Positions 1 to 64,000 of a stretch of DNA of 64,000 nt are shown here, in pieces. The DNA comes from Porphyromonas cangingivalis. Its GTDB lineage: Bacteria > Bacteroidota > Bacteroidia > Bacteroidales > Porphyromonadaceae. The translations under genes were made by a program, and so were the position numbers. Below the pieces are notes generated by a model. It had not been told where the DNA came from. It saw nothing but the letters and a program-made list of their open reading frames with translations, and did not search any database. The stretch spans positions 1,612,001 through 1,676,000 of the forward strand of contig NZ_LR134506.1 of assembly GCF_900638305.1 (NCBI RefSeq). The letters run 5' to 3'. Within the stretch, counting starts at the first letter, position 1; every line of letters starts with the position of its first letter.

Positions 1-1495
1 CGGCATTGACGAGAGTCTGCTTGCGGATCCAATCTTCGGGGACCTTGTCTTTGTGGGTGTTGCGGACCTCGATGAAGTAACCGAAGACATTGTTGAAGGC
101 AATCTTTAGGTTGGGGATGCCTGTACGCTCCGACTCACGTGCACGGATCTGCATCAGATAATCCTTACCTCCACCGGAGATCTCGCGAAGGGCATCGAGC
201 TCGGCATTGACACCATCACGGATGACGGCACCACGTCCAAGGGCTATGGGTGCATCGGGATTGATGTAGTCCTCTATCTTCTGTGCCAACTCGTCACAAG
301 GGTCGAGCGTGATGGCGAGATCCTTGAGCGAAGAGACTGTGGAAGCCTGGAGCATATCTTTGATGGGGCGCATGATGCGAAGTGCTGTCGCCATCTGAAG
401 CATCTCACGAGGGTTGATGCGAGATACGGCAACCTTCGAGGAGAGACGCTCAATATCCCCGATACCACAAAGGAGATCATCGAGTCGGGCTGCCTCTTCG
501 GGCATGTCGAGGAGTGCTCTGACTGCCGTCTGCCTCTTCGATATCTCGACAGGATCGAGCAGCGGAAATACCGTCCAACGCCTCAAGAGCCGCCCCCCCA
601 TGGGGGTGCGAGTGGCATCAAGCACATTGATGAGAGAGACCCCTTCGTCAGAGATGGGGTTGAGGATCTCCAAGTTGCGGAGGGTAAATTTATCAAGACG
701 GACGAAGTGGTCCTCTTCGATCTTACGAAGAGAGGTGATGTGTCCGAGTTCTTCGTGACAAGTGGCTTGGAGGTAGTAGAGGATCGTACCGCAGGCGATG
801 ATGGAGAGGGTGTTGGTCTCTATGCCGAGCCCTTTGAGGTGGTGCAGCTCGAAGTGCTTCATCAGACGGTCTCGACCATAATCTTCGGTAAAGACCCAGT
901 CTTCGAGGGGATAGATGTTGAGCTTGTCACCGAAGTGGCGAGTGATCTCATGCTCCGTGCCACGCTTGATGAGAACCTCCTTGGGATTGAAGTTGTGGAT
1001 GAGCTTGTCGATGTCGTCGACATAACCTTGAGAGGTGAGAAATTCGCCCGTCGAAAGATCGAGGAATGCCACACCGGCCTTGCCGGCTCCGAGGACAACG
1101 GCCGCAAGGAAGTTGTTCGTATTCGAGACGAGGACGGTATCGTTCATCGTCAAGCCGGGAGTCACCAGCTCTGTGACTTCACGTTTGACGAGCTTCTTGG
1201 TGAGCTTGGGGTTTTCCATCTGATCGCAGATGGCGACACGTTTGCCGAGGGCGACGAGCTTAGGGAGATACGTGTCCAAGGCATGGTGAGGGAAGCCTGC
1301 GAGTTCGACATGGCTGGCAGAGCCGTTGGCGCGCTTCGTGAGGGTGATCCCCAACAACCCCGACACCTCTATCGCATCGGTAGAGAAGGTCTCATAGAAG
1401 TCCCCGACACGAAACAAAAGGATGGCATCCGGATGTCGTTGTTTGATGGCATTGTATTGAGACATCATCGGTGTCTCTGCGATCTTAGCACACAT
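1..1495 (-). CDS. mutS: DNA mismatch repair protein MutS, N-terminal part (runs off the window)
   Basis: MutS recognises mismatches and small loops and starts methyl-independent mismatch repair in the cytoplasm. The reading frame is open from the ATG at 1495 to the window edge, about 498 residues. It opens with MCAKIAETPMMSQYNAIK followed by the mismatch-binding segment (GDFYETF; the F-x-E wedge is in GDFYETF). The connector, core and part of the clamp domains follow (LRNLEILNP, GGRLLRRW, NVFGYFIEV). The ATPase domain would lie outside the window. The ORF has no stop here because the gene is cut by the window. Identification is firm. Confidence 0.96.
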   Translation of the reverse strand, partial: MCAKIAETPMMSQYNAIKQRHPDAILLFRVGDFYETFSTDAIEVSGLLGITLTKRANGSASHVELAGFPHHALDTYLPKLVALGKRVAICDQMENPKLTKKLVKREVTELVTPGLTMNDTVLVSNTNNFLAAVVLGAGKAGVAFLDLSTGEFLTSQGYVDDIDKLIHNFNPKEVLIKRGTEHEITRHFGDKLNIYPLEDWVFTEDYGRDRLMKHFELHHLKGLGIETNTLSIIACGTILYYLQATCHEELGHITSLRKIEEDHFVRLDKFTLRNLEILNPISDEGVSLINVLDATRTPMGGRLLRRWTVFPLLDPVEISKRQTAVRALLDMPEEAARLDDLLCGIGDIERLSSKVAVSRINPREMLQMATALRIMRPIKDMLQASTVSSLKDLAITLDPCDELAQKIEDYINPDAPIALGRGAVIRDGVNAELDALREISGGGKDYLMQIRARESERTGIPNLKIAFNNVFGYFIEVRNTHKDKVPEDWIRKQTLVNA

Positions 1496-1569
1496 AAGTA
1501 TATGTTTTTTCTTCTTGTATTCTCGATAATGTGTTGAAAAGAAAGTTGTACAACCTTTTTTCGTAGGGT

Positions 1570-2865
1570 CTACTTCGTCCGTTTGGCCATGTGGGAATGG
1601 ATGTCAAGCAGGTAAGATAGACTGAGCCCGACCTCATAGCCGTTGTTGTGCCGTCCGAGGAGCCCTTCGGCAGGGAGAGCCGAGGGCGCGAAGAGATAAC
1701 CTGCCCCCACCCTCATCCCGAAGGTACGGTGGGTGACGAGGGTCAGTCCTCCACCGATCTTGACAATGGCCGATGCACAGGTATAGTCCTCGATCTCCAT
1801 CCCATCGGCACTTACTGTCAAGATCTTGCCTACACGACCTGCAGAGAGATAGCCTGCACCGGTCTCCAGATCCCACCACATCCGTCCGCCGAGGATGGGT
1901 CTCATGTACGACAGACCGACAAGGAGCGCATGGGCATTGAGGTGTTCGTGGCGTTCGCTGTTTTCGCCTCTGAAGATCCTGGCCTGCACCACCGTACCGA
2001 GGTTCTTATACACCGGCACACGAGCCGAAAGACCAAGAGATAGCATCGGCCTGTCGGGCGAAAAAGCTCCGACCCTCTTGAAGAGTCCGGTCCGTGCGTT
2101 GTCCAGACTCAATAGGAAAGGAGAGGATTCGCCGAGAGCAAAGGGCTTCGTCAGACAAACTCTCTTTCGCCCAAAAATCCAATCAGAGAGGAAGTAGCCC
2201 AAGTACACGGACGAAAGCCCTACCGAAGCACCGGCAAGGACATCGGTACCCCAATGACGGTTGTTGGCGATGCGTGACATCCCCGTGAGGGTCGCCACGC
2301 CATAACCTATCCCTGCCAGCCACGGATATTGCTGTCCATACTCGGCATCCAGGATGGCAGCGCAAGCAAAGGCTGTACCTGTATGCCCCGAAGGAAGAGA
2401 GTTGTGCGCCGAAGCATCGGGGCGCAGACGACCGATAGAGTACTTGCCTCCCTGTATGATTGCAGTGAGTATCGCAAACGATGAGGCTTGTGCCACAAAG
2501 GACTCCCAGACCGTCTGAGAGCGTCCGGCCTTGCCCATACCCAACAAGCCCCAAGTCACAGCCAAAGGCACGAGCTGTGTATAGTCGTCGAGCCTTGTCT
2601 TGAACCCTCCGATATAATGATGCCTCAAGCTCCTCACACTACGATCCTCTTCCCACATCATGAAGCCCATACCGAGAGTGACCTGAGCCGGGATGATGAT
2701 GGCTGAGAGGGGTTCGGCCTGCACGTAAGGGACATAAGTCGCTCGGGGCAAAGTCCCCAAGAGGCTGTCCTTCCTGTGCGTCACATCCATCTGTTCCCCG
2801 AGACCTTGGGCTCGGAGATGAAGGACGGACAAAAAGCAAAGTGCGATGGCAAGTACAGATCTCAT
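1570..2865 (-). CDS. PAP2-family phosphatase with C-terminal barrel-like domain
   Basis: This is a type 2 phosphatidic acid phosphatase family protein, 431 residues from the ATG at 2865 (a GTG one codon earlier is less likely). It has a signal sequence. The three phosphatase signatures are present: K-x6-RP around residue 142-150 (GGKYSIGRLRP), PSGH near 160, and SR-x5-H near 200 (SRIANNRHWGTD). Known members dephosphorylate lipid phosphates, undecaprenyl pyrophosphate or lipid A at the periplasmic face. Residues about 260-431 are not part of the PAP2 core. They alternate like outer-membrane strands (LSLGLSARVPVYKNL, LVGLSYMRPILGGRMWW), suggesting a fused barrel, as seen in other Bacteroidetes proteins of this family. 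It ends 74 bp from the mutS start and is 24 bp downstream of the Ig-like lipoprotein gene, so the latter two may be co-transcribed. The substrate cannot be read from sequence. Confidence 0.85.
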   Translation of the reverse strand: MRSVLAIALCFLSVLHLRAQGLGEQMDVTHRKDSLLGTLPRATYVPYVQAEPLSAIIIPAQVTLGMGFMMWEEDRSVRSLRHHYIGGFKTRLDDYTQLVPLAVTWGLLGMGKAGRSQTVWESFVAQASSFAILTAIIQGGKYSIGRLRPDASAHNSLPSGHTGTAFACAAILDAEYGQQYPWLAGIGYGVATLTGMSRIANNRHWGTDVLAGASVGLSSVYLGYFLSDWIFGRKRVCLTKPFALGESSPFLLSLDNARTGLFKRVGAFSPDRPMLSLGLSARVPVYKNLGTVVQARIFRGENSERHEHLNAHALLVGLSYMRPILGGRMWWDLETGAGYLSAGRVGKILTVSADGMEIEDYTCASAIVKIGGGLTLVTHRTFGMRVGAGYLFAPSALPAEGLLGRHNNGYEVGLSLSYLLDIHSHMAKRTK

Positions 2866-2889
2866 CACTGTCGCAAGCTCCCCCCGATC

Positions 2890-5040
2890 CTAAAATTGAT
2901 TGACTCCCTGACGGAGACCACCCAAAGCCCCTTCAAGACCGCCACCGAAGCCACCGCCGCTTCCACTGCGACGACGGCGCATCTCCTCCTCACGCTGTTT
3001 GTTGAGGTCACGACGTTTCTTTTCTTCAAACTTTGTCTGTATCAATTCTTTTGGCTTTTGCTCGCGCAGAGGTGTCGCCCTCGGCACCCAATTCTCCTTC
3101 ATCTTCCAGTTCTTGAGCACTTCGATGAGCTTGGGGAGATAGAAGACCTCTTCGGGCTGCTCACCCTTATCGTAGTCTCCCACATCCCACACGCCATTGG
3201 CATTGCGGTCGAGATACATACGCACACCGTACTTCGCCGGTAAGAGATCTCTGAATATAACGTTGTTCCCGGTGACGGGGAGCACTCTGATGACCTTGTC
3301 TTTCTCGTCGAGCAATTCGAAGACCTTTGCCCCCGACACTCCGGTGACTGCTATCTCCAACTGGGAGAAGTCTCCCGAAGGCTTCACCGTAAACTTATCT
3401 ATCTGTGTCGCATCCAAGTGATTGCCTGCGATATCGACAAAGAGGAGTGAATCGAAGTGCACTTCGTAGTCTTTCTTGTAGTCCAACTTAGCCTCCAATA
3501 TACCTTGGGTCACACTCCCCGGCTTCATCATCACCCGTATCCAAGGCACCTTGGTGAGGATCGAATCCTTACGGTGGAAGAGGGAGATCCCTTTGAGGGC
3601 GGTAGAGTCTATGGGTAAGGTCGTCTTGAACGTCATAGAGTCCACTACACCGCCGTTACCTGCACGGTTGAAGGTCACTTTGAGAGGAGACGGCTCCTTC
3701 TCTGCCACAGAGGCACCCTCTGCCTGATCACCGACATCGGCTCCGGGAGGAAGATCGCCGGCAGTCATGCCGAGAAAGTCAGTGGGAGCTATGGAGTCAT
3801 TGGGGGATGAGAGAGACTCCGTATTCGTTGGATTGGACTTCTTTTTGTCCGTTTGAGATTTCTTTTTATCCTCTTTCTTCTCTTTCTCCTTCTTGTCTTG
3901 CTTGATCTTGGGCGGACGGAGAGAGAGACTGTCTGTGACCAGGATGGGGAGGTTGAGACTGTCGATCGAATTGTACGTAACGAGGAACGAGTCCGCCTTC
4001 TGCCACACCTTGTCGAGGAGATAGACAGAGACCTTGTTGCCGTCGTGGATGTCCGCCACGGCTGAGCGAGCAGCTACACTATCGGGACGAGCGAAGAGTG
4101 AGTCCGGCCCGAGGGGGCGCACGGTAGGCGGTATCGTCACCACGTCATTGAACTCCAGCTCGATCATCATCGAATCCTTACGCTCCCTCTTCTTCAAGAA
4201 ACGACGCTCCGTCTTGGCCGTATAGAACCTCAACACCAAGTCGTCGGGGAGATATCTCGTGTATTGTACGGGGATGATTGTATCTATGGTGAGAGAGTCC
4301 TTACGGATCGTGTCGTTGCGCATGGCAGGGACGGAAGTCGTCAAGACCGCAGAGTCAAGGAAGGCTATCCCATCCGTGGGATTGTCATAGCGATAGTTGC
4401 CATCACTCTCCTTGAGGGCAAAGACCTTGTATCTTCCGTGCTTGATGTTGCGCAAGACAAAGAAAGAACGATCCGAAGACCTTGACATACGGAGGAAGAC
4501 CGTATCCTTGAACGCCCTCACACCTGCCGTATCAGGGTGAATACCTATCAATACACCTTGGACAGGCTCGTGGGTACGAGCATCCATGACATGTCCGGAG
4601 ATCTCCATCGTGTCAATGACACTGCCTGTACTGAAGGCGAAGGAGAAGTTTTCGAGAGGGTTCTCCTCATTGTTGTCTACCACCGCATCGGTGAAGTCGA
4701 TGGTGTAAGTCGTATTGGGCAAGAGGGTATCCTGCAGCTCCACCACGACACGCTTTCCGATGGCGGAGATACGTGGCATCTGTAACTGTGGTGGAGAGAT
4801 GATGACCTTCTTGGAGACATCCTTGACCTTGATGTACTCGTCGAAGTAGAGATTGATCTTCTGACTCTTGATGTTCGTTGCACGGATTTCCGGCACAGCC
4901 TTCAACAGCTTAGGCGGAGTCTCATCATAAGGGCCTCCTCCGGGTGTCATCCTATTCGCACAGCCGAAGATGAGCACAAGAGCGAGGATAAAAGTCCCCA
5001 ACAAGATGAATAACGGTGAGCCCGTCCGCATTATCTTCAT
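2890..5040 (-). CDS. Large Ig-like (Big_5) lipoprotein
   Basis: This is a lipoprotein of about 716 residues. The start is placed at the ATG at 5040 (MKIMRTGSP); the GTG at 5052 is an alternative. The signal peptide ends in a lipobox (LIFGC). The segment just after it (DETPPKLLKAVPE, then INLYFDEYIKV and VIISPP) is the Bacteroidetes SbsA/Big_5 Ig-like domain. It is followed by a carboxypeptidase-regulatory-like strand segment (ISGHVMDARTHEPVQGVLIG). A lysine/glutamate-rich linker near residue 390-405 (KKEKEKKEDKKKS) and a C-terminal RRRRSGSGGGFGGG tail are notable. Proteins of this family are common cell-envelope lipoproteins of unknown function. The next gene downstream is the PAP2 phosphatase. 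Confidence 0.8.
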   Translation of the reverse strand: MKIMRTGSPLFILLGTFILALVLIFGCANRMTPGGGPYDETPPKLLKAVPEIRATNIKSQKINLYFDEYIKVKDVSKKVIISPPQLQMPRISAIGKRVVVELQDTLLPNTTYTIDFTDAVVDNNEENPLENFSFAFSTGSVIDTMEISGHVMDARTHEPVQGVLIGIHPDTAGVRAFKDTVFLRMSRSSDRSFFVLRNIKHGRYKVFALKESDGNYRYDNPTDGIAFLDSAVLTTSVPAMRNDTIRKDSLTIDTIIPVQYTRYLPDDLVLRFYTAKTERRFLKKRERKDSMMIELEFNDVVTIPPTVRPLGPDSLFARPDSVAARSAVADIHDGNKVSVYLLDKVWQKADSFLVTYNSIDSLNLPILVTDSLSLRPPKIKQDKKEKEKKEDKKKSQTDKKKSNPTNTESLSSPNDSIAPTDFLGMTAGDLPPGADVGDQAEGASVAEKEPSPLKVTFNRAGNGGVVDSMTFKTTLPIDSTALKGISLFHRKDSILTKVPWIRVMMKPGSVTQGILEAKLDYKKDYEVHFDSLLFVDIAGNHLDATQIDKFTVKPSGDFSQLEIAVTGVSGAKVFELLDEKDKVIRVLPVTGNNVIFRDLLPAKYGVRMYLDRNANGVWDVGDYDKGEQPEEVFYLPKLIEVLKNWKMKENWVPRATPLREQKPKELIQTKFEEKKRRDLNKQREEEMRRRRSGSGGGFGGGLEGALGGLRQGVNQF

Positions 5041-5202
5041 ATTCCTATTCACTATATCGTTTGTCCCCTCCCGAGCCCTTGACGGCCGAAGGGTTGCTTT
5101 GTTTCATCACCAAATGCCATATCCTTGTCTCGGACATAACACACAAACTTATGAAAAATCGTTGGAATACGGGGCATAAATTCCCTGACACTTGCAGTTT
5201 TG

Positions 5203-5359
5203 TGCGGAAATATGAGAGTTGGGAGCAAGGAATAGCAGAGAAATGCTATCTATCTGATTAACAGATAAGATTGAGTATATCTGCACCACCTTGCACCGAG
5301 GATAAAAGGCGAAAAAGGGCGGTAAAAGGAGCGAGTTTAGTTACCAAATCGTTCCCCTT
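5203..5359. repeat. Left-end repeat copy L1
   Basis: It is related over its length to 17829-17986. Shared blocks include tgcggaaatatg, ctgattaaca, gataaaaggc and aggagcgagtttag. Each copy ends in a variant of cgttcccctt. The two copies are probably terminal sequences of related integrative elements. Confidence 0.6.
5344..5359. repeat. 16-bp direct repeat, element 1 left copy
   Basis: The sequence ccaaatcgttcccctt is identical at 5344-5359 and 17749-17764. It is either an attachment core or a subterminal integrase-binding site. The position inside the conserved end sequences favours the second reading. Confidence 0.5.
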
Positions 5360-5458
5360 TTGAGGCTTTGGCAAGAAGAGGAAAAAAGTGGCAACTAAAA
5401 CGATGCTTTCTCATTCGTTTTCAGCGTTTTGCGCAGCGACAACTATCTCTTAGAGGTC

Positions 5459-5466
5459 TAACTTTG
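5459..5466 (+). promoter_or_regulatory. -7 promoter box of the first integrase
   Basis: TAACTTTG fits the Bacteroidetes -7 consensus TAnnTTTG and lies 15 bp before the ATG at 5482, implying a very short leader. Confidence 0.45.
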
Positions 5467-5481
5467 TAAACAAAAACAACG

Positions 5482-6735
5482 ATGAAAGAAAAGACATTGA
5501 AGTTGCTCTTCTACCTCAAGCGAAGTACGCAGAGCAAAGACGGCAAAAGCCCCATTATGGCTCGCCTAAGTGTGGGGCGAACAATGGTACAGTTTAGTTG
5601 CAAGACAAGTTGCTCGCCCAAGCTATGGGATAGCCGTAAGAATAGGCTTGTAGGCAAGAGTGCCGAAGCCGTGTCCGTGAATACTGAGCTCGACCGCTTG
5701 CAAGTTTCCGTCCATCGAGCCTTTGAGGGCTTACAGCGTAAGCAAGGCGAAGCGGTAACGGCAGAGGCGGTCAAAGCCCTTGTGTTTGGGCTAAACAGCG
5801 GTAGCCAAGGTTTACTCTATCATTTGGAGGAATACCTCGCACGCTTTCGTGAGCGTGTGGGCATAGACCGCAGTGAGCGAAGGTATAAGTGCCTTTTGCA
5901 ATTCCGCAACCATCTCGAAGCCTTTATCAAACACCGCCATCGAATGGGCGATGTGCCTGCACCCAAAGCCGACAGAGCCTTTATAGAGGATTTCGAGGGT
6001 TATTTCTCTCGTGAGCTGGGATACAAACTCAATACCACGGCTGGCTACCTCTCTATGCTGGCATCGCTACTGAAAGACCTACACAAACGGCACATCATCG
6101 ACTCTTACCCTTTCTTAGGCTATTCTATCCGTTGGGATGTTGGCTCGCCACGCTACATTACCAAGGAGGAACTCCTGCGTATCGTAGCCTTAGACGAAAC
6201 GCAACTGGGCGATTATGAGCTGGTATCAAGGGATATGTTCGTCTTCTCTTGCTATACGGGCTTGTCTTACACGGATATTTACCACCTCACAGCAGAGCAT
6301 CTTATCGAAGAAGGTGGTATGACTTGGATACGCAAACCACGAGTCAAGACTGGCAATATGTGCCACATACCACTCTTGCCCGAGGCATCTGCCCTCATTG
6401 AGCAATACAAAGGTATTCACAACCGAGCTTTTCGGCACGAACCGCCCAAGGGTTATCTTCTACCCATTCCTGGGGCAGATACCGTCAATATCCACCTCAA
6501 GAAGATTGCCAAGCTCTGCAAAATCTCTAAACGATTAACCTTCCATATGGCTCGCCACACTTTTGCCTCGCAGATGACCCTATCTGAAGGGGTATCTATC
6601 GAGAGTGTGTCGAAGATGTTAGGGCATAGTCAAATCAAGACTACACAAGTCTATGCCGAGACTTCTCCCGAGCGTGTGTTTAGAGATGTAGAGCGTATTC
6701 TTCCCGAAATAGCCCACTATCGTTTAACCAACTAA
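5482..6735 (+). CDS. Tyrosine integrase 1 (IntDOT type)
   Basis: This is a site-specific recombinase of 417 residues, the usual length for Bacteroidetes integrases. An N-terminal arm-type domain (LFYLKRSTQSKDGKSPI) and a SAM-like core-binding domain (residues about 110-215) precede the catalytic domain. Visible catalytic residues are the beta-strand Lys (RVKTG), H-x-x-R in HMARHTF, GH in MLGHSQ and the nucleophile Tyr in TTQVYAE. The first catalytic Arg, expected in TGLRxSD, is Ser here (TGLSYTD). IntDOT of CTnDOT has the same substitution. The gene is followed after 10 bp by a second integrase in the same direction. Confidence 0.93.
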   Translation: MKEKTLKLLFYLKRSTQSKDGKSPIMARLSVGRTMVQFSCKTSCSPKLWDSRKNRLVGKSAEAVSVNTELDRLQVSVHRAFEGLQRKQGEAVTAEAVKALVFGLNSGSQGLLYHLEEYLARFRERVGIDRSERRYKCLLQFRNHLEAFIKHRHRMGDVPAPKADRAFIEDFEGYFSRELGYKLNTTAGYLSMLASLLKDLHKRHIIDSYPFLGYSIRWDVGSPRYITKEELLRIVALDETQLGDYELVSRDMFVFSCYTGLSYTDIYHLTAEHLIEEGGMTWIRKPRVKTGNMCHIPLLPEASALIEQYKGIHNRAFRHEPPKGYLLPIPGADTVNIHLKKIAKLCKISKRLTFHMARHTFASQMTLSEGVSIESVSKMLGHSQIKTTQVYAETSPERVFRDVERILPEIAHYRLTN

Positions 6736-6745
6736 GCCTACCACA

Positions 6746-8035
6746 ATGAAAAGTACATTCTCAGTTCTGTTTTATATAGACCGAAGCAAGACTAACGAGG
6801 AGGGGCTGTGTCTTATCCGCTGTCGTATCTCCTGCAATGGTAAAACCTCCTCATTCTCTACCAAGCAATATACTGCCCCCGAAGATTGGCAAGCCAAGAG
6901 GGGGCAAGTAAAAAGCTCCGCTCCCACAGCACAAGGCATCAATAACACACTGAATGCAACTGAGCAGGGATTGAATGCACTCTATGAGCGTATTCTCCGA
7001 GAGGAGCATTACATCACAGCCGAGTACCTCAAAGAGCAGCATCTGCGTCAGAACAAGCCCCAACAAACGCTCGTGGAGCTTTATAGCTCGCTACTCCAAG
7101 AGAAGGAGGCACAGAGCGGTAAGACGCTTAGCAAGGCTACGATTAGAGCCTTTGGGGATAGTTGCAAGAGCTTTGCTCGTTTCCTTGACAGCAAGGGAAA
7201 GAGGCGATGCTTACCCTACGAAGTGGATAAGGCTTTGATAGAGGACTATCGCCTCTATATGCTTCGTGATTTAGGTAATAAAGCAAGCAGTGTTGCTAAT
7301 CGTCTTAGGCATTTGCATCAAGTTGTCCGTAGGGCTATTATGGAGGACTATATGCGAGAAGACCCATTTGAACTCATAGACATCGAAACACCCACCTACG
7401 AGCGAAATAGCCTTAGCGGAGACGACTTACAGAAACTATTGGCTTATCGTCCGCACCGCTCTATGGATAACCACCACCGACTGATATTCCTTTTGGGATG
7501 CTTCACTGGTTTGGCTTTCTCAGACATCAAGAAACTGCGTATGGAGGACATCTATACCCTTAGCGATGGACGCAGATACATCTCGCTCTACCGCACCAAG
7601 ACGCAGAATTGTTGCATTGTACCACTCCTGCCTATTGCGGAGGAGATACTCGCCTTTGTAGGGCAAGGACGCACTGAGGGGCTATACTTTCGAGAGTTCC
7701 CAGTAAACTGCTATTTCAATCGTAAAATTCGTGAGCTGCTCGTTAAGGCTGGTTGCTCAACATCGACAGAAGTAAGTTCGCACATGGCACGACATACCTT
7801 TGCCACGACCATTTGTTTGGAGAACGGCTTACCGATTGAGACAGTGAGTAAAATGTTAGGGCATCGCTTTATCTCCACTACGGAGCTATATGCCAAAGTC
7901 AGCAAGCAGAAAATCGCCAAGGAGATGCTCCCCTTAATGGGAAGCGAGCAGACACAGACGCTACGCAAAGCCTTGCGAGTTTGTCCACCAAGAAAGAAGT
8001 CAATATCCAACCAAGCCGAGCCGTCCACCGCCTAA
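6746..8035 (+). CDS. Tyrosine integrase 2 (IntDOT type)
   Basis: This is a second recombinase of 429 residues, clearly related to its upstream neighbour but diverged. Catalytic residues seen are Lys in RTKTQN, H-x-x-R in HMARHTF, GH in MLGHRF and Tyr in TTELYAK. The position of the first Arg is Ala (TGLAFSD). The tandem arrangement suggests the two enzymes act together in excision or integration of the element. A hairpin follows at 8092-8132. Confidence 0.92.
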   Translation: MKSTFSVLFYIDRSKTNEEGLCLIRCRISCNGKTSSFSTKQYTAPEDWQAKRGQVKSSAPTAQGINNTLNATEQGLNALYERILREEHYITAEYLKEQHLRQNKPQQTLVELYSSLLQEKEAQSGKTLSKATIRAFGDSCKSFARFLDSKGKRRCLPYEVDKALIEDYRLYMLRDLGNKASSVANRLRHLHQVVRRAIMEDYMREDPFELIDIETPTYERNSLSGDDLQKLLAYRPHRSMDNHHRLIFLLGCFTGLAFSDIKKLRMEDIYTLSDGRRYISLYRTKTQNCCIVPLLPIAEEILAFVGQGRTEGLYFREFPVNCYFNRKIRELLVKAGCSTSTEVSSHMARHTFATTICLENGLPIETVSKMLGHRFISTTELYAKVSKQKIAKEMLPLMGSEQTQTLRKALRVCPPRKKSISNQAEPSTA

Positions 8036-8064
8036 GGGTCGTATTCATATCGGGCAAAGGTACA

Positions 8065-8188
8065 AGGGCGGTCTGTTTGCCTATCAAGGTCAAGTCCTGC
8101 GGAGGGAGGGAAGAATCTCTACCGCAGGACTTCTTGTATTATAGCGGTAGTATTCATTCCCTCCCACCTTGCTCGGCAAGACCGCCCT
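8065..8188. repeat. Nested inverted repeats after the integrases
   Basis: The outer arms agggcggtct (8065-8074) and agaccgccct (8179-8188) are perfect complements. Inside them aagtcctgcgg (8092-8102) and ccgcaggactt (8122-8132) form an 11-bp hairpin. This could be a terminator plus a larger RNA structure. There is no strong T-run. Confidence 0.5.
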
Positions 8189-8332
8189 CGAGAGAAAAGC
8201 CCGAACGAACACGACAGACTCAGGCTCTTTGGACGCAAGCAAGGCTTAAAGCTATCTATCGCTCTGACTATCGGTTGAGAGGTAGCTCAAACAATCGTGC
8301 TGGCTATCGCTCAAACAGATTATAAAACTCTT

Positions 8333-8376
8333 GATAAATCGAACGTTCGATTTATCGATTTATCGATTTATCGACA
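8333..8376. repeat. 24-bp perfect palindrome followed by 8-bp tandem repeats
   Basis: Positions 8333-8356 are a perfect palindrome centred on gaacgttc with arms gataaatc. The unit cgatttat is then repeated three times in tandem, overlapping the palindrome's right arm (from 8348). The array lies about 270 bp before the first HTH gene. It looks like a binding site for a dimeric regulator, or like iterons. Confidence 0.65.
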
Positions 8377-8620
8377 AATCGACATCTCAAACTTATAATT
8401 CTCGCCCATAGGAACGAGCCAACACCTCATCTCATTACCGCAATACAAGCCTATTGGAGAGGCTTCGTTTCTTGTCATTTCCTTGACTTTCTGCCTTCAT
8501 CTACAGCCCATTGAGGACTGCATTTCTCCGCCTAATTTTGCCCTCAAATAACAAAGCAGGCGAGAGCGATAGCCCTTGCTTGCACTAAATCAAGAACGCA
8601 ACCTAAAACCAACCGAAGCA

Positions 8621-8890
8621 ATGAGAATTATCATCGTAGAGGGCAAAGCGTGGGAGATGCTCCGTTCCTCCTTTGCCGACTTTATCCACCGAGTGGAGCA
8701 GTTCATTGGTAATCCGCCCCAAACAGAAGCGTGGCTCGACAACGAAGCCGTCTGCCGTAGACTGAGCATCAGCAAGCGAACCTTGCAGACGCTCAGAGAT
8801 ACAGGCAAAATCCCCTTCTCAATGATTGGGCATAAGTGCTACTACAAAGAGAGTGACATCACAGAAGCATTGAACTCAAAAACTGAATGA
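8621..8890 (+). CDS. Helix-turn-helix (excisionase-like) protein 1
   Basis: This is a small DNA-binding protein of 89 residues. The ATG at 8621 (MRIIIVEGKAWEML) is chosen over 8576 because the family starts this way. Residues about 45-85 (WLDNEAVCRRLSISKRTLQTLRDTG... YYKESDI) form the winged HTH_17/MerR-like domain typical of excisionases and element regulators in Bacteroides. It is followed 7 bp later by a second HTH gene and probably regulates excision or transfer. Confidence 0.8.
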   Translation: MRIIIVEGKAWEMLRSSFADFIHRVEQFIGNPPQTEAWLDNEAVCRRLSISKRTLQTLRDTGKIPFSMIGHKCYYKESDITEALNSKTE

Positions 8891-8897
8891 ACCCATT

Positions 8898-9206
8898 ATG
8901 GCAGAGAATGAAATGATTACAAGAGAAGACCCTCAGATACTGGTGTTTACTCAAATGATGGAGGGAGTATTAGCCAAATTGGAGCGTTATTGTGCCTCGG
9001 CTCGCCCAATGTTAGGCGGAGAGGTCTTCCTCACTGGCGAGGAAGTCTGCGAATTGCTTAAACTTAGCAGTCGAACACTCCAAGAGTACCGAAGCAATGG
9101 CGTCTTAGCTTTTTACAAGATAGGAGGCAAGATATTGTATAAGCAGAGCGACATCCAAGCGATGCTCGAAAGGCATTATAACCCCATTCTAACAGTCAGG
9201 AAGTAG
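8898..9206 (+). CDS. Helix-turn-helix (excisionase-like) protein 2
   Basis: This is a 102-residue paralogue of the preceding gene. The HTH is at about residues 45-90 (LTGEEVCELLKLSSRTLQEYRSNG, then YKQSDIQAMLERHYNP). Its 3' end (AMLERHYNPILT) recurs at 18008-18063 inside element 2, where only the tail of the gene is left. It is probably co-transcribed with HTH protein 1. Confidence 0.8.
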   Translation: MAENEMITREDPQILVFTQMMEGVLAKLERYCASARPMLGGEVFLTGEEVCELLKLSSRTLQEYRSNGVLAFYKIGGKILYKQSDIQAMLERHYNPILTVRK

Positions 9207-9211
9207 GATTA

Positions 9212-9289
9212 GACCAACTCAGGTCAGAATAGACTTAGGTCAGTTGGTCAATTGGTCAGTTAGTCTATTTAGACCAAGTCCCAGAGTAA
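9212..9289. repeat. Cluster of ggtcagtt / gaccaact repeats
   Basis: The arms gaccaact (9212-9219) and agttggtc (9242-9249) form an inverted repeat, followed by further copies of ttggtcagtt and a closing gaccaag. The cluster lies between the HTH genes and the mob hairpin. It may be a terminator or a binding array. The remaining stretch to 9453 has three imperfect ctctgaactc copies and no gene. Confidence 0.45.
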
Positions 9290-9453
9290 CTCATACAACT
9301 ACCTCTGAACTCAATTTTGAAACCATATAATGACCTCTGAACTGCGTTTTGGAATTACACAGCAAACTCTGAACTCAAGAACTAACAGACTTACTGAATG
9401 CTGAGCAATCAGCGACCCAAGCATACCCCAATCTTGATATTGGCAAGGTGTGT

Positions 9454-9531
9454 CTTTGTACCACAAATTAACATTTGTCGCACAAAGCCCCTTGACCCGA
9501 AAGGGGATTAAATCACTCCAAAGTCGTGATT
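9454..9531. other. oriT-like hairpin region upstream of the mob gene
   Basis: Three stem-loops lie together. First, ctttgt-acc-acaaat, loop taac, atttgt-cgc-acaaag (9454-9487). Second, cccctt/aagggg (9488-9506). Third, aatcac (9511-9516) with gtgatt (9526-9531). The same three structures recur at 18415-18492 with a different loop in the first (tgtc). Stems are kept while loops vary, which is what an origin of transfer or relaxosome site would show. No nick site can be assigned. Confidence 0.5.
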
Positions 9532-9539
9532 AAAGAACA

Positions 9540-9959
9540 ATGAAAGAAAAGAAAACGGACAAGCCAGACGGCAGATGTGCCACTTGTCCCAAATGGGACA
9601 GATGGCACATCAGATTACCCAATCCTAAAGACCAACAGAAGGTCATTGACCTTTACCAAAGGTCGGGTGCAAAATCAAAGAGTGACTTTGTTAGGGCAAG
9701 ACTCCTCGGAGAGACATTCAAAGTGATAACAGAGGATAAGTCAGCGGAGAAATATCTGCGTGAACTCTCTAGTATAGTAACCCTAACTTATAAGATTGGC
9801 ATTCTCTACAACGAAGCAACCAAAACGCTTAATAGCTACCATTCCATCGCCACTGCACAGCGGATGCTCCGCAAACTAGAAAAGTACTCCGCTCTCCTCA
9901 TCAAACTCCAACTGCAAGCGATCAAACTGACTGAAGAGTATGCTGATAGATTTGGATGA
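9540..9959 (+). CDS. Small mobilization protein (MobA-like, copy 1)
   Basis: This 139-residue protein has a conserved head (CATCPKWDRWHIRLPNP) and a ribbon-helix-helix-like middle (SKSDFVRARLLGE). It is closely related to the protein at 18510-18941. Small proteins of this kind precede the relaxase gene in mobilizable elements of Bacteroides and help bind oriT. Here no relaxase follows: the gene ends 6 bp before the convergent cargo operon. The oriT-like hairpins lie directly upstream. The functional assignment rests on context and on my recall of the family. Confidence 0.65.
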   Translation: MKEKKTDKPDGRCATCPKWDRWHIRLPNPKDQQKVIDLYQRSGAKSKSDFVRARLLGETFKVITEDKSAEKYLRELSSIVTLTYKIGILYNEATKTLNSYHSIATAQRMLRKLEKYSALLIKLQLQAIKLTEEYADRFG

Positions 9960-9964
9960 TATCT

Positions 9965-12265
9965 TTATTTTTTCTGCAAAGAAATGCTTTCATCAGCCGT
10001 TGATACAATTCTGTCGGCACTTTCTGATGTGTTCATCTTTCGGGTCCCTTTTAGCTTATCATTCCCAATAAATAAGGAGATAGAAAGAGTGACAGAAGGC
10101 TGGTGCCAATTCTTCTTGAAGTGCATCTCCATGGGTAGTCCTACGACTTGTCCTTCGGCTATATTGCTATTCAGAAGGTCTCGCCCTGAGAGGGAAAATT
10201 TCCAGTTGGCAATCCGTTTGCTCACGGTCAGATCAATCCACCATTGCGGTTTGGTAGTCTGGTATACTCCCATAAACAGAGGACTATAATAGGTTGCTTG
10301 TGCTAAGATGTTCCAATTCTTCGGGAGGCTTAGACTCTGACTGTGCATCAGATAATAAGCATTGAACGTTCTATCTATGTGGCTATCGTTGACCACCCCT
10401 CTGTCAAATTGTCGATGAAATGCAAAGTAGGTGGAAGCAAGCCAATTTATCCCTAGATCCTGATTGTTAATAATAGGAATAGGCAGTCCTGCAACGACTC
10501 TGATGTATTGACTCCTATCCAAATTATTGCGAGAGAGGTAGTAGTTACTTCCTTGCCGACTTATCATCTCGACAATAGGAAGGCGTTCGTCCGAATAGCT
10601 GAATTCAAGACTGGCAGCCCTCATAAAGGAGTAAGTGAGCGATAGGTTGTATCTAAAACTGTTCTTCAGATCGGGATTGCCTTTTCGCTTCAAGAAGCCC
10701 GAAGATCCTGAAGTATATGGTAGTAGGTCTCTAAACTGTGGGCGATTGTAATAGGACGATAAGACTAACGAGAGTAAATGATGCCGAGCGATGCTATAAT
10801 CCACACTAAAGTAAGGTTGCCAATTCCACCAGCTCCATCTCTGTGCTTTGTCCTGAGAAAAGACTCCCGATAAGGCTCGAATGTCGTTATTAAGCTGTAC
10901 CCCCATTCGTCCGTTTATGCTCTTATGCTGATAATAGAGTGTGGCATAGACGGAGTTTTGATGCTCTCTATATCTCAGATCCAGCTCTCCTTTTTGAGCT
11001 CTCTCATTAAGCAAAGTGTGACTACTGATAATGCCTGTCTGTATCTTGAAAGAAGGAGAGAATCGATAGAAGAAGTTTGATGTGGCACGATAAGATTGAG
11101 TTCTATTATCATGCTCAGAGGAAGCTGCCTCTTGGAGTGATTGATACAAGATATCACTCTTACTAAACAGCATATCCCCATTAACATCCCAAGCCCAATT
11201 GTCTCTGTTAAAGTGATGATATAGAGTCCCCGTTACGACATTCCTGTCAAGATTTACCTGTGACGTGTGATTGTTTCTCAGAGCCTCCGTAATCTTAGAT
11301 AAGCCTATTCGACCACCTAATAGAGAACTCTTGGACAACTGAAGATCCGAGCCAGCTTCTATGCCATAAAGTCTACGAGGAGTGATCGTTGTGGTATCAA
11401 CACCAAAAGTAGTCTCTAAGGTTTCCTTGCGATTGAGATTAGAGATCGAAGCAGAGAGATAGTTGCGAGAGATCCCTTTGTTTAGGTTAAATCTTCCTCT
11501 TAATGCTTCTGAGAAAAGATCTCCTCTCTGAGAAGTAATATCCGAGGAGACAAAGATATTGGACTCGTCTTGCCAAGATTTCTTTTTGGTTATGATATTG
11601 AGTACAATATCTAAGTTGTTTCCATATTCTGGTCCAGGATTACGTATTACCTCCACGCTCTCGACATCGCTCGTGTTAAAGGTGGTAAGATAGGAGAGAA
11701 CTTCTTCTTTTGGGAGCAATAACACACGACCATTCAGAGCAATAGTCACATCATAAATGCCATAAGCGCTCAGTCCTGCCCCCTCTCTCTGATAGATGCC
11801 AGGTAGATGTTTGATACCATCCAATAGGTTGCTACCCTTCATACTTGGATTGGCATTTAGATTATACACAGGGTTTACCCCTTTATATGAGACGAAGGGA
11901 CGATTTACCCTTACTACGACTTCCCCTAATTGAACAGCCCTCACAGAGATCTTAATAGTGCCTATGTCTATGGGCTGATCCTTTATGGTCAACAGATTGG
12001 ACTTCGGGTTATACTCTTCTCCCAAATAAGAGATCGAATAGGAGTACCGAGATGGTGCTAAAAGTTGCTTGAAGCACCCATTTCTATCAGTAACCGCAGG
12101 GAATGTAGCAAGGCTATCAGCCACATTCCTAAAAAAGATGACAGCTCCGATCAGAGGATCTCCAGCCTTGTCGACAATGGAACCTCTTGTCTCAACTACA
12201 GACTGAGCAGATAGAGATACTATCGAAGAGAGAATGAATAGGAATACAATGAAACTTCTTTTCAT
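9965..12265 (-). CDS. TonB-dependent-receptor-like outer membrane barrel
   Basis: This is a 766-residue outer membrane protein with a signal peptide ending at SLSAQS. A carboxypeptidase-regulatory-like domain follows (TRGSIVDKAGDPLIGAVIFF), then a plug (NLLDGIKHLPGIYQREG, SVEVIRNPGPEYG) and a long beta-barrel (about 230-750) of the OMP_b-brl_3 type. Its ATG overlaps the stop of the acyltransferase gene, so it is the last gene of the M50-acyltransferase-barrel operon. The context suggests export, uptake or sensing of the peptide or lipid made by the locus. Its substrate is unknown. Confidence 0.85.
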   Translation of the reverse strand: MKRSFIVFLFILSSIVSLSAQSVVETRGSIVDKAGDPLIGAVIFFRNVADSLATFPAVTDRNGCFKQLLAPSRYSYSISYLGEEYNPKSNLLTIKDQPIDIGTIKISVRAVQLGEVVVRVNRPFVSYKGVNPVYNLNANPSMKGSNLLDGIKHLPGIYQREGAGLSAYGIYDVTIALNGRVLLLPKEEVLSYLTTFNTSDVESVEVIRNPGPEYGNNLDIVLNIITKKKSWQDESNIFVSSDITSQRGDLFSEALRGRFNLNKGISRNYLSASISNLNRKETLETTFGVDTTTITPRRLYGIEAGSDLQLSKSSLLGGRIGLSKITEALRNNHTSQVNLDRNVVTGTLYHHFNRDNWAWDVNGDMLFSKSDILYQSLQEAASSEHDNRTQSYRATSNFFYRFSPSFKIQTGIISSHTLLNERAQKGELDLRYREHQNSVYATLYYQHKSINGRMGVQLNNDIRALSGVFSQDKAQRWSWWNWQPYFSVDYSIARHHLLSLVLSSYYNRPQFRDLLPYTSGSSGFLKRKGNPDLKNSFRYNLSLTYSFMRAASLEFSYSDERLPIVEMISRQGSNYYLSRNNLDRSQYIRVVAGLPIPIINNQDLGINWLASTYFAFHRQFDRGVVNDSHIDRTFNAYYLMHSQSLSLPKNWNILAQATYYSPLFMGVYQTTKPQWWIDLTVSKRIANWKFSLSGRDLLNSNIAEGQVVGLPMEMHFKKNWHQPSVTLSISLFIGNDKLKGTRKMNTSESADRIVSTADESISLQKK

Positions 12266-13320
12266 ATGATGATCTGATTATTAATTAAATTTCTTAGTAT
12301 GCTATCTTGAATGTTTTCTATGCAAATCACATCTTTCTGTAATTCTTCTGTCGTATTAGAGTCTAATTCGATTACAGAGTAGTCGACATTGTCAATTAAA
12401 TATGACTTGTTTTTATTATTCCAAAACAAATACCTGTTTTTGTTGAATTTGAATATTTTCACATTGTTGGATTTGGAATGATTCTTTGAAACAAAATTAT
12501 ACAGATACAGCCACGGCTCCCATTGTTCTGGATATTTCTTAAGTAAAGGATCTGCAATAGAATATATTTTTCGTGTTAGCAAATCTGCCTCAATACTCCG
12601 ATCTGTATATCGCTCAGATGGCAATAGTTTAGGAAACACCTTAATTGAAGGATATTCTCCTTCATTTCTAAAAGTGATGATTGGCACAATGGGAGTATTG
12701 GTAATAAGAGCCAAATGGGCAACTCCAGAACGAGCAAGAATTTCCGATTCTAATATTCTAACAGATGTTAACTTTGTTTCTTCTGTAGCAATTCCAACTC
12801 CTGTATTCCCATCTATAAATACAAATAAACTCCTTCCATCTTTGAGATCTTTTGCCATGGATAATAATGAATGAGGAGAATTTGCATTTATAAGTTTCAC
12901 TGGAGAATTTCCTGACGCAAGACTTGAATATTTACTAATTATTTCTTTCTGAGAATCAATTACTTTTTGCGATGCCAATAATGTAATAGGTTTCTTTAGA
13001 GTTAGCAAATACAATAGACTCAATCTGTATGAAGACAAATGAAAAGAACAATAAATTGCGGGGGTATGTAAGTGATCAAGGTTGTCTGATATTGTGCAAT
13101 AGGTCAGTATGCTTACATCTGACTGTTCTTGCCATGCCAATTCTTGATTTATCAAAACAGAACGAAGAAAACTATCATACTGTTCTTCTTTTAATTCGGG
13201 ATAGAAACGCTTTAGAGACGCAATTATCATAGCTCTCTGAAGGGTATTCTCTCCGTCCTTTAATCTTTTCTCGATAATTGAGTTAATCGATGCTACTTTC
13301 TTTGCGTAGTTGTAAGACAT
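12262..13320 (-). CDS. LpxL-like acyltransferase with a PqqD-like tail
   Basis: This 352-residue protein is recognised as a distant member of the lipid A/lysophospholipid acyltransferase fold from CSFHLSSYRLSLLYLL (about 91-106), FVFIDGNTGVG (about 166) and LALITNTPIVPI (about 197-208). The usual H-x4-D/E is not obvious (HLSSYR), so catalysis is uncertain. Residues about 285-352 (RYLFWNNKNKSYLID, then SVIELD) resemble a PqqD-type recognition domain, which binds leader peptides in RiPP pathways. The start overlaps the end of the M50 gene by 38 bp and the stop overlaps the barrel gene by 4 bp. It may acylate the precursor peptide. Confidence 0.55.
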   Translation of the reverse strand: MSYNYAKKVASINSIIEKRLKDGENTLQRAMIIASLKRFYPELKEEQYDSFLRSVLINQELAWQEQSDVSILTYCTISDNLDHLHTPAIYCSFHLSSYRLSLLYLLTLKKPITLLASQKVIDSQKEIISKYSSLASGNSPVKLINANSPHSLLSMAKDLKDGRSLFVFIDGNTGVGIATEETKLTSVRILESEILARSGVAHLALITNTPIVPIITFRNEGEYPSIKVFPKLLPSERYTDRSIEADLLTRKIYSIADPLLKKYPEQWEPWLYLYNFVSKNHSKSNNVKIFKFNKNRYLFWNNKNKSYLIDNVDYSVIELDSNTTEELQKDVICIENIQDSILRNLINNQIII

Positions 13321-14494
13321 ACTTTTTTATTGTATTAGTTGTTTGTATTACCGAAATTGATGAAAAATAAACTCCCACAAATAATAGTATTGTAGAGATA
13401 AGGAATATCCAAATACTATTATCAGAAGGAATAGAATTCTGCATTAGCATTGATATTAATGTCACTAAACGTCTAAAGGCAAATATGACAAAGGTGGAAA
13501 CCATCGTAAAAACAAAAAGAAGGCTAATACAAGAATAGAGATATACAAGAATTGGGTATGAAAATTCTCTCTGATTACATTGTCGAAACTTAGCCCCAAT
13601 CCACAATACTATTTCCGCTATAGCAAAGTAACTTTTATTTCTCAAGTTAGTTATGCCGAAAATGTCGCTAAAAATCCAATATCCATCAAATCGAAATAAT
13701 GGATTCATATTATATATAATAACAATTAAATTGTCAAGTATTATAGCAAAAAGTATATGGTTTGGCATTGTATACAGAAAAGAAAACAGCAAAAGAATTG
13801 TCATTGATATTATTTGAAAATAAAATCCTGCAACATCAATCACAATTCGTTGGCGTCTTGTTGCCATCCATGATCTAGAGACATCAGTGAAAAATACTGG
13901 GAAATAAAGATAAAATCCAAAACCAATTTCTTTTGGGGAAACCTTGTAGCGTTCAGAAGCTACAGCATGCCCCATCTCATGTATAAATATGATTCCAATA
14001 CTTATTACAATATAGAGAAGCACCAAAAACGGATTACTTTTTATTGTAGCGAATAATTCATGGCGATTTACGCAAAATAAATCCCTATGTCGCAATAATA
14101 AAAGAGAAAAAAATGTTGCCATCACAACAACAACAACCTTTGTGTCAAAAAGCGATGACAATCTTTTTAATAGAGTCGTACACCTCTTCTCTTCTAGCCG
14201 AACTAATGTTTTCTTGAATTTTATGTATGCACTTTTGTGGCAAATATGACTCTCCTCTATTGATTCCATCTTTTTTCTAACCAAATCTATATCAGAGTGT
14301 TCTAATCGTATATCGCTAAATTTTTTTGATACACTATGCAGAGTATCTTCGTTTGAAAGCCCCTTAATAATACAAATAATTAGATGTTTCGTAATATCAT
14401 TAACCTGAAAATATCTTCCTTTGTATGATACATTCCAAACACCTTTTTTTTGCTGAGAAACACTAATTTCCCTTTCGTTTTTTGCAGATTCCAT
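13283..14494 (-). CDS. M50-family membrane zinc peptidase with PqqD-like N-terminus
   Basis: This is a 403-residue integral membrane protein. Residues about 15-80 resemble a PqqD-like domain (YKGRYFQVNDITKHL, then CIIKGLSNEDTL). After a first membrane segment (118-135) comes the zinc motif HEMGH (172-176). The third ligand is in NPLFRFDGYW (Asp270), and there are five or more further membrane helices. Such proteins (the YydH type) sit in peptide-modification and bacteriocin loci, where they cut or process the peptide in the membrane. The gene lies downstream of the precursor peptide gene, separated by a 10-bp-stem hairpin. Confidence 0.8.
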   Translation of the reverse strand: MESAKNEREISVSQQKKGVWNVSYKGRYFQVNDITKHLIICIIKGLSNEDTLHSVSKKFSDIRLEHSDIDLVRKKMESIEESHICHKSAYIKFKKTLVRLEEKRCTTLLKRLSSLFDTKVVVVVMATFFSLLLLRHRDLFCVNRHELFATIKSNPFLVLLYIVISIGIIFIHEMGHAVASERYKVSPKEIGFGFYLYFPVFFTDVSRSWMATRRQRIVIDVAGFYFQIISMTILLLFSFLYTMPNHILFAIILDNLIVIIYNMNPLFRFDGYWIFSDIFGITNLRNKSYFAIAEIVLWIGAKFRQCNQREFSYPILVYLYSCISLLFVFTMVSTFVIFAFRRLVTLISMLMQNSIPSDNSIWIFLISTILLFVGVYFSSISVIQTTNTIKKYVLQLRKESSID

Positions 14495-14545
14495 TTTACA
14501 AAAATCTATAAAGAAGTCTACAATCCTTCATTCTATAGTCAATCT

Positions 14546-14575
14546 CTGGAGAGGAGTAGTGTCCCTCCTCTCCAG
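14546..14575 (-). terminator. Stem-loop between precursor gene and processing operon
   Basis: The perfect arms ctggagagga (14546-14555) and tcctctccag (14566-14575) enclose a 10-nt loop. No T-run follows on the minus strand, so it looks like an mRNA-stabilising or attenuating hairpin. That would allow more precursor than enzyme transcript. Confidence 0.55.
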
Positions 14576-14620
14576 GATTGCATAAACTTAGTTAGGGGTT
14601 TAGTAGATCTAACTTATCTT

Positions 14621-14866
14621 TTATAGTGCCAGTGATGGATTGCTCCCCGTACCACCTCCAGAATTGATCTCTGGCTTGACTTTGATGTCTGGCTTGACTT
14701 CGATTGTGCCGCCATTGCCGCCATTGCCGCCGTTACCACCACCATCACCACCATCACCGCCATCGCCACCAGAGCACTTCCTTTCGCAAGATCCCCCTGC
14801 AGCTTCCATTTCGAAACGGTCTTCTAGTTCTTCAAACTTGATTCTTTCAAAATCTGTTTTACTCAT
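14621..14866 (-). CDS. Glycine-repeat precursor peptide (RiPP-like)
   Basis: This is an 81-residue peptide. The acidic leader FEELEDRFEMEAAGG ends in a double glycine, as in secreted peptide precursors. The core starts SCERKCSGG, with two Cys five residues apart. It continues with (GGD)3 and (GGN)3-type repeats, then EVKPDIKVKPEI and a glycine/serine tail ending in PSLAL. The repeat DNA is low in complexity, so its length may vary between strains. It lies directly upstream of the M50 peptidase gene in the same direction and downstream of two operator copies. I know no named family with this core. The precursor role is inferred from leader shape and neighbours. Confidence 0.65.
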   Translation of the reverse strand: MSKTDFERIKFEELEDRFEMEAAGGSCERKCSGGDGGDGGDGGGNGGNGGNGGTIEVKPDIKVKPEINSGGGTGSNPSLAL

Positions 14867-15063
14867 TTTGATTGATTATTTAAGTTATAACTCCTATTCT
14901 TCACTCAAGGATTTTTGTGCCTTTACAGTAAGGTCTGGACTGTTTTGATACCAAAGTAAGCCAACTTTGTTCGTGAGTTGATTTTTGCGATCGACAAGAA
15001 ATTATCGATGCAAATCCGAAGGGCACGCCCTTCTTATTTGAGTTGTATCACACTTTATAATTA

Positions 15064-15834
15064 TCAACAGCGCTTATTGATAGGTTTTACATTTGCAAAT
15101 GTTCTATAACCTTGATTATCTTGACAATACCCATTCGGGTAATTCTGTGTTCTCGGCTTGATTTTCACCCATTCGGGTAATTCTCTTTGGGTTTCTCTGA
15201 ACTGAATATCAAAAGCTAGATAAGCATACTTGAGCATAAACTCATCTAATCCTTCTTTGTAGATAGTGATAGGAATTGTGGTAGATCCGAGATAACTTAT
15301 TCCCTTGGATAGGGGGGTCGCTTGAATATGCAAAGCCCCTAATGTACGCAATAGTTTTTGATCAATTTCAGCCAATAAGACACCTCTATTGTATCGAAAT
15401 ATTGGGCTAATAGCATATAGCATCAAGAGTTTGAAAAGCCTCCCGTTATCTGTATAATTTCGGTTGATTGCAAAACGACCTATATGCCACAAGTGCTTGT
15501 GATCATGGCGTAATTGCTCCAGATCTATGAGATGATCTCCAAAAAGTTTTACCAATGGTATGGTGTGCGGATTTTTATCCCAACAAGCTATACGAATGGC
15601 ACCAATGATATCTCCTTGAGTATTTTTAGCTACGATAATGGAGGAATACTCATAGAATGCCTGTTCTTCTTGTAGTACATGATGATACTCTTCACTACTC
15701 TCACAAGATGAAAGCATTTTTCCTTCGTGGTGCATAAAGTTTTCTTCAACCACAAACTTCGCTAAAGATGCAATTCCTTTTTTATCGATTTGCCATAGCG
15801 AGATGTCGCCTTGATGCGTTATAAATCTATCCAT
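15064..15834 (-). CDS. GNAT-fold acyl synthase (LuxI/FeeM-like)
   Basis: This protein has 256 residues from the ATG at 15834. An ATG at 15879 is rejected because it lies upstream of the -7-like box at 15860-15867. The pattern SSIIVAKNTQGDIIGAIRI, then HIGRFAINRNYTDNGR and LFKLLMLYAI, is the acetyl-CoA-fold signature seen in N-acyl amino acid synthases and, remotely, AHL synthases. The gene is divergent from a LuxR-type regulator with two shared operators between them. A signal-synthase role is inferred. An alternative is acylation of the precursor peptide. Two further operator copies lie inside its 3' coding end, which also carries the promoter region for the precursor gene. Confidence 0.6.
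   Translation of the reverse strand: MDRFITHQGDISLWQIDKKGIASLAKFVVEENFMHHEGKMLSSCESSEEYHHVLQEEQAFYEYSSIIVAKNTQGDIIGAIRIACWDKNPHTIPLVKLFGDHLIDLEQLRHDHKHLWHIGRFAINRNYTDNGRLFKLLMLYAISPIFRYNRGVLLAEIDQKLLRTLGALHIQATPLSKGISYLGSTTIPITIYKEGLDEFMLKYAYLAFDIQFRETQRELPEWVKIKPRTQNYPNGYCQDNQGYRTFANVKPINKRC
15097..15104 (-). promoter_or_regulatory. -7-like box for the precursor gene
   Basis: On the minus strand it reads AACATTTG (consensus TAnnTTTG, one mismatch). It lies exactly 23 bp from the operator at 15128-15144, the same spacing as at the GNAT and ThiF promoters. Confidence 0.45.
15128..15144. promoter_or_regulatory. Operator copy 1 (ACCC-N3-C-GGGT)
   Basis: tacccattcgggtaatt. It is 23 bp upstream of the box at 15097-15104, inside the 3' end of the GNAT gene. 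Confidence 0.6.
15166..15182. promoter_or_regulatory. Operator copy 2
   Basis: cacccattcgggtaatt, 38 bp from copy 1. It may be the distal site of a pair controlling the precursor promoter. Confidence 0.55.
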
Positions 15835-15859
15835 ATATTGATTATATATTATTTTGATG

Positions 15860-15867
15860 CAAAGCTC
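15860..15867 (-). promoter_or_regulatory. -7-like box of the GNAT gene
   Basis: On the minus strand it reads GAGCTTTG. It lies 23 bp from operator copy 3 and about 25 bp before the ATG at 15834, which decides the start of that gene. Confidence 0.5.
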
Positions 15868-15890
15868 GTGATGAAGCATTTGGGACGCAA

Positions 15891-15907
15891 TACCCGAACG
15901 GGTGATT
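15891..15907. promoter_or_regulatory. Operator copy 3
   Basis: tacccgaacgggtgatt, in the divergent region between the GNAT gene and the LuxR-type gene. Confidence 0.6.
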
Positions 15908-15939
15908 TTAGTTCAATAAGGTTCAACTATCATGTTTTT

Positions 15940-15956
15940 CACCCTTTCGGGTAATA
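15940..15956. promoter_or_regulatory. Operator copy 4
   Basis: caccctttcgggtaata, 49 bp from copy 3 and 16 bp before the regulator's -7 box. It may serve the regulator's own promoter, or be the distal site for the GNAT promoter. Confidence 0.55.
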
Positions 15957-15972
15957 AATCCTTATATATTGG

Positions 15973-15980
15973 TATATTTG
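15973..15980 (+). promoter_or_regulatory. -7 box of the LuxR-type gene
   Basis: TATATTTG matches TAnnTTTG exactly and supports the ATG at 16007 over the one at 15932. Confidence 0.55.
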
Positions 15981-16006
15981 TATCACAGAGCAATAAAAGC
16001 TGGTAT

Positions 16007-16774
16007 ATGAAAGAAAATGACAGTATTCAGTTCCAATTACCGAGTGATGTCCGACCACAAATAGAGGAGTCGGAGTATCATACCCTGCAACCATATATTG
16101 ATTCTGTTAAGGCATTTGCACGAGGAGCCTATAAATCACTCTACATTATAGATTACTATCGCATGAACTTCCTTTACGTATGCGACAATCCGTTATTCTT
16201 ATGTGATGAAGCTGTAGAAGATGTCCTTGAGGAAGGATACAACTTTTATCTGAAACATGTTCCCGAGCCGGATCTCCTTTTTCTACAGCAAGTAAATCGT
16301 GCTGGGTTTGAGTTCTTTCGTGATATAGCTGTGCAAGACAGAGCGAAGTATAGTATATCCTACAACTTTCATCTATACGCAAAGGAACCTCGAGAAAGTA
16401 TGCTAATCAATCATCAAATCACACCGCTTAAACTTGATGCGAGAGGAAATATCTGGCTTGCTCTATGCGTTGTCTCATTAGCCCCCTCCACCAAAGTTGG
16501 AGTTGCGTATATTTCCTCGTGTAATCCTGAAAACAGATGGATTTTTAAGCCTCAATTAGGAAGATGGAAGCAAATAGAACCGATAGAGCTTTCTTTAAAT
16601 GAAAAAGCCGTGATTCGTTTATCGAACCAAGGCTTATCAGTTAGTGAAATTGCGCAACAGATCAATAGATCTGAAGATTCTGTGAAAGGCTATCGTAAAA
16701 GCCTATTTGCTAAGCTCGAAGTAAGCAACATTACAGAAGCAATCTCGATAGCAACTCACCGTAAGTTAATTTAA
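16007..16774 (+). CDS. LuxR-family transcriptional regulator
   Basis: This protein has 255 residues from the ATG at 16007. The N-terminal half (SLYIIDYYRMNFLYVCDN, ISYNFHLYAKE) is the PAS-like sensory domain found in many Bacteroidetes LuxR-type regulators; no AHL-binding domain was recognised. The C-terminal 60 residues form the LuxR HTH (LSLNEKAVIRLSNQGLSVSE, then IAQQINRSEDSVKGYRKS). It is divergent from the GNAT gene and overlaps the end of the convergent ThiF gene by 9 bp. It is the obvious candidate to bind the five operators, probably in response to the product of the GNAT enzyme. Confidence 0.8.
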   Translation: MKENDSIQFQLPSDVRPQIEESEYHTLQPYIDSVKAFARGAYKSLYIIDYYRMNFLYVCDNPLFLCDEAVEDVLEEGYNFYLKHVPEPDLLFLQQVNRAGFEFFRDIAVQDRAKYSISYNFHLYAKEPRESMLINHQITPLKLDARGNIWLALCVVSLAPSTKVGVAYISSCNPENRWIFKPQLGRWKQIEPIELSLNEKAVIRLSNQGLSVSEIAQQINRSEDSVKGYRKSLFAKLEVSNITEAISIATHRKLI

Positions 16775-17530
16775 GTCATCGCAATCGGAGTAGTAATAGA
16801 ACTTCGGGAAAGTCTTGACAAACTCTCCTCGTACCAATCTCAGTATAATGGCAGTACACAAACCTCCTGCTAACGAAGATGCGATACTTAATTGTGGAGG
16901 TGGCAACAGGCTCTCTTCTTGTTCATATTTCTGAACTATCTCTTCTATCCAAATTTTTGGACGGACCCAATAATTGAAGTAGTCCGTCAGATGTTTTACT
17001 GCTTTCTTTTCAAAACCTATTATACTTTCGTTTTCGGAAAGTAAACTATCAAGTTTTTGTCCATTGGGAGCAATAACCATTACAGCACTTGCCCAACCAA
17101 TATTGTAGGGGTGTAACACATACATCCCTTTTTCTGTACATAGGTTGTCAAAAATGAATGGGATGTCACTCTTGAAATCTAAAGCATTGATTGCGACATC
17201 ATGTTCATTGATAATATCTTCTATGTTGTTTTCGTCAATATATTTAGGGATCGCCACTATCTTAGCCAATGGGTTAATCCCTAATAGACGCTCCTTAAGA
17301 GCCTCTACTTTGGGACGTCCAATATCACTAAATAGATAATTCTGTCGATTGAGATTACTCTCCTCCACGACATCACCATCAACAATAGTAAGATGCTCAA
17401 AGCCTAAACGCAATAATGTTTCTGCAATGTTACTTCCGATACCCGCACCTCCGAGCAAAACTCGATAATCTTTTATCTTCTTTTGGTCATTTTCGGACAG
17501 ATATATCCGATTTCGTTCATATCTTTTCAT
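16766..17530 (-). CDS. ThiF/E1-like adenylyltransferase
   Basis: This 254-residue enzyme of the ThiF/MoeB/E1 superfamily activates a carboxylate with ATP. The nucleotide loop is GGAGIGSN (about 27-34), followed by VDGDVVEESNLNRQ (about 50-63) with the conserved Asp and Arg, and NALDFKSD (about 136). The Cys-x-x-Cys zinc pairs of MoeB are absent. The gene has its own promoter with one operator copy, and it is convergent with the regulator. It may activate a peptide or amino-acid carboxylate used by the pathway. The substrate is unknown. Confidence 0.8.
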   Translation of the reverse strand: MKRYERNRIYLSENDQKKIKDYRVLLGGAGIGSNIAETLLRLGFEHLTIVDGDVVEESNLNRQNYLFSDIGRPKVEALKERLLGINPLAKIVAIPKYIDENNIEDIINEHDVAINALDFKSDIPFIFDNLCTEKGMYVLHPYNIGWASAVMVIAPNGQKLDSLLSENESIIGFEKKAVKHLTDYFNYWVRPKIWIEEIVQKYEQEESLLPPPQLSIASSLAGGLCTAIILRLVRGEFVKTFPKFYYYSDCDDLN

Positions 17531-17558
17531 AGAAATCTCTACTTAATAGTTACGATTA

Positions 17559-17566
17559 CAAAGTTC
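17559..17566 (-). promoter_or_regulatory. -7-like box of the ThiF gene
   Basis: GAACTTTG on the minus strand, 23 bp from the operator at 17590-17606 and 28 bp upstream of the start codon. Confidence 0.5.
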
Positions 17567-17589
17567 AGACCTTATTTGAACACTCACAA

Positions 17590-17606
17590 TACCCAAACGG
17601 GTAATT
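17590..17606. promoter_or_regulatory. Operator copy 5
   Basis: tacccaaacgggtaatt, upstream of the ThiF gene. Confidence 0.6.
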
Positions 17607-17674
17607 TTTATTGGGGAGCATACTTTTTCTACAAATAAAATCAGAGTTTTTTTGGTTAGATGATAGGAATAAGA

Positions 17675-17764
17675 TACCTTTGCAACGAGCAGTTAAGCGT
17701 TCTTTGAGTTGTAGCAGGACGTAGAGATAAAGTGCAGTTCGCTCGTTTCCAAATCGTTCCCCTT
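17675..17764. repeat. Right-end repeat R1 of element 1
   Basis: It starts with TACCTTTGC and ends in ccaaatcgttcccctt about 90 bp later. The stretch 27054-27141 has the same plan (TACCTTTGC ... atccgttcccct) and matching bases in the last 30 bp. The sequence tacctttgc also resembles the core of CTnDOT attachment sites (GTANNTTTGC). Confidence 0.45.
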
Positions 17765-17828
17765 GGACTAATTGACAGCCAGCCAATAGCTCGTAATCAA
17801 TAGGTTAGTGCTCACAAACATCCTTCTA

Positions 17829-17986
17829 TGCGGAAATATGGGAGTTAGGAGTAAGGGGGAACAAGAAAACCCTATCTACCTGATTAACAACATCTCTTTC
17901 GTTTCAGCGCATTGATTTTCATCACGATAAAAGGCAAAAAAGGCAGTTTTAGGAGCGAGTTTAGTTTCTTATCCGTTCCCTTTTGT
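17829..17986. repeat. Left-end repeat copy L2
   Basis: It is related to 5203-5359 (see there). It ends with atccgttccc at 17971-17980, which recurs at 27131-27140 near the right end. Confidence 0.6.
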
Positions 17987-18007
17987 TCTTTTTGCAGGGG
18001 TAAGCAA

Positions 18008-18063
18008 AGTGATAATCAAGCAATGCTTGAAAGGCACTATAACCCCATTCTAACAAAGAGATA
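18008..18063 (+). pseudogene. 3' remnant of HTH protein 2
   Basis: The last codons read AMLERHYNPILTKR and then stop, nearly the same as the end of the intact gene at 8898-9206. It is fused to the left-end repeat and marks the deletion junction of element 2. Confidence 0.8.
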
Positions 18064-18066
18064 GTA

Positions 18067-18309
18067 TGCTAGGAAGAAAAAGACAAATCCTTTTAGGCGA
18101 GCTTAAACGTCTTAGAGACTATGAAACTAAGCCCAAGAGACCTAAGCTTGCCTTTGATTGTGATGAGGACGATGAGAATAGGATGTCCAATTTTAGCAAT
18201 TAGCAGAATAAGCGAACGAGGGGCGACAATCTCGGGCTATGTGGAGCGAGTACTCAGAGAGCATCTCGAGCAGTACAAAGACGATGTAGAAGTATGGAGG
18301 AAACTCTGA
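18067..18309 (+). pseudogene. Broken DUF3408-like conjugation gene
   Basis: Frame 1 from the ATG at 18067 gives MLGRKRQILLGELKRLRDYE and stops after SNFSN near 18200. The other frame continues with ISGYVERVLREHLEQYKDD to 18309, which resembles the C-terminus of DUF3408 proteins found next to mob genes in Bacteroides elements. One frameshift near 18185-18200 would join them. Confidence 0.5.
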
Positions 18310-18414
18310 TGCCTTGCGTGCTTAGCACTCAAAGCCCATCTGAACACCTGCACTCAATGGGTGCAAGTGTTCAGATAAGGGATATACCGAGTTTTTTTCG
18401 GTAGCAAGGTGTGT

Positions 18415-18492
18415 CTTTGTACCACAAATTGTCATTTGTCGCACAAAGACCCTTGCCCCGATAGGGGTATCAATCACGCCGAAGTCGTGATT
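18415..18492. other. oriT-like hairpin region, copy 2
   Basis: It has the same plan as 9454-9531. Long hairpin 18415-18448 (loop tgtc instead of taac), a cccc/gggg stem, then aatcac (18472-18477) with gtgatt (18487-18492) just before the mob gene. Confidence 0.5.
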
Positions 18493-18509
18493 AAAGAACA
18501 ACGAAACCA

Positions 18510-18941
18510 ATGAAAAGAAGGGATACAGACAAGTCAGACGGCAGATGTGCCACCTGCCCACGATGGGACAGATGGCACATCAGAATACCAAAGCCCGAAG
18601 ACCAGCAGAAGCTCATCGAGTTATACCGTAAGTCGGGAGCGAAAACCAAGAGCCACTACGTCAGAGGACGGCTCTTGAATCAATCCTTTAAGGTCATCAC
18701 AGAGGATAAATCCTCGGAGCCGGACCTAAGAGAGCTGAGCAACATCCTCACTAAATTGAGAATCATCGGTGTGAGTTACAACGAAGCCGTCAAGACACTC
18801 AACAGCTACCACACGGTTAAAACAGCCCAAAGAATGATACACCGGCTCGAAAGATACTCCGCTGCTATCATTAGACTACAGGTACAAGCGATACAGCTGA
18901 CAATGGCATTTGATAGTCGAGTTAAACAGACTACCAAGTAA
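18510..18941 (+). CDS. Small mobilization protein (MobA-like, copy 2)
   Basis: This 143-residue protein is a close paralogue of the protein at 9540 (CATCPRWDRWHIRIPKPEDQ, then a helical tail KTLNSYHTVKTAQRM). It overlaps the end of the convergent recombinase gene by 11 bp, so here too cargo abuts the 3' end of the mob gene. As in element 1 no relaxase follows. Confidence 0.65.
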   Translation: MKRRDTDKSDGRCATCPRWDRWHIRIPKPEDQQKLIELYRKSGAKTKSHYVRGRLLNQSFKVITEDKSSEPDLRELSNILTKLRIIGVSYNEAVKTLNSYHTVKTAQRMIHRLERYSAAIIRLQVQAIQLTMAFDSRVKQTTK

Positions 18942-19734
18942 TGACCTTATCCACAATCGCCTGCTGTTCACTGGCGGTACGGCGTAAATAGATACGCGTA
19001 GTTTCGATGCTTTCATGCCCCATCAGGTCAGCCAGTAGAGCTATATCGTTGAACGCTTCTAAAAAATTCTTGGCATACCGATGACGGAAGGAGTGTGGGT
19101 GCATTACTTTGGGATTGATGCCCCATTGATGGGCGAAGCGTTGTAATTTATGCCGAATAGCTCTTGGGGTTAGCTGCCTGCCTTGCTTGTCTAGGAATAA
19201 ATGCCCACACGCTATGCTGGATCGCTTCAACCACGTCTCCGCCTCTATGCGGAGATCATGAGGGATGAAAATCCGACGAACCTTCCCTCCCTTGGTGTAT
19301 AGGTCTAAGTAGCCCTCCCTTATATGCTCAGTCTTGAATTGTACTAATTCGCTCACTCTAGCTCCCGTTGCACCTAAGAAGCGAACGAGAAAATACCACA
19401 CTCCCTCCTCCTCAGCTTTGAGCTTTGCCTTGAGATATTGATAATCCGCATTGCTTATCACATTCTCGAGATAGGTCCTTTGTTGTATCTTGAGTGATTT
19501 CAGCCGAAGGTGAGGCTTCCCGATGAATACTAAGAATTTGTTGAGTGCTTGAATGCGTAGATTGACTGTCTTGGGCTTAAATTGCTCTATCTGTTCCGCC
19601 TTGTAAAGCAAAAGGGTTTCCCGATTGAAGCTGGAATACTTCTTTTCAAAATCCTCCACCGCGTAGAGGTAGGCAGTAATCGTATTGTCCGATAAGCCTT
19701 CTTCCCTCAGTTGTTGCCTAAATGATTTTACCAT
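18931..19734 (-). CDS. Tyrosine recombinase (probable DNA invertase of the RM locus)
   Basis: This is a XerC/D-like recombinase of 267 residues from the ATG at 19734 (an upstream TTG at 19767 is less likely). It has a short SAM-like N-terminal domain and a full set of catalytic residues: Arg in TGARVSEL, Lys in TKGGKVR, HSFRH, GH in LMGHES and Tyr in TTRIYLRR. It differs from the two element integrases by having the first Arg. Its start lies only 49 bp from the left inverted repeat (19783-19811) of the invertible segment, the usual position of an invertase. It most likely flips 19783-21944. Confidence 0.85.
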   Translation of the reverse strand: MVKSFRQQLREEGLSDNTITAYLYAVEDFEKKYSSFNRETLLLYKAEQIEQFKPKTVNLRIQALNKFLVFIGKPHLRLKSLKIQQRTYLENVISNADYQYLKAKLKAEEEGVWYFLVRFLGATGARVSELVQFKTEHIREGYLDLYTKGGKVRRIFIPHDLRIEAETWLKRSSIACGHLFLDKQGRQLTPRAIRHKLQRFAHQWGINPKVMHPHSFRHRYAKNFLEAFNDIALLADLMGHESIETTRIYLRRTASEQQAIVDKVITW

Positions 19735-19782
19735 ATTACTTGATTTTGTATCTAAGTAATATCGCAAAAAGCTCGCCGATTT

Positions 19783-19811
19783 ACGCTATTATAGGCAACC
19801 CACCGTATCAG
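19783..19811. repeat. Left 29-bp inverted repeat of the invertible segment
   Basis: It is a perfect inverted copy of 21916-21944. It codes in frame for AIIGNPPYQ, the catalytic motif IV of the N6-adenine methylase. Confidence 0.95.
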
Positions 19812-20825
19812 CTTACTGTGGCGAAAAAGGAAACAGAAAATGGGCAAAAGGCTGTTATAAATATATTTCAACATTTCCAACTGCTTGCCGATAACCTTGC
19901 ACCTCGCTTTTCTTCGCTTATCTATCCTGCTGGTCGGTGGATTCATCGCTCGGGCAAGGGCTTGGCTGATTTTGGATACAAGCAGATCAACGATGCCCGC
20001 CTCGCCCGTCTGCACTTCTACCCTGACTCTACGGATATTTTTCAAGACGTTGGTATAGCCGATGGACTTTCTATTGTCTTTAAGGATAGGGCGAAGAGCA
20101 AGGGAGGCTTTATCTATGCTTATACTAAGGCAGGGGAAACGATAGAAGTACAGATGTCCAACCCTGGTGAGGTTTTGATGGCTCTCGACCCGATGGCAGA
20201 AAAGATTAGCCAAAAGATACAGACCTTCGTTCGGGACAGATTTAATTACATTTTCAACTCGGTATTGCCCCGTAGCCTCTTTTCTATAGAGAGCGATTTT
20301 GTGGAAAACAACCCCACATTGGTGCGCCCCTATAAAGAGGGAGAGAATCTTAGCAACGACGAGATAAAACTCTTTACCAACGATAAAGCAGGTAAGGCAG
20401 GACGTGCTACTTGGTATGTAACCAATAAAAATGTTATCAAAACAGGCGGGGAGCAGCTGTCTCGCTGGAAAGTGGTGGTATCTAGTGCGAATGCTGGAGG
20501 ACAAAAGCGTAGCAACCAAATTGCCGTCCTCGACAATAGGTCTGCTTTTGGTCGCTCTCGAGTCGCTCTCAAAACCTTTGAGACAGAGAGCGAGGCTAGA
20601 AACTTCTATGTCTATTGCCAAACGGACTTCATCCGATACGCTTTCCTCCTCACAGATGAAGCACTAACATCTTTAGGGAAACTTGTTCCCGATTTGTTGG
20701 ACTATACCGATGATAATGGTCTGATTGATTACACTCAAGACGTAAATGCTCAGCTCTATAACATATTTGGGATAGATGAAGAGATGCAGGCGATTATCAA
20801 ACATGCTCTTCAAGAAAGGAATTAG
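19783..20825 (+). pseudogene. Silent methylase C-terminus with alternative target recognition domain
   Basis: This is an open frame of about 347 codons that begins at the inverted repeat with AIIGNPPYQ and has no start codon of its own that fits a protein. It continues as a methylase tail and recognition domain (PAGRWIHRSGKGLADFG, LSRWKVVVSSANAGGQ) and ends with DYTQDVNAQLYNIFG. The active tail on the other strand ends with the related DWTQSVTAIDRQLYRKYS. It is not a decayed gene but a stored cassette. Inversion of 19783-21944 would join it in frame to the methylase head and silence the present tail. Confidence 0.85.
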
Positions 20826-20841
20826 CTAATCCTGTAAATGG

Positions 20842-20883
20842 AACGCCCGTATATGTCACTTTGTGCTGGCATATACGGGCGTT
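20842..20883. terminator. Bidirectional terminator between the two recognition-domain cassettes
   Basis: The 14-bp perfect arms aacgcccgtatatg (20842-20855) and catatacgggcgtt (20870-20883) lie between the two convergent tails. It serves whichever tail is expressed, in both orientations. Confidence 0.8.
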
Positions 20884-20907
20884 TTCACAATTCGGGAGCC
20901 GTGGGCA

Positions 20908-23900
20908 TTACTCCATTGCTCGGATCTTCTCCTCGATGAAGGCAATCTCGCCCTCGTCTAAGCTGTATTTACGATAGAGCTGGCGGTCGATGGCTGTCAC
21001 ACTCTGCGTCCAGTCGATGTCCGCCTCCTCGGTAAAGTCTTGCAGTGGAATTAAGCTGAAAACATTCTGATTAACCTGCATTGTGCCATGTCCCAAGAAT
21101 AAGAGAAAGCGGAAGAAGTTCGTATATATATAAGTTGAACAATTGTTCATGTATTCCTCCTTGTCAAAAGGACCAATTAACAAGAATGTCTCAGTGCATA
21201 TCTCATTGGGGTACGATTTAATATGCTCTGGTGGAATTACGGCGTCAGACGAGTAAGTAGTAGTGAAAAACAACTTGTGAGACTTCAATGCATTGTACTT
21301 ATCTGAGATGTCAGTAGGCTTTATATAACCAACGAGACGTTTAGCTCCACCTTTTTTCCCCTTAACACCAAACACTTTGATAGATCCTTCGAAAGGCTCA
21401 AAGGATAACTGCAAATTGGGATATTTGTCGGGGGTGTTGAACAAATCCTTTCTGAGACCAAAAGGACGTGTTTTCGAAAGTATGGTAGAAAAGCGTACAA
21501 CGTCTTGGCGACAAACTTTCTTTAAGATGGGTAATACTCTAACATCTCTGACTACAAAGTCGCAAAAGTCATTTTGAAGATGTACAATATCTTGGACTTC
21601 TTGACCTTCCATCGTAACATAGGTATATTCTATTCCCTTGGCTTTCTTGTTCTGATCCCACCTGAAATAGCAAATACCTCCATCATTATGAGCAGTTGGA
21701 AAAATAAATCGGTCGTTTCTATAATCCTTTATATAAGAAAGTCTGCTATCGCTTTTCATGGCTTCGAGAAACGTTCGTAATTCAGTTCTTCCTCCTACCA
21801 TCCATTTTGAAGGAATAATGAGACTCACGAATTTTCCTATACTGAAAGCAATATCTGCAAATCTATGGTATATGGGAGCTGCTGCATCATTAGCTCCTGC
21901 TCCACCATCCATCACCTGATACGGTGGGTTGCCTATAATAGCGTCTATCTTCATGTTTTCGTCATTGTTGATTTTCCAAAAGCGTTTGCCCGAGCGTAGC
22001 ATATTTACCACACTGTCGGGCTGGCTTGTAATGTTCTCAATGAGGTCGGGGTAGTACTCGGCATGCACCGCTACATCGCGGAAGCCACGCAGGGTGCGCA
22101 TCGTGATGTAGCGTGCCATAGGCGTCTTGCAGACTACGAAGATATTCTCCTCGAGCGTTCTATCCCAAAGCATGAGTGCCGTGGCACGATTGACCTCTCC
22201 ATATCGCTCCCGAGCCTCCTCTATTCGAGTGCGGTAAATGTTATAGGCAGCATAGAGCGGATAGAGACCACTCTTGGAGTTAATCTCTAGGATGACGCTC
22301 CGAGGGCGAAACACCTCCGCCGTAACTCCCTTGTGCTCGATATACCGTGGCAAATCGAGGGGCGTGGTAAAGTCTTCGTTCATGAAGCAATAGCCCCCAA
22401 GGCTATCGCCAAGGTGCATATTGACCACACGCCAAGGCGTAAGTACGGTTTCCTTATCGGGATTGCGGAAGGTAGCGAAGATACTCGCTAGGCGTGCTAT
22501 GCGCTCCTCGATGGTAAACTTATCCGCCATGCGAGCCATCTCACGAATACGTTTGCCTGCCTCACGGAAGATGTCAGGGTCGTAGTATCGCTTAAACTTG
22601 CGAAACACTTGCTTGGTCACGCCCCGAGGCATAAACTCCTGCCAAGACTGCTCATCTACGAGGTTGGCAAAGTTGTCGATGGTTAGCTCCTTGTCTTCGT
22701 CTTTCATTTCCGCCCCATAGAGCATGAGCGGCATACGAATAGAGATACCTCTGAGGATAGAGATAGCCTCTCGACGCTGATCGCCCTTGGCTTTGAGTTC
22801 CTCCAATCGGTGTTGCTCCTCGGGGGTAAGGTCTTTCTTTTTCTTCTTCTCGAGGCGTTCTTTCTCCTCGTATTGCTCATTGGTCAGCCCTTGGCGATTG
22901 ATATCGATATCGCCTACCTTGGGCATGGCTTTCGTTTTGCCAATGATACCTTTGAGAGCGTCAAACTCCTTGAGGTCTACCTCGGTCAGTTTGAGTAGCT
23001 CATCGTTATAGAGAGCTCCGTTTTCAAAGCCATCCTGCACAACCTTCTCAATCTGCGCTCGTTTAAGCTGAGCAAGCATGGTCTCTACCTTGTATTGCTT
23101 CATCTGGCTTCCTTCAATAGCAATGATGGGGCAGAAGTTGAGGAAGTCGCCCAAGATTTTGCGGTCTCCCTCGCTTTGCTTGCCTGCCTTGTGTGACACT
23201 TTTGCTGCCTCAGCAAGGACACGCAGGGTACGGTCGGGAGCAAAGTCGAAGGCGTAGCAGTCGGTCTTCATACGCCCATTATGGGTATAGGGCGTTTGCA
23301 CACGGAAGATCGTTTGCATATAGCCTGCTGCAGAGGTGCAGTAAGCGCCTGCCATCATAAACACGCCTGTCCAAGGCTTGACGCTCACCCCCGTAGTCAA
23401 TCGTCCGCACGAGAGGGTAATGGTATAGGTCTCGTCAGGGTCTTTCCCGATAGCCTTGTTGACCAGCTCTAGAGCATCACGGCTTTCCTCCTCGTCATCG
23501 CCATCGCCAGCCACATTGACCACTCGGAAGAGCCCAAAAACAGGGTGCTCACTCAGCTTGCGACTCAGTGCCTTGGCCGCCTTGACGCCAGGCAAAATCC
23601 AAAGGGTGTGACGGAATATCTGTCGAAACGCCTCATTGGAATAAGGATAGAGCGAATCCTCGGCATCCGTAGTGAGCAGAGCGAGGAAGCGATCTATATC
23701 TCCCTCGTGAACAAAGCTACCGTCCTCTTTAGTGCGAAAGAACTCTCGGAAGTTGAAGGCTTTCTCTTCATCACTATACTCGCTCATCAGACGACCAAGG
23801 TCGTAGGTGTAGATATGTATCGCAGGTAGGGAGGCATAGGGATTGGTATCGCCCAAATGATTGATTTCCCAATCGATCTTGGCTTGTTGCTCCATGACAT

Positions 23901-24890
23901 AGTCCCATGTAAAGACCTCGCCCTCCTTGTGATCGTCGAGCAGGTTGAAGGGTGTCCCCGATAGGCGTAGCGTCTTTGTCTCTTTACCAATAAGGAGCTC
24001 AAGCACCGCCTTGCCAAGTTCTGTTTGCGTTCCTTCGTGGGCTTCGTCCACAATGACCAAGTCCCAAGCGGTGGAGAAGATCTCATTGTTTTTGTCAAAC
24101 TTCCCCCCACCTCTCGCGAACCACGCATGTCCTGCATCGAGGCAAAGTAAACATACCTCTTGCCTTGTGTCGCTAATCTCTGAAGCGAAGCAAAGCTCTC
24201 GCCCTTATTGTGTGAACCATAATGCCATTCGGGACGGTCGTAAAAAGTCTTACCAAAATCTTCGAACCAACTCGCATCTACCACAGGGCGGTGTGTGATG
24301 ATGATGGTACGCTGCGCCTCCATCTCTCGGGCAACACGCAGGGCACAGAGCGTCTTACCAAAACGCATCTTAGCATTCCATAGCATTTGATTGCCTCGAC
24401 GGAACTGCTTGAGCGTACGCTCGACAGCGTCCTTTTGCTCGGGGCGTAAGATAATAGGATTATCGGCAGCAGTAACTTCGCTCGCCTTCAGGCTTTCTTT
24501 ACCCTCTTTGATAGCAGCAATAGCTCGCTTGACAGTTTCCAAATCGCATGCATACCATTCGGTAGCACCCTTAAACTCTTTACGCTTAACCCCGGAACGC
24601 TCCAGAACCTTATGCACCTCTTTGTCGTTGAAGGAGCAGATACTCCCCCTTTGGATATATATGGTAAGCTCTGTGTGGAGCAGTTCATAACTGATGCCAG
24701 CCGTTTTGGTATACTGATCTATACGGGCTCGTGCGGCATCATTAAGGGCAGGACTATTGGGCTCTGTAGATGCCGAACCAACATCTCCTAATGTTGTTTC
24801 GCCTATCTTGAGGCTGCCTTCGTGTTGACTATCTGAGATAGCAAACACATAAATGAGGCGAGGCTTGAGCGAAGAATCAAAGGTTGCCAT
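20908..24890 (-). CDS. Type ISP-like restriction-modification enzyme (GIY-YIG / helicase / methylase / TRD), interrupted by a frameshift
   Basis: Two overlapping frames (start 24890, and the frame ending at 20908) form one protein of about 1,325 residues when one base is added at the C6 run 24103-24108. In order: a GIY-YIG/T5orf172-like nuclease (LIYVFAISD ... LKIGET, residues 12-32); an SF2 helicase with Q-motif LRPEQKDAV (about 148), MRFGKT (175-180), VDEAHEG, LSGTPFN and TTGVSVKPWTG; a spacer with EKKKKKDLTPEE; an N6-adenine methylase with LEINSKSGLYPLYAAY and IIGNPPYQ; then the recognition domain ending at 20908. The order nuclease-helicase-methylase-recognition domain is that of Type ISP enzymes, though those usually have an Mrr nuclease. 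The tail from 21944 down is exchangeable by inversion. Confidence 0.8.
21916..21944. repeat. Right 29-bp inverted repeat of the invertible segment
   Basis: It is the exact inverted copy of 19783-19811, inside the active methylase gene at the NPPY codons. Confidence 0.95.
24103..24108. repeat. C6/G6 tract at the frameshift
   Basis: On the coding strand the run reads gtggggggaag. With seven G the frame continues as EVGGKFDKNNE into the DEAH helicase part. With six G the nuclease-helicase head is cut off from the rest. Confidence 0.75.
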
Positions 24891-24892
24891 GG

Positions 24893-25897
24893 TTATATGT
24901 TGTGTTTAATAAGATCTATAAATCGAATCTTGCGATTGTTTTTGCCTGTCTTGGGATCTTTGCAACCCCACTCACGAATGAGACAGTGAGCGCCATTGTG
25001 CCCTTTGAATGTTTCATTCTGACATCCTGGGCAAAGGACAGTACGCTCGACCTCTTCGAATAGGTTCTGCTCTATAACAACTTCGTTATGTTTACAACTA
25101 TTCGGAATAACTCCACGAAGGCCGTCCATCTGAAAGACATTCCACGCAATAATGTAGGCAATATATTTTATGGAGCGAAGCTCGGGTTGCTTACCAAATT
25201 TTGCGGTGTAATACTCAATGAAAGTCATCAGTAAGGCTTCTCTTGCAAGCAAGAGATTGTCCCCCTGCCACTCATAGGCATAAATGTTTTTATAAGCCTC
25301 TTGCGCCATCTTGAGCCACTCCCCAGAGCTATTTGTATTTTCCGAAACGACTCGCAGCTTTCTGTCGAGCATGCCGATGCGTTGTGGTATAGGAATAAAC
25401 TCTCCTGTCGTAGCATCATAACGACTTACGATATAAGGAGCTTCTCCACAGGTTATTTCCATACGAGTCGAGCGGACATAGTCTTTCCATGTTTTTCCCT
25501 CGGGGAACACAATAGGTTCAGTGGTGGCTGTCCATGTTTTCGTCTCATTGTTTTCTTGGTTGAAAACATCTTTACGTCCAAACCAAGCCTCATCAATCAG
25601 ATTGTTCTGGGCATTACAAATCCACGATGGGGTAAATACCTCTGCCTTATCTTTGGTACGCCCTATCTGCTCTGCTCGAGATTTGAGCACCCGTGGTTGT
25701 ATGATTGACCCTCGTTCGCCTGTAATACAAGCGACAGTAATGGGAGAATAATATCCATATTCCGCTCCTAGAGGCTCATAGTTATCTGTAGCCCAGAAGA
25801 TATTATTTCCTGTGGTGTGATCTCGAAGTAGCTCCGTGAGCAGCTCCTCCGATTGATTCCGCAAATCGTTTTCGCTAATATCTATATTGGACCTCAT
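24893..25897 (-). CDS. Methylase-associated subunit of the RM locus
   Basis: This protein has about 334 residues from the ATG at 25897 (a GTG at 25903 would overlap the upstream stop). The stretch TKDKAEVFTPSWICNAQNNL has the VFTP motif seen at the start of N6-adenine methylase domains. A four-Cys zinc-like group is near the C-terminus (CPGCQNETFKGHNGAHC). It is 2 bp upstream of the large RM gene and just after the DUF1016 gene, so the three form one operon. It may provide the SAM-binding front of the methylase or a regulatory subunit. No full catalytic motif set was seen. Confidence 0.6.
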   Translation of the reverse strand: MRSNIDISENDLRNQSEELLTELLRDHTTGNNIFWATDNYEPLGAEYGYYSPITVACITGERGSIIQPRVLKSRAEQIGRTKDKAEVFTPSWICNAQNNLIDEAWFGRKDVFNQENNETKTWTATTEPIVFPEGKTWKDYVRSTRMEITCGEAPYIVSRYDATTGEFIPIPQRIGMLDRKLRVVSENTNSSGEWLKMAQEAYKNIYAYEWQGDNLLLAREALLMTFIEYYTAKFGKQPELRSIKYIAYIIAWNVFQMDGLRGVIPNSCKHNEVVIEQNLFEEVERTVLCPGCQNETFKGHNGAHCLIREWGCKDPKTGKNNRKIRFIDLIKHNI

Positions 25898-25899
25898 AT

Positions 25900-26946
25900 T
25901 CACTTGCTTGTGTTCTCAAATTCTGCAACCCACTCTTTTACTTTCTCCTGCAATAGAGCTTTGTCTGGGAGGTATAGTTGATAAGCGGAAGCATAGATGT
26001 TAGCATCCTTTGGGAGCGTGAGCTCTACCAATGCATCATTTTTGTTCTCGCATAGCAGGATGCCTATTGTAGGGCTTTCAAATTCTTGTCTGACATAGCG
26101 GTCATAGTAATTGACATACATTTGCATCTGCCCTAAATCTTGGTGAGAGAGCTCGCCTATCTTCAAATCAATCAGTACATAGCACCGCAATAGCCTATTG
26201 TAAAATACCAGGTCTACATAAAAGTGCTTCTCTTCAAACGTGAAACGCTTTTGCCTTGCCTCAAAAAGGAAGCCTTTTCCAAGTTCGAGCAAGAACTGCT
26301 GCATTTTACCGATGATAGCGTGTTCAAGTTTGCTCTCTGAATAAACCACATTAGACTTCAGACCCAAGAATTCCAAAGTAATCGGGTCTTTGATGATATC
26401 TTCAGGCTTACTTATGATTTGTCCTTCTTGTGCGAGGCGCATAACGCCTTCTTTGTCTCGGCTTAAAGCTAATCTTTCGTACAGGCTACTCCCAATCTGT
26501 CTTGACAGTTGACGTTTCGACCATTGCTGTTGCGTGCATTCTATTTCGTAGAACCGTCGGGCATCGAGATTGTCTACTCGCATCAAAAGCAAATAATGAG
26601 ACCAAGATAGGGAGAAGTTGGGTGTACTATCTTCAATTTGACAACCAGTGGCTGTCAAATTGCTATAGGCTAAATAAAATTGTCTGATTTGTCGCAAGTT
26701 TGAATAGCTCCACCCTATGCCAAAATGTTTAGTTAATTTAGCAGAAAGGGATTGTAGTACCTGCTTACCGTATTGAGCTCTTTCTTCGCCCCGCAACTCC
26801 TCTTCAAAGATGTATTGCCCAATACGATACTTGGTATATACCTCTGTGAGGTTAATTGACGTGGCGATTCGTGCCCGACTTTCTTCTATGAGTCGTGCAA
26901 TTTTAAGGAATAATTCCTCTGTGTTTGTTCTTCGTTCTAAGCTCAT
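25900..26946 (-). CDS. DUF1016 / YhcG-family PD-(D/E)XK nuclease
   Basis: This is a 348-residue protein. The N-terminal DUF1016 helical domain (TSINLTEVYTKYRIGQYIFE, LTKHFGIGWSYSNLRQIRQF) is followed by a C-terminal PD-(D/E)XK nuclease domain (about 195-340; FYVDLVFYNRLLRCYVLIDL and K, then GILLCENKND). Proteins of this family occur in defence islands and beside RM systems. It is first in the RM operon. The -7 box TACCTTTG (26952-26959) lies so close to the ATG that the mRNA may be leaderless. Confidence 0.85.
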   Translation of the reverse strand: MSLERRTNTEELFLKIARLIEESRARIATSINLTEVYTKYRIGQYIFEEELRGEERAQYGKQVLQSLSAKLTKHFGIGWSYSNLRQIRQFYLAYSNLTATGCQIEDSTPNFSLSWSHYLLLMRVDNLDARRFYEIECTQQQWSKRQLSRQIGSSLYERLALSRDKEGVMRLAQEGQIISKPEDIIKDPITLEFLGLKSNVVYSESKLEHAIIGKMQQFLLELGKGFLFEARQKRFTFEEKHFYVDLVFYNRLLRCYVLIDLKIGELSHQDLGQMQMYVNYYDRYVRQEFESPTIGILLCENKNDALVELTLPKDANIYASAYQLYLPDKALLQEKVKEWVAEFENTSK

Positions 26947-26951
26947 ATCTA

Positions 26952-26959
26952 CAAAGGTA
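26952..26959 (-). promoter_or_regulatory. -7 box of the RM operon
   Basis: TACCTTTG on the minus strand, 5 bp from the start codon at 26946. The expected transcription start falls on or next to the ATG. Confidence 0.5.
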
Positions 26960-27053
26960 CAACATCAAGAAGTTAATAACGAAAGATTTAGAGAATTATT
27001 GAACAGATGCAACGATTTTCTTTGATTTCAGCCGTTTTTCATCGGATAATCAG

Positions 27054-27141
27054 TACCTTTGCGAGTAAGAAGTGAGGGATACTTATAAAATTGCAAAATC
27101 AAGAAACAAGAAGCACCTTGCTCATTTTCTATCCGTTCCCC
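27054..27141. repeat. Right-end repeat R2 of element 2
   Basis: It starts with gtacctttgc, which fits the CTnDOT-type core GTANNTTTGC, and ends with ttctatccgttcccct. It has the same plan as 17675-17764. A 9-bp-stem hairpin (atccggaga / tctccggat, 27207-27233) follows in gene-free DNA. Confidence 0.4.
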
Positions 27142-27380
27142 TCAGCCGAGTAGATACGTCACTATCTACTTAATATCAAACCATTAGCTCTCTACAATCC
27201 GATTTTATCCGGAGACACAGGAGCTCTCCGGATGTCTCGATAAGGGATGACAGAGGCTATTGTTCACGAAAGTTTTTCGATACGAAGTACCGTCCTATCA
27301 TCTTGCGTCCACTAAGAAAAGTTCAGAAAACCTCCGAAAAAGGTAGTCTGACTTGTTTTTGAATATCCAGGAACTTTTCG

Positions 27381-27584
27381 GCAAACACCGAAAAAAGGTG
27401 ATCGTCAGCCTAAAAAACTCATTGTCTATCTTTTTTCTTGCCCCTCTACGAAAAAAGGATTACGTTGTGAACGACAGGGTTGAGTACCAACGATGGAAGC
27501 CCATGCCTTTTTGTCAGGAGGGAAAAAGGTTGAGGTTATTTTGATGGGCTTCACAATTTTGAATAACATAAAAACTTTACAATC
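27381..27584 (+). promoter_or_regulatory. Conserved 5' leader, copy 1
   Basis: It is related over its length to 29069-29275. The block 27465-27530 is identical to 29156-29221 (66 bp). It can be read in frame as a short peptide ending in RLF-stop in both copies. It is either a long regulated leader or a leader peptide. Confidence 0.5.
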
Positions 27585-28640
27585 ATGAAAACGAAATTCA
27601 TTCAACCTCTGATCTGGGCACTTGCTTTTGCATTGGCTCTGCCAGCTTGTGACAAAGACAACGGCACAGAGCCTGACGATCCTTACACCCCACCCGCAGA
27701 GGGAAAGGTATTTATGCCTGTCCTTGTGCATAAAGTGGACATGGAGAAGGTAAAAGAAACAGAAAAAGCCCGGGGGGGACACTTAGACAAAATGGTACCT
27801 GCAGATCTATCGAAAGATAGAGACTACGACACCTATACCTTCAAATACGAAGGCAAAGAGGTCGAGGAAATAAAATATGAGGTGCAGACACAAGACAAGA
27901 CCTTGCTGATGGCTAAGGTGAAAGTGAGCTCCAACTCAGGGGTGGAAGAGATGAACAATCTACTCAAAAAGAAGGGTTTCAATGATGATCACATCTTGGC
28001 AAAAATGCTGAAATCGGACCTCACGAGAGAGAGCGAGGACGACCTTTTCGTCTGCAAGACACAAGGCGATGACCCCGGCAAATGGTTTAATTTTGAACAA
28101 TACGAGAAACAAAGAAAGGCGATGCCAACCATCAAAAATCTCAACGAGGGCTGGTACGATTTCATGAAGAATCAAGCATTCAAATTAGCCCAGGTACGGA
28201 ATTTTGAGATTGAAGACAATAATGGCCAACTACTGGAAGAGAAGAAAAAATCATACGGGAAATATGAGGGTCAGATCATCTTTGCAAAGTTCCGTCCGAA
28301 CGAGAAATACGGGTCGCAGATCCTAAGAGGGTACTTCTTCGACTGGGATGATGAAAAGAGTGCTGACGAGGCCGGCTACATCAATGAGATCATCTTCATC
28401 TATACCGACCCTGCGTTGGGTCATTATAAAGACCCGAGACACGATCTGTCGATACCAACAAGAGAGCTACTTGCCCTCCTTAAGAAAGGAGGATTTGAGT
28501 TTGACAAGAATGACAGAAATATGCTCTTCTTCAAACGAAATGATTCAAGCAAAACGCTGAGCTATGTGCTGAGATCAAGAGGATTTGACGATGTCGAAGA
28601 TGGACGAGAAATATTCGCCATGAACCTCATCGGAGAATAA
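27585..28640 (+). CDS. Lipoprotein of a tandem pair (copy 1)
   Basis: This is a 351-residue lipoprotein with a lipobox at ALALPAC, then an acidic/proline linker (EPDDPYTPPAEGK). I recognise no named domain. Conserved patches shared with the neighbour at 29276 are FMPVL, LLKKxGFNDDHIL, QRKxMPTIKxLN, ILRGYFF, GYINEIIFIYTDPALG and LLALLKKxGF. The pair probably arose by duplication together with about 200 bp of upstream DNA. A terminator follows at 28705. Confidence 0.75.
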   Translation: MKTKFIQPLIWALAFALALPACDKDNGTEPDDPYTPPAEGKVFMPVLVHKVDMEKVKETEKARGGHLDKMVPADLSKDRDYDTYTFKYEGKEVEEIKYEVQTQDKTLLMAKVKVSSNSGVEEMNNLLKKKGFNDDHILAKMLKSDLTRESEDDLFVCKTQGDDPGKWFNFEQYEKQRKAMPTIKNLNEGWYDFMKNQAFKLAQVRNFEIEDNNGQLLEEKKKSYGKYEGQIIFAKFRPNEKYGSQILRGYFFDWDDEKSADEAGYINEIIFIYTDPALGHYKDPRHDLSIPTRELLALLKKGGFEFDKNDRNMLFFKRNDSSKTLSYVLRSRGFDDVEDGREIFAMNLIGE

Positions 28641-28704
28641 AAGTTAGTAAACTTAATGATTGGGTATTCCTCCATGCCCATACGTAATAGACAAAGAGAC
28701 AAAG

Positions 28705-28742
28705 GACACCCTCGACTTTCACGTCGAGCGGTGTCTTTTTCC
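28705..28742 (+). terminator. Terminator after lipoprotein copy 1
   Basis: Stem gacacc-ctcgac / gtcgag-cggtgtc with one bulged base, followed by a T-run. Confidence 0.75.
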
Positions 28743-28861
28743 TTTATGGTAGGCGTCCGATCCGCGAGCGAACTCAATCATCACGACTACCGGATCACCC
28801 TTGACTCATTACGGACGAACACAAGTCGCTGCGGGTATTCTTCCGAAAAAGCACAAACCCG

Positions 28862-28926
28862 AAAAAAGTCGTTAAGATCGATAGCGAAGGTCGTTAAGAT
28901 CGATGACGAAAGTCGTTAAACTTGAT
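28862..28926. repeat. Dispersed triple 22-bp repeat, copy 1
   Basis: Three units of the type gtcgttaagatcgatgacga in a row. Related copies are at 37171, 43690 and 55854. This copy is the most diverged. Confidence 0.75.
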
Positions 28927-29068
28927 TTTGACCATCGAACGAGGTTATCAGTCGATAAGTCAGCTCACAATTTTTCTCTGACTATCACACCGAAAGCCGA
29001 CAAAGAGAGTCACACTCATAGGTACAATGGACAACACTGACGGTAGTGTCCGAAAAGAGTGGAGTATG

Positions 29069-29275
29069 CGAACACCAAGAAAAAAGGTGATTATCAGCCC
29101 CAAAAACTCATTTCTATCCTTTTTTTTCTTGCCCCTCCACGAAAAAAGGACTACATTGTGAACGACAGGGTTGAGTACCAACGATGGAAGCCCATGCCTT
29201 TTTGTCAGGAGGGAAAAAGGTCGAGATTATTTTGAGGGGCTTCACGATTTTGAATAACATAAAAACTCTACGATT
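29069..29275 (+). promoter_or_regulatory. Conserved 5' leader, copy 2
   Basis: It is the partner of 27381-27584 (see there). Confidence 0.5.
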
Positions 29276-30343
29276 ATGAAAACAAAATTCATTCAACCTC
29301 TGATCTGGGCACTCGCTTTTGCATTGGCTCTGCCTGCTTGTAAGAAAGACAACGGCGCCGAGCCTGATGACCCTTACACCCCACCCGCAGAGGGAAAGGC
29401 ATTTATGCCTGTCCTCGCTCACAAGGTAGATATGGAGAGGGTCGAAAAGATAGAGAAGGCTCGTGGGGGACGCTTGAGCAAAGTAACACACTCGGATGAG
29501 GGGAATTATGACACGTATGTTTTTGAATACGGATTCTTCCAAGAGACAGACGTCCAGGAGATCGTGTATGAGGTGCGTACGGCAGACAAAACACTTCTGA
29601 AAGCCGAGGTAAAACTGCCGACCTATATAGGGGCGAGAGACATGAAAAATCTCCTCAAAAAGGAGGGGTTCAACGATGATCACATCTTGAGTAAGATCGC
29701 CGCCTCCGACCTCGCGAGAGAGGACGAAGATGCTCTCTTCAGTTGCAGAATAAAGGATCTCGATCCCGGGAAATGGTTCCATTTCAAACAGTTTGATAAG
29801 CAAAGGAAGTCCATGCCAACGATCAAAGATCTCAACGGATATTGGTATGACTTTTTGAATAACCAAGCCTTCAAGATCACTCAAGTGCGCAACTTCGAGA
29901 GCAGATACAAAAGTACGCTTCTGGAAGAGAAAAAAGTAACGGATGGTAAATATGCGAATCAAATAAGACATGCAATGTACCGTACACATGCCAATCATGC
30001 GCCTCAAATCATAAGGGGGTACTTCTTCAACTGGGATGAAGAACTCAGCCCTCAGGAATCCGGCTACATCAATGAGATTATCTTCATCTACACAGATCCC
30101 GCACTGGGCTTCTACAGAGATGAGATACACAAGATAGATATCCCGACGAGGGAGATGCTTGCGCTCCTAAAAAAGGAAGGATTCAAGATAGAAACAACAT
30201 ATTGGAGCGAAGACCATTATGTTTTCTACTTCAAAAACGAGACTAAGAAACTAAAATATGTCTTGAGAGCATGCACATTTGATGATGTTGAAGGTGGACG
30301 AAAAATCATGGCTCTAAACCTCTTTGAAAACAAAGATGACTGA
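29276..30343 (+). CDS. Lipoprotein of a tandem pair (copy 2)
   Basis: This 355-residue paralogue of the gene at 27585 has a nearly identical signal peptide (lipobox ALALPAC) and a more diverged middle. It has the same patches, including RGYFFNWDEE and IFIYTDPALGF. The signal sequence and leader are conserved much better than the mature part, which fits recent duplication with diversification, or gene conversion of the 5' end. The function is unknown. Confidence 0.75.
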   Translation: MKTKFIQPLIWALAFALALPACKKDNGAEPDDPYTPPAEGKAFMPVLAHKVDMERVEKIEKARGGRLSKVTHSDEGNYDTYVFEYGFFQETDVQEIVYEVRTADKTLLKAEVKLPTYIGARDMKNLLKKEGFNDDHILSKIAASDLAREDEDALFSCRIKDLDPGKWFHFKQFDKQRKSMPTIKDLNGYWYDFLNNQAFKITQVRNFESRYKSTLLEEKKVTDGKYANQIRHAMYRTHANHAPQIIRGYFFNWDEELSPQESGYINEIIFIYTDPALGFYRDEIHKIDIPTREMLALLKKEGFKIETTYWSEDHYVFYFKNETKKLKYVLRACTFDDVEGGRKIMALNLFENKDD

Positions 30344-30355
30344 CCTCGAAGAGTC

Positions 30356-30377
30356 ATGGGTAGTCCTCCCTACCCAT
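30356..30377 (+). terminator. Hairpin after lipoprotein copy 2
   Basis: The arms atgggtag and ctacccat enclose a 6-nt loop just after the stop codon. No long T-run follows. Confidence 0.45.
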
Positions 30378-30546
30378 AACTCATCGATGAGGACGGAGAC
30401 CATTGCACTGTCTGCCCCATGCTCTTCGACAAAAAGAGCACACATTCTTGCTTGGAGGAAAGTGTCCACAATCGACAATACCGACAGAGTCATGACCTAT
30501 GGCGGTCAGATCTTTGTCATCCTCTCCTTGAGGACCTCATAAAAAG

Positions 30547-30585
30547 AGGGAGCTGTGACAAAATGCGCTATTGTCACAGCTCCCT
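30547..30585 (-). terminator. Terminator of the DUF4876/TonB receptor operon
   Basis: A 15-bp perfect stem (agggagctgtgacaa / ttgtcacagctccct), followed by ctttttat on the minus strand. Confidence 0.85.
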
Positions 30586-30608
30586 TTGATTTATCCGGAA
30601 TCGTGTTA

Positions 30609-31679
30609 TCAGGGCTTGAGTGGATCCGGAGTCATTGTGCCGGCCTTGACGATCTCAAAGTCGGAAGTAGAGTTGTTGTCATCGACATACTTCTTACCAT
30701 CGTGCTTGCGTCTCATCGCATTTCCGAGAAATCCTAATCTCTTTGCGACGATGGCATTGGTCTCCACATAACGAATGGTAGCGAATGCGCCGGCATCGAT
30801 CTTCTTGCCTACCGGTGTGGTCAGAAATCTTTCGGTGGGCGCGATGGTGACCGCATCGATGATGGCACTATTGGGGATCACAAGTGCAGTCCTGTCGACG
30901 TTTGCCGATCCACCGCCATGAGTGCCGACAGTGAGCTTGAAGTTCTTGATGTGAGAGTTGATCTTATCGTTCGAAAGCTCGTCTCGATCGAACTTCACAA
31001 GAGCAATGGTCTGAGACTGTGAGAAGGTGAAAGCTTTCTCTCCGTCGACGGGATAAGCGGGTACCATATAAGGTACGGCCGGATTAGCCGGATAATCGGA
31101 CAGATCGGCATGCGACTCCATTTGTTCGGCTGTGACCCACTGGAAGCTTGTCACTCCGGTAAAGTCGAAAGACTCGGGATTGGCTTTTGAAGCCTCGTCG
31201 CCATCGGCATCGAGGATGGGCTTGGTGTAGTCGCCTGCCCATGCGGTGAGGAGCTTGACTTCTCCCGGCTTGATGGGGTATTGTGTCCCATTACCGGGGA
31301 AGTAGATGACGCTGGACACGGCCATGAAAGACTCTCTGAAGTCTTCGCTCGCCTCTACAAAAATGAGGGGATCTGTAGACCCGAAGTATGATGTGACAAG
31401 TGCGAGCTTGTCGAGGTACATCTCTTTGTCTGTGGGATTGTAGATCTTGATGTATTTGTTTCTTGCGTCTGTATAGGCATAATCTACGACTGTGCCGTCT
31501 TTCTTTTTCACTTCGCCGGTCTTGAAGTAAGAGCCGGTATGGAAGACCTCAAGGATCACGAGGTGATCGAGCTGCTTCTCTGAGTCAGAGACGTCGTCAT
31601 TGGTTTTGCGTATGCAACCGGTCAAAGCCAACCCCACAAGGAGGGTCAAGGCAAGAAGTTGATTGATAGACTTTTTCAT
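30609..31679 (-). CDS. DUF4876-type lipoprotein
   Basis: This is a 356-residue lipoprotein with the lipobox LALTGC. It is recognised as DUF4876 by VILEVFHTGS... and the segment KYIKIYNPTDKEMYLDKLAL. That segment resembles the lamin-tail fold used in surface-exposed proteins. It is the last gene of a four-gene minus-strand locus with two other lipoproteins and a TonB-dependent receptor. In this setting it may be a surface substrate-binding partner of the receptor. Confidence 0.75.
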   Translation of the reverse strand: MKKSINQLLALTLLVGLALTGCIRKTNDDVSDSEKQLDHLVILEVFHTGSYFKTGEVKKKDGTVVDYAYTDARNKYIKIYNPTDKEMYLDKLALVTSYFGSTDPLIFVEASEDFRESFMAVSSVIYFPGNGTQYPIKPGEVKLLTAWAGDYTKPILDADGDEASKANPESFDFTGVTSFQWVTAEQMESHADLSDYPANPAVPYMVPAYPVDGEKAFTFSQSQTIALVKFDRDELSNDKINSHIKNFKLTVGTHGGGSANVDRTALVIPNSAIIDAVTIAPTERFLTTPVGKKIDAGAFATIRYVETNAIVAKRLGFLGNAMRRKHDGKKYVDDNNSTSDFEIVKAGTMTPDPLKP

Positions 31680-31728
31680 TTTTGTTCTGTTTTATTTTTA
31701 GGTGTTATATATTTGACGAATATCTTAC

Positions 31729-33129
31729 TTACAAGAACCAAGAACCGAAGCCATTACCTCCGACACCGTCGTCTCCGTGGATGATGACGTCCCGGGTCGC
31801 TTCGAAGGCTTCGACAGGCGAGAGTCTCATCTCCTTGCCAAGGTGCCAGTAGTAAGGCTCGTAGGGGTCGGGATCGGTGGGGTCGGTGTCAAAACCGTAG
31901 GTGAAGACCTTGACAGGGATATTGAATCGAAGGATCTCTTCCCAATCAGCCTCATTCGCAGGTCCTGTGTATTCGGAACACATGAGGGTCGACTTGCGCC
32001 CTGTCTGTATGTCCTCGGGGATAGGGAAGACGACCTTGTTGCCATCCTTCTTCTTCATCACTCTCACCGCCACGTAGAGCTTGGGGAGGAGGTGGGTCGA
32101 ACGATAGTGAGGCTTGCCGTTTTTGAGTGTTTCGGGCCAGCGTTTGCCATTGTAACCTGACCACGCATCGATGCCGGGAGGATCGAAGTCGAACTTCAAG
32201 TGTCCCTTGAGGCCGACTCTGTCGACATCGGCAAATCTTGCATTGTACAAGTCCTTCTTGGTGAGGGGTGGCAGGAGCTTGATGTTGTAGTAGTCGCGTG
32301 CACCATCGCCCATGTCTTCGTGCGTCCATGTGTCACGATAGACGTACTGGAAGACCTTGGGGGTGTCCTCCTGCCTTGCGATGAAGGTATTGGAGCGTTG
32401 GGAGAAGTACTCGCTGGGGATAGAGTCCTGGATGGGCCAGTTCGGCTTGCCAGGCTCGGGGGTGTAGTCTTCGTTGAGCCAGTCTCTCTTGTAAGCACCT
32501 TCGCCACCACGCCAACGGTAGTCCATGATGGTATAAGGCTCGCCTTTGTCGTCGACATCGCTGACGGTGAAGAATATCTGATACTTCTGAGACTGATCGT
32601 AGATCTTGTCGTTGATGAGCTTACCGCTCTTGTCGTAGAAGTAAAAACACAATCCCCACAATCTGTGTGTGTCCCCGATGATACGGAAGTAGTCGGGTCC
32701 CTTGAAGCCTCTCTGTGCTTCCTGGAAAGTGATCGTCGACTTCGTGTCCACCTCGATCACGGGGCCTGTGGGGGTGTTGCGTACGACGGCGAACTGCTCC
32801 TGTTGCCATGGAGCTTTGTCATAGACATAGTTGCCATGAAGCATACCGTAGCCGTGTGAGTGTCCCTCCTTGACCATGATAAGACAAGTCGCCCAGTCGG
32901 CAAACGCTCCCTCGGGATCGGGATTCTTGAGGTTGGGAGTGGTCACGATGGGCGGTGTCTTGAAGTAGATGTCCGCCTTGGTGCGTGGCACCTTGAGGTT
33001 GAGGATGGGGTTGTCTTTCTCGGGCACTTTGATGCTGCCGTAGATGAAGTCTCTGCAGGAGGACATGAGGGCGCACACACACGCCCCTACGGCCAATACT
33101 TTTATGGTCGAGTAAATTTTATCTTTCAT
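31729..33129 (-). CDS. Lipoprotein of the TonB receptor locus (466 aa)
   Basis: The start is taken at the ATG at 33129. The lipobox is ALMSSC. The segment KEGHSHGYGMLHGN near residue 90 is rich in histidine and could bind metal. Further on it reads DTHRLWGLCFYFYDKSG and EAFEATRDVIIHGDDG. No named domain is recognised. The His-rich patch and the neighbouring ZnuD-like receptor suggest metal or metallo-compound uptake. Confidence 0.65.
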   Translation of the reverse strand: MKDKIYSTIKVLAVGACVCALMSSCRDFIYGSIKVPEKDNPILNLKVPRTKADIYFKTPPIVTTPNLKNPDPEGAFADWATCLIMVKEGHSHGYGMLHGNYVYDKAPWQQEQFAVVRNTPTGPVIEVDTKSTITFQEAQRGFKGPDYFRIIGDTHRLWGLCFYFYDKSGKLINDKIYDQSQKYQIFFTVSDVDDKGEPYTIMDYRWRGGEGAYKRDWLNEDYTPEPGKPNWPIQDSIPSEYFSQRSNTFIARQEDTPKVFQYVYRDTWTHEDMGDGARDYYNIKLLPPLTKKDLYNARFADVDRVGLKGHLKFDFDPPGIDAWSGYNGKRWPETLKNGKPHYRSTHLLPKLYVAVRVMKKKDGNKVVFPIPEDIQTGRKSTLMCSEYTGPANEADWEEILRFNIPVKVFTYGFDTDPTDPDPYEPYYWHLGKEMRLSPVEAFEATRDVIIHGDDGVGGNGFGSWFL

Positions 33130-33135
33130 CACTAT

Positions 33136-34467
33136 TTAGAATCTGGTGAATGGTAATCTTTGGAAGAATGTGTTGACGGACTCTTCGTCTCCAAACATAT
33201 TGTTGATGTCGGCTTCTTTTGTCTGAGGGTAGTACCTCCGGACGTCTTTCAAGAACTTTGTCCTGTCTCCATCCAAGTCTGCGATGACCCTGAAAGGCAG
33301 AGGATAATCGATGTCGAAGGTGTTCCAAGAGCTTGGGAACTCGTTGTACTTATGGACATTGTAGCCGTAAGTGGCATATTTGCCCTTGTTGCCGCTACCG
33401 TGTCCGCTATTTCCTCCCGAGTCTCTCTTTGCAGAGATGATGTGGCAGATACATACACGCATCTGAAATGCGATGTCGGACTTCTTGAAGCCCAAAAGCC
33501 CCTTGAAGCCCAAAGCATCCAACTTTGCACCCTGAGCGAGACTTCTCTTTTGGCGCAACAAACCTACATTTTGTCCAAACCTGTTGCGATAGAGGTCGTC
33601 GTTGAGGATACGTGCTCCTATCTCGCTGTCGACGGGATCGGTGTCTCGATAGTCATACCGGAAGATCTCTCCGGCGACGGACTTGAGGCTCTCTATACCC
33701 TTTGTCTTGAAGAGACGGTACTCCTTGCCTGTCGCAGGATCGGTATATGGCTCTGTGGCCGCTTTGGTCTGTGCCGCCTCCACGGCCTTGTAAGCCAATG
33801 CGAGATCATACCTTATAGGCTGACCCTCCTCTGCTGTAGGAGCATAAGCCACATAAGGCGTGACGAGTCCGGCTTTGATCTTCTTCTTGTTTGAATTCAG
33901 TTCGAAGAGATAGTCCTCATAGTAGACGCTGTCCAGACTCATAGGATAGACGAGAGGCTGCTTGCTGAGCGAATAGTTCTGCACGGAGAAGAAGGTCTGA
34001 TGCTGCTCCAATGTCGAAGCATCCGCATCTTTTTCATCGTAGGTGGAGAACTGATAGTTGATCAACTGATTGTTGAGGTCGAAGTACTTCAGTTCAAGCG
34101 CATAATAGACATCTTTACCCTTGATGACATCGAAGGCTTTCCTGTCGGATTCGATCTCGAACTCGCCCTGATTGTTCTTGACGATCTTGATCTCTTGATA
34201 CAGAGGTATGGCTGAGTATTTTTGGGAGATCTCGTAGGCCGCATAAGCCTTCACGGAGCTGGTGGCATTTATGCGGATAGGCTTCTTCATCGGACGAGTG
34301 TATCTGAGTATGGCCTGGACGGATGCTATTTGTTCGTGTCCCTTGACATCACGCTCGATGGATGATGGGGGAGCCTTGATGATGGACTTAAAGAGCTCTT
34401 CACCCTGCTTGTCGGTACACGATGCGAAGACGAACACCGCTAAGATATATAGGAAAAATCGGTTCAT
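33136..34467 (-). CDS. Lipoprotein of the TonB receptor locus (443 aa)
   Basis: This is a 443-residue protein with the lipobox VFVFASC. The middle holds strand-rich sequence (YYALELKYFDLNNQLINYQF). A glycine-rich linker (RDSGGNSGHGSGNKGK) precedes the last 70 residues. It is followed 6 bp later by the 466-aa lipoprotein gene. The role is unknown. It is probably co-expressed with the receptor, which ends 15 bp upstream. Confidence 0.65.
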   Translation of the reverse strand: MNRFFLYILAVFVFASCTDKQGEELFKSIIKAPPSSIERDVKGHEQIASVQAILRYTRPMKKPIRINATSSVKAYAAYEISQKYSAIPLYQEIKIVKNNQGEFEIESDRKAFDVIKGKDVYYALELKYFDLNNQLINYQFSTYDEKDADASTLEQHQTFFSVQNYSLSKQPLVYPMSLDSVYYEDYLFELNSNKKKIKAGLVTPYVAYAPTAEEGQPIRYDLALAYKAVEAAQTKAATEPYTDPATGKEYRLFKTKGIESLKSVAGEIFRYDYRDTDPVDSEIGARILNDDLYRNRFGQNVGLLRQKRSLAQGAKLDALGFKGLLGFKKSDIAFQMRVCICHIISAKRDSGGNSGHGSGNKGKYATYGYNVHKYNEFPSSWNTFDIDYPLPFRVIADLDGDRTKFLKDVRRYYPQTKEADINNMFGDEESVNTFFQRLPFTRF

Positions 34468-34482
34468 GTCTTTGTTATTGAT

Positions 34483-36843
34483 TTAGAAGGTGATGATGGT
34501 ACTCAACGTGAACTCCGATCCTCGGGCATGGGCGTAGTATCTGAATCTATCGGTATACTCCTTGTAGAGGGCGTTGAGCATATTCTTGCCGAGGAGGACG
34601 AACTTGATGTTTTTGTCCTTAGAGAAGTCATATTGTAGCTCCATGCTGCCATGAAGCAAGGTGTATGCCGGAGGGGTGTCACCCACGAGGTCTTTCTCCG
34701 GGTCGAACCTCTTCTGCTTTGTGACGAACTGTCCTTCCAACGAATAAGAAAGGTGCCAAGCCTTCTTCGCTCCGAGGTCCACACCATGTGCCACCTCAAG
34801 GCCATACCTGTCCGAAGGCATGAAAGGCAACCATGCATCCTGTGTGAGATTGCGAGCATAGATCCACTCACCTTTGGACGATACGGACAGCCCCTTGATG
34901 GGAGATACGGTCAAGGTGAGGTCTCCACCCATGAGACGGGCATCGTCTTGTCCGTAGACGAACTTCGGATACTTACCGCTCGGGTGGTTGTGAAACCTGT
35001 CCTTCCCCTGACCTATGTCGTCATAGATATAGTTGTTGACCCTTTGGTAAAACACCCCGGGCTCTATCGACCACCATGAGCCCGAATACTTACCTCCGAG
35101 GATGGCCTTGTAGCCACGTTCGGCAGTAAGGTCTTTGTTACCCACGACCCAGTAGATACCGTGGTTGAGTCCCGAAGCATATAGCTCGTTGACATCGGGT
35201 GGTCTCCATGCCCAGCCTATGTTGGCACGCAATTCCATGTTGTCGGACACTTGGTAATGACCGGCGATGCTGGATGTGAAGTTGTAAAACATCTTGAAGT
35301 CCTTGTAGTACTTGAAGGACGACAGCCCCGCATACCCATCCACAGACATCGCACGTATGTCGTAACGCATACCGGCAGACAGTTCGAGAGGACCGAAAGT
35401 CGCCTTGTGTAGAGCGAAGTAACCCACCGTACCGGCAGCATAGTTGGGGATGAAAGCCGGTTGCTTTGTCCCGGGGACATTGTAGTTGTACTGATAAGAA
35501 ACGGTGGCTCCGGCCTGTGTAGACATATTCCACTTCGACCACTTACCATTCCACAGCGCATCGGCACTGTAAGAAGTGAGCTGAAGATCTTGTACGGGGA
35601 TCCAACTCAATCGAGGATCCTTCCTATTCTCATACTCCTGTCGGATATTGTCCTGATAAGTCACCTTGAAGAGGACATCATGGTCTCTGTTGATGTACCA
35701 CTTGAGGTCTCCTTTGAGGGTGAAGTGCTGGGTCTGCTGGAGAGGAGGCTCGACCTTGTAGGAGAAGGGGTGGATGCTGCTCTCATCGGGACGTCCGGCC
35801 TCAAAGCGAGACAAGAGCTGATTGACGTCCGATATCTTGCTGTTGTAATACAGACCCGTGCGCTGGTAGAAGAGACTCGTGTACACCGTCGCAGTGATGT
35901 TGCGAGACTTGTATCCCATCAGTGCGGAGTGACTGATTGTGGTGTAGCCGGTGTTGTTGAGACGGTAATCGGCACTGCGATAGTCCCCGGCCTTCTGCAC
36001 CAACCCATGGATGCGCAGCCCGAGGTTTTTGTACCCGAAGTCTGCCGTCATCGATCCATATCCGCTGCGAGCATTGGTACCGTAGCTCAGGTTCGCCTTG
36101 CCCGAGACGAAGAGCTTGTCATGTCCATAAGGCAGAGGTGTCTGATTGAAGAGGACTACCCCTCCCACAGCACCGTAACCATAACGGATGGACTCCGCAC
36201 CTTTGATGACCTCGATGACATTGGAGCCGGTGTGGTCGATCTCCGGAGCATGGTCATCGCCCCAAGTCTGACTTTCGAGACGTACACCGTTATTGATCAG
36301 CAGGATACGACTGCTATGCATCCCTTGGATCACCGGCTTGGCGATCGTACTCCCCGTGCTGATCATGCTCACTCCGGGGAGGTTCTCCAAGAGCTGAGCA
36401 AGAGAGACAGACGAACTGCGCTCCAATAGCTTCGCATCTATCTGAGCCGTCTGTTGCAACTTGTTTGTATGGTTATTGTACTGCCCTTTGACCGTGACGC
36501 CCGAGAGCTCATGGATCATGGGGGTCATCCGGACGATGAGTTCCCTCTTTCCTTTGGGGATATTGTATATCGCACTCTTGATCTCCTTGTAGCCCAGAGC
36601 CTTTACAGAGAGGGTGACCTGACTGCCGGAGACATTATGGAGGGTAGCCACCCCATCGGCATCTGCGACGAAAGTGAGCCTTCCCATCTTGACGAGTGCA
36701 CCGGGGATAGTCTCCTTTGACTGCGTACTGAGCACATGCACCTTCAGAGGCGTATCCGATGAGGCATAGGCAGCCTTCGGAATCATGAGCAAGAGCACAA
36801 ACAGCGTCAGCAACGCTTGTGAAATAAATCCTTGTCGATTCAT
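34483..36843 (-). CDS. TonB-dependent receptor (metal-type, ZnuD-like)
   Basis: This 786-residue outer membrane receptor has a signal peptide (AAYASS) and a regulatory-like domain (SKETIPGALVKMGRLTFV). The plug contains LLENLPGVSM and WGDDHAPEIDHTGSNVIEVI, followed by GAESIRYGYGAVGG. The HAPEIDH stretch resembles zinc receptors of the ZnuD type. It ends with a strand-rich barrel finishing in TLSTIITF, a typical C-terminal Phe. It is the first gene of the four-gene locus. Its promoter region has a TAAATTTG box and two inverted repeats. Confidence 0.85.
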   Translation of the reverse strand: MNRQGFISQALLTLFVLLLMIPKAAYASSDTPLKVHVLSTQSKETIPGALVKMGRLTFVADADGVATLHNVSGSQVTLSVKALGYKEIKSAIYNIPKGKRELIVRMTPMIHELSGVTVKGQYNNHTNKLQQTAQIDAKLLERSSSVSLAQLLENLPGVSMISTGSTIAKPVIQGMHSSRILLINNGVRLESQTWGDDHAPEIDHTGSNVIEVIKGAESIRYGYGAVGGVVLFNQTPLPYGHDKLFVSGKANLSYGTNARSGYGSMTADFGYKNLGLRIHGLVQKAGDYRSADYRLNNTGYTTISHSALMGYKSRNITATVYTSLFYQRTGLYYNSKISDVNQLLSRFEAGRPDESSIHPFSYKVEPPLQQTQHFTLKGDLKWYINRDHDVLFKVTYQDNIRQEYENRKDPRLSWIPVQDLQLTSYSADALWNGKWSKWNMSTQAGATVSYQYNYNVPGTKQPAFIPNYAAGTVGYFALHKATFGPLELSAGMRYDIRAMSVDGYAGLSSFKYYKDFKMFYNFTSSIAGHYQVSDNMELRANIGWAWRPPDVNELYASGLNHGIYWVVGNKDLTAERGYKAILGGKYSGSWWSIEPGVFYQRVNNYIYDDIGQGKDRFHNHPSGKYPKFVYGQDDARLMGGDLTLTVSPIKGLSVSSKGEWIYARNLTQDAWLPFMPSDRYGLEVAHGVDLGAKKAWHLSYSLEGQFVTKQKRFDPEKDLVGDTPPAYTLLHGSMELQYDFSKDKNIKFVLLGKNMLNALYKEYTDRFRYYAHARGSEFTLSTIITF

Positions 36844-37001
36844 TGGTCGGTTTTATCAGTAATTAATAGTATTCAAAAAACTCTTACCTGAGATTTTATG
36901 TGGATTGATGAAGTTTCGTCATTGAGTTTAACCGAAAGCAGACGCCCTCCCTCCTCAGTGAGAAAGGGGGACATCGCTTTCGTTTTCTATTTTTCCGGGC
37001 A

Positions 37002-37009
37002 CAAATTTA
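37002..37009 (-). promoter_or_regulatory. -7 box of the TonB receptor locus
   Basis: TAAATTTG on the minus strand, giving a leader of about 150 nt. Confidence 0.5.
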
Positions 37010-37022
37010 GTTAAAAGAAATA

Positions 37023-37064
37023 TTTCTTCTTTCAAATAAAGAAGAAAATACCCAAATATGGGTA
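37023..37064. promoter_or_regulatory. Paired inverted repeats upstream of the receptor promoter
   Basis: tttcttcttt (37023-37032) and aaagaagaaa (37038-37047) are perfect arms. Next to them taccca/tgggta (37049-37064) is a second palindrome. Both lie just upstream of the -7 box and could bind a metal-dependent regulator. Confidence 0.45.
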
Positions 37065-37650
37065 ATTTTTTTTGTCTGCACAGAGCCAACCCGAGTAGTG
37101 GTGCGAGACCAGAGATTGAATCCCGCTCAAACGCCCCACCCCGAGTCGGCCCCCCTTCTCACTCAGGCAATCCGACCGGTCAAAAAAAGTCGTTAGACTC
37201 GATGACGAAAGTCGTTAAGATCGATGACGAAAGTCGTTAGACTCGATTTGGAGGATCCTACGAGGCGATGAAACCGCTTCGGAGAGGGCATATCCTCAAG
37301 GCTCGAGGAGTGTTTGTTGTTTTTCAAGAGCCGGCGGAGGTTGTTTGTACGGATTAAGCAGATTTTTCTTATCTTCATTGAAATGAGTATTCATGACGCC
37401 CACGAGATGATGCGGATGTCTCAAAGGGTTGGGAATATACCTTGGGCTTCGTATGAGAGAGATCGGGTCGGTCATGGATGGTCAGTCATGAAAGCGGATA
37501 GAAAACATAGTGGGGCGATACATTTTGTGAGCACCTCATCATCTCAAAGGGAGGGTTCGAGACGGGACGGTGAGAGCGACTTCGAGTCGGGATGTGTTGG
37601 TGGCTGTGACGACCTATCTCTTTGTGCCTAAAAGAAACTAAAACAATATT
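37065..37650. other. Gene-free 586 bp before the carotenoid operon
   Basis: It holds a dispersed repeat copy and no supported gene. Short open frames here are not convincing. The promoter of the carotenoid operon should lie near 37600, but no clean -7 box was seen. Confidence 0.5.
37171..37258. repeat. Dispersed triple 22-bp repeat, copy 2
   Basis: It is nearly identical over about 88 bp to copy 3 (43690-43777), including the flanks tccgacc and ttggaggatcc. Confidence 0.85.
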
Positions 37651-38511
37651 ATGAATACTGACAACGTCTCCAACTATGTGAAGTACCGTTCGTGCTCGTT
37701 CGATATGAGCCGTGCGCTGACAAAGAGGTACAGCACTTCGTTTTATTCGGCATCGAACCTCTTTTCGGAGGATATACGCCCCGCCATCCACAGCATCTAT
37801 GGCTTCGTACGGATCGCCGATGAGATCGTGGACTCGTTCCACGAGCATAAGCAGGCCGAACTGTTGGATCTCTTCGAACGCTCATACTATCTCGCCTACG
37901 AGTACGGCATCAGCCCCAATCCGATCTTGCACTCATTTCAGCTGACGGTGAAGCAGTACGGCATCCCCGATGAGTACATACAGGCCTTCTTGTCGAGCAT
38001 GAGGGCAGACCTGGAGAAGAAGGAGTATCTGACGGCGGAGGAGACGGCGAAGTACATCTATGGCTCCGCAGATGTGGTGGGGCTGATGTGTCTGAAGGTC
38101 TTTTGCAAGGGGGATGAGCACCTCTTTGCCGAACTCGAAGGCCCGGCTATGAGGTTGGGATCGGCATTCCAAAAGGTCAACTTCCTCAGAGACCTCAAGG
38201 AGGATTGTTTCGTCTTGGGACGCAACTACTTCCCCCACCTCTCGGCAGAGACTTTCGATGAGACGATGAAGGGGGAGCTGGTCCGGGAGATCGAAGCCGA
38301 CTTTGATGAGGCATACAGAGGGATACAGAAGTTGCCCAAGGGGGCTCGCCTTGCCGTACATACGGCATACAAGTATTATAGAGAGCTGTTGGCAAAGATC
38401 AAGAGGACTTCGGCAGACAAGCTCCTCAAGACGAGGATCCGTGTCCCTGACTTTCAGAAAGCCATGCTCCTACTCTCGGCACTGGTCAAAAACAAAATGC
38501 ACATCCTATGA
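37651..38511 (+). CDS. crtB: Phytoene/squalene synthase family (CrtB)
   Basis: This 286-residue enzyme condenses two prenyl diphosphates head to head, the first committed step of carotenoid synthesis. The two Asp-rich metal-binding sites are RIADEIVDSF (about 52-61) and NFLRDLKEDC (about 173-182), and the family segment LGSAFQKVNFLRD is clear. It is first in a seven-gene operon; its stop overlaps the start of idi (ATGA). Chain length (C15 or C20 substrate) cannot be told from the sequence. No GGPP synthase gene is in the window. Confidence 0.9.
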   Translation: MNTDNVSNYVKYRSCSFDMSRALTKRYSTSFYSASNLFSEDIRPAIHSIYGFVRIADEIVDSFHEHKQAELLDLFERSYYLAYEYGISPNPILHSFQLTVKQYGIPDEYIQAFLSSMRADLEKKEYLTAEETAKYIYGSADVVGLMCLKVFCKGDEHLFAELEGPAMRLGSAFQKVNFLRDLKEDCFVLGRNYFPHLSAETFDETMKGELVREIEADFDEAYRGIQKLPKGARLAVHTAYKYYRELLAKIKRTSADKLLKTRIRVPDFQKAMLLLSALVKNKMHIL

Positions 38512-39074
38512 GCCTGTACGATACTAAAGATCAAGTGGTGCTGGTGGACTCGGCAGACACCGACCTCGGCACGATGGAGAAGATGGAAGCACACCAGAAG
38601 GGGCTGATGCACAGAGCAGTATCTATCCTTATCTTCAACACCAAAGGCGAATGGCTCCTGCACCAACGTGCCCAAGAGAAGTACCATGCCGGTGGTCTGT
38701 GGACAAATGCGTGCTGCACCCACCCTTATCTCGGTGAGAGCTACGAGTCGGCTGCCGAACGACGGATGATGGAGGAGATGGGGATGAAGATAGATCGTGA
38801 GAGACTGGTGCATCTCTTCGACTTCACCTACAAGGTCGAGCTCGACAACGGACTTACGGAGCACGAGTACGACAGGGTGTTTGCTTACCTCACGGATGCA
38901 GAGCCGATGCCGAATGCCGAAGAAGTGATGGCGTGGAAGCACCTCCGACACGAGGCTTTGGTCGCAGAGATCACTTCTCAGCCCGAACGATACACGCCGT
39001 GGTTCAGGATCATATTTGAAAAGACCTTGCCACACTTGGACAAAGTGAGAGCCTCGTCTTCCGAAAAACATTAA
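38508..39074 (+). CDS. idi: Isopentenyl-diphosphate isomerase, type 1
   Basis: This 188-residue NUDIX enzyme interconverts IPP and DMAPP. It is recognised by GLMHRAVSILIFNTKGEW, WTNACCTHPYLGES (catalytic Cys in NACCTHP) and the Nudix-like RRMMEEMGM, with the catalytic Glu in HEYDRVF. It overlaps crtB by 4 bp and feeds the carotenoid pathway with balanced C5 units. Confidence 0.92.
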   Translation: MSLYDTKDQVVLVDSADTDLGTMEKMEAHQKGLMHRAVSILIFNTKGEWLLHQRAQEKYHAGGLWTNACCTHPYLGESYESAAERRMMEEMGMKIDRERLVHLFDFTYKVELDNGLTEHEYDRVFAYLTDAEPMPNAEEVMAWKHLRHEALVAEITSQPERYTPWFRIIFEKTLPHLDKVRASSSEKH

Positions 39075-39086
39075 AACCCACAACAG

Positions 39087-39725
39087 ATGCAGAAATACAG
39101 TACGACAGACCGTATCGTCATGGGGGTGATCGCCCTCTTCTATATCGTCGGAGCATTTCAACTCGGACGACCCGAGATGAGAGCTATGTATGCAGGACTG
39201 ACGCCCCTGGTACTCCTCTTCTCGATGCTCTTCTTGGCGATCTATGACCGCAGCACCGAGCGTCCGAAGCTCCTGCTCTTTGCCCTCATTGTGGCTTTGG
39301 CGAGCTACGGAGTCGAGGTTTGGGGTGTCGCCACAGGGTATGTCTTTGGCGGTTATGAGTACGGAAACGAGCTCGGGACGAAGTTCGCCGAGACACCACT
39401 GCTCATCGGTCTCAACTGGATACTGCTTGTCTACATGAGTGGTGCGATGGTCGATGCGTTGCCCCGGAAGCCTCTCTATGCCGTAGCCCTGCCTTCGGCA
39501 CTCATGATCGGTTATGACATCGTGATGGAGCAGGTCGCTCCCCGTATGGATATGTGGTCGTGGGAGGGGGATGTGATCCCGATGCAGAACTATGTCGTAT
39601 GGGGTATATTGGCACTACTCTTCCATACCATCAGACACCTGATGAAGATCCCCATACGCAACCGTATGGCAGGCTTCCTCTTTGTCATCCAAGTCCTATT
39701 CTTCGCCGTCATCCTAATGTCCTGA
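39087..39725 (+). CDS. Carotenoid biosynthesis membrane protein (CruF-like)
   Basis: This 212-residue protein has about seven membrane helices. The family patches GVATGYVFGGYEYGN, LIGLNWILLVYMSG and DIVMEQVAPRMDMWSW identify the DUF422/CruF group, whose known members hydrate the 1',2' double bond of acyclic carotenoid ends. Together with the glycosyltransferase and acyltransferase next to it, it suggests a hydroxylated, glycosylated and acylated product. Confidence 0.8.
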   Translation: MQKYSTTDRIVMGVIALFYIVGAFQLGRPEMRAMYAGLTPLVLLFSMLFLAIYDRSTERPKLLLFALIVALASYGVEVWGVATGYVFGGYEYGNELGTKFAETPLLIGLNWILLVYMSGAMVDALPRKPLYAVALPSALMIGYDIVMEQVAPRMDMWSWEGDVIPMQNYVVWGILALLFHTIRHLMKIPIRNRMAGFLFVIQVLFFAVILMS

Positions 39726-39728
39726 CCC

Positions 39729-40346
39729 ATGCTCAAGGCCAAGCATCACCCGATCGTCTACCCTTTCTTCAGACATTATACCGAATACCTGCTGAGGCGA
39801 CACTTCGGCAAGGTACGCATCGTCGGAGACTTCGAGGACAGAGGACTGCCGATACTCCTCATCGCAAACCACGTGGGGTGGTGGGATGGGTTCTGGGCTA
39901 TGCACCTGAGGAACAAGGTCTTCAAGCGGAAGTTTCATTTTATGATGAGAGAAGACCAGCTCCTTCGCTATCGCTTCTTCAACCGCACCGGGGGCTTCTC
40001 GGTAAACAAAGGCAGTCGGGAGGTACTCAAGACATTGGCATACACATCGCAGCTGCTCGACGACGAGCGCAATATGGTGCTCATCTATCCACAAGGGCGT
40101 TTGCAGTCTTTGTACAGGAAGGAGTTTGTCTTTGAGAAAGGCATCGAGCGTCTCGTCGATGGGCGTCAGAGCAAGTTGCACATCGTCCTCTCCGCCAACA
40201 TGATCGATTATCTCGCAGACAAAAAGCCCTCCGTGACGATGTATATACGAGACTTTGGGGGGACACTGAGCCGTGCAGGATTGGAGAGAGGCTACAACGA
40301 CTTCTATGCCGACTGCCTTAGGACACAAACAAACATAGAGGGATGA
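39729..40346 (+). CDS. PlsC-type acyltransferase of the carotenoid operon
   Basis: This 205-residue enzyme has the H-x4-D motif in NHVGWWDGFW (about 39-48), followed by FSVNKGSRE and the YPQGRLQS substrate motif. It is a small 1-acyl-glycerol-3-phosphate-acyltransferase-like enzyme. It lies 3 bp after the CruF-like gene and overlaps the glycosyltransferase gene by 4 bp. By context it probably adds a fatty acid to the carotenoid glycoside rather than to phospholipid. Confidence 0.8.
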   Translation: MLKAKHHPIVYPFFRHYTEYLLRRHFGKVRIVGDFEDRGLPILLIANHVGWWDGFWAMHLRNKVFKRKFHFMMREDQLLRYRFFNRTGGFSVNKGSREVLKTLAYTSQLLDDERNMVLIYPQGRLQSLYRKEFVFEKGIERLVDGRQSKLHIVLSANMIDYLADKKPSVTMYIRDFGGTLSRAGLERGYNDFYADCLRTQTNIEG

Positions 40347-41452
40347 TCGAATATATCGCATACGTTGTCGTGGGCTTTGCGGTGCTGAGGCTCTTGGTGT
40401 CGCTGGCAAACTTCCTCTTTCGGGAGTCCTTGCCCAAGCATCCCCTTGTCACAGATGCCGACGAAGGGAGCGTGTCGATACTCATACCTGCCCGAAATGA
40501 AGCGACAAACATCGGCAACATCCTCTCAGACTTGAAGCAGATGCCCGATAAGAGTATCGGAGAGATCATTGTCTTCGATGACCAGTCGGAGGACGACACA
40601 GCAGAGATCGTGCTCAAGCACGCTCTCGAAGACCCTCGTCTGCGCTTGATACGCTCGTCCTCCTTGCCCGAGGGCTGGGTCGGCAAGAGCCACGGATGCC
40701 ACCATCTGGCACAAGAAGCCAAGGGCGACTACCTACTCTTTCTCGATGCCGATGTGCGTGTACAGCCTGCATTTGTCGATCGGGCACTCTCTTACATGAA
40801 GCGAAAGAAGGTCGATCTCCTCTCCCTCTTCCCTACTCAGGAGATGAAGACTCTCGCAGAGCAGATGACCGTGCCGAATATGCACATCATCCTGCTGACC
40901 TTGCTACCCTTACCCCTCGTGAGGCTGTCGGGGTTTAGTTCCCTTTCGGCAGCCAATGGGCAATGTATGCTCTTCCACCGTGCGACCTACGACACCCTCA
41001 GACCACACGAAGCGTACCGCCATAGCAAGGCCGAAGACATCGAGATCTCCCGATACTTCAAAAGACAAAAGCGCAAAGTGTCCTGTCTCACGGGCGAAGC
41101 AGGCATCTATTGTCGTATGTACAATGACCTCAGAAGTGCCATCAACGGCTTTGCAAAGAACGTCACCTACTTCTTCGGGAGCGGTAACTCCTACCTCTCC
41201 GCCGGGTTGTATTGGTTGCTGACGACCTTCGGTGTCGTAGCCGTGGCGCATGCGTTGCCCTCCGTCTATCTATGGGGCTATGTCGCAGCCGTGGTGCTGT
41301 CACGGTTGTTCGTGTCGCTGACCGCTCGACAGTCCCCACTGCTCAATGTCCTGCTCATCATTCCTCAACAGCTCATGCTCGGTGCTTTCATCCTCCGCTC
41401 TTGGCTCAACAAGCGCAAACGCTCCTTCGAGTGGAAAGGTCGCACCCTCTAA
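40343..41452 (+). CDS. Family 2 glycosyltransferase (CruC-like)
   Basis: This 369-residue protein has an N-terminal membrane helix, then the GT2 domain with SILIPARNEATNIG, IVFDDQSEDDT and the DxD-like FLDADVRV. Two or three C-terminal helices follow (LYWLLTTFGVVAVAHALP). It is the likely enzyme that attaches a sugar to the hydroxylated carotenoid at the membrane. Confidence 0.82.
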   Translation: MIEYIAYVVVGFAVLRLLVSLANFLFRESLPKHPLVTDADEGSVSILIPARNEATNIGNILSDLKQMPDKSIGEIIVFDDQSEDDTAEIVLKHALEDPRLRLIRSSSLPEGWVGKSHGCHHLAQEAKGDYLLFLDADVRVQPAFVDRALSYMKRKKVDLLSLFPTQEMKTLAEQMTVPNMHIILLTLLPLPLVRLSGFSSLSAANGQCMLFHRATYDTLRPHEAYRHSKAEDIEISRYFKRQKRKVSCLTGEAGIYCRMYNDLRSAINGFAKNVTYFFGSGNSYLSAGLYWLLTTFGVVAVAHALPSVYLWGYVAAVVLSRLFVSLTARQSPLLNVLLIIPQQLMLGAFILRSWLNKRKRSFEWKGRTL

Positions 41453-41468
41453 AATCCCCTGCCATCGT

Positions 41469-42212
41469 ATGAAAAGTCTATTCTCCCTCCTCCTGATGTA
41501 CCTCGTGGCACTGCCCCTATCCCTCCGTGCGTCGGATCAGGACAGCATCTACAAGGCTTATGTATCGGGCGACATGGGACTTTGGAGACGTATCATCGAC
41601 AAGATGCACGACACCAAAGACAAGACCTCGACCCAAGAGCTCGACCTCCTCAACTTTGAATACGGCTATATCGGCTGGTGCCTCGGCGCCGGAAAGAACG
41701 CTCTCGCCAAAGCCTACATGAAGCGGATGGAGGAGCGGATGAACCGTCTTGCCCAACAGCAGATCGAGCCTGCACTCCTCTATGCATATATGTCGGCACA
41801 TTGGGGTTTTCAAGTCGGGCTGAACAAACTCAAAGCCCCCTTCCTCGGACAGAAGAGCATCGCCGCAGCACGGAAGTCTGTCGAACTTGACCCCGACAAC
41901 CCTCTCGGTCACATACAGCTCGGCAACATCGACTTCTTCCGCCCACCCCTCTTCGGGGGCTCCAAGCAAGAAGCCCTTCGCCACTACCTCGCCGCCGAAC
42001 GACTGCTCCTCTCGACTCTCAAGGCCGAGGGCAGGGCTAAGGACTGGAACCTCCTCTCTCTTCAGATACAGATCGCCACCACCTTCGAGAGCATAGACGA
42101 CATCAAACGTGCCGACGAGTACTACAAAAAGATACTTACCTCTGCCCCCGACTTCAAGTGGGTCAGGGACGAGCTATATCCCAAATTCAAACAAAAACAC
42201 AACCTCAAATGA
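41469..42212 (+). CDS. Periplasmic repeat-like protein of the carotenoid operon
   Basis: This is a 247-residue protein from the ATG at 41469; an upstream frame extension to 41346 overlaps the previous gene and is not used. It has a signal peptide ending at LSLRAS. The rest is helical with TPR-like pairs (AAARKSVELDPDNPLGHIQL, RADEYYKKILTSAPDFKWV). The stop overlaps the start of crtI. A scaffold or transport role for the pigment is possible. The family has no known function that I can name. Confidence 0.7.
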   Translation: MKSLFSLLLMYLVALPLSLRASDQDSIYKAYVSGDMGLWRRIIDKMHDTKDKTSTQELDLLNFEYGYIGWCLGAGKNALAKAYMKRMEERMNRLAQQQIEPALLYAYMSAHWGFQVGLNKLKAPFLGQKSIAAARKSVELDPDNPLGHIQLGNIDFFRPPLFGGSKQEALRHYLAAERLLLSTLKAEGRAKDWNLLSLQIQIATTFESIDDIKRADEYYKKILTSAPDFKWVRDELYPKFKQKHNLK

Positions 42213-43684
42213 AAAAGAAAGTAACGATCATAGGGACCGGTTTAGGCGGACTCTCCGCAGGCTTGCTCCTCTCCAAGAAAGGCTACGAAGTCTCCTTCAT
42301 AGAGAAAAACGCCAAGCCCGGCGGACGTCTCAATCAGATCCAAAAGGACGGCTTCACCTTCGACACCGGCCCCAGCTTCTTCAGTATGTCTTATGTCTTC
42401 AAGGACTTTATGGACAGATGTGGTGTGGCACTGCCCTTTGAGTTTGTCGAGCTGGATCCGCTGTACTCCGTCAACTTCAGAGGGGAGGAGAAGACCTACC
42501 ACCTCTACAAGGACATAAAACGTCTGTCGGCACAGTTTGAGGGGATAGAGCCCGATTTCGAAGCTAAGATGACCCGTTATCTGGAGAAGTCGCGAGCCCT
42601 CTTTGAGGACACGTTCGACATCGTCATCCGCAACAACTTCGACAACCTCTTCGACTACATCACCACCCTGATGCAAGTCAATCCCCGCCACATCCCCGTC
42701 CTCCTCAAGACCTTCTGGAAGCACGTCAACGAGCACTTCTCCTCCAAAGAGGCACGACAGATCATCTCACTTGTCGCGTTCTTCCTCGGGCGCACCCCAT
42801 TCGACACGATGGCGATATACAGTCTGCTGTCGTACACTGAGTTCTGCCACGATGGATACTACAATGTCAAGGGAGGTATGTACGAGATCGTCCGGGGACT
42901 GGTATCGGAGCTGAAGAAGAGCGGTGCGACCTTCGAGTACGGTACGGAGATCACAGACTATGCCTTTGAGGGCGATCGACTTGTAGCGGTGATCGACAAG
43001 GAGGGGCATCGCCATGAGTCCGACATTTTCTTGTGCAATGCCGATGCCGCCCTATTCAGGGGAAGGGTGCTCGGCAGGAAGGCATACAGTGAGAAGAAGT
43101 TGGCTCAGAAAGAATGGACGATGGGCTACCTTACCTTCTACATCGGCATCAAGGGCAAGCTCCCCACCCTCGACCAGCACAACTACTACCTCGGTGGCAA
43201 CTACGAAGAGTATGCCCACAACATCCTCAAGGATCCCGATACCCTTCAGAAGCCGTACTACTACGTCAACGTGATCTCCAAGCACAACGACACCTGCGCC
43301 CCTGAGGGCTGCGAGAGCCTCTTCTTCGTCTGTCCCGTACCCAACCTCCGATACAAGGAGGACTGGAGCGACAGAGACGAGATCGTGGACAGTATCCTCC
43401 GAGACTTCTCCGACCGTATCGGTACGGACATCCTCCCGATGATCCTCTCTCGCACGGTGTACACCCCCCGAGAGTGGGAGCGAGAGTTCAACCTCTACCA
43501 AGGCAGCGGGCTGGGGCTCTCCCACAAGATGACACAGATCGGAGGCTTCCGTCCCGCCAACTTCGACGAGGAGTTCGCCAACCTCTTCTACGTGGGCGCA
43601 TCGACCATCCCCGGTGCAGGCCTGCCCATGGCTGTCATCAGTGCCGAGCTGGCGTGCCGTCGCATCGAGGACTGCTCTAAATAA
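42209..43684 (+). CDS. crtI: Phytoene desaturase family protein (CrtI)
   Basis: This 491-residue FAD enzyme starts at the ATG at 42209. The dinucleotide fold GTGLGGLSAGLLLSKKG is right at the N-terminus, followed by EKNAKPGGRLNQ. The C-terminal flavin motif is NLFYVGASTIPGAGLPMAVI. It introduces double bonds in the phytoene-type chain. It is the last gene of the operon and is followed by a dispersed repeat. Confidence 0.9.
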   Translation: MKKKVTIIGTGLGGLSAGLLLSKKGYEVSFIEKNAKPGGRLNQIQKDGFTFDTGPSFFSMSYVFKDFMDRCGVALPFEFVELDPLYSVNFRGEEKTYHLYKDIKRLSAQFEGIEPDFEAKMTRYLEKSRALFEDTFDIVIRNNFDNLFDYITTLMQVNPRHIPVLLKTFWKHVNEHFSSKEARQIISLVAFFLGRTPFDTMAIYSLLSYTEFCHDGYYNVKGGMYEIVRGLVSELKKSGATFEYGTEITDYAFEGDRLVAVIDKEGHRHESDIFLCNADAALFRGRVLGRKAYSEKKLAQKEWTMGYLTFYIGIKGKLPTLDQHNYYLGGNYEEYAHNILKDPDTLQKPYYYVNVISKHNDTCAPEGCESLFFVCPVPNLRYKEDWSDRDEIVDSILRDFSDRIGTDILPMILSRTVYTPREWEREFNLYQGSGLGLSHKMTQIGGFRPANFDEEFANLFYVGASTIPGAGLPMAVISAELACRRIEDCSK

Positions 43685-43689
43685 AAGTC

Positions 43690-43777
43690 TCCGACCGATC
43701 AAAAAAAGTCGTTAGACTCGATGACGAAAGTCGTTAAGATCGATGACGAAAGTCGTTAGACTCGATTTGGAGGATCC
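43690..43777. repeat. Dispersed triple 22-bp repeat, copy 3
   Basis: It starts 6 bp after the crtI stop codon. It is nearly identical to 37171-37258, so the carotenoid operon is flanked by two direct copies. Confidence 0.85.
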
Positions 43778-43915
43778 CGGGACTTTTCCGAAATCATCAT
43801 CCTGTGGCTTCGACACCCACTTCGGCACCTATGCCGAAAGACTCCGAAAGATAGGACGATCCCTCCACGACATCGGATATTGTATCAGGAGGGGCGGTAG
43901 ATTTCCTAATTTGTG

Positions 43916-43923
43916 TAAATTTG
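43916..43923 (+). promoter_or_regulatory. -7 box of the 44014 lipoprotein gene
   Basis: TAAATTTG matches TAnnTTTG. The leader would be about 84 nt. Confidence 0.5.
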
Positions 43924-44013
43924 AGGAGCAAAACGACAATGATGATATGGGGGGCTTTTTTTGGGGTGGGTCTCGTGTCATCACATCACTTATCACCTCA
44001 TTAACAGTATTGT

Positions 44014-45114
44014 ATGATGAAGAGACTTATTACGATGACGGTGACACTGTTGATGTTGCTGTCTTGCGAGGGAAAGAAACAACAGACGAATGAGATCACG
44101 CCCGAACAGATCGAGGCCGGTGCCAAGTGGATCGAACGACTCATCGTCAACGACGACCACGAGGTGGTGATCGATAAGATCGACTATGATAAGGTGATGA
44201 GCCCTCGCTTTTTGGAGTTTTTCGGGGAGGCAATGACGGTGTATGGTCCGTCGGACATGACCGATGAGGAGTATCAAGTGGCGGAGCAGGAATACAAAAA
44301 GAAGTGGGAGGGTATCTACCCCCTCAAAGAGGATGATTATGCCCTCTTCGGAGTAGGCAATGGGGAAACGATGTCTCTGTACGATCTCAAGATCACGCAT
44401 AAGGAGGGCCTCTCCTATGACGTCTATATCTATTATGATGAGCGGATCTCCACTTTGACCGAGGTCACCCTCATCCCTCACGAGGAAGCATTCCTCATCG
44501 ACTATGCCGCAATGCACTTCTTCGACAAGCCGGTACTACACGGCAAGGAGGGGGATCTCCTTTACCGGACAGTTGAAGAGAGAAGCGAAAAGGCATCGGC
44601 CTTTGAGGCTCTCGTGGAGGCACATGGAGGGTCTTTTCCGGAGGGTCTGATGGCGGAATTCGGAGACTTGTCAGACCCTGAGACTTGTATCAAGAAGTGG
44701 GGAGCACCTGCCTTTGAGAGCAAGATCCTCTCCGGCGAGTACGATTACACTTACCTTGAGCATGGGATCACACAGTTCTTGTCCTACAAATACGACAACT
44801 TCTCGGTCACCTGGGCAGTTTACAAGACAGACATGGCACTCCCACCTACCCTTCACAGGTTCTTGACAGACCGCAAGGGCTTCGGCTTCGGAGGGATCTG
44901 TATCGGTGTCCCCGAATGGGACAAAGAGAGGGTAGCGACCTACCTCAGGCGATGGTTTGCCGAAGAGAGAGTCACGCTCTATCCCAAGGACGACTTCTAT
45001 GACGAGAGACTTGTGGTAGCTCTCAGTGACGATGTGCACATCGAGATGACCGTGTACTTCTCCGAGGATGGCTTGGTCAGGTTGATGCTCTTCGACCGGG
45101 ACAACCGTTTCTGA
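44014..45114 (+). CDS. Lipoprotein of unknown function
   Basis: This is a 366-residue lipoprotein with the lipobox LLMLLSC. It is rich in acidic and aromatic residues (DYDKVMSPRFLEFFGEAM, EYDYTYLEHGITQFLSYKYD). The second half has an alternating strand pattern. No named domain is recognised. It has its own promoter and a strong terminator at 45147, so it is transcribed alone. Confidence 0.7.
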   Translation: MMKRLITMTVTLLMLLSCEGKKQQTNEITPEQIEAGAKWIERLIVNDDHEVVIDKIDYDKVMSPRFLEFFGEAMTVYGPSDMTDEEYQVAEQEYKKKWEGIYPLKEDDYALFGVGNGETMSLYDLKITHKEGLSYDVYIYYDERISTLTEVTLIPHEEAFLIDYAAMHFFDKPVLHGKEGDLLYRTVEERSEKASAFEALVEAHGGSFPEGLMAEFGDLSDPETCIKKWGAPAFESKILSGEYDYTYLEHGITQFLSYKYDNFSVTWAVYKTDMALPPTLHRFLTDRKGFGFGGICIGVPEWDKERVATYLRRWFAEERVTLYPKDDFYDERLVVALSDDVHIEMTVYFSEDGLVRLMLFDRDNRF

Positions 45115-45146
45115 ACATAGATACGGATCGAGACCAGTACATACCG

Positions 45147-45194
45147 AACCCCACATCGGCAATCCGAAAACTTTCGGATCGCCGATGTGGGGTT
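45147..45194 (+). terminator. Terminator after the 44014 lipoprotein gene
   Basis: The 14-bp arms aaccccacatcggc and gccgatgtggggtt enclose an inner hairpin (atccgaaa / tttcggat). Confidence 0.85.
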
Positions 45195-45333
45195 TCGACA
45201 TACTCAGGGCTGAGCAGTCCATGCACAAGCCATCAGGATGAGACGAAGAGTGACGTATTTTATGCTACAAGGTAGGTATATGGGTGGTCAGAAATACCAA
45301 GCTTGCGGTATTTCAGTAGAAAGTGAAAGACCG

Positions 45334-45341
45334 TACTTTTG
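45334..45341 (+). promoter_or_regulatory. -7 box of the HmuY-LRR gene
   Basis: TACTTTTG fits TAnnTTTG. It lies inside the longest open frame and so places the start at 45383 or 45395. Confidence 0.55.
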
Positions 45342-45382
45342 CGGTACAGTTTTACATAATCACTAAAACCATAGAACAAACA

Positions 45383-46828
45383 ATGAAATCGAACATGAAG
45401 AAATCACTCTTGGCCATCATGCTCATGGGTGTGATCGTCTCTTCTTGTGGAGACTCAAGCAAGACTCCTGAAAACAAATCCCCAAAAGGAGGTGTCATAG
45501 AAGTACAGATCCAGCAAGTACTCAAGGAGAATGCCGACAAGTTCAGCACATACTTCTCCTACTTCTCGTTCAAGGAAAACAAACAGTTGGACCTCAAGAA
45601 TGAGGCTGCCAAGACGTCTTCTGCATGGGATATTGCGTTCCTCGGTGGCAACGGCCGTACCAATGGTGGCGAGAGTGGCGCAGGCAAGGGTGAAGTCTAC
45701 CTCGTGGAGACGACAGACTTCGACGGTGTCAAGAGTGCCGAAGAGTATGTGGCAGATGCTGCCAACTGGCTCAAAGACAAAGAGATCGAGAATGTCATGC
45801 TCCTTCAGACCGACAAGAAAGGTACAGTGATGCCCCCACCATCGTACACCACAAGCTTCAACCCCCTCTTCATCGCCACGAAGTGGCTCGACATCAAGAT
45901 GAATCAGATGCCTCCGATAATGACTTCAAGGAACTTCGTCTACATCGTCCGCCTCGCAAATGGCAATGAGTATGTCAAGCTCCAGTTCATCGACATCGCA
46001 GGCACCAAAGACTCCGGACGCAGACTCGGTGATGTACGCTTCCGCTATGCCTTCATCCCCCTCAAAGGCGATGCCAACACAGCAAAAAAGCTGGGTGAGA
46101 TGACTTACGACAAGACGACACCTCTCTCGGAGACCCTCAAGCCCGAAGAAGCAGCAGAGATCAAGTACCTCACCGTCAAGGGGACGACCCTCAAGCAGGG
46201 GGACTTCGACTTCATGAAAGCCAAGATGCCTAAGCTCGTCGAGCTCAATCTCACCGATGCTGTCCTCGATGTCGACTACAATGACAACTTCCTCAAGGAC
46301 AATAAAACAATCAAGAAGGTGCTCATGCCAAAGAAGCTGGACTTCATCGGCAAGGGATGGCTTGGCTATAGCAACATCGAGGAGGTAGTCCTCGCTCCAG
46401 GCTCCGTCAAGCGTCTCGGTAGCGGTGCTTTCGCATTTGCTCAGAAACTCAAAAAAGTGACTCTGCCTGCTACGCTTGAAAGCATGGAAGAGAGTACTTT
46501 TCACGCTTGTGTAGCCCTCGAAGAGATCGAAATCCCCGAGAAGGTCATCCTCATCCCTACCTCTTGCTTCAACACTTGTCTCAAGATGAAGAAGATCTTC
46601 CTCAAGGGGAAGGTGCGTACGCTGGGAGAGGATGCTTTTGCATCTTGCTCGGCGTTGACCGAACTCAAATTTGGCCATGCCGTACCTCCCACCTACGAAG
46701 CCTCCCCATTCGATCGCGTGAACTGGGACAAGCTCAAGATCCATGTCCCAAAGGGATCTGTATCGGAGTACATCAAGGCATGGACTGGATTCAAGCCCGA
46801 GCACTCAAAATACTTCGTCGAATACTGA
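45383..46828 (+). CDS. HmuY-family lipoprotein fused to a leucine-rich repeat domain
   Basis: This is a 481-residue protein. The lipobox is VIVSSC. Residues about 45-240 (from the ATG) show the HmuY fold signature (YFSYFSFKENKQLDLKNE, SSAWDIAF, TNGGESGAGKGEVYLVETTDF, YVKLQFIDIAG). HmuY of P. gingivalis is a secreted haem-binding lipoprotein. Residues about 280-440 are BspA-type LRR_5 repeats (LGSGAFAFAQKLKKVTLP, ESTFHACVALEEIEIPE, GEDAFASCSALTELKF), a surface adhesion fold. The His ligands of HmuY are not obvious, so haem binding is uncertain. It is followed 21 bp later by an esterase-like lipoprotein. Confidence 0.8.
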   Translation: MKSNMKKSLLAIMLMGVIVSSCGDSSKTPENKSPKGGVIEVQIQQVLKENADKFSTYFSYFSFKENKQLDLKNEAAKTSSAWDIAFLGGNGRTNGGESGAGKGEVYLVETTDFDGVKSAEEYVADAANWLKDKEIENVMLLQTDKKGTVMPPPSYTTSFNPLFIATKWLDIKMNQMPPIMTSRNFVYIVRLANGNEYVKLQFIDIAGTKDSGRRLGDVRFRYAFIPLKGDANTAKKLGEMTYDKTTPLSETLKPEEAAEIKYLTVKGTTLKQGDFDFMKAKMPKLVELNLTDAVLDVDYNDNFLKDNKTIKKVLMPKKLDFIGKGWLGYSNIEEVVLAPGSVKRLGSGAFAFAQKLKKVTLPATLESMEESTFHACVALEEIEIPEKVILIPTSCFNTCLKMKKIFLKGKVRTLGEDAFASCSALTELKFGHAVPPTYEASPFDRVNWDKLKIHVPKGSVSEYIKAWTGFKPEHSKYFVEY

Positions 46829-46849
46829 TAAAATCATAGATACATCACA

Positions 46850-48229
46850 ATGCCATCCCACAGCCCTATACGGCTCTTGGGGACTATCCTGACCGCTGCT
46901 CTCATCTCTGCTTGTGGAGATGAGGGCAGCAGTCCGATAGTACCGGTCGAAGAGCCTCCGATCAGCAAAGATCAGTTTTTGAGTCAAGACAAGGTATTGA
47001 GCTACTTTGTGGCTCAGAGTGACGCAGAGAAGCCGGACTTCGCTCCTGCTCAGATGCACAGAGAGGTCATCGAGGAGCATGAGTCCGAAGAGGTCAAAGA
47101 GGTCTTTTGGAGCCTTTGGCACAAAGCAAATGAGAAGGCTTTGGGCGAAATAGGATTTGAAGGGTCTGAGCGACTCATACAGCTCTCTCTCCCTCAGGAC
47201 GAACAGATGAAAGTGCTCTGTGTCCCCAGAGCGAAGAAGCCTGCGACAGGCTATCCGCTGATCATTCACCTCCATGGCGGTGGACGCTATCCGAACGAGC
47301 CCGGCCCTTGGACTTCGACCATCAACGAAGATGAGTGGCGCATCCATCAAGCATTCTGTCGCACCCGATACCCCGAAGACCCGTCGTACTTCGTCGTCCC
47401 CCGGATGTCGGATGACCGTAAGGGGCGTTGGTACTTTGCCCCACAAGTACATATATTCAAGAAGGTGATCAAGCTGGGTATGCTGAGTGGCAACATCGAC
47501 CCGGAACGCATCCATGTCATCGGCATCTCCGAGGGGGGCTACGGCATCCTCCGCATGGGGATGTTCATGCCCGACTACTTCAGCAGCATAGGCGTGCTCG
47601 CAGCTGCCGAAGAGCTCAATGGGGCAGAGGTCAATCTACGCCACCTACCCTTCCGGATGGAGGTCGGAGAGAATGACTTCGGATACGCCCGAAATACGTA
47701 TGCTTATCACTGGGATGACAGGATGAAAGAGCTCCATGCCGCTTACCCGAACGAATATCCGCATCTCGTAAGGATACAGAAAGGGCGTGGGCACAGCATC
47801 AACTACTTCGAGGGCTTTCCTTGGATGATGGAGCAAAGGCGCAAGGCGAACCCCGATCGGATCTCTTACCTCTATGCCAACATCGCTCCCGACTACGATG
47901 ACATCCACGGACGCTTCTCAGATGGGGTGTATTTCATCGACTTCAGAGGCTTGAAGACTTCGGATCGGACGGACAAAATGATGTTTGAGGTACACAAGGA
48001 GGGCAACACCTACGACATCAAGACTCAGATGTTGAAGGGCAACATATCGGGTAAGATAGCCCTATTCATCGACCGCATAGAGCGAGACAAACCGGTCGTC
48101 GTCCGCCTCAACGGCAAGACGGTCCACGACCGAAGGGTGCGAGCGACACGTGGAGCAATAGCCGAAAGCATCGCCCTCTATGGAGACCCCAAACGCATCT
48201 ACTCAAGCCGCGTGGAGATAGATCTGTAA
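46850..48229 (+). CDS. Alpha/beta-hydrolase lipoprotein
   Basis: This is a 459-residue lipoprotein with the lipobox ALISAC. The hydrolase core shows the oxyanion segment IIHLHGGGRYP (about 143), the nucleophile elbow GISEGGYG (about 225) and a late His in GRGHSINYF (about 310). It resembles PHB-depolymerase/esterase-type surface hydrolases of Bacteroidetes. The C-terminal 90 residues form a separate strand-rich domain. It is likely co-transcribed with the HmuY-LRR gene. The substrate is unknown. Confidence 0.8.
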   Translation: MPSHSPIRLLGTILTAALISACGDEGSSPIVPVEEPPISKDQFLSQDKVLSYFVAQSDAEKPDFAPAQMHREVIEEHESEEVKEVFWSLWHKANEKALGEIGFEGSERLIQLSLPQDEQMKVLCVPRAKKPATGYPLIIHLHGGGRYPNEPGPWTSTINEDEWRIHQAFCRTRYPEDPSYFVVPRMSDDRKGRWYFAPQVHIFKKVIKLGMLSGNIDPERIHVIGISEGGYGILRMGMFMPDYFSSIGVLAAAEELNGAEVNLRHLPFRMEVGENDFGYARNTYAYHWDDRMKELHAAYPNEYPHLVRIQKGRGHSINYFEGFPWMMEQRRKANPDRISYLYANIAPDYDDIHGRFSDGVYFIDFRGLKTSDRTDKMMFEVHKEGNTYDIKTQMLKGNISGKIALFIDRIERDKPVVVRLNGKTVHDRRVRATRGAIAESIALYGDPKRIYSSRVEIDL

Positions 48230-48327
48230 GCCCCTATCTTCCACAAATCCTCATCTCCTTTAGAAAAAAAATGAGTGAGGCAAGGACAGATTCAGTATTA
48301 CCGGACATCCATATAGGTAAAAAAGCG

Positions 48328-48363
48328 AGGGAGTGTCAAAATTTCGATTTTGACACTCCCTCT
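48328..48363. terminator. Convergent terminator
   Basis: The arms agggagtgtcaaaat and attttgacactccct form a 15-bp stem between the hydrolase gene and the methionine gamma-lyase gene. Confidence 0.85.
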
Positions 48364-48393
48364 GCTTATGTATTGTCTCAGGATGAGTTTTCG

Positions 48394-49587
48394 TTATGCC
48401 TCCAAGGCTTGGCGTAGGTCTTCGATGATGTCTTCGGGACATTCGAGCCCGACAGAGAGGCGGATCATGCCGTCGGAAATGCCTGCCATGGCTCTCTCTT
48501 CGGGAGTATATGGAGAGTGAGTCATGCTCGCAGGATGCTGGATGAGCGACTCTGCATCACCGAGACTGACAGCGATGGTACAGAGCTTACAGTCGTTGAT
48601 AAACTTCTTACCGGCTTCGAAACCTCCGTCGAGTTCAAAACAAATCATACCTCCGGGAAGCTTCATGTACTTCTTTGCCAAGTCTCTGTATGGGAAAGAG
48701 TCGAGACCGGGATAACTGATGGACTTGACACGTGGGTGGCTTTCGAGGAACTTTGCAACCTCCATGGCGTTGGCACAGTGCTTCTCCATGCGGATGGCGA
48801 GGGTCTTGAGCCCTCGTTCGATGAGATAGGCATCGAATGGGCTCAGAGATGCACCGGTGAGATCCTTGACTCCGATGAGACGTACTTGGGTGATGTACTC
48901 GGCCGAACCGACAACAAAGCCTGCGATGACGTCCCCATGACCGTTGAGGTACTTCGTCGCAGAGTGGACGACGACATCGGCTCCGTGTTCGAGCGGACGG
49001 CAGAGGTATGGTGTGCAGTAGGTGTTGTCCATCATGACGGTGACACCTTCCTGGCGGTGAGCGATCTCAGCGACGGCTTCGATGTCGATCATCTCCATGT
49101 TGGGGTTCGAGGGGCTTTCGAAGTAAACGATCTTCGTATTCGGACGCATGGCCTTTGCGACCTCTTCGGGCTTGGTCATGTCGACAAAGTCCACGGTCAC
49201 TCCATAACGTGACAGACCGTGCGTAAAGTAGGCAAACGTACAGCCATAGAGGGTCTTGTGTGCAATGATGTGGTCGCCTTGCTCGACGAGTACCCAGACG
49301 GCAGAAGTGATGGCTCCGATACCGGACGCACAAGAGATGGCAGCTTCGGCTCCTTCGAGGAGGGCGACCTTCTCTTCGACTTTGGTACAGGTAGGATTGC
49401 CGAGGCGTGAGTAGATGTAACCGGCCTCTTCGAGGGCAAAGCGTGCACCTCCTTGTTCGGCAGTGTCGAATGCGAATGTGGAGGTCTGATAGATGGGCGA
49501 AGCGAGTGCTCCGAATGGATTCTTGTCGTGCGAAGCACCATGGATGGCAAGGGTGTCCGGTCCGTGCTTTTTGTTGTTGGCTGTCAT
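48394..49587 (-). CDS. Methionine gamma-lyase
   Basis: This 397-residue PLP enzyme of the Cys/Met metabolism family cleaves methionine to methanethiol, 2-oxobutyrate and ammonia. The segment SRLGNPT, the PLP lysine in HSATKYLNGHGD and the motif KTLYGCTFAYF are clear. The Cys in YGCTFA marks methionine gamma-lyases, as opposed to cystathionine enzymes. Porphyromonads use this enzyme to make methyl mercaptan. It stands alone with its own terminator. Confidence 0.88.
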   Translation of the reverse strand: MTANNKKHGPDTLAIHGASHDKNPFGALASPIYQTSTFAFDTAEQGGARFALEEAGYIYSRLGNPTCTKVEEKVALLEGAEAAISCASGIGAITSAVWVLVEQGDHIIAHKTLYGCTFAYFTHGLSRYGVTVDFVDMTKPEEVAKAMRPNTKIVYFESPSNPNMEMIDIEAVAEIAHRQEGVTVMMDNTYCTPYLCRPLEHGADVVVHSATKYLNGHGDVIAGFVVGSAEYITQVRLIGVKDLTGASLSPFDAYLIERGLKTLAIRMEKHCANAMEVAKFLESHPRVKSISYPGLDSFPYRDLAKKYMKLPGGMICFELDGGFEAGKKFINDCKLCTIAVSLGDAESLIQHPASMTHSPYTPEERAMAGISDGMIRLSVGLECPEDIIEDLRQALEA

Positions 49588-49659
49588 TGTAGTTTGCTGT
49601 GTTTTTGAAATAGTGAATTGATTTTATAGTCAGCCCCTTGATCTTGCCCCCAACTCTCT

Positions 49660-50544
49660 CTACTCGGTGATGGAGTCGGGATACTCTTGCCTCACTTCGA
49701 GATCTGCATCTACGGGATCGGAGAGGTCGAGAGAGTCCGTGGACGGTGTGGGGATGGTATCAGAGGGTGTTTCGGTCGGTACGACATATTGGCTGCGATA
49801 GAGCCTTATCCTATCCAAAAGAAGAGGGAATACACGTCTGATGCTGTCTCCTCTGAAGTAGGAGAGGCGGAAGTGCATCTTGTATGTGGAGGGAAGGCTG
49901 TCGGGCAGGACAAATGATAGTTCGTGCGAACGCAGTGGTTGTCGGATCGTGTCTGCGTTGCGGTAGTAGGCGTGCTTCTTACCATCCTCGTGGATGTACA
50001 TGGAGAGGATGAGTTCCTCGCCTTTGTACAACTGAGGCAGGAAGTCCATGCTCCACTTGATGGTATCCTTACCGGCAATGGTGTCGGAGGCTGTGACGAA
50101 CCTCTTGTACACAAAATAGTTCTCATCACGAGGGATGAGGATACGGTGTTGGCTGTGATCCCAAAGGTCTTCGGCTTGGATATAACGGATGCGCACCTCT
50201 TGTATCGAGTCGTTGTAAAGAGAGTCCAAGAGATCGCGCTGCTTGATGGCTCGGCGTTGGATCTCCTCATACACGGAGGCGAACTTCTCGGTGTTCATCC
50301 CATACCACACGAGGGAAGAGTCGTAGTCGGCTCTCGTGATATCGTGCTGCGCAAAGACACCCTCGTAGAGCAACTTCACGGTACTGTCGGGGAGGTAACG
50401 ATCCTGGACATAAGCCTGCACCAAGAGCACATCCGTCGTGACATCTATCATCTTGTTGCGTGACAAGACATTGGAAGGTCTGAGATTACACCCTCCTATG
50501 AATATCGTGAGCGCAAGAAGTATGAAGACGAGGTGTTTACGCAT
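49660..50544 (-). CDS. DUF4296-type lipoprotein
   Basis: This protein has 294 residues from the ATG at 50544 (MRKHLVFILLALTIF), which overlaps the lspA stop. The longer frame to 50574 would run into lspA. The lipobox is FIGGC. The N-terminal 110 residues (DVTTDVLLVQAYVQDRYLPD, YDSSLVWYGMNTEKFASVYE) are the DUF4296 domain common in Bacteroidetes. The function is unknown. The gene is translationally coupled to lspA. Confidence 0.8.
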   Translation of the reverse strand: MRKHLVFILLALTIFIGGCNLRPSNVLSRNKMIDVTTDVLLVQAYVQDRYLPDSTVKLLYEGVFAQHDITRADYDSSLVWYGMNTEKFASVYEEIQRRAIKQRDLLDSLYNDSIQEVRIRYIQAEDLWDHSQHRILIPRDENYFVYKRFVTASDTIAGKDTIKWSMDFLPQLYKGEELILSMYIHEDGKKHAYYRNADTIRQPLRSHELSFVLPDSLPSTYKMHFRLSYFRGDSIRRVFPLLLDRIRLYRSQYVVPTETPSDTIPTPSTDSLDLSDPVDADLEVRQEYPDSITE

Positions 50545-51196
50545 CTTGAGGATCGGAAGAGGGCTTCTTCTCAATGCTGTTGAGCAGTCGCCCGAAGGAT
50601 TTTGTATAGAAAAGGATGAGCACGAAGACCCCTACGGAGATGCAGGCATCCGCAAAGTTGAATACAGGGCGGAAGAAAATAAATTCATCCCCACCCCATA
50701 TAGGCAACCATTCGGGGAAACGCCCCTCGATGAGAGGGAAGTAAAACATATCCACTACCTTACCGTGCAACCAGCCGGCATAGCCTCCCGACTCGGGGAA
50801 GAGGGTCGCCACCTGCCCCATACTGTGGTCGAAGATGACGCCGTAAAAGATCGAGTCGATGATATTGCCTATCGCTCCGGCGAAGATGGCCGAGATACAG
50901 AGCAGAAAGCCTACACCGTAGTCGCCCTTGCTGATCTTGGCGATCATCCAGAGGATAAAGCCCGAAGCAATGATGCGAAAGATGGAGAGGAAAGCCTTAT
51001 TGAAGACTTCCCAACCGAACGCCATGCCCGGATTTTCGATGAAGTATATGTAGAACCAGTCTGTCACCCGGATGCTCTCGCCCAGCATCATGTTCGTCTT
51101 CACCACATATTTGAGCCACTGGTCGATCAGAAGTAAGAGGACGATGAAGACGCCTGCGAGCATTCCCCGTCGGCGGATAGTAGATGTTTGATCCAT
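50537..51196 (-). CDS. lspA: Lipoprotein signal peptidase
   Basis: This 219-residue aspartic membrane protease cleaves prolipoproteins below the lipid-modified Cys. It has four membrane helices. The catalytic Asp residues lie in GNIIDSIFYG and FNFADACISVG. It is longer than many LspA proteins, with an inserted loop (HSMGQVATLFPESGGYAGWL), which is usual in Bacteroidetes. It lies between a DksA-like gene and the DUF4296 lipoprotein gene. Confidence 0.94.
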   Translation of the reverse strand: MDQTSTIRRRGMLAGVFIVLLLLIDQWLKYVVKTNMMLGESIRVTDWFYIYFIENPGMAFGWEVFNKAFLSIFRIIASGFILWMIAKISKGDYGVGFLLCISAIFAGAIGNIIDSIFYGVIFDHSMGQVATLFPESGGYAGWLHGKVVDMFYFPLIEGRFPEWLPIWGGDEFIFFRPVFNFADACISVGVFVLILFYTKSFGRLLNSIEKKPSSDPQDA

Positions 51197-51223
51197 ATAA
51201 TGTTTGTCAGTGCAGGAGGGGGA

Positions 51224-51601
51224 TTACTTCGCCCCTCCCTCTTTTGCTTCAATACTTAGTGTGGCATGAGGTACAGCACGCAGACGCTCCTTCGGTATGA
51301 GCTTACCTGTCTCACGGCAGATGCCATAAGTCTTGTTCTCTATACGAACGAGAGCAGCCTGGAGGTTCTTGATAAACTTCTGCTGACGCTCAGCCAAGAG
51401 GCTGGACTCTTGCTTGGAGAGGAGATTGGCACTCTCGTTAAGAGTCTTGAACGTGGGCGAAGTGTCAGACACATCGTTGCTGTCAGAGTTGTCTATCGAG
51501 GCTCTGAGCAAGTCGTAGTCCGTCTTGGCCTTATTTAGTTTCTTGAGGATGATCTCTCTGAACTCTTCAAGTTCCTCATCTGTGTACCTGTTTTTTTCCA
51601 T
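51224..51601 (-). CDS. DksA/TraR-like regulator with incomplete zinc finger
   Basis: This protein has 125 residues from the ATG at 51601 (MEKNRYTDEELEEFREII). It has a coiled-coil like that of DksA and the end motif YGICRETGKLIPKERLRAVP. The usual C-x2-C ... C-x2-C zinc finger keeps only one Cys, which is common in Bacteroidetes members. It probably binds the RNA polymerase secondary channel. It lies between ileS and lspA and may be co-transcribed with both. Confidence 0.82.
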   Translation of the reverse strand: MEKNRYTDEELEEFREIILKKLNKAKTDYDLLRASIDNSDSNDVSDTSPTFKTLNESANLLSKQESSLLAERQQKFIKNLQAALVRIENKTYGICRETGKLIPKERLRAVPHATLSIEAKEGGAK

Positions 51602-51654
51602 GATAATATAGTAGTTTTTGTTGTTGCTACTTGGTCGAAGGGGTGCGGTGGATA

Positions 51655-54600
51655 TCAAGCCTTCTCCACCGTCACCTTCACATCCAAACCGTCCATATCC
51701 AGCACCTCCGCATTGTCAATATCGGAGACGATGGCGATGCTGACGGCTTGCACCTGATTGGATATATAGTCCTTGAACTCTGTCACCGCATCATCGACCT
51801 CAGGATGCGAGAGTATCCGGACATTTACCTTATCCGAGACATTGAATTTCTTTGCCTTACGGATGTTCTGTATTCTGTTGACCAACTCACGAGCGATACC
51901 CTCGTTGCGAAGTTCGTCAGTGATGGTGACATCAAGTGCCACGGTGAGTGAGCCCTCATTCTGCACGAGCCAGCCCGGGATATCTTCAGAGATGATCTCT
52001 ACATCGGCGACAGAGATCTCCTGACCTTCATAAGTGATGACACCATTGCGTTCGAAAGCAAGGATGTCCTCCTGTGCAAGCTCTGTGAGATAAGCCGCAG
52101 CACTCTTCATCGCCTTGCCAAACTTAGGGCCGAGAGCTTTGAAGTTGGGCTTCACACGCTTGACGACGATGCCCGAAGCATTGTCTGCAAAAGTGAGCTG
52201 CTTGATGTTCACCTCATTGATGATGATATCCTTGACATTGTCTATCGCCTTCATCTGCTGAGCATCCGAAGTAAGGACGAGGATCTTTGTCAGAGGCTGA
52301 CGCACCTTGATGTTCACCTTACGTCTGAGGGCAAGCACCATCGAAGAGATGGTCTGTGCATAGCGCATCTCCTCTTCGAGTTTTTTGTTGATGATGCTCT
52401 CGTCACAGACCGGGAAGTCCGCAAGGTGCACCGACTTGTCGTGCTTCTCGTCGATGCGACCAAGATCTCTGTACAGACGATCGGCATAGAACGGCGCAAA
52501 TGGAGCGATCAGTCGAGACACCACTGTGAGACAGGTATGAAGGGTCTGATAAGCCGACAACTTATCTTCGCTCATGCCTCCGCCCCAGAATCTCTTACGG
52601 CTGAGTCTCACGTACCAGTTGCTCAAGTGATCGTTGACGAAGTCCGAGATCGCTCTCGCAGCACGTGTAGGCTCATAGTCGTCGAGATCCTTGTCGACCT
52701 CTCTGATGAGACTGTTGAGCATGGAGAGGATCCATCTGTCGAGCTCGGGACGATCTTCGTTGGCCAGCATAGGCACGGAGTGATCGAAGCCGTCGATGTT
52801 CGCATAAAGAGCGAAGAAGGAGTATGTGTTGTACAATGTGCCGAAGAACTTACGAGAGACCTCCTCCACGCCCTCCGGGTCAAACTTGAGGTTGTCCCAA
52901 GGCGAAGCATTTGTGATCATGTACCAGCGAAGAGGATCCGAACCATTCTTCTCTATCGTCTCGAACGGATCGACACCGTTGCCGAGACGCTTGGACATCT
53001 TGTTGCCATTCTTGTCGAGGACGAGGCCATTGGAGATCACCGTGCGGAACGCCACGCTGTCGAAGAGCATAGTACCCAACGCATGGAGCGTGAAGAACCA
53101 TCCACGGGTCTGGTCGACACCCTCTGCGATGAAGTCCGCAGGGAATATCTTTCCGGTCTCTATCTCTGCGCCATGTTCAAACGGATAATGTACCTGAGCA
53201 TAAGGCATCGCACCCGAGTCGAACCACACATCGATGAGGTCCGTCTCACGGTTCATAGGCTTACCCGACGGACTCACAAGGACGATCTCATCCACATAAG
53301 GGCGGTGCAAGTCTATACGGTCATAGTTGGCATCGGTGTACTCACCCACCACAAAGTTTTTGATCGGGTTGACAGTCATCACGCCCGCAGCGACAGACTT
53401 CTCGATCTCCTCGTAGAGCTCCTTGACCGAACCGATACATATCTCCTCACTACCATCCTCGGTACGCCAGATAGGGAGAGGCGTCCCCCAGTAGCGAGAT
53501 CGGGAGAGGTTCCAGTCCTGGAGGTTTTCGAGCCACTTGCCGAAGCGTCCTGTACCTGTTGACTGGGGCTTCCAACAGATGGTTTCGTTGAGCTCCATCA
53601 TGCGCTCACGCACAGCGGTCGAACGGATGAACCAGCTGTCCAACGGATAGTACAAGATAGGCTTGTCCGTACGCCAGCAATGAGGATAGTTGTGTACCTG
53701 CTTCTCGATGCGGAAGACCTGATTTTGCTGTTTGAGCATCACGCTGATGTCCACATCGAGGCTTGCATCAGCCTCTGTAAGGGTGTCATCATACGCATTC
53801 TTGACGTATCGACCCGCATATATGTCGTAGAGAGGGATGTTGACAAACTTCTTTGCCCATGCCTCATCAAGATCTTCGATCCTGTAATACTTGCCCGAAA
53901 GGTCTACCATCGGACGATCCTTGCCCTCCTTGTCCTTCATCATGAGAGGAGGCACACCATTGGCCTTAGCCACCTTGTCGTCATCCGCACCGAAGGTAGG
54001 AGCGATGTGTACGATACCCGTACCATCCTCTGTGGTGACGAAGTCGCCCGAGATCACTCTGAACGCCCCCTCGCCCGGATTGACCCAAGGGATGAGCTGC
54101 TTGTACTCCATACCTACAAGATCGGTACCCTTGTATTCGGCAATGATCTCGTATGGGATGACCTTGTCACCGGCCTTGTAATCCGACAGTGGAAGTTCCG
54201 CACCCGCAGCAGGGAAGTACGAAGGCATGAGATCCTTAGCCATGACGGCTGTCATGGGGAGATTGGTGTAGGGGTTGAAGGTACGTATGGCCACATAAGA
54301 GATGTTCGGGCCTACGCAGAGCGCAGTATTCGAAGGCAATGTCCAAGGTGTTGTCGTCCAAGCGAGGAAGAAGACATCGCCATGTCCTTTCATCTCTTCC
54401 TTCGGGCTGACGACCTCGAACTGTGCCGTACAAGTCGTATCCTTGACGTCTCGATAACAGCCCGGCTGATTCAGCTCGTGCGAACTAAGCCCCGTACCCG
54501 CAGCAGGCGAATATGGCTGTATCGTGTACCCCTTGTATAGAAGCCCCTTCTTGTACAACTGCTTGAGCAAGTACCAAAGGGTCTCGATGTATCTGTTGTC

Positions 54601-55059
54601 ATAAGTGATGTAGGGGTGATCCATATCGACCCAGTAGCCCATCTTGTTGGTCAAGCTCTGCCACTCGTTGGTGTACTTCATCACCTCCTCCTTGCACGCA
54701 GCGTTGTACTCCGCCACGGTGATCTTCGTGCCGATGTCGGCCTTGGTGATGCCGAGCTTCTTCTCCACACCCAGCTCTACCGGCAGACCGTGGGTATCCC
54801 ACCCTGCTTTACGGTCGACCATGAAGCCCTTCATCGTCTTGTAACGGCAGAATATATCCTTGAGTGTCCGAGCAATCACGTGATGAATACCCGGCATACC
54901 GTTTGCCGAAGGAGGTCCTTCATAAAATATGAACTTAGGTGCATCTTCACGTATCTTTAGCGACTGCCCGAAGACTTGTTCCTCGTCCCAGATTTTCAAC
55001 ATCTCCTTGTTGACCTCCGAGAGATTCAAGTGGTTGTACTCTTTGTATTTGTCTGCCAT
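51655..55059 (-). CDS. ileS: Isoleucyl-tRNA synthetase
   Basis: This is a 1134-residue class I synthetase. The ATP-binding motif is GMPGIHHVIA (variant of HIGH) at about residue 54. The KMSKS-type loop is KMSKRLGN near 690. The CP1 editing segment lies at about 190-400, and the anticodon-binding region follows. It is of the longer, eukaryote-like IleS type frequent in Bacteroidetes. Confidence 0.96.
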   Translation of the reverse strand: MADKYKEYNHLNLSEVNKEMLKIWDEEQVFGQSLKIREDAPKFIFYEGPPSANGMPGIHHVIARTLKDIFCRYKTMKGFMVDRKAGWDTHGLPVELGVEKKLGITKADIGTKITVAEYNAACKEEVMKYTNEWQSLTNKMGYWVDMDHPYITYDNRYIETLWYLLKQLYKKGLLYKGYTIQPYSPAAGTGLSSHELNQPGCYRDVKDTTCTAQFEVVSPKEEMKGHGDVFFLAWTTTPWTLPSNTALCVGPNISYVAIRTFNPYTNLPMTAVMAKDLMPSYFPAAGAELPLSDYKAGDKVIPYEIIAEYKGTDLVGMEYKQLIPWVNPGEGAFRVISGDFVTTEDGTGIVHIAPTFGADDDKVAKANGVPPLMMKDKEGKDRPMVDLSGKYYRIEDLDEAWAKKFVNIPLYDIYAGRYVKNAYDDTLTEADASLDVDISVMLKQQNQVFRIEKQVHNYPHCWRTDKPILYYPLDSWFIRSTAVRERMMELNETICWKPQSTGTGRFGKWLENLQDWNLSRSRYWGTPLPIWRTEDGSEEICIGSVKELYEEIEKSVAAGVMTVNPIKNFVVGEYTDANYDRIDLHRPYVDEIVLVSPSGKPMNRETDLIDVWFDSGAMPYAQVHYPFEHGAEIETGKIFPADFIAEGVDQTRGWFFTLHALGTMLFDSVAFRTVISNGLVLDKNGNKMSKRLGNGVDPFETIEKNGSDPLRWYMITNASPWDNLKFDPEGVEEVSRKFFGTLYNTYSFFALYANIDGFDHSVPMLANEDRPELDRWILSMLNSLIREVDKDLDDYEPTRAARAISDFVNDHLSNWYVRLSRKRFWGGGMSEDKLSAYQTLHTCLTVVSRLIAPFAPFYADRLYRDLGRIDEKHDKSVHLADFPVCDESIINKKLEEEMRYAQTISSMVLALRRKVNIKVRQPLTKILVLTSDAQQMKAIDNVKDIIINEVNIKQLTFADNASGIVVKRVKPNFKALGPKFGKAMKSAAAYLTELAQEDILAFERNGVITYEGQEISVADVEIISEDIPGWLVQNEGSLTVALDVTITDELRNEGIARELVNRIQNIRKAKKFNVSDKVNVRILSHPEVDDAVTEFKDYISNQVQAVSIAIVSDIDNAEVLDMDGLDVKVTVEKA

Positions 55060-55582
55060 CTTAGTATGAGTGGTTTATAATTACTGCGCTCCGCCCGAAA
55101 TACGACAAAAATCTACCCATTTCAGGCTTTCCGCAAAAATACAACTTTTCCCCCAATATTTTAAATGTGTGTAAGCACTCTTTACGAGTTTGATAGACAG
55201 AGGACACTGCACCCATCCGTCACAGCTCCTTTTTGGCAACATTTCGAGAGCACGAAAGCAAGGTTTCCGATGACACCACACACATCGTGCCCGAACGACC
55301 CCACGCCTCGCTTTACCCAAACAAGTCAACACCCCAAAGGGATGACTGATTACTGCGAGACATGAGATAGTATTATCCTCGAAAAAGTGCATCCTTACAT
55401 ATAGGAGAGGGATGAAAACTCAGAGCAACAGTGCTTCAGACACAAAGAATATCATGGTCGATTGTCGCTCTTCAACTCGGTTGAGAAAAAAAAAGACACC
55501 CCCAAGAGAGACTCTCTCAAATGATTAGAGGAGAGCAAATCCGAGAATCTGAAAATAGAGAAGTCAGTATAACAGAAAAAAA
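55060..55582. other. Gene-free 520 bp between ileS and tRNA-Leu
   Basis: A 103-codon minus-strand open frame (55081-55392) has no recognisable domain, no good start context and an odd composition. I do not call it a gene. Confidence 0.4.
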
Positions 55583-55614
55583 GAGGTCTCGAAGCATCTG
55601 CTCCAAGACCTCTA
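55583..55614 (-). terminator. tRNA-Leu terminator
   Basis: The arms agaggtct and agacctct are followed by a run of T on the minus strand directly after the tRNA. Confidence 0.85.
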
Positions 55615-55619
55615 CGCTG

Positions 55620-55701
55620 TGCGGCTGAAGGGACTCGAACCCCCACGGATCACTCCACCAGATCCTAAGTCTGGCGCGGCTACCAATTACGCCACAGCCG
55701 C
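55620..55701 (-). tRNA. tRNA-Leu (anticodon UAG)
   Basis: It folds fully: acceptor gcggctg/cagccgc (7 bp), anticodon stem ccaga/tctgg with loop cttagga (anticodon TAG), a short variable arm ggagtgatccg, and a T-arm gggggttcgagtccc. The CCA end is not encoded. Confidence 0.95.
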
Positions 55702-55853
55702 TTGATGTCGAATAAGCAGGTGTCACCACCCTTATTCGCTTGCAAAGATAGATATATTTTTTTAATACACGATGTTTTGATTAAGTTTTTTATCATGACA
55801 TTTATCTTCCACCTCGGTAATGGCATTCTCAAAGACCGCTGATATGAGCTCCG

Positions 55854-55930
55854 AAAAAAAGTCGTTAAACTTGATGACGAAGGTCGTTAAGTTCGATGAC
55901 GAAAGTCGTTAGACTCGTTTTCGAGCATCC
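55854..55930. repeat. Dispersed triple 22-bp repeat, copy 4
   Basis: Three diverged units of gtcgttaaacttgatgacga type upstream of the ABC operon promoter. Confidence 0.75.
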
Positions 55931-56020
55931 AAGGACTGTTTTTCGAGACTTGCCGGCCCGAAAAACAATGCCTCGGCAATGGTCTGTCGAGGTTTATTGG
56001 GTGGGTGGTGTCTTTTTTCG

Positions 56021-56028
56021 TAAATTTG
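56021..56028 (+). promoter_or_regulatory. Orphaned -7 box of the ABC importer operon
   Basis: TAAATTTG lies 7 bp before the left end of the first IS copy. Without the 2.74 kb insertion it would lie about 18 bp before the ATG at 58790. Confidence 0.55.
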
Positions 56029-56035
56029 TCTCATT

Positions 56036-56937
56036 GAACTCATCTCGACTTTCTCTTTTGTTTAAATTTTCTGAGTCCTAAGACGATAAAGGCAAGGTAA
56101 TTAAAACCTATCCAACTACTTACGGTAGTATCAAAACGATTTAAAACCGAACGAAAACTATCCATCCAAGCGTTGCTTCTTTCAATGGTGTAACGCTCTC
56201 TGTAGAGTTTTTTATCGAAATAATGTTCCGTTTCAGAGGGGGATTTTTGGTTTCTTTTGTTTTCACAAATATTGGCTATGATACCTTCTGAGGCGGTTAT
56301 TTTCCGAAGATTTTCACTGTCAAAACCTGCATCAAAATTCACAAATAAACCTTTTGTGGAGATTTCAGCTTTTTTCAAAACGGATGTAATTTCTTGAAAA
56401 TGAGTCTTTATATTATATAAGTCGTGATGTTCTCCGGATATAGGCTGAGACATTGCTAACATCAAACCTTGCCTGTCGGACAGGTACAAACTGTTGGTTG
56501 TTTTTGCTTTTTTACGAGCTTGATAACCGACTTCTTCGCCGCCTTTTTTTGCGGGTGTTTGGCTACCGTCAAAATCGCAACTTGAACAATCTATTTTCGA
56601 TTTGTTTTTCACCCAACAAGTCTGCCAAGCACCTTCTTTACACCATTTCCGGTAATGCCCAAACACGGTTTTATAGCTCGGAACTACCTCTGAAAACAAT
56701 TGTTCCATTGGTAAAAGTGCCCATTGAACACCTGTTTTCAATTTGTATAAAATACAGTTAATTATCTCATTAATAGGCGATTTTGGTCTAAATCCTCTTT
56801 TTCTTTTAGGTAAATGTAGGATAATTTCTTCTATTATCGTATCTTTGCCCAGTACTACAAACAAGGTCTTAGGTTTTTATATTTCACACCACAAAAATCA
56901 TAGTTCCTTGTTTGTTTTCAAAAAGTTAAGATAGACT
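56036..56937. mobile_element. IS5-type insertion sequence, copy 1 (902 bp)
   Basis: Its ends are set by comparison with copy 2. The left end gaactcatctcga and the right end (reverse) agtctatcttga are imperfect inverted repeats. It is 12 bp shorter than copy 2 because of an in-frame deletion in the transposase gene. No clear target duplication was seen. Confidence 0.8.
56040..56864 (-). CDS. IS5-family transposase, copy 1
   Basis: This is a 274-residue transposase with a TTG start. The N-terminal DUF4096-like region (RGFRPKSPINEIINCILY, KLKTGVQWALLP) is followed by the DDE catalytic domain (SSCDFDGSQTP, FVNFDAGFDSENLRK, RYTIERSNAWMDSFR). Compared with copy 2 it lacks four residues after TCWV. 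That loss is outside the DDE residues, so activity may be kept. Confidence 0.88.
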   Translation of the reverse strand: MFVVLGKDTIIEEIILHLPKRKRGFRPKSPINEIINCILYKLKTGVQWALLPMEQLFSEVVPSYKTVFGHYRKWCKEGAWQTCWVKNKSKIDCSSCDFDGSQTPAKKGGEEVGYQARKKAKTTNSLYLSDRQGLMLAMSQPISGEHHDLYNIKTHFQEITSVLKKAEISTKGLFVNFDAGFDSENLRKITASEGIIANICENKRNQKSPSETEHYFDKKLYRERYTIERSNAWMDSFRSVLNRFDTTVSSWIGFNYLAFIVLGLRKFKQKRKSR

Positions 56938-56967
56938 TTATATTTTTGCGTATAACAAATTTATATA

Positions 56968-57678
56968 ATGATTGAGTTTTTCAGATATATTTCTAATCCT
57001 GTTTATTACGGAGAGAAAAAAAATTGGGGTATTATTAAAAAGATAAGCTATTGTATAGGGCTGTTATTATTTTCGTTATTATTTTTTATAGCAATGAAAG
57101 TAGTTTTGAATTTAGGAGTAAGGATTTTCGTTTCCTTACCCAAAAATGAAGCTGCTCACTCATTTTTTGAAAACCATTCTTTTTTGTACATACTTCTTAT
57201 AGGAGCTTTTTGGGGTCCTATACTTGAAGAAATTGCTTTCAGAGGAATTTTAATTTTTAATCGCTGGATATTTATTCCCATTATCGTATTATCTTTTTAT
57301 ATTTTGAATATAATTTTAGGGATAAGAAATATGAATTTCAATGATATGTTATTCATCCGAATTATGATTCCTATCGGGGTAGGGTTGGTGGCTTTCTTGG
57401 TAATCCAAAAATATTATAAAAACATACTGAATTTTTACGAAAAAAATTTTAAATACATTTTCTATTTGAGTGCATTTAGCTTTGGACTTGTACACTTTCT
57501 AAATTATTCATTGGAAGGAAAAGGTTTACTTTTAATCCCTTTAATTGTCTTACCGCAAATCATAGGAGGTTTTTTTTTCGGATATATACGGATGAATTTT
57601 GGAATTATATATAGCATTTTAACTCATAGTATCAATAATGCAATAGCGCTGATTTTGAGCTTAAAGCTGATAACCTAA
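56968..57678 (+). CDS. CPBP-family membrane protease (Abi/CAAX-like)
   Basis: This is a 236-residue membrane protein of about seven helices with the CPBP motifs EEIAFRG (about 87-93), FGLVHFLNY (about 172-180) and HSINNAIAL near the end. Members process peptides or give self-immunity in bacteriocin loci. It is strongly AT-rich, unlike the chromosome on either side. It overlaps a HlyD remnant on the other strand, and two IS copies enclose it, so it is clearly foreign cargo. Confidence 0.82.
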   Translation: MIEFFRYISNPVYYGEKKNWGIIKKISYCIGLLLFSLLFFIAMKVVLNLGVRIFVSLPKNEAAHSFFENHSFLYILLIGAFWGPILEEIAFRGILIFNRWIFIPIIVLSFYILNIILGIRNMNFNDMLFIRIMIPIGVGLVAFLVIQKYYKNILNFYEKNFKYIFYLSAFSFGLVHFLNYSLEGKGLLLIPLIVLPQIIGGFFFGYIRMNFGIIYSILTHSINNAIALILSLKLIT

Positions 57679-57864
57679 TAGTTTTCGTATTTGATAGAAA
57701 AACCGTTCTATTAACCTCATATCTTCTGTTATGATGTCTGCTCTACCTGTCATTTCCTTATTGAATATTATATCTTTACCATAAGATGTTTTTAGTCCTT
57801 TTGGAAGAGTAATATACACGTAATAATTTCTTTCTTTACTTGGAGTAAGAGAAATATATTCAAC
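57661..57864 (-). pseudogene. C-terminal remnant of a HlyD-type secretion protein
   Basis: The minus-strand frame reads EYISLTPSKERNYYVYITLP, then FNKEMTGRADIITEDM and RLIERFFYQIRKLL before the stop. That is the tail of membrane-fusion proteins of bacteriocin exporters. The 5' part is cut off by IS copy 2. Together with the CPBP gene it points to a former bacteriocin export locus. Confidence 0.75.
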
Positions 57865-58778
57865 GAACTCATCTCGATTTTCTCTTTTGTTTAAATTTTC
57901 TGAGTCCTAAGACGATAAAGGCAAGGTAATTAAAACCTATCCAACTACTTACGGTAGTATCAAAACGATTTAAAACCGAACGAAAACTATCCATCCAAGC
58001 GTTGCTTCTTTCAATGGTGTAACGCTCTCTGTAGAGTTTTTTATCGAAATAATGTTCCGCTTCAGAGGGTGATTTTTGGTTTCTTTTGTTTTCACAAATA
58101 TTGGCTATGATACCTTCTGAGGCGGTTATTTTCCGAAGATTTTCACTGTCAAAACCTGCATCAAAATTCACAAATAAACCCTCTGTGGAGATTTCAGCCT
58201 TTTTCAAAATAGATGTAATTTCTTGAAAATGAGTCTTTATGTTATACAAGTCGTGATGTTCTCCGGATATAGGCTGAGACATTGCTAACATCAAACCTTG
58301 CCTGTCGGACAAGAACAAACTATTAGTTGTTTTTGCTTTTTTACGAGCTTGATAACCGACTTCTTCGCCGCCTTTTTTTGCGGGTGTTTGGCTACCGTCA
58401 AAGTCGCAACTTGAACAATCTATTTTCGATTTGTTTTTCTTCAAAATTTCTACCCAACAAGTCTGCCAAGCACCTTCTTCACACCATTTCCGGTAATGTC
58501 CAAACACGGTTTTATAGCTCGGAACTACCTCTGAAAATAATTGTTCCATTGGTAAAAGTGCCCATTGAATACCTGTTTTCAATTTGTATAAAATACAGTT
58601 AATTATCTCACTAATAGGCGATTTTGGTTTAAACCCTCTTTTTCTTTTAGGTAAATGTGGGATAATTTCTCCTACTATCGTATCTTTGTCCAGTACTACA
58701 AACAAGGTCTTTGGTTTTTATGTTTCACACCACAAAAATCATAATTCCTTGTTTGTTTTCAAAAAGTCAAGATAGACT
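57865..58778. mobile_element. IS5-type insertion sequence, copy 2 (914 bp)
   Basis: It is in the same orientation as copy 1 and almost identical to it. The right end lies 11 bp before the start codon of the ABC substrate-binding protein. Confidence 0.85.
57869..58705 (-). CDS. IS5-family transposase, copy 2
   Basis: This 278-residue protein is the full-length version of copy 1. It includes the segment WVEILKKNKSK that is shortened there. DDE residues are in DFDGSQTP, NFDAGFDSE and IERSNAW. Confidence 0.9.
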   Translation of the reverse strand: MFVVLDKDTIVGEIIPHLPKRKRGFKPKSPISEIINCILYKLKTGIQWALLPMEQLFSEVVPSYKTVFGHYRKWCEEGAWQTCWVEILKKNKSKIDCSSCDFDGSQTPAKKGGEEVGYQARKKAKTTNSLFLSDRQGLMLAMSQPISGEHHDLYNIKTHFQEITSILKKAEISTEGLFVNFDAGFDSENLRKITASEGIIANICENKRNQKSPSEAEHYFDKKLYRERYTIERSNAWMDSFRSVLNRFDTTVSSWIGFNYLAFIVLGLRKFKQKRKSR

Positions 58779-58789
58779 CAGTAAGATAT

Positions 58790-59728
58790 ATGTTCCGTAT
58801 GAAAGCACTAAGAAACATTGCATTAGCCGTAATCCTCCTCTCACTCGTGGGTTGTGGAGGAAAGAGCACCCGGGGCAACAAAGAGGCACTCAGCCTCAGA
58901 CTGGGTGCGATGTCGTCCGTAGACTATGTCCCTTTTGCCATTGCCGAACACATGGGGATCAATGACTCTCTGGGTCTGGATGTGGAGATGATCAAGTTCT
59001 TCTCCGCCAACGACAGAGACGCAGCCTTCCGTACCGGGGAGATCGATGGTACAGTGATCGACTTCACAGGAGCGGCTCTCCAGCATGCCGGTGGCATTCC
59101 GCTTGCTTTGGTCATGAAGCACGATGGGGTGTTTGAGCTCATGGCCAAGGGTTTTGACTCCCTCGAAGGGCTCAAAGGCAAACGCATAGCCATCTCTCGC
59201 AATACCGTCATCGAGTACGCCACCGACCGCATCCTTGCCGAGGCAGGCCTCTCGGAGAACGACATCACCAAGATAGAGATCAACAAGATCCCTCTACGCA
59301 TGGAGATGCTCCTCGCAGGCGAGATCGACGGTTCGGTCTTCCCCGATCCGTTTGCCCTCATATCCAAGAGCAAGGGCGCAACGGCACTCATATCGACAAA
59401 GTCGATGGGCTTCTCCGTCACGGGGACGATGTTCACTGCCGAGGCGATAGAGACCAAGGCCGAAGCCATCCGCACCCTTCTCCACGGCTACAACCTTGCT
59501 GTGGACTATATGCGCACCCACCCTCGCAGTACGTGGATGCATGTCCTTGTCGAGGATGCCGGCTTCCCCCAAGAGGTAGCCGAGAGAGTCGTCTTACCCG
59601 AATACACTCATGCTCAACTCCCTGAGCCGAAAGATATGGAAGCGACCATAGCTTGGCTCAAGGCCAAAGGACTTGTCCCCGACAGTTACAACGGCGAAGG
59701 CCTCATAGAGTCGTCACTACTTCCCTGA
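58790..59728 (+). CDS. ABC importer substrate-binding lipoprotein (NMT1/THI5-like)
   Basis: This is a 312-residue lipoprotein with the lipobox LSLVGC; the ATG at 58799 is an equally good start. The NMT1-type fold shows in YVPFAIAEHMGINDSLGLDV, FRTGEIDGTVIDFTGA and EIDGSVFPDPFALI. This class binds thiamine precursors (HMP), riboflavin, nitrate or sulfonates. It is first in an operon with an ATPase and a permease. Nearby thiamine pyrophosphokinase and PnuC genes favour a thiamine precursor. Confidence 0.82.
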   Translation: MFRMKALRNIALAVILLSLVGCGGKSTRGNKEALSLRLGAMSSVDYVPFAIAEHMGINDSLGLDVEMIKFFSANDRDAAFRTGEIDGTVIDFTGAALQHAGGIPLALVMKHDGVFELMAKGFDSLEGLKGKRIAISRNTVIEYATDRILAEAGLSENDITKIEINKIPLRMEMLLAGEIDGSVFPDPFALISKSKGATALISTKSMGFSVTGTMFTAEAIETKAEAIRTLLHGYNLAVDYMRTHPRSTWMHVLVEDAGFPQEVAERVVLPEYTHAQLPEPKDMEATIAWLKAKGLVPDSYNGEGLIESSLLP

Positions 59729-59745
59729 CATAGGTTTTCGGACTG

Positions 59746-60453
59746 ATGAGCAAGGATGTCTGCATAGATCACCTTTCGGTCTCCTACCGGCGCGCAGGGA
59801 GGACGACACACGCCATCTCGGACATTTCGTGCGAGATACCTCAGGGGATCGTGTGCGGCATCACGGGTCCTTCGGGTTGTGGCAAGTCGACCCTCCTCTA
59901 TGTCCTTGCCGGCATCATCACCGACTATGAGGGCGGTGTGCATATCGGTGGACAGATCCCCGATCCTCACCGTCTGTCGATAGGCCTTGTGCCTCAGAAC
60001 TATGGGCTCTTACCATGGAAGACAGCCGAAGACAATATCCTCTTCCCCCTCCACCTGCGTCGCCAAAAGGTCGACCCCACCCTCTTCGACAACATCATCG
60101 AAGGGCTTGAGCTGAGACCTCTCTTGTCACGATTTCCGCACGAACTCAGTGGTGGCCAGTGTCAGCGCGTCGCACTTGCACGTGCTTTCGTCCAACGCCC
60201 CGACATCCTGCTCCTTGACGAGGCATTCTCGGCCTTGGACATCAACACCGCGGCGAAGAGCCGACGACTCTTTGCATCACTCCAACAACTCACCGGTGTG
60301 ACCACCATCCTCGTGACACATAATATAGATGAGGCCATCGAGATGTGCGATCACATCATCGTCATGGGAGACAGCCCCGGGCGGATCATTGCTCGTCATG
60401 ACCGTCCCGATGCGGAGACTTTACGAACCCACTTAGCCGGCAGTAAATCATGA
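59746..60453 (+). CDS. ABC importer ATPase
   Basis: This 235-residue ATPase has Walker A GPSGCGKST (about 46), Q-loop VPQNYGLLPW, signature LSGGQCQRVALARA, Walker B ILLLDEAFSALD and the switch His in VTHNIDEA. It is of the SsuB/TauB/ThiZ type. It overlaps the permease gene by 4 bp. Confidence 0.94.
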   Translation: MSKDVCIDHLSVSYRRAGRTTHAISDISCEIPQGIVCGITGPSGCGKSTLLYVLAGIITDYEGGVHIGGQIPDPHRLSIGLVPQNYGLLPWKTAEDNILFPLHLRRQKVDPTLFDNIIEGLELRPLLSRFPHELSGGQCQRVALARAFVQRPDILLLDEAFSALDINTAAKSRRLFASLQQLTGVTTILVTHNIDEAIEMCDHIIVMGDSPGRIIARHDRPDAETLRTHLAGSKS

Positions 60454-61196
60454 AGCGCAAGAGACGCATACTTTTGCAGTTCGCCATCGGAGCGATACTC
60501 ATCAACCTGCTGTGGTATGTCGGTTCGCTCGTCCTCGGCACCTCTGCACTGGTCTCACCGATAGACGTCTACGCGCATCTGCCCCGACTGCCGGGCAAGA
60601 TCGCACCACATATATGGGCAAGCCTCTACCGTCTGTTCGTCGGCATACCTATCGCTCTATTCATCGGTATCGTGATGGCTTGGGCGATGTATAGGTTCAG
60701 GAAGATCAGGTTGTTGCTCGGGTCGTTCGTGTATCTGTGCTACCCCATCCCCAAGCTCGCCCTCCTGCCGGTGGTGATGATCCTTGCCGGGCTCGGCGAT
60801 GCCGGCAAGATCACGATGATCGTCCTCATCATCCTCTTCCAGATCACGATCAATGTACGTGACAGTCTCAACAACATACCGAAGGAGAGCTTCCTCGTAG
60901 CCACTTCTCTCGGAGCCTCTACCCTCCAAGTCCTCCGTCATATCCTCATCCCGGCCACCTTGCCGGATGTCCTCTCGACGATCCGTGTCGCCATAGGCAC
61001 GGCCATATCGGTACTCTTCGTCACCGAGACTTACGGTACGGACAAGGGCATGGGCTACTTCATCATAGATGCCTGGATGCGCCTCTCATATATAGAGATG
61101 TACGGAGGTATCGTGATCTTGAGTATCGTAGGCTTTGCGCTATTTTTCCTCACGGACATGGCGGAGTCGTACTTCTGTCGATGGCGTGAGAGGTAA
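60450..61196 (+). CDS. ABC importer permease
   Basis: This is a 248-residue protein with six membrane helices and the EAA-like loop VATSLGASTLQVLRHILIPA. It belongs to the SsuC/TauC/ThiX group and works with the preceding ATPase and binding protein. Confidence 0.92.
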   Translation: MKRKRRILLQFAIGAILINLLWYVGSLVLGTSALVSPIDVYAHLPRLPGKIAPHIWASLYRLFVGIPIALFIGIVMAWAMYRFRKIRLLLGSFVYLCYPIPKLALLPVVMILAGLGDAGKITMIVLIILFQITINVRDSLNNIPKESFLVATSLGASTLQVLRHILIPATLPDVLSTIRVAIGTAISVLFVTETYGTDKGMGYFIIDAWMRLSYIEMYGGIVILSIVGFALFFLTDMAESYFCRWRER

Positions 61197-61255
61197 ATAT
61201 ATCGATCAGGTAACAATAGAAGAATATCATATTAACTCTACTAAATAGAATAATT

Positions 61256-62287
61256 ATGAAGACAAGACAATTCATCCTCATGGCACTGATTTCATTTATT
61301 TGTATCGGTGCAGCGGCTCAGCAAGGAGAGACATCCAAGTCCATCCTTGACAGGATCACGGTCAAGGGATTCGGCATGCTGGGCTATGACCATGTCATCT
61401 CGAAGCATCACGACATGGGCACATTTCACGTCCGTCTGGCAGAGGTCATGATCAATGGCAAGATCACGGACAAGTGGAGCTTCGGCATCACCTCTCAGAT
61501 CAACACGCCCATGCAGCTCAAAGACCTCTACATGAGCTACTCGGCATCGGAGTATTTCAACTTCAGGGTCGGACAGTTCAAGACCCCCTTCACGCTCGAA
61601 AATCAAGTCGCACCGTTTCTCTCCAATCTCGTTCAGGGAGCGAGCTATTCGGCTATTTATTTCAATGGGATCAATATCGACCCTCTCTTCTTCGGGTGTG
61701 CCGGCAGAGACATCGGTATAGAGATGAATGGTAAGTTCTTCGTCGACAACCTCACCTACCGACTTATGCTCATGAACGGCCAAGGGATCAACAACCGTAT
61801 CACCACACATCCTCGCACCGTGGCGGCATCGCTCAACTATCGACTCAACGACAAACTCGACATCTACGGCTCCGTCATGCAGGGACGACGCACCTCACAA
61901 GGTGAGGCTTTCGGCATCAAGGCCGGCGAAGAGTACGATCGCTCACGTGCAAGCATCGCTGTCCGTGGCGAGTATCATCCGGTGAGATTCATGGGCGAAT
62001 GGATCGTCGGCAAAGACCACAAAACGACAGGTCTCGGCTACTACCTCACCACAGCAGTGACCGTAGCACCCAAGGTCGAAGTCATCGGCGCACTCGATGG
62101 ATACACGAGAGACACCGAGGCGAAGGACCTTCGCGGATCTTTTTATCTGGGTGTGCAGTACTGGTTCTACGGCAAATGTCGTCTGCAGATGCAGTACCGC
62201 CTCACCTCGACCTTCACAGGGTACACCTCACACGTGACCGACTCCAACGAGCACGGACTCCTCGCACAAGCGCAGTTCGTCTTCTGA
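61256..62287 (+). CDS. Outer membrane porin (phosphate-selective porin O/P-like)
   Basis: This is a 343-residue barrel with a signal peptide ending GAAAQQ. The segments FHVRLAEVMINGKITDKWSF, FNFRVGQFKTPFTLENQ and the last strand AQAQFVF (C-terminal Phe) are typical. It probably lets the substrate of the ABC importer through the outer membrane. It ends with a strong terminator. Confidence 0.78.
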   Translation: MKTRQFILMALISFICIGAAAQQGETSKSILDRITVKGFGMLGYDHVISKHHDMGTFHVRLAEVMINGKITDKWSFGITSQINTPMQLKDLYMSYSASEYFNFRVGQFKTPFTLENQVAPFLSNLVQGASYSAIYFNGINIDPLFFGCAGRDIGIEMNGKFFVDNLTYRLMLMNGQGINNRITTHPRTVAASLNYRLNDKLDIYGSVMQGRRTSQGEAFGIKAGEEYDRSRASIAVRGEYHPVRFMGEWIVGKDHKTTGLGYYLTTAVTVAPKVEVIGALDGYTRDTEAKDLRGSFYLGVQYWFYGKCRLQMQYRLTSTFTGYTSHVTDSNEHGLLAQAQFVF

Positions 62288-62329
62288 TCCCGGGAGGCAT
62301 AGACCTCTCACCACACATAAGAGCCCAAC

Positions 62330-62372
62330 AGGGTGTGCCGAAGTTTTTCACTTTGGCACACCCTTTCTTTTT
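62330..62372 (+). terminator. Terminator after the porin gene
   Basis: The arms agggtgtgccgaag and ctttggcacaccct, followed by a T-rich run. Confidence 0.85.
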
Positions 62373-62538
62373 GGGATGCTAAAAGGCCATGAGACATAAG
62401 ATTGACACACTGAGCACCCAAAGAGAGACACTTTGCCCCAAACACGCCGAGCGAAGCAAAAGGCCGTCGGGATGAAGCAGGATAGAAATAATCTTGTAGC
62501 ACCATCTCGTGGGGCTTCCATACCACGAGCAAAAATCC

Positions 62539-62546
62539 TAAATTTG
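62539..62546 (+). promoter_or_regulatory. -7 box of the PnuC-TPK operon
   Basis: TAAATTTG. It decides the start of the next gene at 62579 rather than the GTG at 62549. No TPP riboswitch was seen between the box and the start. Confidence 0.6.
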
Positions 62547-62578
62547 GGGTGGACAATCAAGACTCACGACAACACGAC

Positions 62579-63154
62579 ATGGACACCCTTCAAATCATAG
62601 AGATCGTCGCTGCCCTTATCGGGATCATATACGTATGGCTGGAGATCAAGGCGAATATGTGGCTTTGGCCGGTAGGCGTCATCCTGCCATTCTTCTATAT
62701 GTATATCTCGTTTGTGGGCGAGGTCTATGGCAATATCTTTGTCAATATCTACTACCTCATCGCCGCGATATGGGGCTGGTGGGTGTGGCACCGTCGAAGT
62801 AGCGACACCCCCCAAGAGGACAAGATCATATATGCACCCCGACGCACGGCCGGCATACTCTTAGGTATCGCCGCTGTGGGCATCGCAGGTCTGACGCCTG
62901 TCTTCGGACACTTCATGGAGAGCCCTTATCCCTTTTGGGATGCAACCGCCACAGTCATTGCCTTTGTGGGGATGTGGCTCTTGGCGAAGAAGTATATGGA
63001 GAACTGGTACTGTTGGTTCGTCTCGAATGCAATCTTCTGCGCCCTCTTTGCCCTCCAAGGCTTCTATGTCACCTGCGTATTCTTTGCGATCTATACGGTG
63101 ATGGCCGTCGTGGGGTATCTTAACTGGCGCAAACTAATGCAACAACAAGCATGA
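62579..63154 (+). CDS. PnuC-family vitamin transporter (probable thiamine transporter PnuT)
   Basis: This is a 191-residue protein from the ATG at 62579, with about seven helices and the PnuC signatures WLEIKANMWLWPVG, NIYYLIAAIWGWWVW and NWYCWFVSNAI. PnuC proteins let in nicotinamide riboside, thiamine or riboflavin without energy. Here the gene overlaps that of thiamine pyrophosphokinase by 4 bp, so the substrate is most likely thiamine, trapped by phosphorylation. Confidence 0.85.
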   Translation: MDTLQIIEIVAALIGIIYVWLEIKANMWLWPVGVILPFFYMYISFVGEVYGNIFVNIYYLIAAIWGWWVWHRRSSDTPQEDKIIYAPRRTAGILLGIAAVGIAGLTPVFGHFMESPYPFWDATATVIAFVGMWLLAKKYMENWYCWFVSNAIFCALFALQGFYVTCVFFAIYTVMAVVGYLNWRKLMQQQA

Positions 63155-63828
63155 ACACACCCCAAGTCATCGACCTCAGAGCACGCCTCGACTTCGCTCC
63201 TGATGCGGTCATCCTTGCCCAAGGAGACTACCCTGCGGACAATGGGCTGAGACATATGATAGACACCGCCCCCCATCTCATCATCTGCGATGGTGCGGTC
63301 AATGGATTGCTCACACACTCGTCCCGCAGACCCGACTGTGTCATAGGCGACGGAGACTCGGTGCCGATGGACAAGTTGGCAGAGCTCGACATACCCTTCG
63401 TACACATCAGTGACCAAGATACCAACGACCTCACGAAGAGTATCAAGCATTGTGCAGAGAGGGGCTGGACACGTATCTGCATCCTCGGTGGCACAGGCCG
63501 TCGTGAAGACCATACGATCGGCAACATCTCTCTCCTGGGCGACTACCACAAGATGGGGCTGGAGGTGAGGATGATGTCGGACTTCGGCACGTTCGTCCCC
63601 ACTGAGGGGGCTGTGACCCTGCTTGTCGAGGAGGGGACACAACTTTCGTTCTTCAACATCGGAGGCAGACCATTCTCGGCACGAGGGGTGAAGTACCCAT
63701 TCGAAGAAGAGATCTTCGCACCTCTGTGGCAGGCTACCCTCAATGAGGCGACGGCATCGGAGGTCTGCCTGCTCTCTTCGGACGTGATCCTCGTATATGT
63801 CGCCCAAGAACGCAAACACCGCAAATAA
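63151..63828 (+). CDS. Thiamine pyrophosphokinase
   Basis: This 225-residue enzyme transfers pyrophosphate from ATP to thiamine. Motifs seen are CDGAVNGLL, PDCVIGDGDSV, SDQDTNDLTKSI and GGTGRREDHTIGN. The C-terminal thiamine-binding part is FNIGGRPFSARGVKYPFEEE. It is translationally coupled to the PnuC-type transporter. Confidence 0.9.
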   Translation: MNTPQVIDLRARLDFAPDAVILAQGDYPADNGLRHMIDTAPHLIICDGAVNGLLTHSSRRPDCVIGDGDSVPMDKLAELDIPFVHISDQDTNDLTKSIKHCAERGWTRICILGGTGRREDHTIGNISLLGDYHKMGLEVRMMSDFGTFVPTEGAVTLLVEEGTQLSFFNIGGRPFSARGVKYPFEEEIFAPLWQATLNEATASEVCLLSSDVILVYVAQERKHRK

Positions 63829-63838
63829 ATCATACATC

Positions 63839-64000
63839 ATGCTGATACTACTTTCGCCCGCCAAACTCATGCGCTCCGTCTCAGTGACTCCGATAGAGAT
63901 GACCGCACCACGGTTCGAAGAGACGGCCGAACGCTTTGCCTTCGAGATGAGTGGAAAGAATATCGCTACCCTTGCTCACGAACTCAAGCTCGCTCCAAAA
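63839..64000 (+). CDS. yaaA: YaaA-family peroxide stress protein, N-terminal part (runs off the window)
   Basis: The first 54 codons are open to the window edge. The start MLILLSPAKLM and the later PRFEETAERF match the N-terminus of the YaaA/DUF328 family, which lowers free iron and protects DNA under peroxide stress. Confidence 0.8.
   Translation, partial: MLILLSPAKLMRSVSVTPIEMTAPRFEETAERFAFEMSGKNIATLAHELKLAPK

Follow-up and report, generated by a model that had tools for sequence, protein, structure and literature searches.

How could a restriction-modification enzyme that carries all its parts in a single chain change the DNA sequence that it recognizes while keeping its catalytic residues? 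The question is raised by a locus in a 64,000-nucleotide stretch of the Porphyromonas cangingivalis genome (hereinafter the window, that is, the whole stretch of DNA that was analysed), where two open frames converge from inverted copies of a sequence encoding methylase motif IV. From its sequence, this locus is very probably a two-position inversion switch of an enzyme that combines GIY-YIG-like, SF2 helicase and N6-adenine methylase parts; the segment would invert, the adjacent recombinase would act at this site, and the two tails would read different DNA. The original prediction, a switch that swaps the recognition domain, is sustained by the architecture, the frame-keeping exchange after NPPY, the family of the recombinase and a counterpart in P. 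loveana, whereas the different reading by the two tails is presumed. The features of the invertible segment are as follows.

19783 to 19811, plus strand: left copy of the 29-bp repeat, encoding AIIGNPPYQ (exact repeat, letters checked).
21916 to 21944, minus strand: right copy of the 29-bp repeat (exact repeat, letters checked).
19782 to 20825, plus strand: silent tail B, the remainder of the methylase domain and a recognition domain, without a head (identity to head-joined tails).
20908 to 21948, minus strand: tail A, joined to the head (Eco57I domain, tail identities).
20842 to 20883, no strand assigned: hairpin between the convergent tails, a possible bidirectional terminator (folding energy).

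The two copies of the 29-bp inverted repeat are identical letter by letter, as had been claimed, and lie within 34-nt arms that are 94% identical according to the repeat finder. A 27-nt portion of the repeat is present twice in the window compared with none expected from shuffles, and a search of the whole genome with an 18-nt portion, allowing up to three mismatches, returned the two exact places and a single site with three mismatches, which is at the chance level because the backward control likewise gave one. Both copies encode AIIGNPPYQ in frame and each leads into an open frame, 346 and 347 codons long, close to the ∼345 first given. With the codon usage of the head, the chance that AIIGNPPYQ, coded twice independently, would come out identical is P ∼3e-4, and among 53 open reading frames of relatives (duplicates included), the median difference from the repeat codons is 7 of 27 nucleotides, the nearest one (L017) differing by 2. 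The identity of the 29 bp is best regarded as a product of neither chance nor mere protein constraint. The 25-nt common repeat has no matches in viral_contigs.

When the segment 19783-21944 is flipped in silico, the 1050-codon frame turns into a 1052-codon frame ending in tail B, the product reading ...KIDAIIGNPPYQLTVAKK... on to the end of tail B, and tail A moves into the silent place, in agreement with the expectation that inversion joins the silent tail in frame. Under the proposed mechanism, the adjacent hsdS-type tyrosine recombinase would exchange strands at two short half-sites around the spacer ACGCTA, with the exchange point at the outer edge of the repeat, a few codons upstream of NPPY, so that the flip would detach tail A and join tail B in frame. 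Because the tails would be swapped at the joint, the methylase motifs that precede it would be retained and the recognition domain replaced. The hairpin between the tails, proposed as a shared bidirectional terminator, is strong (-38.2 kcal/mol, z -6.2), but its T-run is short and it is absent from the list produced by the consensus terminator scan. Rfam gave no match within 16700-28000.

The part of the enzyme that would be common to both positions of the switch, and the operon upstream, comprise the following.

21949 to 24108, minus strand: enzyme head, with the DEAH helicase part, a middle region and the methylase motifs preceding NPPY (open reading frames, profiles, alignment).
23787 to 24890, minus strand: N-terminal part of the enzyme, GIY-YIG-like (T5orf172, 4.7e-4) and the Walker-A part of the helicase (ResIII, 8.1e-7).
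24087 to 24108, minus strand: reading-frame break of the assembled enzyme (change of frame at this point in tblastn with L017, an intact relative).
24893 to 25903, minus strand: companion protein of the operon (PADLOC MTase_II, 6.9e-120).
25900 to 26946, minus strand: YhcG/DUF1016 PDDEXK protein, upstream, present at the P. loveana locus too (profiles, locus comparison).

One tail is indeed joined to a nuclease-helicase-methylase head, as first described, but the head is split: the GIY-YIG/Walker-A part and the remainder of the enzyme (20908-24060) are in different frames, and the break falls between the Walker A and DEAH parts. Intact copies of the enzyme occur among relatives, and the downstream frame of the window still carries the methylase and the tail. 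Phase variation to an off state, a mistake in the assembly or decay might each account for the break; because the enzyme is frame-broken in the assembly, its present state is probably off, or else modification-only via a restart. The GIY-YIG label is weak: the T5orf172 match of the window enzyme is a weak one (4.7e-4), and at E 0.01 this domain was detected in only one of the six full-length relatives scanned (L033, which holds T5orf172, ResIII and Eco57I within one chain) and not in the other five. Nuclease and methylase in one chain would be a Type IIG trait, and PADLOC matches the enzyme to MTase_II (4.6e-43) and REase_MTase_IIG (1.2e-39). A homologue of the companion is located directly upstream of the enzyme in 32 of the 49 full-length relatives with at least 1 kb of upstream sequence, and the companion is perhaps a second, non-catalytic methylase-like subunit. 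It carries AEVFTP and EITCGEAPY, presumably equivalent to methylase motifs X and I, respectively, and lacks NPPY.

The same order of head, joined tail, convergent second tail and recombinase is found in P. loveana DSM 28520 (L019, with L018 and L091 as further cuts of the same locus). Its head is 97% identical to that of the window (residues 1-609) and its recombinase 87% identical, and a 33-bp repeat is situated at the codons that match the window repeat. At the DNA level, the two loci are 84% identical over 18778-19810 and 89.7% over 22235-27213, whereas alignment of the tails is confined to the vicinity of the joints and the final ∼150 nt of tail A. With flanks that are 84-90% identical and tails that barely align, the tails turn over much faster than the remainder. 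Neither the window nor the single P. loveana assembly displays an inverted orientation; in each the head is joined to the tail with the family-like C-terminus. The P. loveana enzyme is broken as well: it lacks ∼95 codons ahead of NPPY, and its tail is not in frame.

These breaks lend some weight to the possibility that a formerly functional switch has lost its enzyme to decay in both known genomes, the repeat being a leftover. The window enzyme is interrupted at 24087-24108, and P. loveana has lost not only codons and frame before NPPY but also a full spacer common to its two arms (see below). Nevertheless, we find such a relic doubtful: both tails, the downstream 1050-codon head frame, the recombinase and the 29-bp identity are all intact in the window, the breaks in the two genomes differ in kind, and phase variation to an off state or faulty assembly would leave the same picture.

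If the switch is a working one, as we favour, the question becomes whether it alters specificity or only activity. Inversion could turn the enzyme on and off, or attenuate it, with tail B yielding an inactive product and specificity not being switched; in both assemblies the head has only one tail attached, and tails A and B, although homologous, are only distantly so, with 23-25% identity. However, tail B is 60-61% identical to the head-joined tails of L022-L025 and 54-55% identical to that of L068, that is, 54-61% identical to the sole tails of these loci, and it shows coding constraint, with codon-position mismatches against L024 of 0.30/0.23/0.63, an excess at the third position. A switch of activity alone is thus improbable. 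For tail A, the identity is 48% to the tail of L036 and ∼48-49% to those of L118-L120 and L125.

A switch of specificity calls for a recombinase and a site of action, for which the window offers the following candidates.

18931 to 19734, minus strand: tyrosine recombinase of the hsdS-inverting family (Phage_integrase 1.3e-23; catalytic motifs, neighbours, tree).
21934 to 21949, minus strand: head arm, with the predicted core for recombination, GATAG-ACGCTA-TTATA (matrix rank 1st of 16,158).
19778 to 19793, plus strand: silent arm, with the predicted core for recombination, GATTT-ACGCTA-TTATA (matrix rank 21st of 16,158).

The recombinase frame is open as far as the TTG at 19767, and the ATG at 19734 corresponds to residue 12; the latter is the most likely start because a stop precedes the equivalent ATG in P. 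loveana. The gene is located outside the left repeat, as first described, the distance from this ATG being 48 bp, not 49. It contains GARVSEL, HSFRH, GHES and TRIY, which we take to be the expected catalytic motifs of a tyrosine recombinase. An inverted repeat (ATATTACTT/AAGTAATAT) that is mostly kept in P. loveana spans the recombinase start at 19726-19769 and is a possible operator or hairpin.

The relatives of this recombinase mostly keep the company of Type I specificity genes. A search of the taxonomic order at E 1e-40 detected the recombinase in 6 of 393 genomes, its own included, and a genus search added G011. In the six other genomes (G011, G137, G293, G323, G326 and G329, the genes of G293 and G137 being at contig ends), Pfam Methylase_S, the Type I specificity domain, is present in frames flanking the recombinase in every case. 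Restriction subunit S genes are annotated beside it in all four plasmids that were opened out of 15 with a match; the remaining 11 plasmid records stand outside the neighbour count, as do a 30-residue match in G010 (L089) and L098 (36% over 43 residues). Altogether, Type I specificity genes adjoin 10 of the 11 other recombinase relatives examined. The exception, an IMG/VR contig (L097), encodes a recombinase that is 75% identical and adjoins a DnaG-like primase; the longest exact inverted repeat found in this stretch is 16 nt, with no repeats like those at the switch. In a tree of 13 recombinases, the window and P. loveana sequences pair (support 90/97), and nine sequences of the hsdS-inverting kind are separated from four of the Xer type (100/100), with a weak inner order. 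Such neighbours and tree place the window recombinase in the hsdS-inverting family. Linkage to a recombinase is no proof of its action, because the pneumococcal spnIII hsdS locus, according to the title of PMC6620402, recombines without depending on any of the site-specific recombinases known in that organism.

Comparison of the repeats in the hsdS loci brought out, first by eye and then in a test, a common core, GATAAC-N4-ATTAT (GATAACNNNNATTAT), which is exact in 8 of 10 loci (L095 and L130 being the others); in 14 enzyme loci without a recombinase (158,992 bp), there are no exact occurrences and seven with one mismatch at most. A matrix derived from 10 exact core instances was scored on 18901-27000, which yields the 16,158 positions to which the ranks above refer. 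The cores of the two arms have 2 and 3 mismatches out of 11, and their fits are not independent because the right half-site is common to both. When the matrix is applied to all 64 kb of the window, the top 8 do not include the head arm, and the whole repeat, compared with hsdS repeats, is above its own shuffles in only 1 of 21 cases, so that only the short core fits. Among the 17,358 positions scored in P. loveana, the head junction, read on the opposite strand, comes 3rd and the silent arm 24th. The half-sites that fit the matrix flank the 6-bp spacer ACGCTA, the first six bases of the repeat, in keeping with the rule for tyrosine recombinases that a match is required only in the spacer and the inner part; because the spacer is thus placed at the outer edge of the repeat, the crossover site is probably just upstream of the NPPY codons. 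The crossover, originally claimed to be inside the catalytic motif, would accordingly be shifted by a few codons.

In P. loveana, the spacer is TATCTA at the head junction vs ACGCTA in the silent arm, a mismatch that might lock the switch. At the junction of the deletion in this genome (L019 9813-9834), the letters GCCTATAATATCTATTATAGGC make up a near-palindrome, to which the recombinase core can be fitted with the spacer TATCTA. The junction reads as a half-site from the head codons fused to a half-site of the arm; a 4-bp microhomology deletion is the ordinary alternative.

The joint was also compared across the enzyme family. In an alignment of 45 enzymes (A1), there are 61 pairs with heads that are >75% identical, and in 40 of these the tails are <45% identical. 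Across the 40 pairs, the median identity is 93% before NPPY and 33% after NPPYQ, and 32 of them reach an identity of 80% or more over the 15 residues preceding NPPY but no more than 55% over the 15 following NPPYQ, although these 32 pairs draw on 26 sequences and hence are not independent. The mean identity to the window enzyme drops from 0.54 before the joint to 0.28 after it. Two cases illustrate the movement of tails: L123, with a Bacteroidales head, has a tail that is 54% like that of Streptococcus L077, and the tail of L124 is 71% like that of L024. NPPY is, as these comparisons indicate, a natural exchange joint of the enzyme family, with tails that travel apart from heads, and since the family exchanges tails there, the switch in the window would use a pre-existing joint. 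A second tail beyond a remnant was found in none of the 51 full-length loci among 69 (43 with at least 1.5 kb downstream). A tblastn search with all tails detected multiple tail stretches in 6 of the 69 subjects, namely, the window, the three P. loveana cuts, L022 (a remnant) and L040 (an antisense match of 30 residues). Each of 14 further Bacteroidales genomes carries a single tail, to which L123 adds a remnant, and in the G017 genome the enzyme is intact, with a single tail and without a recombinase match. The tail-end remnants, downstream of a working tail in L022 (12453-12614) and L123 (5213-5455), are perhaps scars of past tail exchange.

It is highly improbable that the repeat stems from ordinary homologous exchange or a partial tail duplication and the recombinase is a passenger integrase, as might be suspected from the NPPY joint in relatives without a linked recombinase, a MobC-like gene nearby and the other context of the family in L097, because the three-part layout is alike in two species with different tails, the relatives of the recombinase accompany duplicated specificity genes, and the predicted core coincides with the outer edge of the repeat. 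With the recombinase as part of the switch, an evolutionary scenario can be outlined, to which we give about an even chance: a Type I hsdS invertase would have been captured by an unrelated single-chain restriction enzyme, with a GATAA-N6-TTAT core embedded before motif IV, turning a slow exchange joint into a reversible two-specificity switch, and the P. loveana deletion would be a mis-fired reaction of the recombinase, a footprint of its activity.

Two other regions of the window deserve mention. The stretch 9965-17530, which encodes a small peptide with Gly-Asp repeats (14621-14866), a ThiF-like protein (16766-17530), a membrane metalloprotease-like protein (13283-14494) and a TonB-type receptor, looks like a modified-peptide cluster, the names except ThiF coming from reading alone. 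At 27585-30343, there are two tandem paralogues of 351 and 355 amino acids, lipoprotein-like by reading.

Among the known systems, Type ISP enzymes (LlaGI, LlaBIII) share with the enzyme described here the order of nuclease, helicase, methylase and recognition parts in a single chain, but their nuclease is Mrr-like, in contrast to the GIY-YIG-like one here. The Pfam domains ISP_coupler and Type_ISP_C (PF22240 and PF18135, respectively) have no match at E 1 in the genome and are likewise absent from hmmscans of the window proteins and relatives, and a search with the enzyme profile did not find solved relatives at E 0.01, the best being the RadD helicase at E 0.12. Because neither these domains nor solved relatives were found, the enzyme is not filed as Type ISP, contrary to its initial designation.

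Among single-chain methylases, the closest published counterpart is the split pglX gene of BREX, which is subject to inversion; PglX differs in acting within a multi-gene system, with no nuclease or helicase known in its chain. In Lactobacillus rhamnosus, an integrase lies between a complete pglX and a partial one, and the two pglX features of strain GG are on opposite strands (PMC6256098). PglX is an adenine methylase that carries its own recognition domain within a single chain (PMC12707154), and phase variation of brxX via a homopolymeric tract is described as well (PMC6326788). Inversion in a single-chain nuclease-helicase-methylase enzyme was not found among open-licence papers, in line with the initial impression of novelty, which is weakened by pglX: the principle is known from other enzyme families and this enzyme is a new setting. 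If the switch is real, recombinase-driven change of specificity reaches beyond the separate S subunits of Type I systems, and beyond BREX pglX, to an enzyme that unites nuclease, helicase and methylase in itself, in which the specificities of nuclease and methylase would be changed together in a single step. More generally, methylase motif IV emerges as a joint where a widespread enzyme family exchanges recognition domains, and a portable core site is suggested for the hsdS-invertase family.

Movement of recognition domains by recombination is also the essence of DOMO, reported for Type I and Type IIG S genes, that is, for separate S subunits, unlike here; in the relevant passage, its authors leave the choice between site-specific and homologous recombination undecided (PMC3077401). 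The closest likeness is to the inverting Type I systems, with duplicated hsdS, inverted repeats and a recombinase, for which P. gingivalis is among the species noted ad hoc in a passage of PMC7394358. The locus in the window resembles these in having inverted repeats within coding sequence, a convergent silent copy, a recombinase of the same family and a predicted change of the recognition domain, but those systems swap a specificity subunit that is a protein of its own, whereas the swap here would concern the C-terminal portion of one chain, to which nuclease-like, helicase and methylase parts also belong in intact relatives.
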